From: Pegea sp. RAD2-039 | Taxonomy: Eukaryota; Chordata; Thaliacea; Salpida; Salpidae | Direction of reading: 5' to 3' | DNA length: 64,000 nt | NCBI GenBank assembly: GCA_034620365.1 | Contig: JAQGEQ010000232.1 | Location: 744,001-808,000 of the forward strand | Shown: positions 1-64,000 of the stretch, in pieces | Layout of the letters: every line of letters starts with the position of its first letter | Position numbering within the stretch: position 1 is the stretch's first letter | The notes under the pieces: model-generated | Databases searched by the model: none | What the model saw: the letters and a program-made list of their open reading frames with translations, nothing else | What the model was told of the DNA's origin: nothing | Position numbers and translations under genes: made by a program

Positions 1-3000
1 AGTTAATGAAATCAATAAACTCTTTAAAGTTTTATTATGGAAGATCAAATGTTGAAAAGATGTAAGTAGAACTTTCAAATAATTCTTTATAAAAATGAAT
101 TAAAACTTATTAAAAATTAAACTTTGTTCCTAGTGAAAAAGAATTAGAAGTTAAAGATAGACAATTGCATTGCAATGTCATTGTAGATCTTTTAGTTGGA
201 TCTAACTCCATTAAAATGACTTCAGCTCAACAAGGCTTAATTGGTAATCAAGAGTTTTGTTGAAATTGGAATCTGACATTTGAATATTTGATAGGTCTGT
301 CTACTGAGGTGTTGCTACAAAGTTGTGCAGACTCAAATGCAGATGTACGATTAACTGCAAATGATTGCATCAATATATTATTAAAATCCATTAATTCATC
401 TCATATTCATCGGATTCTCATCGAATTATTTAAGGAAATACGGAAAGTAATTTAGTATTTTGAAAATTGACTTTAATTGTAGATAAATATTTCCACTAGC
501 TCATAGTTTCTTCAAACTAAAAACTCTCAACATCAATCTATTAGAAGTTGGCAGCTTGTGTAGAACTAAACCCTACAGTCATTTAACTTTAAGAACTATA
601 TCTAAATATCTAAATAGTGGAGATAATAATGCGCATGCGCAGACAACTCCATGCTGAAAGTTGCTCCCTGCTGAAAACTCACTTTTGATACTCAGAATGG
701 ATCTTCACGGAGTTTGAAGGTTGCTTTGGATCGCTTCTCGCATCTTTGCAGAAACATCCGACCCATCAAAGCCCGCCCTTTTATCCTTAATCTACTCCCT
801 TGTTTTGCGAGGATCTCAACTAGAGATGAAGATTTTATTCAAGATCAACTTCTTGCTTCCATGAAGGTATCTTTGAATAAAATTGACTCCTGAATAACAA
901 AAGTATCTTCAGATGGTCTTTGGAGTTTTGGGATCGTTTGCTAATGAGCAGGAGCTGCAAATTCTGGTTGTAGCCTTCTTAAAGAATCTTTCATCTGGAT
1001 CCCAAGTAAAGAGAAGAATCTCTGGATCGTGTCTTCAGATCATCATTGAAAATTCTCGAAATTCTTCCAACTTACTTTGCTCTTTACTCTCATCAATAAG
1101 AGGTTCTCATCTTGTATTTATCTCACCACCAGAGGGCGCTGTAACTTGATTTTTTAGATATTCTATTACAACGTCTACATGATCGTAATAGCTCCATTGG
1201 ATGTCTTCATGCTTTCCGTCAACTTGCTCCTCTTCTAACTTATCATCAGGACTCCTCGAATGTTGATGAAGACATCTTTAGAGTAAGAAATCTCAACTTT
1301 CATAAATTACTTTTGAGATTGACTCATCTTCATTTAGATCTTCTTCTTGGGACTTTATTTTACATCCAGTTCTGATCATACTGTTGTCACATCTGCTCTT
1401 GAACTTATTGAACAAATCTTTGTTTCATTTCAAATTCAAATTTCTTCGTTACTATCAACATATGAAGCTTTTCAAAAGTTTGATATCTACTCAAGTGATT
1501 CATTAATCTTTCACTGGATTCTTATTTGATTCTTTATTTAATTACAGTCATAAAACAAAGATTGAATCTCAAATCATCCACGATTCAAACTGCAGAGTCT
1601 GACTCAATTCAATCAGATGTAAAAAAACTGTTAGATTCGATAATAGATAAAGTTGTGAGTCTTCATGAAGAACAAGATGATGTCTCTATTCATAGCAACA
1701 AATCTTACGATAATTTAAAAGATCAAAATATCTCTGAGAATAGAATAACAATTGATTGGTTTTTTGTTGCAAATCAACAGGAACCTTTATTATTATTTGC
1801 AAGATATTTATGTCAAAAGTAAGAAAGACTCATCTGGTTACATCTACTGATTCATCTTTTGCAGGTTTCTGTTAACACCTATAAAAGGACAATTGATCTC
1901 AAGTTTTGAGGTCAGTTCGAGTGATCTTTAGTAGGATTCTTACTACTTTACTCTTTGTAGGTCCGAGTTAGTATTAAGAGTTTGACTTTAAACTGTTTGG
2001 AGCAAATTATCAAAATAAAACCTCATTATCTTCTACAAGATGTTTATGATAATCAGGTAAAGATCTTGTAGTTATCAAAAGCTCATTAATTATTCATATT
2101 GTAAACAGGACACTTTAAAAATATCTGATGTGGGACTATACGCCTCCCATGTCGACCCAAAGCTCCGTGGTTCTATTATCAAGCTAATGGCAACTTATCT
2201 AAAAAAATCATCGAATAAAAAGTCAGTTGGCAATTTTCAAAGATTTTTTTCAGACTTTTCTTCTAGATTTGAAGACAGTGATTTAAAAGGAAAGACTTTT
2301 GATCTTTTAATAAAATCTCTTAATGATGAATCATCTGTTACTAACAGACAAGCTTGTTTAGCTATCAATTCTTGTCTAAATGTTTTGTTAAACAACCAAG
2401 TAAGTTGTTTATTACAAGTGTTTGTAAACTCATGTTGTATTTTCTTTCAGAATTTCGAGAAAGGACTTGAAGTTTTACACTCCTTGTTAAATCTTTTATC
2501 AACTTCTAACTACTGGTTACTGATTGTTGATATTCTTAATTGTGTCTCCAAGATCAATTTCCGTGAAGTTTCGATCTTAGAATCACAGTTGAAGTCTAGC
2601 GACCGAAAAGTTTGTAAAAATTCATCAAAATATTTATTTCAAATTAACTAAAGTGGTCAAATAAAGACCCAGGTTTGAACCCAAAGTTGAAGGACACTTA
2701 ATAACCCCTGGTGGTCGACCATATAGGTCCAGAATTCGATTACGCATGCGCTTAGATTATAGAGAATCATATCTTAAGTCCCATTAAGGTGACCTGGGAC
2801 AGTTTTCTGTCTAGGCTTAGTCCTCTAACTTTAGCCCACCTATCCAATCGACCTAACCACTGGTCCATATCGTCACTAATCAATTATTAACTTCAAATCA
2901 GTCCCCAAAACAGTTTGAAACAAAAAAAAGACTTTTTAAGTTTCTGATTTTCTCTACAGAGAGAGTCGCTCCAAGAAAAAGTCTTGGATGTTGTGATGAA

Positions 3001-6000
3001 GTTGCTAGGTGATGAAGATTTTAGGATCAGAAGGTCCAGTTGTAGAACCATCATATCATTAGTAACCAGCATCTCGAGTTATTCATCTTCAACAAAGAAC
3101 ATTATTGAAGAAGCGATCTTACAATCTCAAGAAATAATCTCTACTAGTGGAAGATACAGTGAAGATGAAGATGAGGGAACAGTAAAGAGTTTGTTAAAGA
3201 CATATCGAGGATATTCAGTGGATGTTGGGAACTGTTTACTTGCTAGCAAGTCAGTTTTTTATATTTTAAAGCTCTCTTTCAATCTGATATTTTCAGTCTT
3301 TCAACGATTATCCAACGAATTATCTTCAATTTATCTGGTTCTAAATCCAAGCATCTAATATCTGGATGTCTAAGATCTCTAAGACTTTTATCACAAGAGT
3401 ATGGGATCTTTTCTTATCTCTCTTCATGGCAATGTCATTTTTACACTGGATTTCCAACTACACCTTCAACGTGAGTTTTTAAAAATGTTTTATGAACATT
3501 TAAACTTTTAATTTTCATTTATAGGGATTGTTTCAGTCAATCATCTTCATCTGATACCAACCAAGTTCAAGAAATGAAAATAGTAAACAAATTCTTTTCT
3601 TGTTTTGTCAACAAATTTGTTGACTTTTATTTAAATTAGTTTCAGTTTGACATAAAGTCTGTATTTAATGAAGATTTCTTTTTTGTGTATCTGGTGTCAG
3701 TTACACCGAAAAGACTTCTCGCTCCTCCTGAACATATTTTGTTTCTTCTCCACTCTAAGCTTTCTAGATATGTTATGGGTCCTTAACATGCTCTGGTCCA
3801 CTTTGAACATAGTCTGGTCCCCTTTAAGTATGCTTTAAACCTTCTGAACATACTTTGGGCCCCTAAACACACTTTAGTCCTCTAAACATGCTCTGGTCCA
3901 CTTTGGACATACTCTGGGTCCCTTAAACATGCTCTGGTCCACTTTGAACATACTCTGGGTCCCTTAAACATCCTCTGGTCCACGTTGGACACACTCTGGG
4001 TCCCCTAAACACACTCTGGGTCCCCTAAATATGCTCTGGTCCACTTTGGACATACTCTGTGTCCCTTAAACATGCTCTGGTCCACTTTGAACATACTCTG
4101 GGTCCCCTAAACATCCTCTGGTCCACGTTGGACACACTCTGGGTCCCCTAAACATACTCTGGGTCCCCTAAACACACTCTGGGTCCCCTAAACACACTCT
4201 GGGTCCTCTAAACATGCTCTAGATCTTCTGAAGATTCCCTGGTTTTTTGAAAATCTGAAGAATAAAATTAAAAGTTGAAGATTTATTTTACTTCTTTAAA
4301 ATGTCCTTCATGAAGCTCTAAGAATGTCCTGACTCCTAAAAAGGATACTTAGATGATTCCTAAGAGGATCTTGTAGCTTTTTTCGAGTTTCTAATCAATC
4401 ACTTCAACTTAGATGGCAAAAGAGCTACAACAGCTCCCTGGAATCCTCCCTCAAATATATGATCTTCTCAAGACTAGTTGGATCATTCTTGATCTTCCAG
4501 TTCATTCCGATGTCCTGGAGCTCACTGGAGATCTTCTTGCAGCATCCATCAATGCTGGTTGGTGTCTTTACAAATATAAGAGACGTTTTAGTTGCCACAA
4601 GATTTTTTTTCTTTTTGTTTTTGGTTCTGACGGTTTATTTTTGTAGAATTTCGTATTTTTGGAGTTAAAGATGAAAAATTGGTTGTAAAAAAGGGTGAGG
4701 GAAGACAGATGTGCATCTTAATAAGATGCATGTCCTACTGATTGCTAACATTTTAATTCATGGCTGTTTTACAAATTCAAAATTGTCCTAACAACAAATT
4801 TCGTGTCACATGATCGGTTGCCATGGCAACCACTTGCATGCTGCTAGCGACTTAATTATCAATTTTCAAACCACGTGTTTTGCATGTCACTAAAAATGGT
4901 TGCTGGTTACTTAATGCCACCAAAAAAATGGTTGTGGTGCTACATGTGCTAACTAGTTACAGATATCGGTTAAAAATGTTAATTTTTTGCAAATTTTTTA
5001 TAGGTTATTTAACGAAAGTCAAAAATCACGTGATCAGCAACTATGCACGTGACTTATATCTACATCTCATCAGATTACTTTCAATCTTACATCATGTGAT
5101 CGCTGACGTCACACCGACACTTCCAAATAAGGTAAAAGTGAATTTACGAACGTCAAAACCATTTTCTTGATTTTTAGGGAGTTCTACCGATACTAACTAA
5201 TCAAAATTCACTGAAAAAACGAAATGAAGATCTTCAGAAGATTCCTGCTTCTATTCAACGATCATCAACATCTAAAGAGGTAGACAAAGATCACTATTTG
5301 ATGATCTTCTCATTATCTTAATCTTAGGATGCGGATAAACCTTCTAAAATTGGTTTATTTACTGGCAATAAAAATTTGATGAAGTTCTTCAACCAGCTAC
5401 GAGGAGCCTACACTAGCTACAAGGTTCTTCATCCTCCCTGATCCTCATCTCCCTGATCCTCATCTTTCTGATCCTCATCTTTCTGATCCTTATCTTTCTG
5501 ATCCTTATCTTTCTGATCCTCATCTTCCTGATCTTTGTCTTTTTGATCTTCATCTTTCTGATCTTCATCCTCCTGATCTTCATCCTCCTGATCTTCATCT
5601 CTTGATCTTCATCTCCCTGATCCTCATCTTCCTGATCTTCATCTTCCTGATCTTCATCTTTCTGATCTTCATCTTCCTGATCCTCATCTTCCTGATCCTC
5701 ATCTTCCTCATCTTTATCTTCCTGATCTTTATCTCCTGATCTTCATCTTCCTGATCTCCATCTTCCTGATCTTCATCTTTCTCACCTAATCCTCATCTTC
5801 CTGATCTTCATCTTCCTGATCTTCCTGATCTTTATCTCCTGATCTTCATCTTCCTGATCTCCATCTTCCTGATCTTCATCTTTCTCACCTAATCCTCATC
5901 TTCCTGATCTTCATCTTCCTGATCTTCATCTTCCTGATCCTCATCTTCCTGACCTTCATCTTCCTGATCCTCATCTTCCTGATCTTCATCTTCCTGATCC

Positions 6001-9000
6001 TCATCTTCATCTTCCTGATCTTATTCACAGCGAAATATGAGCTTCGGAAGCGATGATCGCTTTTGCATCTTCGTCAAATCAGTTCTCGATGTCTTCAATC
6101 AACTTCTAGAGATCACAGTCTTCGAGGACATCTCAGATAACATTGAAGAGATCTTATCGTACTTAGAATCCGTATTTGAAGTAGAACCAACCCTAAGCAT
6201 CAAGTAAATCACTTGTGAACGAATTCAGATCATCTGAACATCATCTTACTCCCAGATGCGTTCATCAACTTCTTAAATCGCTCTTTGGGACTAATTTAGT
6301 GAATCAGTTGCAAGAAAATGATGAAAAACTAATCAAAGCATCTCAGCTCCGACAAACAGTCTCTGATGGAAGTCTTTATCATCAGGTGAGGTGTTCTCGC
6401 TTGCATCAATCCACTAATAGATCTCATAAAGATCTTTCATCATCCAATTGATCGAATCACAATCTCTGTAGCCAACTCCTCGCTCCATAACTCCTTAAAT
6501 GTGTCTTCATCAACAGAGAAGAGTAGTTGGTTTGGAAGCATCAAGCAAAAGGTGCCCCTATTTTCATTTAAACATCAAATTTAAATGATTTATCTTCAGG
6601 TGGAGCGGAAACTGCAACAATCAAATAAAACGAAAAATTCAAAGATTTCAATCCAGAATTATATCCGATTATTCGAAACTCTTGTTATCAAATCTTTGAA
6701 GCTCTATACATCTTCAAATGAAGTTGATCTTCAAGTAACTCATCAACCAGTGATGACGTCACATCTAACTGTCCACTTCTAGATATCAGTGGTCGATTTA
6801 CTGTCCCAATTAGTCCAGCTACGGGTCAACTATTGTATGTTGGATTCAGATCAAGTTTTTATCAAATTTATCATCAAACAATTTGAATCAATCGAAAATG
6901 GACTTGTGAGTATCGGGAAGCGATGACGTCATCGACACTATTTGTGATCTTCTCAAGGTCCGGGACTCTCAACATCTCATCCCACATATCTTCTTCTTTC
7001 TTGTTCTTTTATCTTATGAAAGATATCACACTAAATCTGTGATCACTATGCCTAAGATCCTTCAATTATGCGACGGACTCAATGCAAGTGATCAGGATCC
7101 TCTTACTCATGGTCAGTGACGTCATTATGTGTCCCATGACGTCATCAAATCATCATACAGTGATTCCCGCTTTGGAGCCGGTAGTCTTTGATCTCTTCAT
7201 CTATAGATCTTCCTCCTCTAAGACCTCTGATCCTGAAATATCAGCTCAACGAGAAGTTCTTCAATTTACAATTCTCAAATTACTACATCATCCACAGGTT
7301 TGATGACGTCACAAACAGTGACATTGATGATGTCATTGTATCGCGCAGAGCTTTCAGATGGTCACGTGTATATTACGTCACTATCGTCAAGGTGATGGTG
7401 AGAAATGGAAGCGCTTTTCGCGTCAAGTTGTTGACGTCATCTTCCCTCTTCTCGAAGACCTACAAGTGAGCGTTTTTGACGTCATTAAAGAGTAAAGATG
7501 ACGTCATGCGCTTTTAGGTGGAGATGAGTTGTGAAGAGCAAGTAGAGATGTTGCATTGTGTGATGAGATTACTCTCATCTTCATCTTTAAAACCTTTTCA
7601 GCTTCTTCTCAAGATTATGTTTGATGTTCCATGTGATTTGGTGAGTTGCCCTCTAGTGGTGGAAATTTCATCATCAACTTCATCTTCAGTCATCTAAGTC
7701 GCTTTTGTTGAGATGGATGAGTAAGTTGCTGGTTATCTTCCGGATCGTGATCTGTCAGAGTAGTGAAGAAGATCTACTGAAGAGTCTTCCTCACATCCTA
7801 CATCAAATTCGAAGATTTTCTCAAGACACACTTCTTCCTTCTGGAATTATTTTACAAAGAAGTGAAGAGGAAGATGATGAAGGAGTTAGATTTATATCTC
7901 AGTAGGTTCCTTCTCATCTTTTTGATGTTAAAGAGTTACTTCAGTTTGTGTCTTAGGTTTTTTTCGGATGTAGTTGATCTGGGAGCTCAAGTGATCTTGC
8001 AAGATTCCTTGAAAGAAAGATCAGATGAAAAAGAAAGCTCTTTTATGAGCAAACTCTTAGCAGAAGTCTTATTGAGTTTGATTTATGTCAATAAAACAGG
8101 TAATAGCTTAAAACTAACCACGTGACTGCTACCACGTGACTGCTATCACGTGACTACTACCACGTGACTACTACCACGTGGCTACTACCACGTGGCTACT
8201 ACCACGTGACTACTACCACGTGGCTACTACCACGTGGCTACTACCACGTGACCACTATCACGTGACTACTTGTCCACTTTCAGGCATCATCAGGACCGTT
8301 AACAGCAAATCAGTTCAAATTTCCGGTCATGTCTTTCACCAACTGGTCAACTTCCGGCCAATCATCGTCTTATTATGGGCGCAGTTACTAACAAATACAG
8401 GGGAAGTTTCTGTAAAGACTTGGGACACTTTCACGACTCAAGGACCCTCTATCAATCATCAACTGGTCCATAACGGATTCCTTATTCTTCTCGCCGATCA
8501 CATTGTACGTGACGTCATCGATTCGCGCTTCTAGTCACTAAATCTCACTCCCTATAGTGTCGAAATCAACACAGAGAAGATCTAATTACGTGGCTACTCC
8601 GTTCTCACCTCCTAGATTTGCTCCTATTGATCCAAGAACCTCCGGTTCACGATTTCATCATCCGATCTCTCAATCACGATCTCATCTATGACGTCATTGA
8701 CTCTACTTTTGCACAAACACGTGACGTCAGTAATCACATTATGCTTTCTTCGCTAATGACGTCATCGCAGATCACACTCGCTGAGACCTTGTTGGAGATC
8801 ACATCCGGAAGTAAATCTCCTCGACTTCTTATCATCTTCTTTGGGAGCAACTTCCTCAGATCTCCTTACTTCAGTATCGCCGAAAAATCCGATCGACGTT
8901 GCTGCCAATTGGTCGAAATCCTTCTTTCACGTGACTCACGCGCTGATGACGTCACAAGTCAACAAATTACTGAGCTGCTGGTGAGTCGATGACGTCATCA

Positions 9001-12000
9001 CTTGTGTTTTAACTGTGATTGTGACGTCATCAGCAACAGCTAAATGCAAATCAGTTTCCGCGTCTTCATAAACTTCTTCTCAAGCTTGCTGATAAGCCGG
9101 AAGTGATAATGAAGTCACCTGATCAAGCGATCATGACGTCACAAAGCAATGAGGTGTGTTCATCGTGCTTGTGACGTCATCAGCTCGTGACGTCATTGTT
9201 TTGTAGGAGTTTTTTATAGAAATGTTGAAGAAATTGATTGAAGGATCAAGATGGTCTTCTCAACTTACTAATATGGTCGCATTTGCGGATGATAACGTCA
9301 TCACCGCTTTAGTCGAGAAGGAAGAATCAAATTTAGAGTTTTTGCGATCATGTTTAGAAGCTCGAGCACATCGGCCTGTCTTGACCGCATTTTCAATTGC
9401 GGAATCCGGCAGAAGGTAATTTAATAGCCCGATCAATTAGTTGATGAAATTTTGTTTGATTTCAGCTGCTTATTTAAATCTGCATCAAAATCTCTGATTA
9501 GAATAGTTGCTGAAGTTTGTAAAGATCAGGAAGTTTGTGAGATTGACACATTTGCTACAAATAAAAGTCGGTCAAATTGAAATTATTTCCGATCAATTTC
9601 TGACATTTTGTTTTTTAGCTTTTTCTTCGAAACTACTAAAAATTTTCGAAAATTTTGGAAACAAATTTTTTTCTGTCTGTGATTGTCTTTATACTTACAT
9701 CACATCAACCAATCAATTCGATCCAGCTGTCATCATTCACTTCTCTGTACTTACGTGTCAGGTACGTCATCATTACGTCATCAACCAGCTGATCATGTGA
9801 TTATTTATAGTATCTTCTGTGGTGTCTACAAGTTGAAAGATCAGTTAGAAGATCTGATCAAATTTTCTTCTTCAAGCTTCTTAGTAAAATCATTGAGACA
9901 TTCTCTGAACATCTATTTCATCCGTCATGCTTAGTTGCTTTTGTACAAGTCAGTCATCAAGTGATCGAGTTATGTAAGAAGCTGAATCGCGTTTTGAAGC
10001 GCGGTTCTTAATATATCTTTCCAGACCTTGGCACATTCATCGAGCCCTATCCGTGCCTCCCGCGGGAATTTGATGCAAAAATGACGGCCGAAATTTACGC
10101 TGACGCCGAAAGCCAACTTGGTAGCTGTATCAAGCTCTCCCAACTTTTAGAGATTTTCGCTTTCCCGAGAAATCCTCTTCCAAGGACACAAATTGAAGAT
10201 ATCCCTTCAGATGTCTTCACTTGCATGCAAACTCTAGTCAGTTTCAAAACAACGAGTCATCATCTTATCTTCTCTAAATCACTTCAGATTTACGAATTGA
10301 GCAGTTTTAGTTTCTTCCAATCTTATCTCCGCATCCCAAGATCCGTCTGGAAGCTTGGATGGGACTGCCAGATCTCTCAAAATGACCTAATCAAGTTTTC
10401 AGACCTGCCCACTGACTATCTACAAGAGGCAGAAGTCCTTAAACCATATTTGACTATCCTGAACTTAATAGGTTAGTTGCCATAGTGACCAGAGATTAGT
10501 GGTCTAGTGACTTGTTGTTAGGTTGGAGGACTAGGACTGAATTCGAAGAGATATGGGCGATATTTCTGGGAATTTTAGTGTCCCAGCCAATCCATTCGTA
10601 CTCGTCCACGTCTAATAATGACCAGGTCTATATTGGGCCATTCTGTGTTGATGTAATTGACCATATGTCCCACAGATCGATGATTCTTCTTTACAAATAT
10701 CTTGTCTGTCCATAAGAGCTCTTACGTCACTCATTATGCAAACTTCCTTGTGGCCTAAACCAGGAAGACCAGCAACCAGTTACTACCAGGTAGGTGGTTG
10801 CTGATTGGTTGGTAGATGGTTGCTGATTGGTTGGTAGATGGTTGCTGATTGGTTGGTAGATGGTTGCTGATTGGTTGGTAGATGGTTGCTGATTGGTTAT
10901 TAGATGGTTGCTGATTGGTTGGTAGATGGTTGCTGATTGGTTGGTAGATGGTTGCTGATTAGTTGGTAGATGGTTGCTGATTAGTTGGTAGATGGTTGTT
11001 GATTGGTTGGTAGATGGTTGCTGATTGGTTGGTAGATGGTTGCTGATTAGTTGGTAGATGGTTGCTGATTAGTTGGTAGATGGTTGCTGATTGGTTGGTA
11101 GATGGTTGCTGATTGGTTGGTAGATGGTTGCTGATTGGTTGGTAGATGGTTGCTGATTGGTTATTAGATGGTTGCTGATTGGTTGGTAGATGGTTGCTGA
11201 TTGGTTGGTAGATGGTTGCTTGATTAGTTGGTAGATGGTTGTGATTGGTTGGTAGATGGTTGCTGATTGGTTGGTAGATGGTTGCTGATTGGTTGGTAGA
11301 TGGTTGCTGATTGGTTGGTAGATGGTTGCTGATTAGTTGGTAGATGGTTGCTGATTGGTTGTAGATGGTTGCTGATTGGTTGGTAGATGGTTGCTGATTG
11401 GTTGGTAGATGGTTGCTGATTGGTTGGTAGATGGTTGCTGATTGGTTGGTAGATGGTTGCTGATTAGTTGGTAGATGGTTGCTGATTGGTTGGTAGATGG
11501 TTGCTGATTGGTTGGTAGATGGTTGCTGATTTGTTAACTGGATGTTGATTGGTTGCAGATGACACACAGATATTCAAAAATCCGGATGAACAACTCTCGG
11601 ATTGGCAGACAATTAAATCGAATGAGAGATTTACTTCATGATGAAATTGACGGATTAATTAACCAATCAAATCACTCGAAATTAGTTTTTGATAATTTTG
11701 AAATGATCATGAAGAATGAATCTTATAACTTCGGACAGGTGATCTTCATCTTGATCTTCATCTTTCTGATCTTCATCTTGATCTTCATCTTGATCTTGAT
11801 CTTGATCTTCATCTTCATCTTTCTGATCTTTCTAATTTTTAGGTTTCTGTCCATACTTTCCGAACCATTCGTGGCATCCACGTGACATATGATGATGACG
11901 TCATCAGTGCTACGTCATCATCAGATGACAACTACCTTCCTTCAACTCTTTCTATACAAACAGGTAACCTATTTTCACTGTTACATCATAATGACGTCAT

Positions 12001-14377
12001 CACTCGCAGATACCAGTGACATCAGTGATATGTTTGATGAACTTGACCAATCAGCAGCCAGTCCGCTGATGACGTCACAAAACACTCGTGGTGTCGATGT
12101 GCAGTCATGCGTTCAATTTCTTCTCGATCTTTTTGGTGAATGGATTCAAACCACTGCAGCTAACGGACTGGAACCACTAACTACTGGCGTCACCATGGCA
12201 ACCAGCGCGCGTCCCTTCCTCATCGAGTGTCTTCGTTCTCTCACTCTTATCTCAGACCTCTTTAACGAGAAGCGACAATTTGATTGGCTCTTTGTAACTC
12301 TTACATCACTTTACAAGTATGCCACCTCGTGTCCACTTCTCGTCTTCTTATATAATCTTCTTCAGCACGATCGCTAAAGATGAAGATGAGATTCTTCTTC
12401 AACATATCGTCTCTTCACTTTGTAAATCTTCTGCTGCTCTCGGCTTGGTGAGATTTCTTGAAATATGTTTTTGTGATTTCACTAAGATATCGATGATAGA
12501 AAGAAGAGATGTCTGAGTTGCTTCTTTCTGCTCTTGAGAAGTTGATCTCTGGTAAACTCGCATCTTCAAAGATCATGGCTCTTCACGGATGTCTTTATTG
12601 CTTGGAGTCTGAGAAGAATGTTGAAGATGTGGCGAGCTACATCAGTAACTTCCTCATCGTCACATTTCAATCTTTTTTAATGTGAGTCTTCATCCTCCTG
12701 ATCTTCATCCTTCTGATCTTCATTCTCCTGATCTTCATCCTCCTGATCTTCATCCTCCTGATCTTCATCCTTCTGATCTTCATCCTCCTGATCTTCATCC
12801 TTCTGATCTTCATCCTTCTGATCTTCATCCTCCTGATCTTCATCCTCCTGATCTTCATCCTCCTGATCTTCATCCTCCTGATCTTCATCCTCCTGATCTT
12901 CATCCTCCTGATCTTCATCCTCCTGATCTTCATCCTTCTGATCTTCATTCTCCTGATCTTCATCCTCCTGATCTTCATCCTCCTGATCTTCATCCTCCTG
13001 ATCTTCATCCTCCTGATCTTCATCCTCCTGATCTTCGTCCTTCTGATCTTCATCTTCCTGATATTCTTCCATCTCATCTTCTTCATCTTTATCCATCTGA
13101 TCCTGATCTTCATATTTCTTTCAGAGATCCTCCTCTTTTCGATGAAGAGTTCGTTGTCATGGCAACCAGTACATCTTTTACTCTCATCCAAGATCCTAGG
13201 AATCTGGTCACATCCAACTTTACTTCCATCACTATCCGAGTACTGATGACGTCACATCTTCACTGCCTCTGACGTCACATCTTTCACAGGCTTGTCTTCA
13301 TCTACTTGTGACGTCATCAGATCGACTTTATCACGTGATTATGAACGGCTTCGAGCGTCTCATCGTCAACTACTCACTCTCTAGCGCCAACTGTGAGATG
13401 ATCTTCAAATACGCGATCGATCACGCGCTTTCGGACCCTGTGACGTCACGATGTATCAGTGCTGTGTCAGTGATGATGACGTCAATGTATTGTGGTTAGT
13501 GCTCCTTGTCGCCACCTGGTGACGGTTTTAAACATTCTGTACATCTTCAGGACAAATGAGGACCTCTGAAAATGAAAAGGGGGACAGTGAACTTCTAGAC
13601 GTGGCAGAAACTCGTCTTTTAGCCATGGAACGTGTCTCTGTTCTCTTTGAAAGGTCCATTTTCGATTAGTTGAAATAGTCACGTGATCTTTGGATATTTC
13701 TTCAGAATCCGTAAAGGAAATAATCGAAAAGAAGCTTGTATCATCGGTAAAGTAATCGCGATGTCTCTACGCGATTTCATCTCAACCCAGGACCTTTTAA
13801 ACAAAGCTATTGCTGAATTTCTTTCCTCAGCTCAACCATTCCCAGATATTCTTGCTTATATCGTCTTCGAGGTCTTCCTTCATTTTGCTCCCTCTTCTTC
13901 TCACACTCTTCCATTTTAAGGTCTTTCAATCACTTCATAACAACGACGATTCTCATCTTGTTCGTGATTGGGTGCTACTGTCGCTAGGCAACGCTATTCA
14001 GCGAACACCACTGTCATCTGCTGTTTGGTACCTCACTAGTTTGTTTGCTAGTGCCTCTAACGACCATTTCATTGTCTCCTTGTAAGTCCTTGATATGATC
14101 TTCTTCAAATCTTATTGTAATCTTTTTCAGGGTTCCTAAAATCATAGCAAGTGAAAAATACTTTGGAAACGATTTTAATGATTGGATAATATTTTGTAGA
14201 TGTGCGGTTGACTTCTATACAAATCAATTGTCTGTTGAATTTGATCGTAAATCTTTCCAATCTGTATTTGCTGCTTGTGTGTCATCTTCATCTTATTGTG
14301 GAAGTGACACTCTTCCTTATAAGATGCTTCTTCGGTGGGTTAGTGAGATTGATGGAGTAGATGGAATCCTGCAATAA
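1..14377 (+). CDS. HTT: Huntingtin, nearly complete multi-exon gene (5' edge of window)
   Basis: Large HEAT-repeat scaffold protein (vesicle transport, spindle orientation, autophagy in other animals). Many short exons, read in order, follow human HTT: the N17-like [11 protein letters not shown] at 3-35; the next exons 134-243, 295-446 and 696-866; then [33 protein letters not shown] near 2330, [11 protein letters not shown] near 3000, [17 protein letters not shown] near 6260, [13 protein letters not shown] near 6660, VWKLGWDCQ near 10350, [16 protein letters not shown] near 10520, [15 protein letters not shown] near 12090, [12 protein letters not shown] near 13950 and [10 protein letters not shown] near 14255. 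Stop TAA is at 14375-14377, and an AATAAA lies near 14555. The first ATG is at 6-8, but the in-frame codon before it is also HTT-like (human KLMKAF), so the start may lie outside the window. No polyglutamine or polyproline follows the N17-like segment. Most introns are about 50-70 bp; several are swollen by tandem repeats. No clear frameshift was seen. Confidence 0.96.
3780..4215. repeat. Minisatellite in HTT intron (CTCTGGTCC-type units)
   Basis: Degenerate tandem array built from alternating CTCTGGTCCAC and CTCTGGGTCCC blocks joined by AACATG/AACACA linkers, giving a higher-order period of about 40 bp. It lies wholly within an HTT intron upstream of the exon near 4413. Confidence 0.85.
4817..4830. 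promoter_or_regulatory. Perfect palindromic RFX X-box in an HTT intron
   Basis: GTTGCCATGGCAAC is a full inverted-repeat X-box, the binding site known for RFX-family factors. It is intronic, so a regulatory role is inference. A related coding-sequence copy (GTTGTCATGGCAAC) occurs at 13153-13166 and a looser one near 10476. Confidence 0.45.
5423..6018. repeat. 15-bp minisatellite filling an HTT intron
   Basis: About 40 copies of a 15-bp pyrimidine-rich unit, ATCTTCCTGATCTTC, with some shortened units and one larger internal duplication (near 5745-5890). The array starts right after the donor (CAAG|GTTCTT) and runs to the acceptor (TTCACAG|CGAAAT), so nearly the whole intron is the array. Confidence 0.92.
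8119..8269. repeat. Intronic array of eleven CACGTG E-boxes, 14-bp period
   Basis: Eleven copies of CACGTG(A/G)CTACTAC-type 14-bp units in tandem, each carrying the palindromic E-box recognised by bHLH-leucine-zipper factors. The array lies between the HTT donor near 8100 and the acceptor CACTTTCAG near 8283. Confidence 0.9.
10793..11545. repeat. 22-bp minisatellite filling an HTT intron
   Basis: Roughly 33 copies of the 22-bp unit GATTGGTTGGTAGATGGTTG followed by CT, with rare one-base indels. The intron donor (CAG|GTAGGTGGTTG) and acceptor (GATTGGTTGCAG) both resemble the unit, as if the intron itself was amplified. A 202-codon open frame on the other strand is a by-product of the repeat. 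Confidence 0.93.
11738..11838. repeat. Short GATCTTCATCTT-type repeat in an HTT intron
   Basis: Imperfect 6/12/15-bp units of GATCTTCATCTT between the donor after the exon coding for NFGQ and the acceptor TTTTTAG near 11842. The motif is the same as in the arrays near 5.4-6.0 kb and 12.7-13.1 kb. Confidence 0.75.
12686..13118. repeat. Very regular 15-bp minisatellite filling an HTT intron
   Basis: About 28 copies of CTGATCTTCATCCTC. The array begins within 10 nt of the donor (TTTTTAAT|GTGAGT) and ends at the acceptor TTTCTTTCAG near 13122. Because 15 is divisible by three, long open frames appear on both strands here; they are not genes. Confidence 0.94.
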
Positions 14378-15384
14378 CTTCTTTAGTAGAACTTCTCTTT
14401 TTATCTTCTTTAGTTAGATCGAAGCTATTTGTGCTTAAAAAAAACTGAAACGCAGATAGTTTAAGTGGTCAACTGGAATTATGCGACAAAGTTGTTTAGC
14501 TACAAATATCAGAATATTTTATTTAGGTTTATTACTAATCGGACTGATTTATGAACAAATAAAATTGAAAAACTTTTTAATGAACATAATGTGAAAACTA
14601 AATTTAATTTTTAGTTAGTTGTTTGATGAGAAGTAGATTTTGTTACTTAAATCTAAATCAGTTTGAGTTCAATCTCCTTAAATTCAAAGAGCTTACTGAT
14701 CAGTTTTATCATCAGAAAGAACAATCTTATTTAGACTAATGATCGTCTTGTTGCACTTAAAACTAAAGGCCACCTCTAAAAATGTTCAAGAACTTGTGGT
14801 TTACAAACGCTATGAAGTAAATAATTAAAATTGATAACATTTAATATTTGATTTAATTTTTTAACTGTAGTCAAAGATAATTTTGCTTCTGAAGAGAAGC
14901 TATTTTTAAAGTTATTTTTAGCCTGATTCGAGTCACCACATGTATATTAGGATGTTTCGGCCTTAAATAAATATTAAAGATTAGGACAAGCGTATTTGGT
15001 GCTAACTCGTTGTTTTTATGAATCCATTATATGCTTTGCCTGCCTTGAAAGTAATTTATGATATGGATTTAGCAAACTTGATCAAATTTCTTACTGTCTT
15101 TAGATTTAGAGATTCTACCAAAAAAAATTATCAAGTTAATTTATCACGGAATGTAAAAGTGTTCAGCTTTTATTTAAACCAATAAGTTTCCTTATAAGTA
15201 AACACCGATTTGTTATTCGAAGGTGTTTTTAAGATGCGTAATTTTTTGTATCTTTTAGTAATAGTCAAAGTATTCTTATAAAAATGCTTCTTTAGTATTT
15301 AAGAAAAATTTTCATACAATCATTATTCTAAGGATTCAAATTTAAAACTCCTATTTCACTTACGAGTCTCTTTAAATATAAGAA
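14378..15384. other. HTT 3' UTR and AT-rich intergenic sequence
   Basis: Contains the HTT 3' end with AATAAA near 14555. The rest is low-complexity AT-rich sequence in which I see no coding or RNA signal. Confidence 0.5.
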
Positions 15385-15513
15385 ATGTCTAATGAGACTA
15401 TTTACATCTTTATCTTTTTTGCTACTATCGTCTCAGCTTCAATGGCGAAAAAGGCCAAGCCTCTAGTCTGTTTTTCAAAGCAAAACACAATGAAATGCGA
15501 AGGAAATATATGA
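15385..15513 (+). CDS. Possible small secreted peptide, 42 residues
   Basis: Unrecognised. ATG at 15385 opens a 42-codon frame whose first 20 or so residues (MSNETIYIFIFFATIVSAS) look like a signal peptide with a small-residue cleavage site. The predicted mature part is short and basic, with two cysteines (KPLVCFSKQNTMKCEGNI). TTTAAATATA lies just upstream (15371-15380). The end of the frame overlaps an imperfect direct repeat: GCAAAACACAATGAAATG near 15480 is echoed as GCAAGACACAGTGAAATG near 15514. It could also be the first exon of a larger or decayed gene. No family assignment. Confidence 0.3.
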   Translation: MSNETIYIFIFFATIVSASMAKKAKPLVCFSKQNTMKCEGNI

Positions 15514-16833
15514 GCAAGACACAGTGAAATGGAATATAAAAAGCCTTTAACGTTTCTTTCTTTTCTCTCTTCTAATTTTTTGCAAAGTGGATCGCCATTC
15601 GGAGCGATCCGCTGCGGTATCTTCCCTGTTGCTAGTATAGATGTTAAGCGATTTCATATCGCGCTTGCTAGTTTCTTTGAGATGTAGACAGAAACAGCCG
15701 ATATTGCGTTTGTCATTCGAAATATACAAAGTCAATATAAATCGACGGCGATACTAAAATCCCTATGAAAGAATAATTGTAAGTATTTATTCGACTGATA
15801 AATACTTAAATCAAGTATGTAATAAACTTAGAAAATTCAATCTATTCTTATTTATCCAGAATACAGCTTTTAACAGAAGAAGTAAATATAGTTTCAAGCA
15901 ATAAATCTATAATTCTTAATTTGATGTTTGTTTAGTTTAACTTTAGCACTATGTATTTCCTATTTTTGTTTCATGATCCTTTTTATTTTTTCATTTAATT
16001 TAAACATGATATCACTCGTAAAATAGTTAAAAATGAATAAATGAATCATAAAATTGAAGTGTTTGTTAAGAACGAGTTTTCTCAGTCAAACAATAGTTTT
16101 GAAATATAGAAAAAAACAATGGACTTAGTACTTATTTTTTAAAAAAATAATATTTTTTTAAGACCATTTTACACCACCAACCTAAGAACCGTATCAATAA
16201 ACGTCGCTCCACAATGATTGCGGTTTTGTCTATAGTAGTTTTATGAGAATTATTTAATATCTTTTAACTTTTGATGTAATTTATTAAATTGATGAATCAT
16301 TTTAAAAAGCTTTTGTTTTCTATTTTTTTCATTTTATGGACTTTGAAACATTTATATTATGAATTAAATATTTTCTTGTAGCCTATGAAATTAGTAAATT
16401 TGACTATAAGCAGTTAGAAATATTTAATCTTTTTCTTATTAATTGCAACTTTTTAAAAACTTAATTTATTTTTAAACCTCTTTTAAATTTATATTTTAAT
16501 TTAATCTTGTGCGAAATTTTTGGGACATTTTTTTGTAATTGTTTTACTGAGTCAGCTTTTTGTGATTTTTATATGGGTTATTGTTATATATTTCAATTTA
16601 CTCAAGCTTTTTAAAAGATAGCTGCTTCAGTAGCTTTTTTTCAAGTATTATTTAATTTACATTTTAATTAAAAAATTTACTTTCAACTTTATAAAAATTG
16701 TCTTTGAATCATTATTTTTGTAAATAATCCTTTTTTTCATCTTTATCTAATAGATAATACAAATTGCTAAAATTATCTATTTAGTTTTATTTGTTTTAAA
16801 AAATATTTTCTACAAAAACTTTTGTTTTCAAAA
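15514..16833. other. Intergenic, with a GC-richer island at 15545-15740
   Basis: The island at 15545-15740 has more GC and more complex sequence than its AT-rich surroundings. It has an open frame on the minus strand (basic, no recognisable motif) and may be a decayed gene or non-coding RNA. The rest, to 16833, is AT-rich with no signal seen. Confidence 0.3.
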
Positions 16834-18170
16834 ATGAATTCTATAGATCAAACAGAAGGTAATTTTCTAATTATTTTAGTTAAAAAATCAAAATTAAATA
16901 ACTTTTTTTCTAGATTTAAAAGCTTTTGAAAGAAGGGTTGTTGAGTGTATCAATTGTCTCCAACCTGTAACTTTCAGATGGAGAGGTAATTTTATTCCAT
17001 CATTTTTTATATATAAATATTTAGCATTTTTTCTATCCTTAAATTCTAAACTTTTTTATAGTTGTTCTAGTTGTTCTTTCTATTGCCACAACCGTCGGGG
17101 CGTGGTTATGGTTAATGGACCCTAAAACATCACGAGTAAGTCCAACTGAATCTTTTGAATTAAATCTCTTATGTCTCTACTTCTAGGAACCTTTCTTCTC
17201 ATCACTCTACACTCATCCCTTCTTTACCATCTGCTCTTTGATATTAATATTCCTGTTCTTCATTGGAATTCATAAAAGAGTCGTTGCACCGTCAATGTGA
17301 GTATTAATGAATAAAAACATTTCTCATTCACTAATAATTTATCTTCAGAATTGTTGGCCGGCTTCAAAGTGTTTTAGAAGATTACAATATGTCATGTGAC
17401 GAAGTAAGTTAATTAGATTTCTTTTTTAGATCCTTTTTTTCACAATTCTCAACTCCCCATATTTCATAAGATTAATTTTCATATTTTGTCCAATTGAAGC
17501 TACCTTATGATTGCTTTGGGCAAATCAAAGATTATGGAAGACAGATAATCTGTTGTAGAATCCAACATACGCCTATAAGGGTCTTTTAGGGGTTGTAGCG
17601 GAAAATGACATTTGGTTGCCATAGTCATGATTCTGTTTACAAGTGGCTCAGGGTATCAGTCGTCTTTACATGGAGATGACAGTAGCACCTGATAGAAGAT
17701 TTAAGTCTCTTAAATTAGTTTGATTTGATTTAAGCAAATTTAATTCGAATGAAATGAATTATGTGGGTTCTTTCTAGTCTATCTCTTTGTTATCACTCAT
17801 AATTCCAACTAACTTTTAGTGTAGATATCAAAACTCATGAATAATAGAATTTTATTCTGTTGATTAATGAAACAAAACCAAACATCCCAAAATATCCTGA
17901 AAAGGAACCCAGATCATATAAAGACCATTTTGTTCTTGGAGTATTCTCCAGACTTTTTGTTTACCCTTGTATCCAAGGTAACGGCAGCGGTGTTCCCATT
18001 GGGTCAGTCCAAATCATCTCTTGTCTTCACTCTTGTGTATATTCTCTAATAATAAAATAGTTTACCTAAAAAATTATAACTTTAAAAGTTTAATATGAGA
18101 CTAACTGATGATATTTTCAACTTTTTTGTAGACTGGGAGACTACTACTTCGACCTAGACCAGAAAACTAA
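16834..18170 (+). CDS. CNEP1R1: Nuclear envelope phosphatase regulatory subunit 1
   Basis: Regulatory subunit of the CTDNEP1 (Dullard) phosphatase, which dephosphorylates lipin at the nuclear envelope/ER and so affects membrane lipid synthesis. Six exons with GT-AG introns: 16834-16858, 16914-16985, 17062-17135, 17187-17296, 17349-17403 and 18132-18170. The protein is about 124 residues, the family's usual length. Matches to human are close: [16 protein letters not shown] at the N-terminus, GAWLWLMDP and [20 protein letters not shown] (two membrane segments), then [26 protein letters not shown] and a C-terminal LRPRPEN. The last intron (728 bp) is much longer than the others and includes GC-richer sequence of unknown origin at 17500-17690. 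AATAAA lies just after the stop, near 18175. Confidence 0.96.
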
Positions 18171-19139
18171 TTCAATAAATTTCTCTTAATTTATTTTGCC
18201 GAAAATGCAACCAACAAAACTAGTAAAGGCTTATTGAGCATTTGAAAAGTTTATGAAATTTAGATAGACAATCAAATATAGTATTATTTCCAATCTAAAA
18301 CTTGTTGTGCATTCTTATATTATCAAAATCTACATCAAATCCTTTTCATGACTTTTGTTGCTTTTAACCCCAACTCTAAAATTTGTTGAATTTTTTTTTG
18401 CAATAGACTTTGAACTTTAGAATTCATTTTAGTTTTTTTATGTTTCCGCCAAGTTTTTGAAATAAAAGATTTTAAATTATTTCTTTCATCTTGTTATGAA
18501 GTTAAAAAGCTTTTGATATTATTATAAACACCTCAAATAATTTTCCAATCAAAACACCTAAATTTTATTTTATTAATTTGTTGCTTCTCAATAGCGACAT
18601 AAAGACATGATTTCCAGAGTACTCCTGGGGTTTTAAATCTATTTCAAAACTTCATATTTAAAAAAAGTCACCAAAAAAGCATTTCATTTAGTCAATATGT
18701 ATTTAACATTTTTACAAACATTTATTTTGAGAGAAACAAATAAAAATTATTTAATTATCTTCGATCTCCAAGAAGATAAACAGATAGTTTCAACTAACAC
18801 ATACATTTTTTGTTTAATAATCAACTTAATTGTTGAAAATATTTAACTTTAAAATAAAAAATCTGTTGTTAAAATACTTGCTTAGAAATATAAAAACTAT
18901 TTTAAGATAAAACATTTCTTCAGTTTTTTTTTATAAATTTTTTCTAAATAAAAGTTTAATATTTATATTTATATTTAGAAAACTGAAGTTAAACATCCTA
19001 GTGAAAAGTTAGTGAAATAAGAGATTTGAAGCAAAGCTGGCCAAACAAAAATAAAAAGATTTTCTTATCTAACAAGAATATATTAAAAGAGTTAAAGAAT
19101 TTTTAAAAGGTGACTCAAAACTTGGGAAAAATGTAAACT
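18171..19139. other. AT-rich intergenic region
   Basis: Low-complexity AT-rich sequence after CNEP1R1. No gene, RNA or repeat structure recognised. Confidence 0.4.
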
Positions 19140-19770
19140 AAACCATAACTTAAGAAGACTATCGTCATTATATCAACAGCGAGAGACTAGGTGCCGTGGA
19201 TCTTTTAAAATGTTTTGGAATCATCGATTTATAGGAAAGTAGAGAAGAGATTAGCCATGACAAACAGAATCTTTCGTTGAATCCATAAAATAAGCTTCAA
19301 TTCGATTCTAAGTTCAAAACCGAGACAAAGATCACTCTTAGATCTTTCGTTTTAACCACTTTTCTTTACGGATCATAATCTTGGGTCTTATGAAGTCACC
19401 ACTTGCTCATCAACGCTACCTATGAAACATCCTCCACATCAAATATTGTAATTTTATCCCTAATGAAAGTGTACACTTGAGTTCAATGTTGCCAAACATC
19501 AAAATTACAACTTGGGTTGACTTTGTTAAGTCGACTCCAGAATGAACCCATTTAATCAAAGTTGTATTGCACAGCAAACACTCATCTAGCTGAAGAAATA
19601 GTTGCATCAACTTGCAGCGGATCGGGTAGTATAGCGAAGTACCATAAGCCACGCAGTATATCTTTCGGGTGCGAAGCCAGGGCTAACACTACAGATAAAA
19701 CAAAATAACTTAAGGAAAATAAGGGCCTCACATTAAATCTTAATCACACCTCTCTTCTTAACCAAATGAA
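19140..19770 (+). mobile_element. Degraded non-LTR retrotransposon (LINE) fragment
   Basis: Plus-strand reading in broken frames gives TKITLRSFVLTTFLYGS followed by SW, like the TK..L......LLYG.ETW block near the end of LINE reverse transcriptases. The segment is less AT-rich than its surroundings and has stops in every frame. Probably the same type of element as the relics near 38.2 and 55.2 kb. Element limits are approximate. Confidence 0.45.
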
Positions 19771-20915
19771 ACTGTAAAATGTTGCATAAGGGTACACTTT
19801 TCCTGTATGTTCTAATCGCTATCTTCGAGCCTAAAAGCGCATCCACTATATATAAAGATGATTACGGTTTAGAAAAAGTTGCAAACCTCTTGTAGTCTAT
19901 TCAATTTAGGTATTTTTTGAGCTTATGTTTATCTTATATAAATGTTGATCCGATTTATTTTAGATAAGAAAAAAAGTTTAAATTCACTATAATTTTATTC
20001 AAGATAATCTTATTTAAGATAAACCAGTTTAAATGATTATTCGAATTTCAATCATTAAGTAATTCAAACATTTTCATTGAAAAAAAATTATCAATGAGTA
20101 ATTTGATAGCATTTTATATAATTATATCAATTAAATAACTCTAAAACAAAATCAATTATAAAAATCTTTTTAAATGATTGCGCAACAATTTAAACAAAGT
20201 TCAATTTAGATCATTTGGCAAAAATGTTTTTTACACACAAGTGTTTGTTCAAACGTAAATTTTTTAGGTTCATTTAAGTTTTCGCTGAATGAAGTGGTTT
20301 ATACAAAGAAGTTTTTTGTTTTCTTTTTTAAGTTATGAATTCTAATTCTTTATTAAACTCACTTTTATTTTTTCTTACATACTATTTCCTTCTTAAACTT
20401 TTGTAATTATTTTTTCTTTATTATCATTTTACTTTTATTTCTGAAAGTTTAATTTAAAAGTAAATTGAAAAATCTTTTTTTTATAAAATGATTTGTAAAA
20501 ATTTGCCTTAGGTTTTTAAGAGTAACAGAAATTATTAATATTTTGTTTATTAGTTAATTATTTTTAAAATAATTTATTTTTTGAAAATTTTTTAATATGT
20601 TTTTTGAGTATTTTCTATAGAAATTTTTAAGTAATATTTTTTGTTTCTATCGATTTTTTAATTTTAATAATTTGTTTTCTATCTCAACTCAAATTTTACT
20701 TTTTATTTAAATTTTATAAAATTATGTGGTTATTTTTTATACTTTAAATATAAACAAGAAGTTATTAATGAAAAAAATATTAAAATTGTTTTATTGTTTT
20801 CCTTTATATGAAATCTAGTTAAGTTTTATGAATAATTTGTTGAAGAAAATATTTTTATTTAATTTTTAACACTTAAAGATTTTTCAAACTTAGTTTAATT
20901 TTTATTATTTTTATA
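19771..20915. other. AT-rich intergenic region
   Basis: Nothing recognisable until a 3' splice-site-like TTTTTATAG ending at 20916, which probably belongs to the downstream transcription unit. Confidence 0.4.
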
Positions 20916-20958
20916 GCAATTGAAAATTATTAAAGTCAAAATCTGCAATCATAAAAAA

Positions 20959-21294
20959 ATGACAACTCAATTTCCATCATTTAATCCTAGTAATGTTGAA
21001 CCTTCATGGTTTTACATCAGTGGAAGTCAAGATCCAGAAGAAGAATTGAATATCTTAGAAAAAGAATATGAGATGGCCTTGAATAAGATTATCAATAAAG
21101 ATATTGATGCTCCAATTATTGGTAAAAAGAAAGACCCAAGTTGTGTTGTATCTGAACCAGAGATTAATGGAGACACTGATGATAGTGATGATGATACCAC
21201 GGACTTCCATGATACCAATGATTTGAATAATGCTGCTCAGTTGGATTTTTTTGAGAGTGTTCCAGCCGATGACAATCGTTCTTGGCTAGTTTAA
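20959..21294 (+). CDS. Unrecognised short acidic protein upstream of Pelota
   Basis: 111-residue protein of unknown family. The N-terminal part (MTTQFPSFNPSNVEPSWFY) is followed by a predicted helical segment, PEEELNILEKEYEMALNKI, at about residues 24-42; then an acidic DDSDDDTTDFHD stretch and a C-terminal FFESVPADDNRSWLV. ATG at 20959 is preferred because it follows a 3' splice-site-like TTTTTATAG (ends 20916) by a plausible leader. The frame is open upstream but has no earlier ATG. It ends 94 nt before the Pelota start, on the same strand, with no AATAAA between, so the two may be co-transcribed. It may be an adaptor or regulatory protein, but nothing in the sequence shows this. Confidence 0.7.
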   Translation: MTTQFPSFNPSNVEPSWFYISGSQDPEEELNILEKEYEMALNKIINKDIDAPIIGKKKDPSCVVSEPEINGDTDDSDDDTTDFHDTNDLNNAAQLDFFESVPADDNRSWLV

Positions 21295-21365
21295 AACTGT
21301 TTTCTGTAAAAATATTTTCTTATATTTGTTTTATAGTCTGTATTTTTAACAATAACTTTGATTTG

Positions 21366-21374
21366 TTTTTACAG
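21366..21374 (+). promoter_or_regulatory. Strong 3' splice site just upstream of the Pelota ATG
   Basis: GTTTTTACAG ends at 21374, 14 nt before the Pelota ATG and within the 94-nt gap after the upstream gene. A weaker one (TTTTATAG) ends near 21336. Such sites between closely spaced same-strand genes are typical of spliced-leader operons; a 5' UTR cis-intron (donor GTAAAA near 21307) is the alternative. Confidence 0.5.
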
Positions 21375-21388
21375 TTAAGTTTCAAACA

Positions 21389-22552
21389 ATGAAACTTTTA
21401 CATAAATATATTGATTATCATGATAAATCAGGTAAAGTGTCTTTAATCGCTGAAGATGGTGAAGATATGTGGCATACTTATAATCTGCTTCAAGTTGGTG
21501 ATCAGTTACAAGCTAGTACATTTAGAAAAGTACAACAAGAATCATCTACAGGTAGTGTATCTAACAACAGAGTTAGAACCACATTAACCATCAAGATAGA
21601 AGCTATTGACTTTGATTCGAAAGGTTGTACCCTTCATGTAAAAGGTAGAAATGTTGAGAAGAATCGTTTTGTAAGTATGGGTTCTTATCACACATTGGAT
21701 TTGGAACTTAATAGAAAGTTTGTTTTATGTAAAAGCTATTGGGACAGTGTACACCTAGACAGGATCAATATTGCCTGTGATCCTTCTCATACAGCGGATG
21801 TTGCTGCGGTTGTAATGCAGGAAGGACTTGCTAATGTTTGTTTGGTTCTTTCTAGTATGACTTTGATCAAAGCTAAAGTTGAAATGCCAATTCCACGTAA
21901 ACGTAGAGGGCACACTGATCAACATGATAAAGGAGTTATTAAATTTTTTGATGCTATAGTCCAAGCTATTTTGAATCATATAAACTTTGATGTAGTTAAA
22001 TGTATAATTTTGGCAAGTCCAGGTTTTTTGAGAGATCAATTCTATCAGCATCTTTTTTCAGAGGCTGTTAAGACACATAACAAACTTTTAATAGATAATA
22101 AAAGCAAATTTGTCAGAATTCATTCATCCTCTGGATTTATTCATTCATTAAAAGACGTTCTCACTGATAAGTTAATAGCTCCTCGAATTGCTGATACAAA
22201 AGCTTATGAAGAAATCAAAACTCTTAATGAATTCTATAAGAAGTTACAGAACGATAGTGATAGAGCTTGTTATGGTTTAAAACATGTAATTAAAGCTAAT
22301 AAAGCAGATGCAATTGAGGTTTTATTAGTTACTGATGGTTTAATTCGATCTCATGATGTAGCTGAACGAAAAATGTTGGTTGAAATTGTTGATAGTGTGA
22401 AAAGTAGTGGTGGAAGTGTTCAAATGTTTTCTTCGATGCATTCTACTGGTATCCAGTTGACTCAAATGACTGGAATCGCTGCCATTATGAGATTTCCTGT
22501 TCCTGGAATTGATGATGTAATAGATGACGATTCCGATGATTCTGATTTTTGA
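21389..22552 (+). CDS. PELO: Pelota (Dom34) ribosome-rescue factor
   Basis: Pelota works with the GTPase Hbs1 to split stalled ribosomes in No-Go and Non-Stop decay. The 387-residue product matches the family's usual length and aligns throughout with human PELO: GEDMWHTYNLLQVGD and the STGSVSNNRVRTTLTIK segment in the eRF1_1-like N-domain; DVAAVVMQEGLANVCLV and PRKRRGHTDQHDK at the start of the central eRF1_2 domain; HINFDVVKCIILASPGFLRD; FYKKLQNDSDRACYGLKHV and IAAIMRFPVPGID in the eRF1_3 domain. As expected for Pelota it lacks the GGQ motif of eRF1. The C-terminus is acidic (DDDSDDSDF). Unlike its neighbours it has no intron in the coding sequence. It follows the short acidic gene by 94 nt. 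Confidence 0.97.
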   Translation: MKLLHKYIDYHDKSGKVSLIAEDGEDMWHTYNLLQVGDQLQASTFRKVQQESSTGSVSNNRVRTTLTIKIEAIDFDSKGCTLHVKGRNVEKNRFVSMGSYHTLDLELNRKFVLCKSYWDSVHLDRINIACDPSHTADVAAVVMQEGLANVCLVLSSMTLIKAKVEMPIPRKRRGHTDQHDKGVIKFFDAIVQAILNHINFDVVKCIILASPGFLRDQFYQHLFSEAVKTHNKLLIDNKSKFVRIHSSSGFIHSLKDVLTDKLIAPRIADTKAYEEIKTLNEFYKKLQNDSDRACYGLKHVIKANKADAIEVLLVTDGLIRSHDVAERKMLVEIVDSVKSSGGSVQMFSSMHSTGIQLTQMTGIAAIMRFPVPGIDDVIDDDSDDSDF

Positions 22553-23559
22553 ATCTATTTTCTATTTATCTTAATTTATTTTTACTCTTTTCTGCTAGCC
22601 ATAATTAGCAAGCAAACCATTCGTATCTGTAGTCTGATGTATATATGTTGATGATAATTTAACATCATAAGATCATACTTTTTTGTAAATGATTTAGTTC
22701 TTTCAACTACCTTGTTTACAACAACTTATTATTTTTTTAAATATTTGTGTTATTTGTGAATTTCTTGTTTTGAGATATTTGTGAAATCTAGCATCTGGAA
22801 GACTTAAAGATCACTTTTTATGGATGTTGATGTGTTTGTGGTTGTCTTGAGTCACTAATACAAGATTTTGGGGCACCAAATTTGGGTCTTGTACTGATTT
22901 AGAAGCTACATTTTGTTGTAACCATCAAAAGTTTGATATTCATTAACCTCATCTTAAATCTTTAAAAATTTGAATAAATTGAAGATTTTAAACAAATTTA
23001 TTTCTGATTTTGTTTTATTAATTGACCAATTGCATAAGTATTTCAAATACGGACAGGGCCGCACTTCTTATATCAGTGGCTCTTAGCTTATAATGAATCT
23101 GAACACATCCTAGTCCAAAAATTATGATAATATTAAGAACTGATTTTAAAATGTGTAAAAGGAAATTTGACTCCATTTAATTCTAAAGTTTCCAAGATTT
23201 GTTGGTGATTTAAACATAATAAACTTAACTGATGTTTTGTAAAGCTTACTTTATTTCAATTCGAGAAAAAGGATCATGATGTAAAGCTTGATTAATGTTT
23301 TCTAAAAGGAAGATGACGATAAAACAATTTTAAGCATTCAATTAGGTTCAAATTATAAGATCAAAAATTCACTTTTGAACACCTAAAAGTATACATTTGA
23401 CAAGAAGTTCAATTTTACTAACTTCTTTCTGAACTTTTTGGTATTACAATTTTGATAATAAGGTTTTTACATTAAGTTCGTATTCAGGAATTTCTTTTGC
23501 TTTATAAAACTACGCTTAATATAAATATAACTCTTATCATAGAAAATTTAAGTTAAAAG
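22553..23559. other. PELO 3' flank and AT-rich intergenic region
   Basis: AT-rich sequence with AATAAA-like signals near 22973. No gene recognised. Confidence 0.4.
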
Positions 23560-23930
23560 ATAATTGGTCTGCTTCGGCCGAGAACGGACATGGGTATATA
23601 CATGCCATGACAGAAATTATCGATATCCAGTAGATATAGCCAATGAAACAGGGTTCCACGTTAGTCAGATTATGCTGCGGAATAGATTGATTGATGCAGC
23701 TGCTCCTGGTCGCATAAACGACCAGAACGACACTGACTGCAGTGACAAGCTGCCAACTTCGGCTTTAAATTTAGAGTTTTGCGTCTCTTAGAAGTGTTGT
23801 CATTAACCAGACACGTAAGGCACTTCTACCTGGGTTTTTCATGGAATTTTTCTTGTCTTAAATATGTGTCCACTTGGGCTCGAGCTCAGAACCTCCCGCC
23901 TGGTAGGCGGGTATGGTGTCTGCTGGACCA
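23560..23930 (-). mobile_element. tRNA-headed SINE
   Basis: Read on the minus strand from 23930, the first 60 nt are tRNA-like: an A-box TGGTCCAGCAG, an anticodon-arm-like hairpin CCCGC/GCGGG with a 7-nt loop (CTACCAG), and a B-box-like GCTCGAGCCC (23877-23886). The flanks do not make a tRNA acceptor stem, so this is not a tRNA gene. About 300 nt of non-AT-rich body follows, with blocks such as CAGGAGCAGCTGCATCAATC and AACGTGGAACCCTGTTTCAT, resembling SINEs with a conserved central core. I cannot name the core family. Confidence 0.65.
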
Positions 23931-24895
23931 AATAGATGAACAATATTTTAATAAATAGTATTCTCATTTCATTAGTCAAACAACATAAGATTTTTCAACT
24001 TATATTTTTGATAGCATAAAAAAACCTTGGTCACATTTATTAAGATTGTTTTCAATATATTTGAATTCTATTTAATCAAAGGTTTTCCTAGAAGCTTGTG
24101 ATAGACTTTAAAGACATTTTCATGGTTAATAATTTAAAACGAGATCATTACCTCAACTGTCTGTTAAGAATTAGTTTAGTTACTACACAAAAATTCTTTA
24201 AGACCAGAAATATCTGGACATTGTTGAAACCCTACAGTGTTTTCGTTTTACTATTTAATACTATCGATGATTTTTATCACACTTTCACGACGTTTCATTG
24301 GTATAACCGCGTTGGTCACTAAGAAGTAAGATTCAAGTGATGTTATTAACAAGTGATTAATTATACTACTAAATCTAACAAAAGAAGTTTACTGGTTTTC
24401 AACCCATTATTGTCACTTTGCTTACACACTCAGTACCTTTCACCAACAAGTAGAGAGAGTTTATTTGTATTTGTCAAAGTTTTTCAAATTGTTTCTTTAA
24501 GTAGTGCCATAGGAATATTAATCACTAAATATGTTGTACAAAGAAGGCTTTCGTGGCTTTTTGGAAGATTTATTTTATTTATAGGTCAATATTTAATGGT
24601 ATAAATTCTATAAGTGAAATATTTTATAGTCTTCTAATTACTAATGATTTTGAGTTTGTCAAGATCTTTCAGTTTAAAATATGAGGCAAATAAGTTTCTG
24701 CTAATTCAATTGTTTAAAACCACTTAAAACAGTTTTTGTTCTGAATTTTGAACAAGTATTTAATTACATTTTATTATTGATATAGTATTTAGCTTCGATT
24801 AAAAGATACAAATAAATTATAAATTGGTTATAGAACATTTTCGAAAAAACATTAACAAAATGGCTTTTTTTACAAATGCTTCAATCTAAGTTTCA
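23931..24895. other. AT-rich intergenic region, no gene recognised
   Basis: Two short plus-strand frames (24098-24322 and 24353-24604) have no recognisable motif, no splice-site support and low-complexity composition. I treat the stretch as non-coding. Confidence 0.35.
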
Positions 24896-25640
24896 TCACC
24901 ACTGCTGACCATAGCTTAAAGACTGTAAAATCAAATTTTTAATGGTTAAACTAACAATAAAAATAAATCTAATATTTAGAGTTACTTTATTGTGTAGAAA
25001 AACATTTAACAAGAAGGTCAACTGATTAATATAACAAAAACTAAGCCTAGTAGTTTCTAGTCTTAAAAACCAGTCTAGTAGTTTCGTTTTTGAGCTTACA
25101 TTATATCTGTTAGGAAGTTTAGCAGTGTAAGAATCTAAATGAACATCTCTATACATCTTCCTTGCATCAGTTTCTGATATCTTTAGATGAGCAGGAATAG
25201 GATCAACTTCTTTAGGAAGGAGATTATTCAAATCCGGAATATCTGGAAACCCCTGATTTTTGGCTTGCTCTAAATCAAGTAGTAAACATCGATTATGGTC
25301 GAATACAATAATGGCCAGATTTAATTCTGCTGGAAAGCCATTTTGAAAGACTTAAAAATCAATTTATCTAATTAACAATTAGACCGCAAAGTGTTTTTAA
25401 ATGATTTAATCGAATAAACAGCTAGAAATAATATTACAATAAAAATGATGCTTGTTTGTTTCTAAGAAATAAATAGTTTCTTGTAAACTTTAAAAAAAAG
25501 ATTTATATGAACAATTTGATACTTGTCTTTTTACCTAAAGTCTTTGGGTCATGTTTTTCTTTATTCCATTTTTCTCTGACGTCATGAGCTTTGTTGATGA
25601 CGTATTGTTTTCTTCGCGCTTCCCAGTGCATGGCTGACAT
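24896..25640 (-). CDS. Unrecognised 127-residue protein with X-box promoter; candidate ciliary gene
   Basis: Three exons on the minus strand: 25640-25535, 25350-25100 and 24922-24896, with consistent phases (106, 251 and 27 nt) and GT-AG introns. The product starts MSAMHWEARRKQYVINKAH, has a WNKEKHDPKTL segment, then NGFPAELNLAIIVFD, LPKEVDPIPAHLKISE, ARKMYRDVHLDSYTAKLP and ends NRYNSLSYGQQW. No signal peptide or membrane segment. An RFX-type X-box abuts the start codon, which in animals is common for ciliary genes. A small ciliary or microtubule-inner protein would fit the short, tyrosine/proline-rich form, but I recognise no family and this is inference. The second intron can be read through in frame, so a longer isoform is formally possible. 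Confidence 0.72.
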
Positions 25641-25643
25641 CTT

Positions 25644-25657
25644 GTTACTATGACAAC
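25644..25657 (-). promoter_or_regulatory. RFX X-box upstream of the unrecognised minus-strand gene
   Basis: GTTACTATGACAAC fits the X-box consensus RYYNYYATRRNRAC at every position and lies only 3 nt upstream of the ATG at 25640. X-boxes near starts are a known signature of ciliary genes. Confidence 0.6.
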
Positions 25658-25659
25658 AA

Positions 25660-26924
25660 CTTATCAACTTTCTAAAAAGTTTCCTTTAAAATGCTTCAAA
25701 ATATAAAACTAAATCTGAGGTTCAGTTTTAATTAAAAATTCTCAACTTTGGTGACATAAAATCGAACAGCTTGATTTAATATCTTTTGTAACTTTTACAT
25801 ATCTAAAAACCATTAAACTATATTCAAACTTTTAAATTGTAAAAACAAATTAAACTTTTAAATCAAATTGTTTTTTATATTTACAAAATAAAGTGTTTAT
25901 TTTTTAATAAAACTTAGATACTTTATAAAAAGATTGGCTTTTTCAAAAAGTTCACTTTTTCTTGCAACTAATCAATACAACTGTAATAAGTAAAAACTTC
26001 TCAAAAGTAAGATTTAAAAAAAAAGCTTTTAAAGTTATTTATTGATCTGAAATTAAAGTTTAAACTGATTAAGTACAAATAGTGATTCTCAGCTGAAACT
26101 CACAAAGCTCCTGCTTACTACTGAACCAAACACAAAAATAATATGAACAATACAAAGCAAAGGTTGTTTAGATTGTTGGATAAACAAAAGAAGTTGAAGC
26201 TCTCCAAAGTCACTCACTTTTGTAATCATTGTTTAGCCTGACAAGTTTTTTGAAAATGTAGCAATTTACTTTTTTTGTTAAAGACAATCTTGTAATACTT
26301 TGACTTCGTAAAAATCCAATTAAATTGTGTAAATAGAAAAGTATTTGTTTAAGGCTTTGGTTTTTATGAAATCCTGATAAAAGCCTGTTCTCAAGTATTT
26401 TGAAATAAAACTTCGTTTAAAGATAAATTAAAATAAAATGATTTCTAAAATATTTTAGTGAAGTTTGCAGCTTTTCATTTATTTTATTATTTATATTTTT
26501 TGGTTCAACTTAAATCGAACTTTCGATATCTCGATTAGTGACGTCATTGAGTGATCTTATCGGAGTTTAATCTTTTTACAAGAATGATAAATAGGTAATT
26601 GGATATCTATTTATGACGTGAACTAGTTTTTCACAATAATTATGCCTCCAGCTACAGCAAAGTTCTATTTTGTGTAAGTACACGCTGCTGACAAACTCTT
26701 AAGACCCTAAACCAACATTTACTGATAGAACAACTTTTCTAGTTAACTTTTGATAATTGAGCCACAAATTAAAAGAATATATCGACAAAATTGGCTTTTT
26801 GAAATTTACCCTAAAATTCCAATCAATTTTGCTAAATAAAAAACTTTAAATAAAAAAGACAAAACTTGTTTAACTTGATTTAAAAGTTTATTTTAACGCA
26901 TCGCAAGAGTATTTCACCTAGGTA
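25660..26924. other. AT-rich intergenic region with a TGACGTCA site
   Basis: Mostly AT-rich. GTGACGTCATTG (near 26539) is a CRE-type palindrome. At 26642 an ATG opens a tiny frame (MPPATAKFYFV) ending at a GTAAGT donor, with no following exon that I could find. Confidence 0.35.
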
Positions 26925-27742
26925 TTATAAATTGAGTGTATTTACAATCCAGACTTCATTTCTGCGATTATAAAATTTCCATGGCTCATCATAACCAACC
27001 ATATAAAAGAAATTAATAAGTAAGTTTTCTTTAGAAACACCATCTTCCAACAAATTAAAATAAAGTTCCTGAGCTTGATCCATATATTCGCTGAGTTTTG
27101 GATATCCTCCAAATCTCCTGGAAGTATATATTTCAACACTAGGTGGTAGAAAAGAGAAACAAATTCTTACTTGACGTAAACTTGAAACTGTAAGGTTTCA
27201 ATCTTAATGCCTTCATCTAAAGGTTTTGGAGGATTTGACTGAAATTCTGATGGCAAATAAAAACTCATTGTACTATTAACTGAGCAAAAAGCGCAGGGTC
27301 TACTGTATAGGCCCATTAGTACAGGTGTAGTCATTTCAATTTTGACACCTGGTAACAATAACATTAGCAACTTGTCGACGTAAATAACAACTGAAGCTAC
27401 CAGCAGAGTTTCGGCCACTAATATATCCGAAGAGTTGCATAAAACTTGAACCGCCATACGAATCATAAACGTTGCTTGTTGTAGTTTTTGTCACCCATTT
27501 TTGTCTTGAATAACTTCTCAATTCATAATTAGCACCCTGAAGTAACATAATTATCTATTTGTTCATCGATTATTTCAACTTACTTTAGAAATGACTTCAT
27601 ATGGAGCAGTTTGTAAAGAATTTGATGGAAGAGGAGATATACTTGGCTTGCTTGGAAAACCTTGACCTGACCAATTGAAACCAGAAAACTTCCCAGCGTT
27701 GCAAACTACGATGAGAGATAAAATAAAGATTAGAGATTTCAT
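26925..27742 (-). CDS. Secreted SOUL/heme-binding protein 1 (diverged paralogue)
   Basis: SOUL/HEBP-family protein. Related proteins bind heme or other tetrapyrroles; here a signal peptide (MKSLIFILSLIVVCNAG) predicts secretion or the endomembrane system. Exons on the minus strand: 27742-27584, 27536-27401, 27348-27171 and 27117-26925. Family landmarks: YEVISKGANYELRSYS near the start of the domain, FMQLFGYISGRN, KIEMTTPVLMG, RPCAFC with FYLPSEF, the FQVYVK strand and RFGGYPKLSEYMDQAQEL. Start at 27742 is chosen by comparison with the paralogues; an in-frame ATG at 27769 is possible. I placed the last acceptor at TTCCAG before GAGATTTGG, because it restores the family's VYVK-RFGG join; an earlier CTAG acceptor would insert seven residues. 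It is diverged from the three plus-strand copies but shares exon structure and promoter layout. Confidence 0.85.
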
Positions 27743-27784
27743 CTTCGAGTATTTTTGAGTGGTTTTCATCTTCAATTTTGCGTT

Positions 27785-27806
27785 TATTTAAAGCTTTTGA
27801 CACGTG
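27785..27806 (-). promoter_or_regulatory. CACGTG E-box plus TATA box, SOUL gene 1
   Basis: CACGTG at 27801-27806 and TTTAAATA (minus strand) at 27785-27792, eight bases apart, upstream of the ATG at 27742. The same 8-nt spacing is seen in the three plus-strand SOUL genes. Confidence 0.65.
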
Positions 27807-27809
27807 ACC

Positions 27810-28540
27810 ATGTAGTTTGCTGCAAGGGTTTTAAATGCTGCAGATAAACCGGTTTTTCAGCTTTCTTGTTGCAGAGTAGTTTGCAGCATTAAATAAGAGA
27901 AAATATTTGTAGTTTTTCAATGTAATTTGATGATGATTTTAAATGTAATTCATTTCAACTAATAGAAAAAGTTTAGTTGAAAATATTTTTTATTAAATGG
28001 GAAAAATCATTTTTATAAATAGACGACATTGGAGTTTGTTATTTATGTTCTCAGGTTTAATAAAAAATATAATAAAAATTATATTAATTATATTTAATAG
28101 AAATAAGTAAATTCAAATTATGTTAAAACGAAAATTGTTTAAATGATCAGATTTTCCAATTATTTTTTTAATCGTTTCAATGTTTATTGACATCTTGTAT
28201 TTTCTCCTTCAAATTTACTTTCAAGTCAGTAATCAGAACTACCAGTCAAAGATGTTTCATTTAGCAAATTATATTTACCTCAGACATCAAATATTCACCA
28301 AAAATCCGTGATATTCACGAATTTTAATATTAAATATTCACGAAAAATGAAATTTTTTCATCTAAACAGAAAAAAACTGAGAATTTCCGAAAACGTAGCA
28401 CACTCTTCAGAAACTAGAAAAAAAGATTTTTGTCTTTAGTTGCCATGACACTAATGCTCTAAGACATTAACAAAAGAATTTCTAGCCACAAATGACAATA
28501 AACAATAAATCAGTTGTAATACAAAAATATTCAGCTTCCT
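27810..28540. other. Intergenic between divergent SOUL genes
   Basis: AT-rich spacer. Contains several short ATATTCACGAAAAAT-like direct repeats near 28290-28350 and nothing coding. Confidence 0.4.
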
Positions 28541-28548
28541 GTATTCAT

Positions 28549-28570
28549 CACGTGACTAAAGGTTTAAATA
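28549..28570 (+). promoter_or_regulatory. CACGTG E-box plus TATA box, SOUL gene 2
   Basis: CACGTG at 28549-28554 and TTTAAATA at 28563-28570, 41 nt before the ATG. The whole block is nearly identical upstream of SOUL genes 3 and 5. Confidence 0.7.
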
Positions 28571-28610
28571 AACGCCGAATTCAAGCTTCTAGTCATAACA
28601 AAAATACTCA

Positions 28611-29351
28611 ATGATGAAGTCTTCAATCTTTATTCTCTCTCTAATCTCACTTTGCTGCGCTGGGAAGCTTGGATCTTTGTCAGATTCTGCAACTGGTGAT
28701 TATACAGTTCTTTCAAAGGTATGTTCAATTAGCAATCAACTAACAACTAGCTGACTAAGTGATTTCAGAACGACAACTATGAACTTAGAAGATATGCAAA
28801 CTTAACTTGGGTCTCAGTAGTTGCTAACACTCTTGTATATGATGAGTCCAACTTTGTTGATATTTTCAATTACATGAATGGTGAAAACTCTAAAGGTAAT
28901 TAACATAAGAAGATAGGATCAGAAATTGATGTTTTGTTGCTAGGAATAAAAGTTGAAGAAGCTGCACCCTTGATCACTCGCATAGCGATGAGTTCGTGTG
29001 CTTTCTGTCCTATTCCAATGATTAAAAGCTTTTATGTATCATCTGATGATCAAACAGATCTTCCTCTACCTCTGAGTGACAATGTTGTTATAGCTTTAAA
29101 ACCTGGCTTTGATGTTTACGTCAGGTCAGTCTTACGTTTTTTACTTCCATCAAGTGCTGATGACTTATATCTTTAACAGGAGTTTTGAAGGAAATGCGGA
29201 TCACGAAGAGTTTATGAGACAAGCCAATATTCTTTTAGAGGATTTGAAAGAAGATGGAATCGCTGAAAGTGATTTGTACCTTAACTACTTTTATATGGTT
29301 AAGTATGAAAATTCATTTAAAGAAGTTGGTATTGCAAAAAAACTTGCTTAA
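28611..29351 (+). CDS. Secreted SOUL/heme-binding protein 2
   Basis: SOUL-domain protein with signal peptide MMKSSIFILSLISLCCAG. Exons: 28611-28718, 28769-28895, 28944-29124 and 29180-29351, all GT-AG. Domain landmarks in order: VLSKNDNYELRRYANLTWVS, NFVDIFNYMNGEN, GIKVEEAAPLITRI, SSCAFCPIP, FYVSSDD, DVYVRSFEGNADHEEFMRQA, then NILLEDLKEDGIAESDLYL and YFYMVKYENSF. The family is known for heme/tetrapyrrole binding; I see no decisive ligand residue. Closest to SOUL genes 3 and 5, which share promoter, introns and 3' flank, so these three are recent duplicates. Ends in KKLA. A polyadenylation-like AATAAA lies near 29460. Confidence 0.9.
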
Positions 29352-31435
29352 ACTTGATGCCATTGATGAAATTAAAAGGAATTTGAACTTATCTACATCT
29401 TTTTCCTTTTACTAATGTCTTCTATATAATCATTTCTAGTTTATTATAACTGATAATTCAATAAAATAATTTGTAATATGAAATAAAAAGAACTTTGAGA
29501 AGAATGTTGTTTTTCATTAAATAGCTCACACAATTCAAAGATACAATTAAGACTGAGAAGTTATAAATAGGTTTTGGAAATAAATAATTTGATGCAAAAT
29601 TTGAAAAAAACTATTTTCTGAAAGCTTCTTTTTATTATAAAATGGAAAAGTTTAATTTGATCTTTTTTTATTGCTTTTATGTAGACAAAAAAAGCAAATA
29701 AAAAGTGATCATTAAAGAGGTTTTTGATAAATCAAATCACTTTAACTTGATTTGGAAAGTTAAATCATCTCTGAAAGATTCGTTTGATTTTTAATAAAAC
29801 CTTTTCAACCAAAAAAATTAGTCGCAAAAGTTGCATAATTAGATTTAATTAGATTAAATCAAACATTCTACAGAAACAATAGAAAATTTTATACCTTAAA
29901 GAGCTTATGAAACATGTCCTTGATCCTTTAAAAGATTTGAAAGAAAACAAAGTCTAAAAAAGCTTCTTAATACTTTTTATGGCTTATTAAGATGACTATT
30001 GTGCGATTTAACAACTGAAAAATTATTTTTATATCTGTTTGTATTAATTGTAATAAATAAAAATGATTATTTTAACTTTTGTATTGATTGCTAGAAGATA
30101 AAAGCAAAATGTTTTCTTCTTAGTTATTATTGGTTGTTAACGTAGAACATGAAATCAGTAAAAAGTAATATTTTGTTGCTGATTTGTTCCTTTAAAGTTT
30201 TTAAATTTTTTTATTTCTAACAAAGAATTTTACTAGAATAAATTTAAGTCTATTAAAGCTTTAATCTTATATTTAATCTAAAATGAATTAAAATTAGGTT
30301 TTATCCTTTTGTAATAGTATGTCATTAACAATTTAAGAATCATTTAAAATTAAACAGTTACATTAAAAAGAAGTTTGTTTAAAAGATTATTACAAATAGA
30401 GTTGTTGTTGATATTATGAAACAAATGTGGTGACAGTAAAAATAATATCATAATATCATAATATAAGTCATATAATCATAATAATTCTTTATTAGAATTA
30501 AAGTGAATGAAAAACTTATGTTCGAAATTTGAATTGAATCTTAAACAAAATATGCTACAAAAAAACTGAAAACTATTTACTTGAGATTAATTACAAAACT
30601 AGTGTTTTAATATAAATTAAACTTCTAAGTCATCGACAAATTATTTTGTTAAAAAGTAACAAATGTTAGAGCTTGACATTATCATTTTATTCTAGGAGGT
30701 ATTTGAAAACTAATTGCTTTAGTAAAAATGGTATAAGGGTGCAATAACTCTGCTGGTAATTAAATACTCATATGAATAATGTTAAAAGATATATTATAAG
30801 GTTGCTTTTATGCAAATGTTCATTGATTTTCATCAATGCAATTATTAATTGGGAGTACAACTGCACAAGATGCAGTTTTTAAAAGCTACTTGAAATGCTT
30901 ACCAGTTGATTGGTTGGAATTATAATTTTCGCTTATTAACTACACAATTATCTCTATTCTTAAAGAATGTAAAGTTCTAAAAGTTCATTCAAACTGTTAC
31001 AAAGAAAGAAGCTTTACTATATCTGCTTAAAACAGATCAATTCTATTCATTAATTGTTTGAATGGTAATCATCTAAAGTGGAGCACAAGATGCAGTTTGT
31101 AAAAGTCTTGAAATATTAGTCAGTTATTCTGATTGGCTGTTAATTTTCCATTTCAATCATTTTACAGAATAGTAATTCAAACACTTATGTCAGTTGAGTT
31201 AGCAAAAAGTTCAAAAAATAATCATTTTTTTGGTTGGTTTTTCCTCAAAGTGATAAATCTAAATGTGAAACAAACTCAAATAATTTTTAACTGATTTTAT
31301 AATAACTAGAAACTATAATTTGGAATTAAATTTATTTCAAAAAGAAAGTTTAGTTTTTGATATGAAACTTATTAAAAACTCATCTCACAGTCAACATAAA
31401 GCTCTTTAGAAATTTTATTTTTACGAAAAACTAAA
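29352..31435. other. Intergenic, AT-rich, with diverged direct repeats
   Basis: The first 150 nt are the SOUL 2 3' UTR, similar to those of genes 3 and 5. A block containing GCACAAGATGCAGTTT occurs near 30865 and again near 31083, about 220 bp apart and diverged. A short ATCATAAT-rich tract lies near 30440-30485. No gene seen. Confidence 0.4.
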
Positions 31436-31439
31436 TTGT

Positions 31440-31585
31440 AATAAAATCAAACTTTCGAAATCCAAACTTCATTTCGTGTTTTGAAAAAACGCATCGAATT
31501 ATTATAACCAACAGTATAAAATAAGTCCAGATTTAAATCACTAATACCATCATTATTTAATAAGCATAGAATAATCTAAATTATA
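31440..31585 (-). pseudogene. Relic last exon of a SOUL gene
   Basis: Minus-strand reading gives LLNNDGISDLNLDLFYTVGY, then NNSMRFFKTRNEVWI, clearly matching the last exon of SOUL gene 4 (LLNADGISDSDLNLDLFYAV...). No other SOUL exons are found in the expected order nearby, so this is a dead fragment. Confidence 0.8.
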
Positions 31586-31618
31586 TAAACTTCTTTAACT
31601 ATATTTTCGTCCGTATTC

Positions 31619-31740
31619 ACCAAAATATACTCGAAATTAATTTTCTAAAAACTCTCGAAATTAATTTTCTAAAAACTCTCGAAATTAATTTTCTAAAAAT
31701 TCTAGAAATTAATTTTCTAAAAATTCTCGAAATTAATTTT
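31619..31740. repeat. Short tandem repeat, about 24-bp unit, 4-5 copies
   Basis: The unit CTCGAAATTAATTTTCTAAA plus four more bases is repeated four to five times, with few substitutions. It sits between the SOUL relic exon and SOUL gene 3. Confidence 0.88.
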
Positions 31741-31951
31741 TTGGTAACAATAAGCAGATTAAAAAAGAGGAAGTTTAAAAAGGGGAAGTTTGTAAGCGTG
31801 ATGTCTGTCTTCAAAAACTAAAAAAAGAAACTAGTTTTGTAAAAATAGCATCACACAAATGCTTTAGGGCAAAAACGGTTTTGGCCAAAAACAACAACAA
31901 ATAATAACTCAGTTTCTACATTAACAACTATATTCAGTTTCCTGTATTCAT

Positions 31952-31973
31952 CACGTGACTAAAGGTTTAAATA
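31952..31973 (+). promoter_or_regulatory. CACGTG E-box plus TATA box, SOUL gene 3
   Basis: CACGTG at 31952-31957, TTTAAATA at 31966-31973, and 41 nt from the TATA end to the ATG, exactly as in genes 2 and 5. Confidence 0.7.
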
Positions 31974-32013
31974 GACGCCGAATTCAAGCTTCTAGTCACA
32001 ACAAAAATACTCA

Positions 32014-32749
32014 ATGATGAAGTCTTCAATCTTTATTCTCTCTCTAATCTCACTTTGCTGCGCTGGAAAGCTTGGATCTTTGTCAGATTCTGCAACTGGT
32101 GATTTTACAGTTCTTTCAAAGGCATGTTCAATTAGCAATCAACTAACAACTAGCTGACTAAGTGATTTCAGAACGACAACTATGAACTTAGAAGATATGC
32201 AAACTTAACTTGGGTCTCAGAAATTACTAACTCTCTTGTATATAATGAGTCCAACTTTGTTGATATTTTCAACTACATGAATGGTGCAAACTCTGAAGGT
32301 AATTAGAATAAGAAGATAGGATCAGAAATTGATGTTTTGTTGCTAGGAATAAAAGTTAAAGCAGCTACACCCGTGATCACTGGCATAGGGATGAGACCGT
32401 GTGCTTTCTGCGTTTTTTCAAGCTCCAAAAGCTTTTATGTATCATCTGATGATCATCTTCCTTTACCTCTGAGTGACAAAGTTCTTATATACACTCCACA
32501 TGTCTTTGAAGTTTACGTCAGGTCAGTTTTACTTTTCCCTGCCTCCATCAAGTGTTAATGACTTATATCTTTAACAGGAGTTTTGTAGGAAATGCAGATC
32601 ACGAAGAGTTTATGAGACAAGCTAATATTCTTTTAGAGGATTTGAAAGAAGATGGAATAGCTGAAAGTGAATTGTATCTTCAACGCTTTTATATGGTTGA
32701 GTATGAAAATTCAATTAATGAAGTTGGTATTTCCAAAAAACTTGCTTAA
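32014..32749 (+). CDS. Secreted SOUL/heme-binding protein 3
   Basis: Near copy of SOUL gene 2: signal peptide MMKSSIFILSLISLCCAG, exons 32014-32121, 32172-32298, 32347-32521 and 32578-32749. Landmarks: GIKVKAATPVITGIGM, RPCAFCVFSSSKSFYVSSDD, FEVYVRSFVGNADHEEFM, NILLEDLKEDGIAESELYL. Compared with gene 2 it lacks two codons in the SSDD-LPLPLSD loop. The first intron starts with GC instead of GT (AAAG|GCATGT at 32122); the other copies have GTATGT at this place. GC-AG introns are usable, so the gene may still be functional, possibly with less efficient splicing. The product ends in KKLA. Confidence 0.88.
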
Positions 32750-33310
32750 ATTTGATGCCATTGATGAAATTAAAAGGAATTTGAACTTATCTACATCTTT
32801 TTCCTTTTACTAATATCTTCTATATAATCATTAATAGCTCATTATAACTGATAATTTGATAAAACAGTTTGTAATCTCGAATAAAAGCAACTTTTAGGAA
32901 AATATTGTCTTTGAAGATATAGCTCTCACAATTGAAAGATTAAAATATTTAAGGATTTAAAATGAAACCTAGAGATTAAGAAAAGATCTAAAAGAAATAA
33001 TCTGAAGCAAAATTTAAAAAGAACTTTTTTCCGAAAGCTTCAGTTTGTTAGAAAATAGAAAAGTTTAATTTTTATGTAGATAAAAAAAATCAAATAAAAA
33101 AACTGTTCATTAAGAAGTTATTTGTTTACTCAAACCACATTAATTAGATTTGAAAAATACAATTAAATGTGAAAGTTTGATTTGATTTTTAATAAAATCT
33201 GTGTAACTCAAAGATTAGCATCATAAAATATATATTTTTGTAATTAGATTTAATTACATTAAACAAAAACTTTAATTAAACTTTTGAGAAATCATAATTT
33301 TTCTAACTTA
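32750..33310. other. SOUL 3 3' flank and AT-rich spacer
   Basis: The first 100-150 nt match the 3' flanks of SOUL genes 2 and 5. Nothing else recognised. Confidence 0.4.
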
Positions 33311-33398
33311 ATAGATATTATTTGTGAGAATGTGTGTTAGCAAGAGGTGTTCTCTTAAGGCACTCTCCTTCGCGTTTGTAATAAATAAATAAATAAAT
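33311..33398 (+). mobile_element. LINE 3' end, 5'-truncated, with (AAAT)n tail
   Basis: Plus-oriented end of the LINE family also found (reverse orientation) near 35.6, 41.7, 48.8 and 54.6 kb: ATTTGTGAGAATGTGTGTTA ... AAGGCACTCTCCTTCGCG followed by the tail TAATAAATAAATAAATAAAT. Only about 90 nt are left. Confidence 0.75.
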
Positions 33399-34070
33399 AT
33401 TTGGCAAATGGTTTTAAAATATCCATTAATTCAGTCGGAATCTACTATCATAGAATTAACAAGAAGTCCATCTAAATGAAATTCAGACTCCTCAATAAAT
33501 TGCTAATAAGTCTTTGATGTCTTAAAAGATCCATCAACTCGAGGTTTATTAGATTTATAAAAATTTTGTATTTTTTCTTGCTGTGTTTTATAGTGACACC
33601 TAAAATTCTATATCGTTAAACTGAGAGACGTAAATCTTTCTTAGTGAATAAATCAATTTCTAGGCTTGAATTCAGTAATTAGAAAATAGAAAAATTAAAT
33701 CAACTTTCACTCAATTGAAAAAACTTGCCGCTAGATGACGCTAGCAAGTTTGATTGATTTTGTAAACAAATAAATACTTTGTCAGAAGACTTATTTGTAT
33801 ATTTAGTTCATTTTAACTAACTTTTATATTATTAAAGAGAACGATTTTCTGAAAGCTTTAGTTTAGTTGAACAAAGAAAAAATTATATTAATTCTTATAA
33901 AAATATAGAAACTCCCTTATAATAGAAATTATTAATTATTATATAACTCAAATCGCTTTAATTAGATTTTGATATAAAACTTATTAAAAACTCATCTCAC
34001 AGTCAACATAAGGCAGCAAAAAGTTCATTTAAAAAATTTTATTTTTACGAAAAACTAAATTGTAATATAA
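33399..34070. other. AT-rich intergenic region
   Basis: No gene or repeat recognised, apart from the 3' flank of SOUL gene 4 at its right edge. Confidence 0.35.
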
Positions 34071-34813
34071 TTAAACTTTCAAAATCCAAACTTCATTTCG
34101 TCTTTTGAAAAAACGCATCGGACTATCGTAACCGACAGCATAAAATAAGTCAAGATTTAAATCACTATCACTAATACCATCAGCATTTAATAAGCCATGA
34201 AGCTTAGAAGCTTCTGTTTTCCATTCATTTCCATTTGCATAACCTCCAAAAGTTCTGTGAACAACCTGATAAATAAAAGTTCATTTGTAATTTAACTCAC
34301 TTGACATAGACTTGCATCTCTTGAAGATCAACCAATGAAACTTCATCTCCTGTGGGAGCAGGGCTTAGCTTAGAAGGAGACATAAAAAACATCATTGTAT
34401 ATGTATTGTTACAGAAAGAACATGGTCTTGTTGAAAATTTGGTGATAACAGGAGAAGTCATCTTGATTTTCAGGCCTACGAGTAACAAAATTATTATTTT
34501 CATTTGAAACACTTTTTGATAAACTTACTGTCGCTGTTTGCACCTCCAATGTATCCAAAAAGTTTCCAAAACACTTTGGACTGTACCTGTTTGAAAATGG
34601 CACCATCCGTACTAGTAGCAGCCCACTTAGTCACACCATAGCTTCGTAGTTCATAACCATCATGCTGAAGAAAAAATTGTTAAAACTAAAGTTATTTCTT
34701 TAAGCTTCACTAACTTCTTCTAGAACTGTATAATCAGGAGTTTCATAACCGTTATAGGTTCCAGCAACTGCTGCAGAGATAATTGAAGCGAGGAGAAAGA
34801 CGAACAGTTTCAT
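34071..34813 (-). CDS. Secreted SOUL/heme-binding protein 4
   Basis: Minus-strand SOUL-domain gene with signal peptide MKLFVFLLASIISAAVAG. Exons: 34813-34715, 34664-34529, 34475-34301 and 34254-34071. Landmarks: YETPDYTVLEEHDGYELRSY, GVTKWAATSTDG, FWKLFGYIGGANSDS, LKIKMTSPVITKF, RPCSFCNNTYTMMFFM, MQVYVK then TFGGYANGNEW, and LLNADGISDSDLNLDLFYAV. The last acceptor is CACAG at 34255-34259, chosen because it keeps the frame and the VYVK-TFGG join; the earlier TATCAG would put the exon out of frame. It is closer to gene 1 than to genes 2, 3 and 5, and is the probable parent of the relic exon at 31.4-31.6 kb. Confidence 0.88.
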
Positions 34814-34853
34814 GGTTGTAGTTTCAAGTGAATTACTGCTGACTTACCCGTCA

Positions 34854-34878
34854 CTATATACTCGATTCTAGCCACGTG
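34854..34878 (-). promoter_or_regulatory. CACGTG E-box plus TATA box, SOUL gene 4
   Basis: CACGTG at 34873-34878 and TATATAG (minus strand) at 34854-34860, with a 12-nt gap and about 40 nt to the ATG. Same layout as the other four SOUL genes, although the TATA sequence is different. Confidence 0.65.
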
Positions 34879-34879
34879 A

Positions 34880-35596
34880 CGTTTCATGGTTATTGATCAT
34901 GAATTGCTTTGTTTATAAAGCTTTTCTCTAAGTCTTTGTTCTGACCACTAAAGTTTGCAGACTTAAGTCATTTTCTGCTGCAATTTTTTTCATAGTTGAA
35001 TTCGCTTTTAGATATCTAACGTTTGTCAAAAATATATCCTGATGAATGAAAATAAGATTGTTATTTTCACAAAGCTTAAGTTTATGAATACAATTTTTTA
35101 TTTCTAATTCAGCAAGTATTCAATTTTTTTGAATTAACTTTTATTTTTCTCTTTAACATTTATTTTTGTAAACTTGGTAAACATCTTAAAATAAGCTTTC
35201 AGTATATTTCATGGCATTTTTACCAAATCTTTTTATTACAAGCCACAAAGATAACTAAAAAAAGTTAACTGACTTCGCTTGATGACTTTTCAACAAAGTA
35301 AATACCATCAAAAACTTTCTCCTTAAAATCCTTTTCAATAAGTCATTTCAAATATTGCAACAGTCTTACATAATTTGTTGAAACCAGTGTTTTTATGTAA
35401 GGTTTACGTATCATTGTGGTTTTGTTACATAATGATTACAATGCTTTTTATCTATGACTGTTTCTTTGTTATTCAATTAAATTTTTCCTTTTCTTCTTTT
35501 GTTGATTAAGAATAGAGCATTAAATCAGAAATCTATCATTAGATAAACAAATCATTTCAGTTAAATACGGAATATTTTGAAAATCTTATTATACTT
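34880..35596. other. AT-rich intergenic region
   Basis: No gene, RNA or repeat recognised. Confidence 0.35.
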
Positions 35597-36015
35597 ATTT
35601 ATTTTAATAAACGCGAAGGAGGGTGCCTAAAGAGAGCACCTCTCACTAACACACATTCTCACAAATAACATCTATTTGGTCAAAAATATAGAAAGCAAAA
35701 GATGTAACACATGATATTTTGATATCACTCAAAGCATATAACAGTGAATAATTACATGGAATGTTAATAATATAAAAAAGGAAAAAATCGCATTTTAGAA
35801 ATGACAATATTATAACGGTTCAACTTCTGCTTGAACAACGCGAGTGATTCTGACATGACAATGTCTGATGGCAGCTGGTTCCAAGTACTAATTGTGCGGT
35901 ATGAGAAATAATTCACTATGGTTAATGTACCAGGTGATATGGGCTTATTAAGATGTAATGTGTGTCCTCTGAGCTGGTATAAGTTGATATCTCTAGTTTT
36001 TCCAAATCAATCAGA
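35597..36015 (-). mobile_element. LINE 3' end, 5'-truncated, about 400 nt
   Basis: Minus-oriented non-LTR retrotransposon end with tail (AATAAA-rich) at 35597-35610. It has the same sequence as the copies near 41.7, 48.8 and 54.6 kb. The related copy near 54.9 kb encodes the typical LINE C-terminus (NYFSYRTISTWNQLPSDIV); the equivalent frame here is broken. Confidence 0.8.
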
Positions 36016-36237
36016 TCAGAAATTACATCTACTATCATAGAGTCAAAAAAATATAGTAAAAGAAAAAAAGATTTCATCTCACGTACCAACTAAGTCGTTT
36101 ATTTATTGTGTCCCCTCATCAGTCATCTTGTAAAGCTATTTAAAACGACATAATGACAGAAAGCATCACAATATTTGCCATAAATTTAATATTGATTACT
36201 ACTTCATTTGACAGTTCAATTTTATAAGCTTTTTTAG

Positions 36238-36457
36238 ATCGTTTAATCACGCAAATCGACGCAGTTGATCTTCATGATAATGATGAACACTTTCAAGAAG
36301 AAGAAGGCCGAGAAATTGAGAGACTGAAGGGTCAAGCTGTAAGACGAAAGGGCAGAGGTCTTGGAGATGCTGTTGACCGACTCTAACTTGAATATGAGGG
36401 TGTTGATAATGATGGTAATGCATCTGGCCCTACTCGTTCCGTAGAAGAATGGATTCT
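36238..36457 (+). pseudogene. RBM8A: Orphan N-terminal exon of RBM8A (Y14), broken
   Basis: RBM8A/Y14 is a core exon-junction-complex protein. One exon-like piece, preceded by TTTTTTAG and ending at WIL with a GTAGTT, reads DAVDLHDNDEHFQEEEGR, EIERLKGQAVRRKGRGLG, EYEGVDNDGNASGPTRSVEE and WIL. This follows human RBM8A (DVLDLH..., KKRKGRGFG, EPGPQRSVEGWIL). It has an in-frame TAA at 36384-36386, no starting methionine, and no RRM domain or further exon downstream. Hence a fragment pseudogene, copied as genomic DNA or from an incompletely spliced RNA. A working RBM8A must lie elsewhere. Confidence 0.82.
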
Positions 36458-36833
36458 GTAGTTAAAAAGAAATTTAATTAATAGTAAAATTTAAATTACA
36501 TCAACCAAAGTTTCTTAACTGTTTGATCAACTGTATTCTGATCTGTAGATATTCACCTAAATATATATTCATTAGTAATTTGTCACTAAATGTTTTTCCT
36601 GAATGAAGTTTTTAGTAAACAACAAACAACTTTTAGGAGGAAGTTAAAAACAAACTTTCGAAAGTGTGACGTCACTCTTCAAAAACTAAAAAGGAAATAA
36701 GTTTTGTAATTAGTTTCCATGACACTTACGCTCAAGGGCATAATTAAATAACTTCCTGTCTACAAACGATAACAAACAATAAACTATTTCCTTACAAACC
36801 CATGATACACACTAACCAGTTTCCTGTATTCAT

Positions 36834-36855
36834 CACGTGACTAAAGGTTTAAATA
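36834..36855 (+). promoter_or_regulatory. CACGTG E-box plus TATA box, SOUL gene 5
   Basis: CACGTG at 36834-36839, TTTAAATA at 36848-36855, and ATG 41 nt after the TATA end, as in genes 2 and 3. Confidence 0.7.
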
Positions 36856-36895
36856 GACGCCGAATTCAAGCTTCTAGTCACAACAAAAATACTCA

Positions 36896-37642
36896 ATGAT
36901 GAAGTCTTCAATCTTTATTCTCTCTCTGATCTCATTTTGCTGTGCTCAACAACTTGCATCTTTGTCAGATTCTGCAACTGGTGATTTTACAGTTCTTTCA
37001 AAGGTATGTTTAATTAGCAATCAACTAACAACTAGCTGACTAAGTGATTTCAGAACGACAACTATGAACATAGAAGATTTACAAACTTAACTTGGGTCAC
37101 AGAAATTGCTAACACTCTTGTATATGATGAGTCCAACTTTGTTGATATTTTTAATTACATCAATGGTGAAAACTCTGAAGGTAATTAGAATAAGAAAGTA
37201 GGATCAGAGATTGATATTTTGTTGCTAGGAATAAAAGTTGAAGGAGCTATACCCATGATTACTGGCTTATCGATGAGGCCGTGTGCTTTCTGCGCCTTTA
37301 ATAGCTCCAAGTTCTTTTTCGTATCATCTAAATATGAAGCAGATCTTCCTCTACCTCTGAGTGACAAAGTTCTTATATATCCGGTACCTGGCTTTGATGT
37401 TTACGTCAGGTCAGTCTTACGTTTTTTACCTTCATCAAGTGTTGATAACTTACATCTTTAACAGGAGTTTTGAAGGAAATCCGGGTCTAGAAGAGTTTAT
37501 GAGACAAGCCAATATTCTTTTCGAGGATTTGAAAGAAGATGGAATCACTGAAAGTGATTTGTATCTTCAATACTTTTACATGGTGGAGTATGAAAATTCA
37601 ATTAATGAAGTCATTATAGCTAAAAGTTTTACTTGGGTTTGA
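36896..37642 (+). CDS. Secreted SOUL/heme-binding protein 5
   Basis: Third plus-strand SOUL copy. Signal peptide MMKSSIFILSLISFCCA, exons 36896-37003, 37054-37180, 37229-37409 and 37465-37642, GT-AG introns. Landmarks: LSKNDNYEHRRFTNLTWV, GIKVEGAIPMITGLSM, RPCAFCAFNSSKFFFVSS, DVYVRSFEGNPGLEEFM and YFYMVEYENSINEV. It differs from genes 2 and 3 just after the signal peptide (QQLAS for GKLGS) and at the C-terminus (AKSFTWV for AKKLA), suggesting divergence at both ends. Its promoter block and 3' flank are still nearly the same as theirs. Confidence 0.9.
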
Positions 37643-37980
37643 TGCCATTGATGAAATTAAAAGGAATTTGAACTTATTAACAACTAATCTTTTTCCTTTT
37701 ACTAATGTATTCTATATAATCATTAATAACTCATTATAACTGATAATTCAATAAAATAATTATTAATCTGAAATAAAAAGAACTTTGAGAAAAATGTCGT
37801 TTTTCATTATATAGCTCTCACAATTGAAGCATAAAAGTAATTAGGGCTTTAAAATGAATCTTAGAGATTAAGAACAGTTCTAAAATAATTAATTTGAGGC
37901 AAATTTGAAAGGAAGTGTTTGCTTTACCTTAGAAGAAATAGTCCGAGACAAAATTTTAGGAAACTAAATGACTAATCAGC
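37643..37980. other. SOUL 5 3' flank
   Basis: The first 200 nt match the flanks of SOUL genes 2 and 3. No other feature. Confidence 0.4.
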
Positions 37981-38350
37981 GACCTTTGTAGTGCAGGAAT
38001 CATCTTCTTCTACTGTATTCTATAAATTTGAATGCAGGAACCACAAAGGTATCTTTGCACTCGAAAAGCCTTATACTTTTTGTAAAATCATTCAATTTTA
38101 CCTTCTATACCCGAAGGTATTTTTTCTGAAAAGTTAGAGTTTAGAAATATTAGACGCACTATTGACACGGTGTTTGTTTTTAGACAAATCCTTAAAGGGT
38201 AACCTAAGCAAAGTAAGTTTTATCAGCAGATCCACCAAAGAAGGTAAATTCCTTCTGTAAGCCGTTTGTAGTAGAAAACGGCGTAAAACGAAGGTATGAA
38301 CCTTTCTCCAACCTTATCTAAGATGTCTAGTGTTTCAACCATACCTTATT
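37981..38350 (+). mobile_element. Degraded LINE reverse-transcriptase fragment
   Basis: Two pieces match conserved non-LTR reverse-transcriptase blocks: RRTIDTVFVFRQILKG near 38149-38200 (compare the ..ID.IF.LRQI.E. block) and ENGVKRRYEPFSNLI near 38274-38320 (compare the .GVKQG..LSP.LFN block). Stops and frameshifts interrupt both. The DNA here is more GC-rich than its surroundings. Limits are approximate. Confidence 0.55.
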
Positions 38351-38945
38351 TTAATTTACAAAAGACCATTTCAATTTCTACTTTGTGCAAAAACAAGTTA
38401 CTTTTAATTTAGATGTAGTTTTATGAATTTTATTATTTATGATATAAACTTTGCCATAAAAATTATTGTTTAGTTCTGTATTTTGATTCATAAACATAAA
38501 AAGGTAATTTTTACAAACTACAAGTTACTACTTAGGGGATTTTTTTATATTTGTCGAAAGTATTCGTGTGCAGTTTATTTTAAAAAGTTTATCTTTCAAT
38601 AAATTAGTCTAAATACAATTTTAATATAAATGAAATTTTATCATCAACATTTTTTCAAAGTCAATTTAAATTATATCATTAAATTTATATCTTTGAATAT
38701 GTTGTTTTATTAACAATTTGCTTAAAATTTTATTATTTTTTGATTTGTGTCTTCTTGTCAAAAACAACTTTATCTTTTGTTGATTCTAACATAATTGTTT
38801 TAAATTTAAATATTGAAAATATTATTAACTATATTATACTATATGTTATATCAAATATAAAACTTGAGTTAATATTAATAAAAAATGTTAATTATTAATA
38901 TAGTTACTAATTTTATTAGAAATTTATTTTAGAAAATTTAATAAA
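38351..38945. other. AT-rich region upstream of the adenylate kinase
   Basis: Very AT-rich. No clear promoter motif seen. Confidence 0.35.
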
Positions 38946-40805
<1,860 letters not shown>

Positions 40806-41703
40806 TTTAAATCAAATTTGAAAGAAAAAATGATGTAATTTTTATGCAATTTTTGTTTTATAAATTATGTTTTTAATTATAAGTATTCGATCTTAATTTT
40901 GAAATGTAAATGACAACTTTATATATCTTCATATCTCTTCTTACAATGATCTAACTTCTGCAACTATTTTGATATTTGAACTCTTTAATCATTTGTATCG
41001 GAGTCAAATCTGTTTATTCTAAGAGTCACTAATTTGTTCTTTTCTCATTTCTGTCTTTAAACTTTTTAATCTCTCATATCTGGTTTTACCTATCATTATG
41101 TATTACTAAAAAGTCAATCAAACTATTTGGTAATCATTCTCTCTTCTCTAAAAGATTTTTAATTAAATCTAACAGCTTTTAAAATCTTTGTTGGTATATA
41201 ATCTTTAGAAATTCTGTATCTTCAAAACGATCTTCTAATTCTTAAAATGCTTTTCAATAAAGATAATATTATCAGTAATGTTATTTTAATTCACCAATTA
41301 GCACTTACACTGAATTTTTTTAAGCATTTTTATTGAATTGTATCTATAAAGCTGCGACAAAACCAGAAAACAACAAACTGAAAACAACAACACAACAATC
41401 AATAAATATATACAATATCAACCAAATTTTTTGGCCTGACAACAGACCAATTATCCATCAAACAGTTTAATTGTAAAACAAAACTCACAAATAGACAGAG
41501 AAAGTAGGGTTGTCCAAGTAACTTTTGACTTATTACTTTCTACTTTTAAATAATTTCTATTGTATATAATGAAAGCTTTTAATAGTGTCCAAATATCTTT
41601 AAGAAATTGTTCAGTCTGACAGATAATAATGGGGTTAGTATTAAATAAGTTCTCTAATAAACTAAGAAGTTAGACTGGATCAAAACCTTTTCGAGTTTCT
41701 GTA
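40806..41703. other. AT-rich intergenic region
   Basis: AK3 3' flank and spacer before the duplicated region. No gene recognised. Confidence 0.35.
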
Positions 41704-42060
41704 GAGATAATATTTATTTATTACAATAAACGTGAAGGAGGGTTCCTGAAGAGATTACCTCTCGCTAACACATTCTCACAAATAACATCTATTTGGTCAA
41801 AAATATAGAAAGCAAAAGATGTAACACATGGCATTTCGATAGCACTCAAAGCATATAACAGTGAACAATTACATGGAATGTTAATAATATAAAAAAAAAA
41901 CACAGTTTTTGAAATGACAATGTTGACAATGTTAAAACGGTTCAACCTCTGTTTGAACAACCAGAGCGACTTCGACTTGGCAATGTCTGATGGCAGCTGG
42001 TTCTATGTACTAATATTAGTAGTGGAAATGTCTGCTGAGTAATATAACCACTGAAGGAAA
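41704..42060 (-). mobile_element. LINE 3' end at the left edge of unit A
   Basis: Minus-oriented 5'-truncated LINE end of the family at 35.6 kb, with a (TTTA)n tail. Diagnostic variants: GTTCCTGAAGAGATTACC near its end, GTGAACAATTAC near 41861 and CACAGTTTTTGAAATG near 41901. A 79-codon frame across it is broken and not a gene. Confidence 0.8.
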
Positions 42061-43039
42061 TAGGATAGAAGCTGATTACTAGAGTAGTTTTAGAAAAGAG
42101 TTGAAATTGATGTTTAAAAAGTAAGTTGTCAGTAGTTTAGACCTTCTATTAGAAAGGTACATAACTGAAAGGTAACGAAGAATTAAAGACACACAAATTA
42201 TTATAGATTATATAGACCATATAGTGAAGACCTTTTGTTAGCTTATTCAAAAAGTTCAGTCTTTTCAAGATCACTGAAATAGTTTGTTATGAATAAGGGT
42301 GTGGATAAACGAGAATTAAAATTAGATTTAACATGATGAAATATTTCACAAATTTTACTTTCCCTACAGTCGTGTCACTAATTAATTTTAATTTCATATT
42401 ACTTCACTTTTGTAAAGAGGTCTGTATTTGCTAATTGTAATGATAATGACTCTTCATAAAAAACTCAAATTATTAAAGCGACTAATAACAACGTTCAATA
42501 TAAAAGGTCCCTGCGCTCTCTGCAACACATTGAATTTATAAGGACTGAAGATCTATCAGAAATTTCAAACGCTCCAGATTAAGCTTCATTTAATGTCACA
42601 AAATAACCTCAGATACATCAAATCTCTTCTGCTCCATATACTACAACTCGTTTAAGGTCATTTTTGTGTCTCTGACGAGCTTAAGAACTGTGGATGACAC
42701 GAAGCTGTTCTGCCACAAATTTGCTTAAAGAAGGACAGTTCGAAATTGAACAATAAAAAGGATAAGAAGTAGGTTCAAGCGCTACAAATTTTGTTGTCTC
42801 GCTTCCTCTACCTTTTCTTCCGCCGAGGTTGCAACAACTTCAACGGAATTCTTTATTTTTCATAGGAAAACGCTCATATCTCTCCCTTTGCCATCTGTGT
42901 TTGCTTACATCCTACTCTTTCTTTAGCGAGAAAGCTTTTGCTTCCGTATTGATCTCTGACTAGATCCAGTAGAACATATTTGTTTGTTCTTTAGGCCGTG
43001 AGATAAACTTTTGTCTTCTACTTTCACTTTTTAGCTTTT

Positions 43040-43880
43040 CTACCTCATAATAACTAGAGCGTCCGGATGTTCTTTGCTTGAGCTGGGTCGCGCGCAAATA
43101 CTCAGTTTTAGTCTTAGCCGTCTTTAACTTTTCTATTATTTCTTTGACTTCCTAAATGTTTCTTGGGAGACCTTCTCCTAAGGATGATAGGATTGACTAA
43201 AATGTCCTTCCTCCCCATTTGAAGCATATTCTCGAACCAGCTCGGCATCTTTTAAAATCATGAGGTTTGCTACCTCCACATTTTAAACAAACTCCTTTCA
43301 TGGCCGCTGTTGTCGGTTCCCCTTGGTCCTTCTCCTTGAGTTCCATTAAATTCACTTCTTCTTCTGCAGCTTCAACCGATCTACTAGCACTGAATTATTG
43401 GTTGTTCCGCCGGGTATCCTCCAGTGTCAGTGCTTAGTGAAAGGTTTCCTCCATTGTTAAAGTCTTACGTTCTAACAATATCAACCTAATATCTGATGAG
43501 GCTAACCTATAAATAAATATCTGTCCATGTTATTTCTGTGTTCTGCTGCTTTGACACTTAAAACCTAAATCCTTGGACAAACGTACCAAAGTACACCGAA
43601 AGTCTTCTAGAGATTGATTTGGCTTCTGACTCTCAGTTCTTAGTAGATGACAAACAAAAATTTTATTTGGTTTTTGTATATACAGCCGTCTCAGCGTCGC
43701 TTCAGCTTTTATATAAGTCTGACAGCTCTCAAATTGCTGGTACACTTCTGGGGCTGCGCAATCCACAAGCACAGCCCATTTATCCTCATCAACTTTGCCA
43801 CTTATTATCTGTCTGACAAAATGCTAAAACCTTTCTTCCAGTGACGCTACTCCGAGGGACTATTTTGGTCTATAAGCGGC
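43040..43880 (-). mobile_element. Ty3/gypsy-like gag relic in unit A
   Basis: Minus strand: a capsid-like segment (43772-43530) reading YQQFESCQTYIKAEATLRRL and KPNQSLEDFRCTLVRLSKDL, typical of LTR-retrotransposon gag. Further on (near 43300-43200) a zinc-knuckle-like VCLKCGGSKPHDFKRCRAGS. Frames are interrupted by stops, and no protease or polymerase is seen. The element's edges are not clear. Confidence 0.65.
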
Positions 43881-44521
43881 TTTTCTGGTTTCAACAGTCC
43901 ATCCATTATTTTTAAGTTTGTTACAGTAAAAAACATATGTACTTACTCGAATAGAATCTTATTAAAATCTATACTAGGTATATCAAACTGAAACTATCTT
44001 AATTTTCGCTAAGCTTTAATTAAGTTAAGCCCCAACAACGCCAAAACAACTGGAAAAACTCGCCGAAGAAATAAATTTTAATAATTTGAATAAATTTTAA
44101 TGATAATGACTTTATATTGAGCTTTATTCAAATTATTCAGGCAACTAACAATACTATACACAAAACACCCTTTTACTGATTGGCAACGGTATATATGGGA
44201 GTAAGTTTTAACACATTTACGTCAGTGGCAAAATAATTTAATGGTATACCACTCTTGTGAGGTTCTTGCCGTTTTTTGGTTCAGTTTGATTTCTGACTAA
44301 AATGGCTCTTCTATTTTTGTTCGATGTTTCCTAATTTGTTGATATTGTAGTCTAACTGATAAAATAGATGAAGAAACTTAAAAAGATTCTATAACAAATG
44401 ATTCATTATTATTCTATTAAAAAGATTCTATATTAAACTTTTGATGCTTGTATAAATAAAAGTATTTTGATTCTAATAACTTTCAAAATATGAAATATAA
44501 AACTTAAAATTGTATTTTTTA

Positions 44522-44548
44522 GGAAACTGATTGCTTAGAAACCATCTG
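44522..44548 (+). pseudogene. Relic exon related to the repeated-exon gene (unit A)
   Basis: TTTTTTAG|GAAACTGATTGCTTAGAAAC... followed by a GTGAGT donor matches exon 11 of the gene at 56-64 kb (GAAACCGATTGCTCAGAAAC...), including about 30 nt of upstream intron (TAAAATTGTATTTTTTAG). It is shortened and its role, if any, is unknown; it could serve as a 5' UTR exon of the Bcl-2 gene. Confidence 0.7.
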
Positions 44549-44559
44549 GTGAGTTCAGT

Positions 44560-46183
44560 TTTGTTGATCTAATCTTCAATCATCTTTTTAATAATTGATT
44601 AAAATTTAGATTTTAAGAAAAAAAAATTATTTAAGATTATTGAAATTTTAAGGTTAATAACTAACTACTATGTTTGTAGTAGTTAATACAAAAATAAAAT
44701 TGCAAATTTAATCATAAGTTTAATTTCTGTGCTTTTAGATATAAACTTACTTGATTAAAACTTATATATTTATTTTCTAACCCTAGATACGCAAGAAATC
44801 ATAACACACGATTCTTCCTTCTCTTTCTCCGACCATTTTGTTGTTTGTCTTATAATTGAATTCTGCAAATCAATCCAATGGTGACATAATCTTCTTTAAC
44901 TTTTAGAGTTAATTTTCCGAAGTGATTAAAACTTATCTAGCTTTTTTTAACTTGGAGTATTTGTAGTTTTTATTTTTTTAGTCGATTAATTTTTTTTAAA
45001 TTAATTTTACATTTTGAAATGGCCTTTGATAGGTTTAATAATTAAAGTATTATGAATAATTATTTGAATATTTATAATTTTGATTTATTTGAACATACAA
45101 CTTTAAATTTGTTCTCGTATATAGCTTTTGTAGTTTATTTATTAAAAGTTTAATATTTCTTGTGTAATAGTTTGTAAACATATTTTTCTCGTGGTTATTT
45201 GCTATAAAAAGATGGTATCTTTTATTTTCTTTAAACTTTTTAAACTTAATATTTGTAATTATATTTATCAGAAAACTTTTTAAACATATTTAATTTCTCA
45301 ATTACAATTTTTTTTAATTGTTGCTTTAATTAATTTTTACTAATTAACCAAATTTTAATTATAATCAATTTTTTTATAAGATACTAAAATTATTTTTAAT
45401 TGATTATTAATTAATTTTTTTCCATTTATTTGGAAATTGTTACTCTAATTTTTTTTTTTTAATATTAAATACTTTTTATATCAATAATTTTTGTATAAGA
45501 TTTATTCTAATTATTTGTTTTTTATTGAAAGTTTTATATTTTGTCACTTTTTAGCTTCAGCTGTTGGTTGGTTTTGAAATAATCTTTTTGTAAAACTCTT
45601 TTTTTTCTTACAATTTGTTTGTTTTTTTTAATTTTGAATGAATAAAATTATTAATTGTTTGTTTTATTGCTATTATTCAGGTTTTTATACAATTTTAGAA
45701 GAAAAAGCATCTTCAAACAAAAACAAGAAACCCTAAGAACGTTTTAGTTTTTCTGCATCTCACTGTGTTTTGCTTTTTTTTAACACCATGTCACATGGTC
45801 GCTATCGGCCGAATTAAGCCATTATTACTGTTGTTAGATAATTAGCCATTATTGATGTTATATATAATAATGATATATTGATTATTATTGATTTTAAAGT
45901 CTTTTTTTAAATAAATTCATCTCATTTTAATCATGAATAATTTTACTTTCAATTTTGAAAGATTGTTTAATTTTGTTTAGATTCAATTATTTAAAGTTTG
46001 AATAATCAATTTAGATAATTTTTATGTATCCCAATAATATTGTAATATCTCCATTAAACTAAGAAATATAATTAAACAAATATTTAAATGAAGATGTTAA
46101 AATTTTTAAACAAATAACTTCTGGTTTTGTTTTAAAATTATTTTAAACATTGAATCACATTCTAACATATAACTTTGCTTACA
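44560..46183. other. AT-rich region upstream of Bcl-2 copy A
   Basis: Nearly identical in unit B. An intron-like stretch ending TTTTCTAACCCTAG near 44786 resembles the intron after the exon-11 type, so more diverged exons of the repeated-exon gene may be buried here. Confidence 0.3.
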
Positions 46184-46193
46184 GAATGACAAA

Positions 46194-46820
46194 ATGTTAT
46201 CTTCTAGAATATTTGTACAAGACTACATTCTTTACAAAATTAGTAGTCAATTGAAAGATCAAAATATCTCAAATTCTCTCTTTCTACCTGAAGATAACAC
46301 ACATGAAGAGTTGAAGTTATCTGTGAGAAGGTTAGTTGACGAATATGAGAGAAGATATACATCCAATTATACAGCCTTTTACGAATTCATTCAAACTATG
46401 ACCATCCAAGACCTACCAACCACCTTACATCAGTTTGCACTTGCTATTTTCAGGCTAAAACTCCTTTCGCCTAATGATAAGCGCTGTAGACGTTTGGTTT
46501 ATGATGACAGCGAAGTCCATTGGTGTCATGTGTTTGGTTTTCTGATGCTTGCTGGTTCTTTTGCCATCAATGCAATTGAAACAAAAGCCCCTGAACAAGT
46601 TGAACTGATTATCGATTTGGTTTCACAATTTCTTGATAATCAATTAGGTAGCTGGGTTGAAAGAAATGGAGGCTGGGAAAAAATGCGTGATTATTCAGCT
46701 TTAAACCAAAGTTTATTGAAATATGGGTGTCCTGTCAATGCCTCAGCTCAGTCTTTCTTACGTTATGGGTTAATAGCAGCATGTATTGGCTTATCAGCGA
46801 TGATTATTGGTAGAAAATAG
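46194..46820 (+). CDS. Anti-apoptotic Bcl-2 family protein, copy A
   Basis: 208-residue multidomain Bcl-2 protein, which would act at mitochondrial/ER membranes to control outer-membrane permeabilisation. Visible: an N-terminal BH4-like helix (VQDYILYKIS, residues 8-17), a BH3-like LSVRRLVDEYERRY (42-55), BH1 VHWCHVFGFLMLAGSFAINA (108-127, where family members have NWGR.....F.G), BH2 SWVERNGGWEKM (153-164) and a hydrophobic C-terminal anchor, LIAACIGLSAMIIG (193-206), ending RK. The NWGR motif is altered to VHWCHV, which may change partner binding. The coding part has no intron; a 3' splice site (TTGCTTACAG, ending 46184) lies 9 nt before the ATG, so there is a 5' UTR intron or a trans-splice site. 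AATAAA at 46828-46833. Differs from copy B at three residues. Confidence 0.9.
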   Translation: MLSSRIFVQDYILYKISSQLKDQNISNSLFLPEDNTHEELKLSVRRLVDEYERRYTSNYTAFYEFIQTMTIQDLPTTLHQFALAIFRLKLLSPNDKRCRRLVYDDSEVHWCHVFGFLMLAGSFAINAIETKAPEQVELIIDLVSQFLDNQLGSWVERNGGWEKMRDYSALNQSLLKYGCPVNASAQSFLRYGLIAACIGLSAMIIGRK

Positions 46821-46833
46821 TACTTTCAATAAA

Positions 46834-48796
46834 CGTTTTTCGTTATTATATAATAAAAATTCGTTTAAATTTGTGTTTATAAACAACTCAGTTTAATCTT
46901 TAAGTTTTCTAGATTCCTCATAACCACGTTGCTTCATAAACAGAATTATTAGATTGTTTAGTTTAAGATTGGACTCTTTCACTTTCATATCTTTATAAAC
47001 TTTTAGATAATTTTTATTTTTATTCATCTTTACTTCCTCTAAATCACTTTTGGCAAACATTTAACATTTGTGAAGAAGTGTTAGTCACTTTTATAAACTT
47101 CAAAAACTTTAGATTAAGTTTAAATATTTTAATCTTATCATTATCTTCATTTATAAATCAAATTGTCATAATTCAGTAGTATATTCAAATAAATTATTCA
47201 AGGATTTACTTTATAGTAGAATTACACTTAGAAATTTGGGCAAAATATCTTTTTAATGTCTCTAACAAGGTGACCACTAATCTTATAAGAAAAGGACACT
47301 TTTTCAACGTCCTTACTATTTTGAAATTTAATAAGACTTAAAATATTAGATATCAAAATTTCCAACTAATATCAACTTTGATAAAACTACTTTACAAAAT
47401 AAAACTAAAATATTTATATTTACCGGAAACATAAACGGATTTAAAAGATAATTAATTATATTCCAAAAACCATTTAGAGAATTATTAACCTTTATAAACT
47501 TTTCTCAAACCAAAGAAATATTTTGACCATTTTATATAAAGCAAGATAGAAAAATATATTATTATAGGCACGAAGCGAAGTAAACTTTATCTTATTGACT
47601 ATATTTTATTGCAAATATAACTTTTAAAAGATTTTCTACCAGTTTGTGTGTCGACGACATGTTAAGAACAACTGTTAATCACAACCGTCGCCTTGGAAGG
47701 TTTTCACTGGCTTTTTAAGACTTATTTCAAAATAACGTAAATGTTAGGAAGTTATCCAGTTAATCTATTAAAGTTGTTGGGCAATTATCACATTTAAATG
47801 ATTTTCTAACTTTAATATTTATCTTAGATACAAGTTTATAAACCTTTAAACCATATTATTAGTAGAAGCTTATCTTTAGATTTTAAAACCGAAAACAAAC
47901 AATAAATTTGTTTAAGACGAGCAAACTTAAATTATAAAACTAATTTTTGCCTTTCAGCAATTATTGTATCAACAAATTTCAGCTATTTACTTTATTATTT
48001 GAACAAAAATCTCTACACTTCACTGAGATAATTTCAGATTATATGTATTCAACGCGTGGCTACTTAACAGATCTTATAGCAAACAAAAACTAATGGTTAT
48101 GAGCAAGAAGATAATTGAAAGGTAATAATAATTAAAAACTCATTTAGAAAGAACACTGCAAATGCAGATAAAATTTATATGCAGATAAAATATAAATTAT
48201 GAATCAAAAATTTGATATTACAAAATAGAAGGAGAAAATAAAGAAACTGATTATTCAAAGTTCAAACTTAATTAAAAGATAATGAATAGAGAATTTTAAG
48301 TATATAATATTCATTTATATATTATATTTATAATTCTACGATATTGTAATATAGAAACAAACAAATTTATTTAATAGTTTTTTCTAAGCTGAGTAACATT
48401 AAATATAGAAAAACTTGTCTTTACAAACCAACTTTGCTCCTAGCAACACGCAACTAAACACCTACTTTGATAGAATGGTGGACGCTTATTTATAAAACGT
48501 AGTCTTAGATGTTTAATAATATAAACTATCATAATTTAACCAAACACTTGCTCTGTGTATTTACTTACTAGTGTTTATGATTTTGAAATGGAAAAGTTAT
48601 CAGCAGCCGTTTTTAGACGAGCTTTAATCTTATACCCACATAGCAAATGTTGATGAACTTCATTTTTCCAATACATCTCATGTATTATTGATATATAGTA
48701 TCATAGCAAAGAGCCTTAGAGGTAAAAGACTCACCGTCTGCGAACTGCTATTAACCGATGACGCAGAAAATGTTGCACATCCACAAAAGATTCATT
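46834..48796. other. AT-rich 3' flank of Bcl-2 copy A
   Basis: Duplicated in unit B (52634-54596) with few differences. No gene recognised. Confidence 0.4.
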
Positions 48797-49130
48797 TAAT
48801 TATTTATTACAATAAATGCGAAGGAGGATGCCTGAAATGAGCACCTCTCGCTAACACACATTCTCACAAATAACATCTATTTATTCAAAAATATAGAAAG
48901 TAAAAGATGTAACACATGGTATTTCGATAGCACTCAAAGCATATAACAGTGAACAATTACATGGAATGTTAATAATATAAAAAAGAAACACAGTTTTTGA
49001 AATGACAATGTTGACAATGTTATAACGGTTCAACTTCTGCTTGAACAACGCGAGCGACTTCGACTTGGCAATGTCTGATGGCAGCTGGTTCTATGTACTA
49101 ATATTAGTAGTCGAAAGGTCTGCTGAGTAC
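48797..49130 (-). mobile_element. LINE 3' end at the A/B junction, probable recombinant
   Basis: Its tail-proximal part (GGAGGATGCCTGAAATGAGC near 48823) matches the right-hand LINE at 54.6 kb. Its distal part (GTGAACAATTAC near 48949, CACAGTTTTTGAAATG near 48987 and the following flank) matches the left-hand LINE at 41.7 kb. Confidence 0.8.
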
Positions 49131-49318
49131 TACAACCACTGAAGGAAATAGGATAGAAGCTGATTACTAGAGTAGTTTTAGAAAAGAGTTGAAATTGATG
49201 TTTAAAAAGTAATTTGTCGATAGTTTAGATTTTCTATTAGAAAGGTACATAACTTAAAGGTAACGAAGAATTAAAGACACACAAATTATTATAGATTATA
49301 TAGACCATATAGTGAAGT

Positions 49319-49680
49319 CTCATCATACTGTTTCTGTGTTCTGCTGCTGTGACACTTAAAACCTAAATCCTTGGACAAACGTACCAAAGTACACCGAAAG
49401 TCTTCTAGAAATTGATTTGGCTTCTGACTCTCAGTTCTTAGTAGATGACAAACAAAAATTTTATTTGGTTTTTGTATATACAGCCGTCCCAGCGTCGCTT
49501 CAGCTTTTATATAAGTCTGACAGCTCTCAAATTGCTGGTACACTTCTGGGGCTGCGCAATCCACAAGCACAGCCCATTTATCCTCACCAACTTTGCCACT
49601 TATTATCTGTCTGACAAAATGCTAAAACCTTTCTTCCAGTGACGCTACTCCGAGGGACTATTTTGGTCTATAAGCGGCTT
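49319..49680 (-). mobile_element. Ty3/gypsy-like gag relic in unit B
   Basis: Copy of the unit A capsid-like segment (RCTLVRLSKDLGFKCHS etc.), ending abruptly at about 49319 where unit B joins the LINE-flanking sequence. The zinc-knuckle part seen in unit A is absent. Confidence 0.65.
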
Positions 49681-50321
49681 TTCTGGTTTCAACAGTCCAT
49701 CCCTTATTTTTAAGTTTGTTACAGTAAAAAATATATGTACTTACTCGAATAGAATCTTATTAAAATCTATACTCGGTATATCAAACTGAAACTATCTTAA
49801 TTTTCGCTAAGCTTTAATTGAGTTAAGCCCCAACAACGCCAAAACAACTGGAAAAACTCGCCGAAGAAATAGATTTTAATAATTTGAATAAATTTTAATG
49901 ATAATGACTTTATATTGAGCTTTATTCAAATTATTCAGGCAACTAACAATACTATACACAAAACACCCTTTTACTGATTGGCAACGGTATATATGGGAGT
50001 AATTTTTATCACATTTACGTCAGCGGCAAAATAATTTAATGGTATACCACTCTTGTGAGGTTCTTGCCGTTTTTTGGTTCAGTTTGATTTCTGACTAAAA
50101 TGGCTCTTCTATTTTTGTTCGATGTTTCCTAATTTGTTGATATTGTAGTCTAACTGATAAAATAGATGAAGAAACTTAAAAAGATTCTATAACAAATGAT
50201 TCATTATTATTCTATTAAAAAGATTCTATATTAAACTTTTGATGCTTGTATAAATAAAAGTATTTTGATTCTAATAACTTTCAAAATATGAAATATAAAA
50301 CTTAAAATTGTATTTTTTAGG

Positions 50322-50348
50322 AAACTGATTGCTTAGAAACCATCTGGT
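50322..50348 (+). pseudogene. Relic exon related to the repeated-exon gene (unit B)
   Basis: Same sequence as the unit A relic (GAAACTGATTGCTTAGAAAC... with acceptor and donor), copied by the segmental duplication. Confidence 0.7.
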
Positions 50349-50359
50349 GAGTTCAGTTT

Positions 50360-51983
50360 TGTTGATCTAATTTTCAATCATCTTTTTAATAATTGATTAA
50401 AATTTAGATTTTAAGAAAAAAATATTATTTAAGATTATTGAAATTTTAAGGTTAATAACTAACTACTATGTTTGTAGTAGTTAATACAAAAATAAAATTG
50501 CAAATTTAATCATAAGTTTAATTTCTGTGCTTTTAGATATAAACTTACTTGATTAAAACTTATATATTTATTTTCTAACCCTAGATACGCAAGAAATCAT
50601 AACACACGATTCTTCCTTCTCTTTCTCCGACCATTTTGTTGTTTGTCTTATAATTGAATTCTGCAAATCAATCCAATGGTGACATAATCTTCTTTAACTT
50701 TTAGAGTTAATTTTCCGAAGTGATTAAAACTTATCTAGCTTTTTTTAACTTGGAGTATTTGTAGTTTTTATTTTTTTAGTCGATTAATTCTTTTTAAATT
50801 AATTTTACATTTTGAAGTGGCCTTTGAAAGGTTTAATAATTAAAGTATTATGAATAATTATTTGAATATTTATAATTTTGATTTATTTGAACATACAACT
50901 TTAAATTTTTTCTCGTATATAGCTTTTGTAGTTTATTTATTAAAAGTTTAATATTTCTTGTGTAATAGTTTGTAAACATATTTTTCTCGTGGTTATTTAC
51001 TATAAAAAGATGGTATCTTTTATTTTCTTTAAACTTTTTAAACTTAATATTTGTAATTATATTTATCAGAAAACTTTTTAAACATATTTAATTTCTCAAT
51101 TACAATTTTTTTTTAATTGTTGCTTTAATTAATTTTTACTAATTAACCAAATTTTAATTATAATCAATTTTTTATAAGATACTAAAATTATTTTTATTTG
51201 ATTATTAATTAATTTTTTTCCATTTATTTGGAAATTGTTACTCTAAATTTTTTTTTTTTAATATTAAATACTTTTTATATCAATAATTTTTGTATAAAAT
51301 TTATTCTAATTATTTGTTTTTTATTGAAAGTTTTATATTTTGTCACTTTTTAGCTTCAGCTGTTGGTTGGTTTTGAAATAATCTTTTTGTAAAACTCTTT
51401 TTTTTTTTACAATTTGTTTGTTTTTTTAATTTTGAATGAATAAAATTATTAATTGTTTGCTTTATTGCTATTATTCAGGTTTTTATACAATTTTAGAAGA
51501 AAAAGCATCTTCAAACAAAAACAAGAAACCCTAAGAACGTTTTAGTTTTTCTGCATCTCACTGTGTTTTGCTTTTTTTTTAACACCATGTCACATGGTCG
51601 CTATCGGCCGAATTAAGCCATTATTACTGTTGTTAGATAATTAGCCATTATTGATGTTATATATAATAATGTTATATTGATAATTATTGATTTTGAAGTC
51701 TTTTTTTTAAATAAATTCATCTCATTTTAATCATGAATAGTTTTACTTCAGTTTTGAAAGATTGTTTAATTTTGTTTTTATTCAATTATTTAAAGTTTGA
51801 ATAATCAATTTAGATAAATTTTTATGTATCCCAATAATATTGTAATATCTCAATTAAACTAAGAAATATAATTAAACAAATATTTAAATGAAGATGTTAA
51901 AATTTTTAAACAAATAACTTCTGGTTTTGTTTTAAAATTATTTTAAACATTGAATCACATTCTAACATATAACTTTGCTTACA
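50360..51983. other. AT-rich region upstream of Bcl-2 copy B
   Basis: Near-identical to 44560-46183. No additional gene seen. Confidence 0.35.
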
Positions 51984-51993
51984 GAATGACAAA

Positions 51994-52620
51994 ATGTTAT
52001 CTTCTAGAATATTTGTACAAGACTACATTCTTTACAAAATTAGTAGTCAATTGAAAGATCAAAATATCTCAAATTCTCTCTTTCTACCTGAAGATAACAC
52101 ACATGAAGAGTTGAAGTTATCTGTGAGAAGGTTAGTTGACGAATATGAGAGAAGATATACATCCAATTATACAGCCTTTTACGAATTCATTCAAACTATG
52201 ACCATCCAAGACCTACCAACCACCTTACATCAGTTTGCACTTGCTATTTTCAGGCTTAAACTCCTTTTGCCTAATGATAAGCGCTGTAAACGTTTGGTTT
52301 ATGATGACAGCGAAGTCCATTGGTGTCATGTGTTTGGTTTTCTGATGCTTGCTGGTTCTTTTGCCATCAATGCAATTGAAACAAAAGCCCCTGAACAAGT
52401 TGAACTTATTATCGATTTGGTTTCACAATTTCTTGATAATCAGTTAGGTAGCTGGGTTGAAAGAAATGGAGGCTGGGAAAAAATACGTGATTATTCAGCT
52501 TTAAACCAAAGTTTATTGAAATATGGGTGTCCTGTCAATGCCTCAGCTCAGTCTTTCTTACGTTATGGGTTAATAGCAGCATGTATTGGCTTATCAGCGA
52601 TGATTATTGGTAGAAAATAG
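51994..52620 (+). CDS. Anti-apoptotic Bcl-2 family protein, copy B
   Basis: 208-residue paralogue of copy A with the same BH4-like, BH3-like, BH1 and BH2 segments and C-terminal anchor. The three differences are Ser92 to Leu (LLLPND), Arg99 to Lys (KRCKRL) and Met164 to Ile (WEKIRD, within BH2). The frame is fully open, and the 3' splice site 9 nt before the ATG and the AATAAA at 52628-52633 are kept, so both copies are probably active. The duplicated upstream region suggests the same expression. Confidence 0.9.
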   Translation: MLSSRIFVQDYILYKISSQLKDQNISNSLFLPEDNTHEELKLSVRRLVDEYERRYTSNYTAFYEFIQTMTIQDLPTTLHQFALAIFRLKLLLPNDKRCKRLVYDDSEVHWCHVFGFLMLAGSFAINAIETKAPEQVELIIDLVSQFLDNQLGSWVERNGGWEKIRDYSALNQSLLKYGCPVNASAQSFLRYGLIAACIGLSAMIIGRK

Positions 52621-52633
52621 TACTTTCAATAAA

Positions 52634-54596
52634 CGTTTTTCGTTATTATATAATAAAAATTCGTTTAAATTTGTGTTTATAAACAACTCAGTTTAATCTT
52701 TAAGTTTTCTAGATTCCTCATAACCACGTTGCTTCATAAACAGAATTATTAGATTGTTTAGTTTAAGATTGGACTCTTTCACTTTCATATCTTTATAAAC
52801 TTTTAGATAATTTTTATTTTTATTCATCTTTACTTCCTCTAAATCACTTTTGGCAAACATTTAACATTTGTGAAGAAGTGTTAGTCACTTTTATAGACTT
52901 CAAAAACTTTAGATTAAGTTTAAATATTTTAATCTTATCATTATCTTCATTTATAAATCAAATTATCATAATTCAGTAGTATATTCAAATAAATTATTCA
53001 AGGATTTACTTTATAGTAGAATTACACTTAGAAATTTGGGCAAAATATCTTTTTAATGTCTCTAACAAGGTGACCACTAATCTTATAAGAAAAGGACACT
53101 TTTTCAACGTCCTTACTATTTTGAAATTTAATAAGACTTAAAATATTAGATATCAAAATTTCCAACTAATATCAACTTTGATAAAAATACTTTACAAAAT
53201 AAAACTAAAATACTTGTATTTACCGGAAACATAAACGGATATAAAAGATAATTAATTATATTCCAAAAACCATTTAGAGAATTATTAACCTTTATAAACT
53301 TTTCTCAAACCAAAGAAATATTTTGACCATTTTATATAAAGCAAGATAGAAAAATATATTATTATAGGCACAAAGCGAAGTAAACTTTATCTTATTGACT
53401 ATATTTTATTGCAAATATAACTTTTAAAAGATTTTCTACCAGTTTGTGTGTCGACGACATGTTAAGAACAACTGTTAATCACAACCGTTGCCTTGGAAGG
53501 TTTTCACTGGCTTTTTAAGACTTATTTCAAAATAACGTAAATGTTAGGAAGTTATCCAGTTAATCTATTAAAGTTGTTGGGCAATTATCACATTTAAATG
53601 ATTTTCTAACTTTAATATTTATCTTAGATACAAGTTTATAAACCTTTAAAATATAAAATTAGTAAAAGCTTATCTTTATATTTTAAAACCGAAAACAAAC
53701 AATAAATTTGTTAAGGACGAGCAAACTTAAATTATAAAACTAATTTTTGCCTTTCAGCAATTATTGTATCAACAAATTTCAGCTATTTACTTTATTATTT
53801 GAACAAAAATCTCTACACTTCACTGAGATAATTTCAGATTATATGTATTCAACGCGTGGCTACTTAACAGATCTTATAGCAAACAAAAACTAATGGTTAT
53901 GAGCAAGAAGATAATTGAAAGGTAATAATAATTAAAAACTCATTTAGAAAGAACACTGCAAATGCAGATAAAATTTATATGCAGATAAAATATAAATCAT
54001 GAATCAAAAATTTGATATTACAAAATAGAAGAAGAAAATAAAAAAACTGATTATTCAAAGTTCAAATTTAATTAAAAGATAATGAATAGAGAATTTTAAG
54101 TATATAATATTCATTTATATATTATATTTATAATTCTACGATATTGTAATATAGAAACAAACAAATTTATTTAATAGTTTTTTCTAAGCTGAGTAACATT
54201 AAATATAGAAAAACTTGTCTTTACAAACCAACTTTGCTCCTAGCAACACGCAACTAAACACCTACTTTGATAGAATGGTGGACGCTTATTTATAAAACGT
54301 AGTCTTAGATGTTTAATAATATAAACTATCATAATTTAACCAAACACTTGCTCTGTGTATTTACTTACTAGTGTTTATGATTTTGAAATGGAAAAGTTAT
54401 CAGCAGCCGTTTTTAGACGAGCTTTAATCTTATACCCACATAGCAAATGTTGATGAACTTCATTTTTCCAATACATCTCATGTATTATTGATATATAGTA
54501 TCATAGCAAAGAGCCTTAGAGGTAAAAGACTCACCGTTTGCGAACTGCTATTAACTGATGACGCAGAAAATGTTGCACATCCACAAAAGATTCATT
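52634..54596. other. AT-rich 3' flank of Bcl-2 copy B
   Basis: Copy of 46834-48796. No gene recognised. Confidence 0.4.
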
Positions 54597-54995
54597 TAAT
54601 TATTTATTACAATAAATGTGAAGGAGGATGCCTGAAATGAGCACCTCTCGCTAACACACATTCTCACAAATAGCATCTATTTGGTCAAAAATATAGAAAG
54701 CAAAAGATGTAACACATGGCATTTCGATAGCACTCAAAGCATATAACAGTGAATAATTACATGGAATGTTAATAATATAAAAAAGGAAAAAATCGCATTT
54801 TAGAAATGACAATGTTGGCAATATTATAACGGTTCAACTTTTGCTTGAACAACGCGAGTGATTCTGAGATGACAATGTCTGATGGCAGCTGGTTCCAAGT
54901 ACTAATTGTGCGGTATGAGAAATAATTCACTATGATTAACGTACCAGCTGATATGGGCTTATTAAGATGTATAGATGTTGGACCGATTTTCATGA
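54597..54995 (-). mobile_element. LINE 3' end at the right edge of unit B
   Basis: Minus-oriented, with tail at 54597-54615. Its 74-codon frame ends like many LINE ORF2 proteins: NYFSYRTISTWNQLPSDIV, then SLALFKQKLNRY. Beyond the shared 350 nt it resembles the copy at 35.6 kb rather than the other duplicated ones. Confidence 0.82.
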
Positions 54996-55490
54996 GTCTG
55001 TATAAACTTTAGATTGAAAATCAGTTTAAAAACACAAAAGTCCTTGGCTAAGCTGTTAACGTTCCACAATCAACATCGATGGCTGTGACATTAAGGTTGT
55101 AGATAGCTTTGTCTATCTCGGCTCAAAATGTTACATCATCAGTATCAATAGAAACAGAGATCAACAGGCGCACCGGTAAAACATTTGATGCATTTGTACG
55201 GGTAAACAGTTCTGAGATGATCCTAATCAGTTTATCAAATCAATAGCCATCGTCTACAGAGACGATGTCTGCAGTAAACTATTGTGCCAGAAAAACATAG
55301 AGTTTCTTGAAGGTTAATGAAGATAAGCTTCCATTTCGTTGACTTACGTATATTAATGTGGCAGCAAAAGATCTCAAACAAAAAAGACCTACCGTGCAAT
55401 GGTCTAACAACAGCATGCTAAGCAGGTAAACACTTGGCTGGCTCGGACACGTCCGTCGGGTGGATGCCGGCATATTAAAAGATAAAAGAA
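54996..55490 (+). mobile_element. Degraded LINE reverse-transcriptase 3' fragment
   Basis: Plus-strand pieces: VVDSFVYLGSK near 55097, then ETEINRRTGKTFDAFVR near 55153 in another frame, and LGWLGHVRRVDAG near 55433. These match, in order, conserved C-terminal reverse-transcriptase blocks (VDSF.YLGS, EI..RI..A..AF, LRWLGHV.RM..GR). Frameshifts and stops show it is dead. Confidence 0.7.
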
Positions 55491-56113
55491 ATATTCAATT
55501 AATCAAGGTGACTAATTCTTTTAATGTTAATAACGAGCTAACTTGAATTATTTTGACAACGATATTAGCATCTATGACGTAATAACCAATATTTCATAAC
55601 TCACTTGTAAAAAAGTTTTTCTATTAATTGTCTACTTTATTGAGGTTTGTACATCGCTCTTTTAAAACTTAATTAAATTAAAATAAATGAGTAAATCTTT
55701 CAAAGTTCTTAATTATATTTGACAATTATGAAATATTTTTGATTAAATTATTAATTTAGAAAGTTACTGAATAACTTAGTATCGATTTATACTTTATATC
55801 AATTTTAAAGTAGAAATTATGCAATTATTCTATTTAATTTTTAATGTTTAGTTTAGATATTTTGAGATCGCAAACAAAGTTGTTAGTAATCTCAAATTGT
55901 TTCTTTGAATACCTTCAAATGTTATTAAGCAGTTTTAGTTTGCTCTTATTTTAAAATATGCGAAAATACTAGGATATAATTAATAGCTTTTATCGCTAAA
56001 ACTAACTAAGTTAGTTTTAAAACTTAATAATTAAAAAGTAGTTGTCAAAAGCAATTTTATGTCTTGCTATTTAAAAATATCTTTTCACCAGATAGAAATA
56101 TTTATTTTTCGAG
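55491..56113. other. AT-rich region upstream of the repeated-exon gene
   Basis: No clear TATA or other promoter motif. May hold non-coding 5' exons. Confidence 0.3.
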
Positions 56114-59100
56114 ATGGATAAGCGACTAGACATACTTAGTAAGTATTTTTCAATCTATTACTTTCTTTTTTAACCTAGTAATAAATCATAAATAACATTA
56201 ACACTTTGTAGTTCATATTTAAATGTTATTATTTTGATATTAGATCATACTATGGAAGTTCACTTATATGAAGTGAATCACCTACATTTAAACGATATCT
56301 ATTTTCAACTGGTAAGTAAATAAAATTGTTAACTTTATTAATATCACTTTCAAATAACTATTCTAAAATTGATAACAAGCATGCTTTGTTTAAATTAACT
56401 AATTTCTTATGTTTCAGCCAAAATTAGTATTGTTTGAAATAACAATGTTTGGTAAGTTTACTTTTGTTTTAAATGATTAGATTTTAAATTAAATGCCTTA
56501 ATGCAACTGATAAACAGTTTTTAAAACTACATTTTTATTTAAAGGTAATTTTGAACAAACGAAATTTAAAGGTTAGAGAATTAATTAATTGATTGTAACC
56601 TCATCTATTAACATATAAAAAATTTTAGGTACAATTCAACAAAATGTTTTTAACCTGCAGCAGTGGAAATGTTTGTTGGTAAATTGATTTATTTCAATTA
56701 TTATGTTAAAAACACCTAATAATTTATCCAATTTTTACTTTTTCAAGTTTATTTAATTATATTTGATTCAATAATCCTATGAATAAATTCTTTTTTAATT
56801 TTAAGATTCTGTTAATAAGTAAAAATAACTTATGATTTTATTTTTAGTTGGAATACATGAAGCACCTAAGTAAGTGTAGCAGACAAAATGTTTGTTCTAA
56901 AAATAATAATTTTAATCTGATTTTTCTGAAACTTGTTACTTTATGGTCATAGTTTTGTAAATATTTTCAATTAAAAAGTAGAACTTTAAGTTTTAATACA
57001 AAATTAAAAGATGGTGCTCTCTTAAGGCACCTTCCTTCACATTTATTGTAATAAATAAATAAATAAATGAAAATATTTTCAGCTGTTAACAAAGTTGTTG
57101 TTGGAGATATTGTTGAAAATGCTATAGACTATACAGTGAGTTAAATAAACATTTTCTTTACTGATAACACTTGCTTGTCTTTTGTAGTAGTTTTAAGACT
57201 GATTTGTATATAGATTTTTAGTATTTTATCAGAAAGTATTTGATTCATCCTTATTCATACTTAATGCAAATTAATAAATGATAACAGTTGACTAAATAAG
57301 TGATTACAGTTTTTGTTTAACTCTATTTCTTGTAGGAAACCTCATCAATTGTTGAAGTTATTGAAGAAGAAAACGAAATGGTAAATTTTAACCGTTGATA
57401 TAAAATATGTACATTATAAAACTATTTGTTTATTTTTTTAACTATATAAAAGATTAATTATTCATCTTTGCTAAATCAATAATGGTCATATTGAAATAAA
57501 ATCAGCTTAAAATCAAAAATTTGTTGAGCTTTCAATACTTTTACAACAAAATAATTTAAGTAGAAGTAAAATATGTAAAACTGGGAAATATTTTTCAGTT
57601 GACTGATTTGGAAGATGGTGATGATGATTTGAAACCTTCCAGCGTGAGTTTCTGTTTCTTCTAGATTCAGTTTGTCCGTGATTCTAATTTAAAAGTTTTT
57701 ATCCGTTTGTTAAATTGATTGTAATAATGTTTGTGAAACAAATTTAACTTCTTTTGCTGCTTCACTTGCATTTGTATAATTTGAGTATCATTCGCTTTTA
57801 TTCTATAAAATACTAATTATTCGAGCTTTTCATAGACTAAACAATTGTAACAATTATACAGAGACACAAAATATAAAACTCAAATACACTCAAATAAAAT
57901 ATATCACAGTTATACAAAAAATCAGTTTTCTTTCTAGCTATGATGTGTTAACGAAAAACATATCTTAAGTTTAGATTACTTTAAATTAAGGTTCAATGTC
58001 AGTATTTTATTTAAGGTGGTTTTCCGATTCCAGCGTTAGTTTAAATTGTTTAAACTATTAGTTTTAAAGTTATGTTTAAGCTACTAAAAAAATTTGAAAC
58101 TGAAGGTTGTAGTTTAAAGTCAACAAGATTGTAATCAAATTAATTATTTTACAAAACAAAATTGTAATTTATTATTTTGATAAATGATAAAACTTGAAAA
58201 TACTTTAATTAAACCACTAACTTATTCCAAAAAAGTAGTAAAAAATATTTGAGCAGTTTTAAAATGGTTTTCAATACATATTTTCTTTAGTTATTAGAGT
58301 TACTCAAGGAATGTGACAGTGACAGCTCTTCAATCTCCTCATGGGTTAGTTTCTGTGATTAATTTATCATCACCCATTTTGTTTATTAAATCTTATATAT
58401 ACTTTTTGTTTCTAAGAACTTTTTTCAAGTTATGATAGCTGAATTAAATACTTGGTTTTGTATAAAAATATCAAAATTTTTTTGCTACTTTCAAAAGATA
58501 AAACATAAAATTGTATTTTTTAGGAAACCGATTGCTCAGAAACCAACAATAATTTGGTGAACCATGTTTTGGTAAATATTAATTTGATCCTAAACTTAAT
58601 TTAATTTGTTTTTAATGTAAATTTGTCTTATTAAAACTTACTGAAAATATTTATTTATGATTTTAGATTGAAAACGATGAAATGAAAAGCAAAGTCACAG
58701 CGATAATTTCAGAACCTAATACAGTTAGTGAAAAATTACCATTTCTATTTGTTTCTTAGATCTAAAAACTAAAATATTGTAAATTTTAATGCTAAAAATG
58801 TTATTAAAATAATTATTACAGATCTAAATACAAGTTACTGATTTAATTTTTCTGTAATTTTATTGATAATATAGAAGATAAACTTATAGAAACTGATTTG
58901 ATTGCTTTCAGACACAGAGCAAACCATTTTAGCTTCTTTTCAAGAACTCACTAGATTGTCATTATCATACTACAGATTATTTAATATTTCATTCATTAAT
59001 AGTTTAGAAATAAAAAATGTATGATTTAACTTCAATTCATTTTTAATTTAATTAAAATAATTTTCATTTTTATTAACATTTGATATAAAATAGAATATAA

Positions 59101-62100
59101 TTTAAAATTTAATTGCTTGTATCTCTGTTGCTATTTTTTTTGATATTTGTACTATATTAAAATAAAAACATATTAATTTTTATTTCATTTTTTTCAGGAA
59201 CAAAGCATAGGTGATAATAGCAATATTCAAAATGTTGAAAGCAAACCAGTTAGTTTTGATTTAATGTTGATATTACAATGGTTTTACTTCACAAGTTTTT
59301 TTTGATTTAAATATAAATTCTCTGTAATATTACTGAACAAAATTAAAGTAATAAATTTGTTATAACTACTTTAGAAATGTTTTATAAATTACGTTTTCAA
59401 AACAAAATAAATATTATTTTTGCTCTCAACTTTATTTAAATTTCAATCATTTTTTTCAGGATCAAAATATCCCATATGAAGAACCTAAGAATATAAATGT
59501 TGAAAGCAAACCGGTAAGTTTGGTTTCGTTTATCAGTTACAAATTTGTAACTTTTTAGAAATTATTGATAACAAGTTAATGTTTATATAAAAATGAGTCT
59601 TCTCAATTATAAATTTAAGTTGTTCAATGCAGGAAACAGCTTTCGAGATTTTCAAGAGAAATTTGTTGAGAATAAGAGCTGTAAGTAAAAACTTATACGT
59701 GATTTTGAATATAACGTAAAAAATTTAAAGCAATTATTTTCTATCTCTCCATAAACTTTTAAAATCTCTGAATTTCATTTTAATGAATTTAAATTCTTTT
59801 TTTATAGTCATGAATTACGTTAAATAAAGTAAATTTAACTATTTTACATAGACAAAATTAAATCTTATAACTTGAAAAATGATAAACTTGAAAATACCTT
59901 ATTCAAACCATTAACTTATTACAGAAAAGTATTAAAGTAAATTTGAACAATTTTCATATAGTTTTTAACAAATTCTTTCTTTAGGAACAAAAAGCTAAAA
60001 AGGAAAGTCAAAGTGACAGGAGTTCAATCTCCTCATTGGTTAGTTTCTGTGATTAATTTATCATCAGTCGTTTTGTTTATAAATTCTGATATATAGTTTT
60101 TGTTAGTCACAACTTTGGTTCAAGTTATATAAATTAGATTAAATAATTGTTGTTTTCATGAATTGATCAAATATTTTTTTCTTTTTGCTAATTTATAAGA
60201 AAAATAACTCTAAAAAAATATGTGTAAGTTAACACTAATACCTGATGTTAAATAGAACATAAAAATGTAAAGCAATTAATTTCTGACTCTCAATAAAATT
60301 TATTACGTCTGAATTTTGTTTTAATGAATTTAAAATCATTTTTTTAGTCACGAATTAAGTTAAATAAAATCAAATTAACTACTTTACAAAAACAAAATTA
60401 AATCTTATAATTTGAAAAATGATAAAACATAAAAATACTTTATTGAAACAACTAACTTATTACAGTAAACTAGTAAAATAAATTTGAATAATTTTCATAT
60501 AGTTTTTAACAAATATTTTCTTTAGGAATCAAATGCTAGCAAGAAAAGTCAAAGTGACATCTGGTCAATCTTCTCATTGGTTAGTTTCTGTGATTAATTT
60601 ATCATCAGTCATTTTGCTTATTAATTCTTAAAAAGGGTTTTTTTTAGTTATAACTATATTTCAGGTTAAATAAATTTAACTAGATAATAGTTGTTTCCAT
60701 GAAAACATCAAATAAGTTGTTTTTGTTACTTTCAAATATTAAAAGATAAACTTGTCTTTTTTAGAAAGCCGATAGCGAAGAAACCAGCAATAATTTGGTG
60801 AATCCAGTTTTGGTAAGTACTGATTTGATTCTAAACCTAATTTCCTTTATCTTAAATATAAATTTGCCTTATTAAAACTTACTGAAAATATTTATTTATG
60901 ATTTTAGATTGAAAACGATAAAATGAAAAGCAAAGTCACTGCGATAATTTCAGAACCGGATACAGTTAGTGAAAATTGATTATTTCTTTTTGTTCTTTAG
61001 ACCAAAACCAAAATTATTGTAAATTTTAATAATAAAATTTATTTAGAGTTAGCTATTAAGGATCTAAATACAAGTTACTGATGTAATTTTTCATTAAATT
61101 TATTTATAATATAGAAGATAATCTTATAGAAACTGGTTTAATAGCTTTCAGACAAAGAGTAAAACCATTTTAGTTTCGTTTCAAAAACTTACTAGATTGT
61201 CATTATCATACAATAGAATATTAAATTTTTCATTCAATTAAAAGTTTAGAAATAATTTATTGATTTTAAACTTTTTGATTTAGCTTCAGTTTGTTGTTAA
61301 ATTAATCAAACTAATTTTCATTTTCCTTTAAAGTTTTGACATAAAAGAAAACATAACGTAATAATTATTTGTTTTTATCTCTGTTGCAGATTTATTTGCT
61401 GTTTTTACTATATTAAAATTATAACTGATTAATTATTATTTTATTTTTTAAGAAACATGGTATAGATGATAATAACAATATTCAAAATGTTGAAAGCAAA
61501 CCAGTTAGTTGTGATTTAGTGTTGATATTATAATATTTTTACTTCACAAGTTTTTTTTATTTAAATATTAATTTTCTGTAATATTTTTATAAAAAAAATT
61601 AAACTAATAAAATTATTGTCACTACATTAGACAACTTTTATAAATTACGACTTCAACATAAAATCAATCTTATTTTTTCTCTCAATTTCATTTAAATGTT
61701 AATCATTTTTTTCAGGATCAAAATATCCCAGATGAAGAACCTAAGAATATAAATGTTGAAAGCAAACCGGTAAGTTTGGTTATTCAGCTTTTCTTTGTCA
61801 GTTACATAAATGACTCTTTATAATTATTATTGACAAGTTATTGTTTGTATCAAAATTTGATGCTTCTCAGGATAAATTGTAAATTTAAGTTGTTCAATGC
61901 AAGAAAACGTATTTTGAGCTTATAAAAAGATAACTCGAAAAAGTTATCTGTAAATTAACACTAAAATATTATGTTAAATATAACGTACAAAATTTACAGT
62001 AATTATTTTCTACCTCTCTATAAACGATTAATTTCTCTGATTTTAGTTTTAATGGAGTTTAAATCATTCTTTTAGTCATGAATTAAGTTAAATAAAATCA

Positions 62101-63753
62101 AATTAACTAGCTTACAAAAACAAAATTAAATTGTATAACATTAAAAAGAAAAAAAAATAGAAAACACCTTTTTAAAACTACGAACGATTTTCATAATAAT
62201 AGTAGAATAAATTTGAACAGTTTTCTTACAGTTTTTAACAAATATTTTCCTTAGAAATCAAATGCTATCAAGAGATGTGACAGTGACAAGTGTTCAATCT
62301 CCTCATTGGTTAGTTTTTGTTATTATTTCATCATCAGCCATTTTGTTTATTAATTATTGTATATAGTTTTTGTTAGTCATAATTTTACTTCAAGTTATAT
62401 AAATTTGATTAAATAATAGTTATCTTCAGGAGAAAAATAAACAATTTTTTAACATTTACAACTTTCAAAAGATAAAAGATAACATTTTTTTGTAGAAAAC
62501 CGATTGCGGAGAAACCAGCAATAATTTGGTGAATCCAGTTTTGGTAAATAATAATTTGATCTTAAACCTAATTTATTTTGTTTTAAATTTAATTTTGCCT
62601 TCTTAAAACTTACTTCGAATATTTGTTTTGATTTTAGATTGAAAACGATGAAATAAAAAGCAAAGTCACTTCGATAATTTCAGAACCTGATACAGTTAGT
62701 GAAAATGATTGTTTCTATTTGTTGTTCTATTTAAAAATATATTTTCCTGTTTTTTTAAACAGGTTTAATATAAAAAAATTATTAATGAAAATTTAGTTAT
62801 TTGTACTATATTAAATCAAAGTTGATTAATTAGTTCTTTATTTTTTCAGAAACAAAGCATAGTTGATAATAGCAATATTCAAAATTTTGAAAGCAAACCA
62901 GTTAGTTGTGATTTAATGTTGATATTATAATGGTTTTATTTGAAAAGTTTTTTTCTGATTTAAATAATAATTCTGTTCAATATTTCTGTGAAAATATTTC
63001 ACTAATAAGATTATTGTCACTACCTTAGACAAATTTTTTAAACTACAACTTAAATATAGAATTAATATTGTATTTGCACTTAACTTCATTTGAGCCTTAA
63101 TTATTTTATTCAGGATCAAAATATCCCAGATAAAGAACCTAAGAATATAAATGTCCAAAACAAACCGGTAAGTTTGATTTCGTTTATCAGTTACATATAT
63201 CATGGTTTATAATTATTATTAATAAGTTGGTGTTTATAGTGAAAAGGATTATCTTGAATTAAATTGTAAAATTAAGTTGTTCAATGCAGAAAAACAAGGT
63301 TGAAACTAGGAAGAAAGATGCCATTAAAAAATTATCTGTAAGTTAAGACGAATACCTGATGCTAACTATAAATTAAATAATATTGAAGCAATTAATTTCT
63401 GTTTAACAAAATTTTAATTTCTCTGAATTTTATTTTATTAAAATAAGAATCTTTAATTCTATAAAATGAATTAAGTAAAATATTAAATTTAAAAACAATT
63501 TGCAGAAGAAGAAGAGATTTAGAAATCTTTTGATTCGAGTTTTTACTTGTGGATGCGTAAGAAAATGTAAATTGAAAGTTTATCTTTTATTTGATTTAAT
63601 TATTTTATTTCTTATTAATTTGAAAAATTTGCTTTGTGATATAATTTAGCAATATAAAAAACATTCTATAATCTATTTGCTTTTATCATTTAATTTTAAT
63701 TGAAAAAAAAACTTTTGTTTATTTATTTTATTTTTCATTTTCAGAAGCTGTAG
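56114..63753 (+). CDS. Unrecognised gene of ~28 tiny exons with tandemly repeated exon cassettes
   Basis: Predicted 456-residue protein of no known family. N-terminal exons: 56114-56138, 56244-56311, 56418-56451, 56545-56571, 56629-56678, 56848-56869, 57083-57135, 57336-57380 and 57599-57643. Then six exon types, all phase 0: A (54 nt, SDxxSISS), B (48, ETSNNLVNPVL), C (57, IENDEMKSKVTAIISEP), D (51, NSNIQNVESKP), E (54, DQNIPDEEPKNINVE) and F (48, basic). Cassette 1 ABCDEF: 58291-58344, 58524-58571, 58667-58723, 59198-59248, 59460-59513, 59633-59680. Extra A: 59985-60038. Cassette 2 ABCDE: 60526-60579, 60765-60812, 60908-60964, 61453-61503, 61716-61769. Cassette 3 ABCDEF: 62255-62308, 62496-62543, 62638-62694, 62850-62900, 63114-63167, 63290-63337. 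Last exons: 63506-63556 (KKKRFRNLLIRVFTCGC) and 63745-63753 (KL, stop). No signal peptide; the repeat region is acidic, Ser/Asn-rich and probably disordered. The start ATG is provisional. Confidence 0.8.
57011..57068 (+). mobile_element. LINE 3' end fragment in an intron
   Basis: GTGCTCTCTTAAGGCACCTT...TTATTGTAATAAATAAATAAA is the last 58 nt of the same LINE family, inserted between exons 6 and 7 of the repeated-exon gene. Confidence 0.72.
61904..61949 (+). pseudogene. Dead F-type exon in cassette 2
   Basis: At the place where cassettes 1 and 3 have exon F, the acceptor TGCAG has become TGCAAG and the exon (AAAACGTATTTTGAGCTTAT...) has an in-frame TAA ten codons in. A GTAAAT donor remains. 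Skipping it keeps the frame. Confidence 0.75.
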
Positions 63754-64000
63754 TTGAATGATGGAACTGAATTGGAAACATGTTTTCTACATCTGCTGAA
63801 AAACAAATAAACAAATTTCATTTATTTTGAGAAGTTTTGACGAGTTAACCTGCTGACGTAAATGTGATAATAGTCATTCTTGTACCGTTTACATTTGATT
63901 GTAAACACTATTCAAATCTTAAACATTATTTGTCGAAGCGTATCAGAATAAACAAAAATCTTTCTTAGACTTTTCTTGGTTTCTGTTTTTGGTTTCAAAA
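63754..64000 (+). other. 3' UTR of the repeated-exon gene
   Basis: Follows the TAG at 63751-63753. AATAAA-containing signals are near 63811 and 63950. Confidence 0.5.

What the first reader, a model, noticed from the sequence alone, without database searches (positions are those of the whole stretch)
56114..63753. Repeated micro-exon gene: six-exon cassette copied about three times, all exons phase 0
Apart from its ends, the gene consists of 45-57-nt exons whose lengths are all multiples of three and which all start and end in phase 0. Six exon types (A-F) recur in the same order in three cassettes, with homologous introns. Any exon can be skipped, or any cassette added or lost, without shifting the frame, so the locus can produce or evolve many protein variants. 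The design recalls the micro-exon genes of parasitic flatworms, but without a visible signal peptide and with longer exons. I recognise no family.
Basis: partly seen in the sequence, partly recalled or inferred. Interest (0 to 1): 0.92.

Follow-up and report, generated by a model that had tools for sequence, protein, structure and literature searches.

The report
Tunicate gene of interchangeable small exons
A sea-squirt-type animal carries some two dozen copies of an unknown gene whose protein tail is built from short exons that can be added or lost without breaking the reading frame, a design known from parasitic worms and aphids for which I found no description in tunicates.

Summary
The gene has 29 predicted exons (56114-63753). 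Exons 8 to G (21 exons, 45-57 nt) are all phase 0-0 and their 361 codons carry no stop; none of the seven N-terminal exons is 0-0. The genome (105.7 Mb) holds at least 23 copies with an open N-terminal part and 27 open 3' parts, on 11 contigs, 12 of the 3' parts in tail-to-tail inverted pairs. Copies differ by whole in-frame modules; exon indels are multiples of three, intron indels mostly not. Two JGI proteins (369 and 350 aa, from 1.2-kb contigs, so probably spliced RNA of a relative) are tiled by the same modules in another order and differ by one 19-aa module. The host is most likely a tunicate. Nothing significant was found in Pfam or the PDB, and no other relative in a word-based search of 5.77 billion proteins. 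It is not a schistosome micro-exon gene: no signal peptide, longer exons, another phylum. Best reading: a fast-evolving, lineage-specific intracellular protein with a conserved head, a disordered tail of adjustable length and a basic C-terminus. Variation between copies is shown; alternative splicing is not.

The parts
54147..54443 (+). upstream block shared with other copies (about 76-89% identical)
   Evidence: query 1498-1794
55472..56050 (+). upstream/promoter region, 88-96% identical in 21 other copies; more conserved between clades than the introns (0.867-0.891 against 0.804-0.855)
56114..56138 (+). exon 1 from the ATG (phase 0 to 1)
56244..56311 (+). exon 2
56418..56451 (+). exon 3
56545..56571 (+). 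exon 4
56629..56678 (+). exon 5
56848..56869 (+). exon 6
57083..57135 (+). exon 7; ends the 93-aa conserved head (53 or 56 nt in copies)
57336..57380 (+). exon 8, 45 nt, first phase 0-0 exon (45 or 57 nt in copies)
57599..57643 (+). exon 9, 45 nt (42, 45 or 48 in copies)
58291..58344 (+). exon A1, 54 nt
58524..58571 (+). exon B1, 48 nt
58667..58723 (+). exon C1, 57 nt
59198..59248 (+). exon D1, 51 nt
59460..59513 (+). exon E1, 54 nt
59633..59680 (+). exon F1, 48 nt
59985..60038 (+). exon A2, 54 nt (lone A; 541 nt from A3)
60526..60579 (+). exon A3, 54 nt
60765..60812 (+). exon B3, 48 nt
60908..60964 (+). exon C3, 57 nt
61453..61503 (+). exon D3, 51 nt
61716..61769 (+). exon E3, 54 nt
61904..61949 (+). 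decayed F3 position (in-frame stop, 46 nt), presumably skipped
   Evidence: read by eye; register from D7
62255..62308 (+). exon A4, 54 nt
62496..62543 (+). exon B4, 48 nt
62638..62694 (+). exon C4, 57 nt
62850..62900 (+). exon D4, 51 nt
63114..63167 (+). exon E4, 54 nt
63290..63337 (+). exon F4, 48 nt
63506..63556 (+). exon G, 51 nt: basic C-terminus
63745..63753 (+). exon H: KL stop (one of two possible 3' ends)

Best explanation
A lineage-specific, multi-copy protein-coding gene family of a tunicate. Shown from sequence: a gene of 29 predicted exons; a conserved head of about 93 aa (exons 1-7); an acidic, polar tail of repeated 15-19-aa modules, one module per phase 0-0 exon; a basic C-terminus (exon G); module number and order differ between copies and species without breaking the frame. 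Inferred: because neighbouring cassettes have homologous introns, unequal recombination and gene conversion add or delete whole exons, so the tail length drifts or is selected at the DNA level while head and C-terminus stay fixed. Inferred: the protein is intracellular (no signal peptide, no transmembrane stretch in the spliced form) and works as a tether or scaffold, with the disordered tail as a linker of adjustable length with possible phosphorylation sites, and the basic C-terminus with its cysteines binding a membrane or a nucleic acid. Alternative splicing of modules is possible but not shown. The confidence given is for the family and its DNA-level module gain and loss; for the tether role it is about 0.2.
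For: Exons 1-9 were found with open frames in 23 of 23 copies that have the 5' part; splice dinucleotides are intact except the C87 exon 3 acceptor and the C171-115k exon 8 donor, GC counted as a donor. In 27 of 27 main 3' parts the exons found are open with intact splice dinucleotides (the stop in H was judged apart, 24 of 26). Exon indels were 3, 3, 12 nt (window-C26) and 3, 12 (C90a-C26), while 59 of 67 and 54 of 61 intron indels were not multiples of three. Exons are more alike than introns: 0.969 against 0.949 (window-C90a), 0.895 against 0.847 (window-C26). dN/dS of exons 1-7 is 0.27-0.76. Module sets differ: three cassettes (window, both C90 copies, C26), two plus a lone A (C272-125k), X Y B C B D E F (C171-115k, C171-40k, C31), X Y B D E F (C171-86k, C171-71k). 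P0001's tail is tiled by the modules with a DP score of 198 against a maximum of -71 in 200 residue shuffles. 5' and 3' trees conflict (window copy with C90- at 5', support 0.98; with C272-119k and C253 at 3', support 1.00), as recombination between copies would give.
Against: No RNA from this species. Exons of the copies were found with templates from this family and a score bonus for AG/GT, so exons that have decayed far would be missed rather than counted as broken. The tether role rests on composition alone. The structure prediction failed (mean pLDDT 28.1), so no fold is known for the head. Cassettes largely keep position-specific identity across copies, so exchange between positions is slow. 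The arms of the C90 inverted pair are 95.1% alike, no more than either is to the window copy (94.8-95.1%), so arm-to-arm conversion is not evident there, although C70-112k groups with C70+107k and the two C159 arms group together with C165+4k. Exon E has more replacement than silent change (dN/dS 1.7-1.9; 8-9 against 1 change), which may be weak constraint as well as selection. C102 and C247 hold broken 3' pieces (3 loci looked at).
Confidence: 0.72

Rival explanations
1. Splicing-driven diversity: one locus makes many isoforms by skipping phase 0-0 exons, as proposed for schistosome micro-exon genes; DNA-level cassette number is secondary.
For: All 11 tail exon types can be skipped in frame while 0 of 7 head exons are 0-0. 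P0002 lacks exactly one 19-aa C module that P0001 has. C171-115k has lost the exon 8 donor yet its other exons are intact, and the F3 position of the window gene is decayed.
Against: P0001 and P0002 also differ by three substitutions next to the missing module, so they may be alleles or paralogues. Phase symmetry would equally follow from exon duplication, which only survives for symmetric exons.
Confidence: 0.25
2. DAZ-like germline amplicon: a gene with an internal exon repeat amplified in inverted pairs because copy number itself matters in the germ line.
For: Six tail-to-tail inverted pairs on C90, C272, C70 (two), C159 and C165; C90 arms 11.6 kb, spacer about 3.2 kb; variable internal repeat number.
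Against: No expression data; no sex chromosome known here. The C26 and C31 copies are head-to-head, the C171 copies mostly tandem, and the window, C253 and C87 copies have no partner in the lists.
Confidence: 0.12
3. Passive by-product of amplified, satellite-flanked DNA: decaying copies that merely look like genes.
For: 113-bp satellite arrays lie next to several pairs; dN/dS reaches 0.76; C102 and C247 hold decayed 3' pieces.
Against: No stop in any of 23 heads and only multiples of three among exon indels; relatives in another species keep the modules.
Confidence: 0.04
4. A diverged member of a known family with fixed structure (PC4/SUB1 head, or a collagen-type repeat gene).
For: By eye the head resembles the PC4 pattern; 45/54-nt phase-0 exons recall fibrillar collagen (recalled).
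Against: hhalign of head against PC4: probability 1.7%; no PC4 match in Pfam scans; no Gly-X-Y repeat in the translation.
Confidence: 0.03

Closest known systems
Micro-exon genes (MEGs) of schistosomes (PMC4350168, PMC4671649; passages seen)
   Same: Most of the coding region in small symmetric exons; high dN/dS; some products with unstructured regions; lineage-restricted
   Different: MEG microexons are under 36 bp between two long exons; all MEG products are said to have a signal peptide; apparently platyhelminths only. Here 42-57 nt, no signal peptide, a tunicate
bicycle genes of aphids (PMC9168663; passages seen)
   Same: Many small internal exons of one phase, many copies, fast evolution, little sequence similarity elsewhere
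   Different: bicycle internal exons are nearly all phase 2, and many proteins have signal sequences and CYC motifs; no repeated cassettes are described in the passages seen
DAZ genes of primate Y chromosomes (PMC2322974; passages seen)
   Same: Conserved head exons plus a variable number of a repeated exon (24-aa DAZ repeat, 8-24 copies); copies in inverted pairs
   Different: DAZ has an RNA-binding head and one repeat type, and its pairs are head-to-head; here six or more module types, an unknown head, and mostly tail-to-tail pairs
Fibrillar collagen exons (recalled)
   Same: 45/54-nt phase-0 exons in long series
   Different: No Gly-X-Y; modules are of several types in cassettes

Membership tests
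Schistosome micro-exon genes | Microexons under 36 bp make most of the coding region | tested here: not met
   Tail exons 45-57 nt in the window; only exons 3, 4, 6 and the coding parts of 1 and H are under 36 nt
Schistosome micro-exon genes | Mostly symmetric exons (length divisible by 3) | tested here: met
   21 of 21 tail exons; of the head exons only exon 4
Schistosome micro-exon genes | Signal peptide | tested here: not met
   No hydrophobic core: maximum KD over 10 residues 0.53 in the first 35; hydropathy only, no SignalP at hand
Schistosome micro-exon genes | Two long flanking exons | tested here: inconclusive
   Coding parts of first and last exons are 25 and 9 nt; UTR lengths unknown
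Schistosome micro-exon genes | Alternative splicing yields variants | not testable with these tools
   No RNA from this species; P0001/P0002 suggestive only
PC4/SUB1 (PF02229) | Profile match to the PC4 domain | tested here: not met
   hhalign probability 1.7%; the one PF02229 match in the genome is on C18
Aphid bicycle genes | Internal exons nearly all in phase 2 | tested here: not met
   Tail exons are phase 0; the CYC motif was not searched
DAZ-like ampliconic genes | RNA recognition motif in the head | tested here: not met
   No RRM in Pfam scans of the head; only DUF1577 at E 0.042 in one of 6 rows
DAZ-like ampliconic genes | Inverted pairs and variable internal exon repeat | tested here: met
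Fibrillar collagens | Gly-X-Y repeat | tested here: not met
   translations, by eye

The most novel reading that the evidence does not exclude
A chordate has independently evolved a combinatorial micro-exon gene family: more than 20 loci, each an arrangement of interchangeable phase-0 exons, which together with exon skipping yield a large, individual-specific repertoire of intracellular proteins that differ in tail length and composition, used in a conflict role such as recognition of intruders or germ-line competition.
Probability: 0.15. Interest if true: 0.88.

Novelty: new variant of a known kind. Interest (0 to 1): 0.6.

Why it matters
Genes with many exons of similar size and the same phase are said to be rare in most genomes (PMC9168663, passage seen), and the studied ones (schistosome MEGs, aphid bicycle genes) are fast-evolving secreted effectors. 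Here the same design appears in an apparently non-secreted family in a tunicate, with more than 20 copies whose module sets differ. That makes it a natural test of whether symmetric exon modules evolve for splicing diversity or simply because only symmetric exons survive duplication, and of whether such genes need a parasite-host arms race at all.

Tried and rejected
Rejected: PC4-like head (looked alike by eye; profile comparison 1.7%). PDB profile hits of the head to retroviral proteases are chance (best E 0.32). AlphaFold2 on P0001+P0002 gave pLDDT 28.1, so no fold search was run. Exon fragments as alignment rows misaligned and were not used. A third protein search with a six-row profile found no new relative. 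A coding extension past exon G: the read-through frame is shared by many copies, but over its first 60 nt the third codon positions are the most conserved (0.86, 0.915, 0.967), which does not look like coding constraint. Considered: that the copies are only haplotype duplicates; rejected for copies that share a contig (3' parts: C171 7, C70 4, C272 3; C159 three copies), not excluded for some copies on different contigs. Selection on exon A between cassettes (81.5 replacement against 5.5 silent differences over six non-independent pairs; by codon position 32, 33, 22) is a hint only.

Literature searches for a prior description: (one search was for DAZ); none listed this family, but the library holds open-licence papers only.
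Full report
What was checked. The window gene was rebuilt exon by exon from the raw sequence. It has 29 predicted exons from the ATG at 56114 to a stop at 63753 and encodes 456 aa. Exons 1-7 (22-68 nt, mixed phases) give a 93-aa head; exons 8, 9, the A-F cassettes and G give the tail and C-terminus. The 21 exons from 8 to G are 45-57 nt, all start and end in phase 0 and have AG/GT borders. They hold 361 codons and no stop, while the other two frames of the same exons hold 21 and 50 stops. The gene's introns are 19.7% GC and 9.7% of their triplets are stops. The cassette series is A1-F1, a lone A2, A3-E3, A4-F4; introns and exons repeat together (copies of 300, 230, 182 and 162 nt at 71-83% identity). 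The F position after E3 is decayed (by eye).

An internal control. If symmetry were a habit of the whole gene, the head should show it. It does not: 0 of 7 head exons are 0-0 (exon 4 is 1-1), 11 of 11 tail exon types are (8, 9, A-G here; X and Y in the C171 copies), 1/C(18,7)=3e-5. The figure is post hoc and takes the types as independent.

The family. A search of the window's own genome (105,744,746 bases, 387 contigs) with the 5' part gave 24 matches, 23 of them over nearly the whole query and one partial. The 3' part gave 59 matches, of which 27 (L033-L059) are main copies; the rest are pieces of these and weaker matches on C102 and C247 (40 of 87 candidates were scored, so counts are lower bounds). 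The main copies lie on C35, C90, C272, C70, C159, C253, C87, C165, C171, C31 and C26. In 23 of 23 the exons 1-9 were found with open frames; splice dinucleotides are lost at two sites only (C87 exon 3 acceptor, C171-115k exon 8 donor; GC accepted as a donor). In 27 of 27 3' parts the exons found are open with intact splice dinucleotides. The KL/KM stop of exon H is in place in 24 of 26 examined, two run on, and one locus was not matched by the pattern. The three C102/C247 loci looked at have a broken G exon or border. Exons were found with templates from the family at 64-68% identity or more with a bonus for AG/GT, so strongly decayed exons would be missed.

Module gain and loss. Contiguous DNA gave six full genes: window, C90+ and C90- (29 exons each, same set), C26 (three A-E cassettes, one F), C272-125k (two cassettes and a lone A), C171-115k (X Y B C B D E F G; its exon 8 lacks a donor and was left out). 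Merged overlapping loci add C171-86k (X Y B D E F G, no gaps) and, with short N runs, C171-71k, C171-40k and C31; C171-57k, C171+140k and C70+20k have gaps and are not counted. All are open. Exon length changes are 53/56, 45/57 and 42/45/48 nt, always by threes. Between aligned genes the exon indels were 3, 3, 12 (window-C26) and 3, 12 (C90a-C26), while 59 of 67 and 54 of 61 intron indels were not multiples of three.

Selection. Exons 1-7 have dN/dS 0.27-0.76 within and between three clades; exons A-G 0.34-0.72 among the window, C90+ and C90- copies, with exon E alone at 1.7-1.9. Exons are more alike than introns. Between cassettes of the window gene the pooled ratio is 1.81, and for A 4.07, but these are few, non-independent comparisons. 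The 0.56 kb upstream is more conserved between clades than the introns, as expected of a shared promoter. BC segments group partly by cassette position: the middle cassette of the window groups with the middle one of C26 (support 0.955), so the cassette series is older than that split; other groupings are weak. The 5' and 3' trees disagree on the partners of the window copy, which points to recombination among copies.

Relatives elsewhere. In the set of 5.77 billion proteins only two passed E 0.001, both with one query and with a six-row profile: P0001 (369 aa, contig of 1230 nt) and P0002 (350 aa, 1173 nt), both JGI, unnamed (about 8000 candidates sharing most words are scored per search). 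Whole-length frames in 1.2-kb contigs, for a gene that here spreads over 7.6 kb, mean spliced RNA most probably; an intronless retrocopy is not excluded, and the contigs themselves were not seen. They are not from this genome: the best exon identity to it is 63%. P0001 beyond residue 94 is tiled as B, 16 aa without a match (I take it as a diverged C), B C D E A B C D A B D E, 14 aa without a match (taken as a diverged F), G; score 198 against at most -71 in 200 residue shuffles. P0002 lacks one C unit (19 aa) and has three substitutions near it. This supports the module borders from another species.

The organism. The pelota gene in the window matches best (96%) an unnamed ENA protein; the best named matches are tunicates: Phallusia 70%, Clavelina 67%, Ciona 67%, Styela 64%; named non-tunicates in the list reach about 61%. 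In a tree the window protein sits with two unnamed ENA proteins on a long branch, not nested among the named tunicates. A GH6 match (27.5 bits, cut-off 27; none in 14 control genomes) fits the tunicate cellulose synthase fusion, which I recall and did not test further. I take it as a fast-evolving tunicate, at about 0.85.

What the protein may do. Nothing significant in Pfam or the PDB (best E 0.042). No signal peptide or transmembrane stretch in the spliced form by hydropathy; tail net charge -23, S+T+N 30%, 70% disorder-promoting residues; C-terminal 19 residues +7. If intron G-H is kept, the frame runs on into a hydrophobic stretch (KD over 19 residues 2.0) that varies between copies and shows no coding-like pattern of conservation; P0001 ends at VRK. 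The intracellular tether model is inference from composition.

Genome setting. Six tail-to-tail pairs lie on C90, C272, C70 (two), C159 and C165. The C90 pair has arms of 11.6 kb (95.1%) and a spacer of about 3.2 kb with a tRNA gene. A 113-bp satellite array follows one arm and arrays also lie beside pairs on C159, C70, C272 and C165. Spacings of about 13.6 kb between D-E matches recur on C90, C272, C70 and C165, 14.2 kb on C159 and 11.6 kb for the other C70 pair.

Comparison. The working principle is that of schistosome micro-exon genes and aphid bicycle genes (many small exons, symmetric or of one phase, fast evolution; passages of PMC4350168, PMC4671649, PMC9168663) and, in genome layout, of DAZ (passages of PMC2322974). 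It is a member of none of them: exon size, signal peptide, phase, head domain or phylum differ (membership table). [quoted passage not shown]

Noticed in passing
L071:2556-3890 (C35:810556-811890, minus), just beyond the window: Intronless 444-aa ORF of a large family (100 matches from 95 scored of 165 candidates, with longer relatives of about 780 aa on C266, C91, C95, C67, C254); a broken relative lies in the C90 spacer. Only a weak match, DUF6331 (E 0.0033, under the cut-off).
   Followed up: partly
43530-46820 and 49289-52620: Direct duplication offset by 5.8 kb (98% over 2257 nt) carrying a 215-aa Bcl-2-family ORF (Pfam E 2.7e-12) and a gag-like ORF on the other strand (label by eye, no Pfam match).
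   Followed up: partly
2061-10476 and around: Huntingtin-like gene (HEAT matches) in a stretch with large minisatellites: 34 copies of 22 bp at 10789-11535, 15-bp arrays at 5426-6008 and 12687-13081.
   Followed up: no
26925-27490, 28904-29176, 37189-37461: Several SOUL haem-binding-like ORFs in both orientations (one over the Pfam cut-off; one under it; the others by eye).
   Followed up: no
54590-54971: Dispersed repeat of about 380 bp upstream of the gene; the first look listed 3322 candidate places for the 3.4-kb query that contains it.
   Followed up: no
L072:1-2535 (C90:29001-31535): 113-bp satellite, 22.4 units here, found on many contigs and beside several inverted pairs of this family.
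   Followed up: partly
60200-60223: Possible 24-nt phase-0 exon (AG before, GTAAGT after, reads KNNSKKIC) at the F2 position; relic or true microexon undecided (by eye).
   Followed up: no
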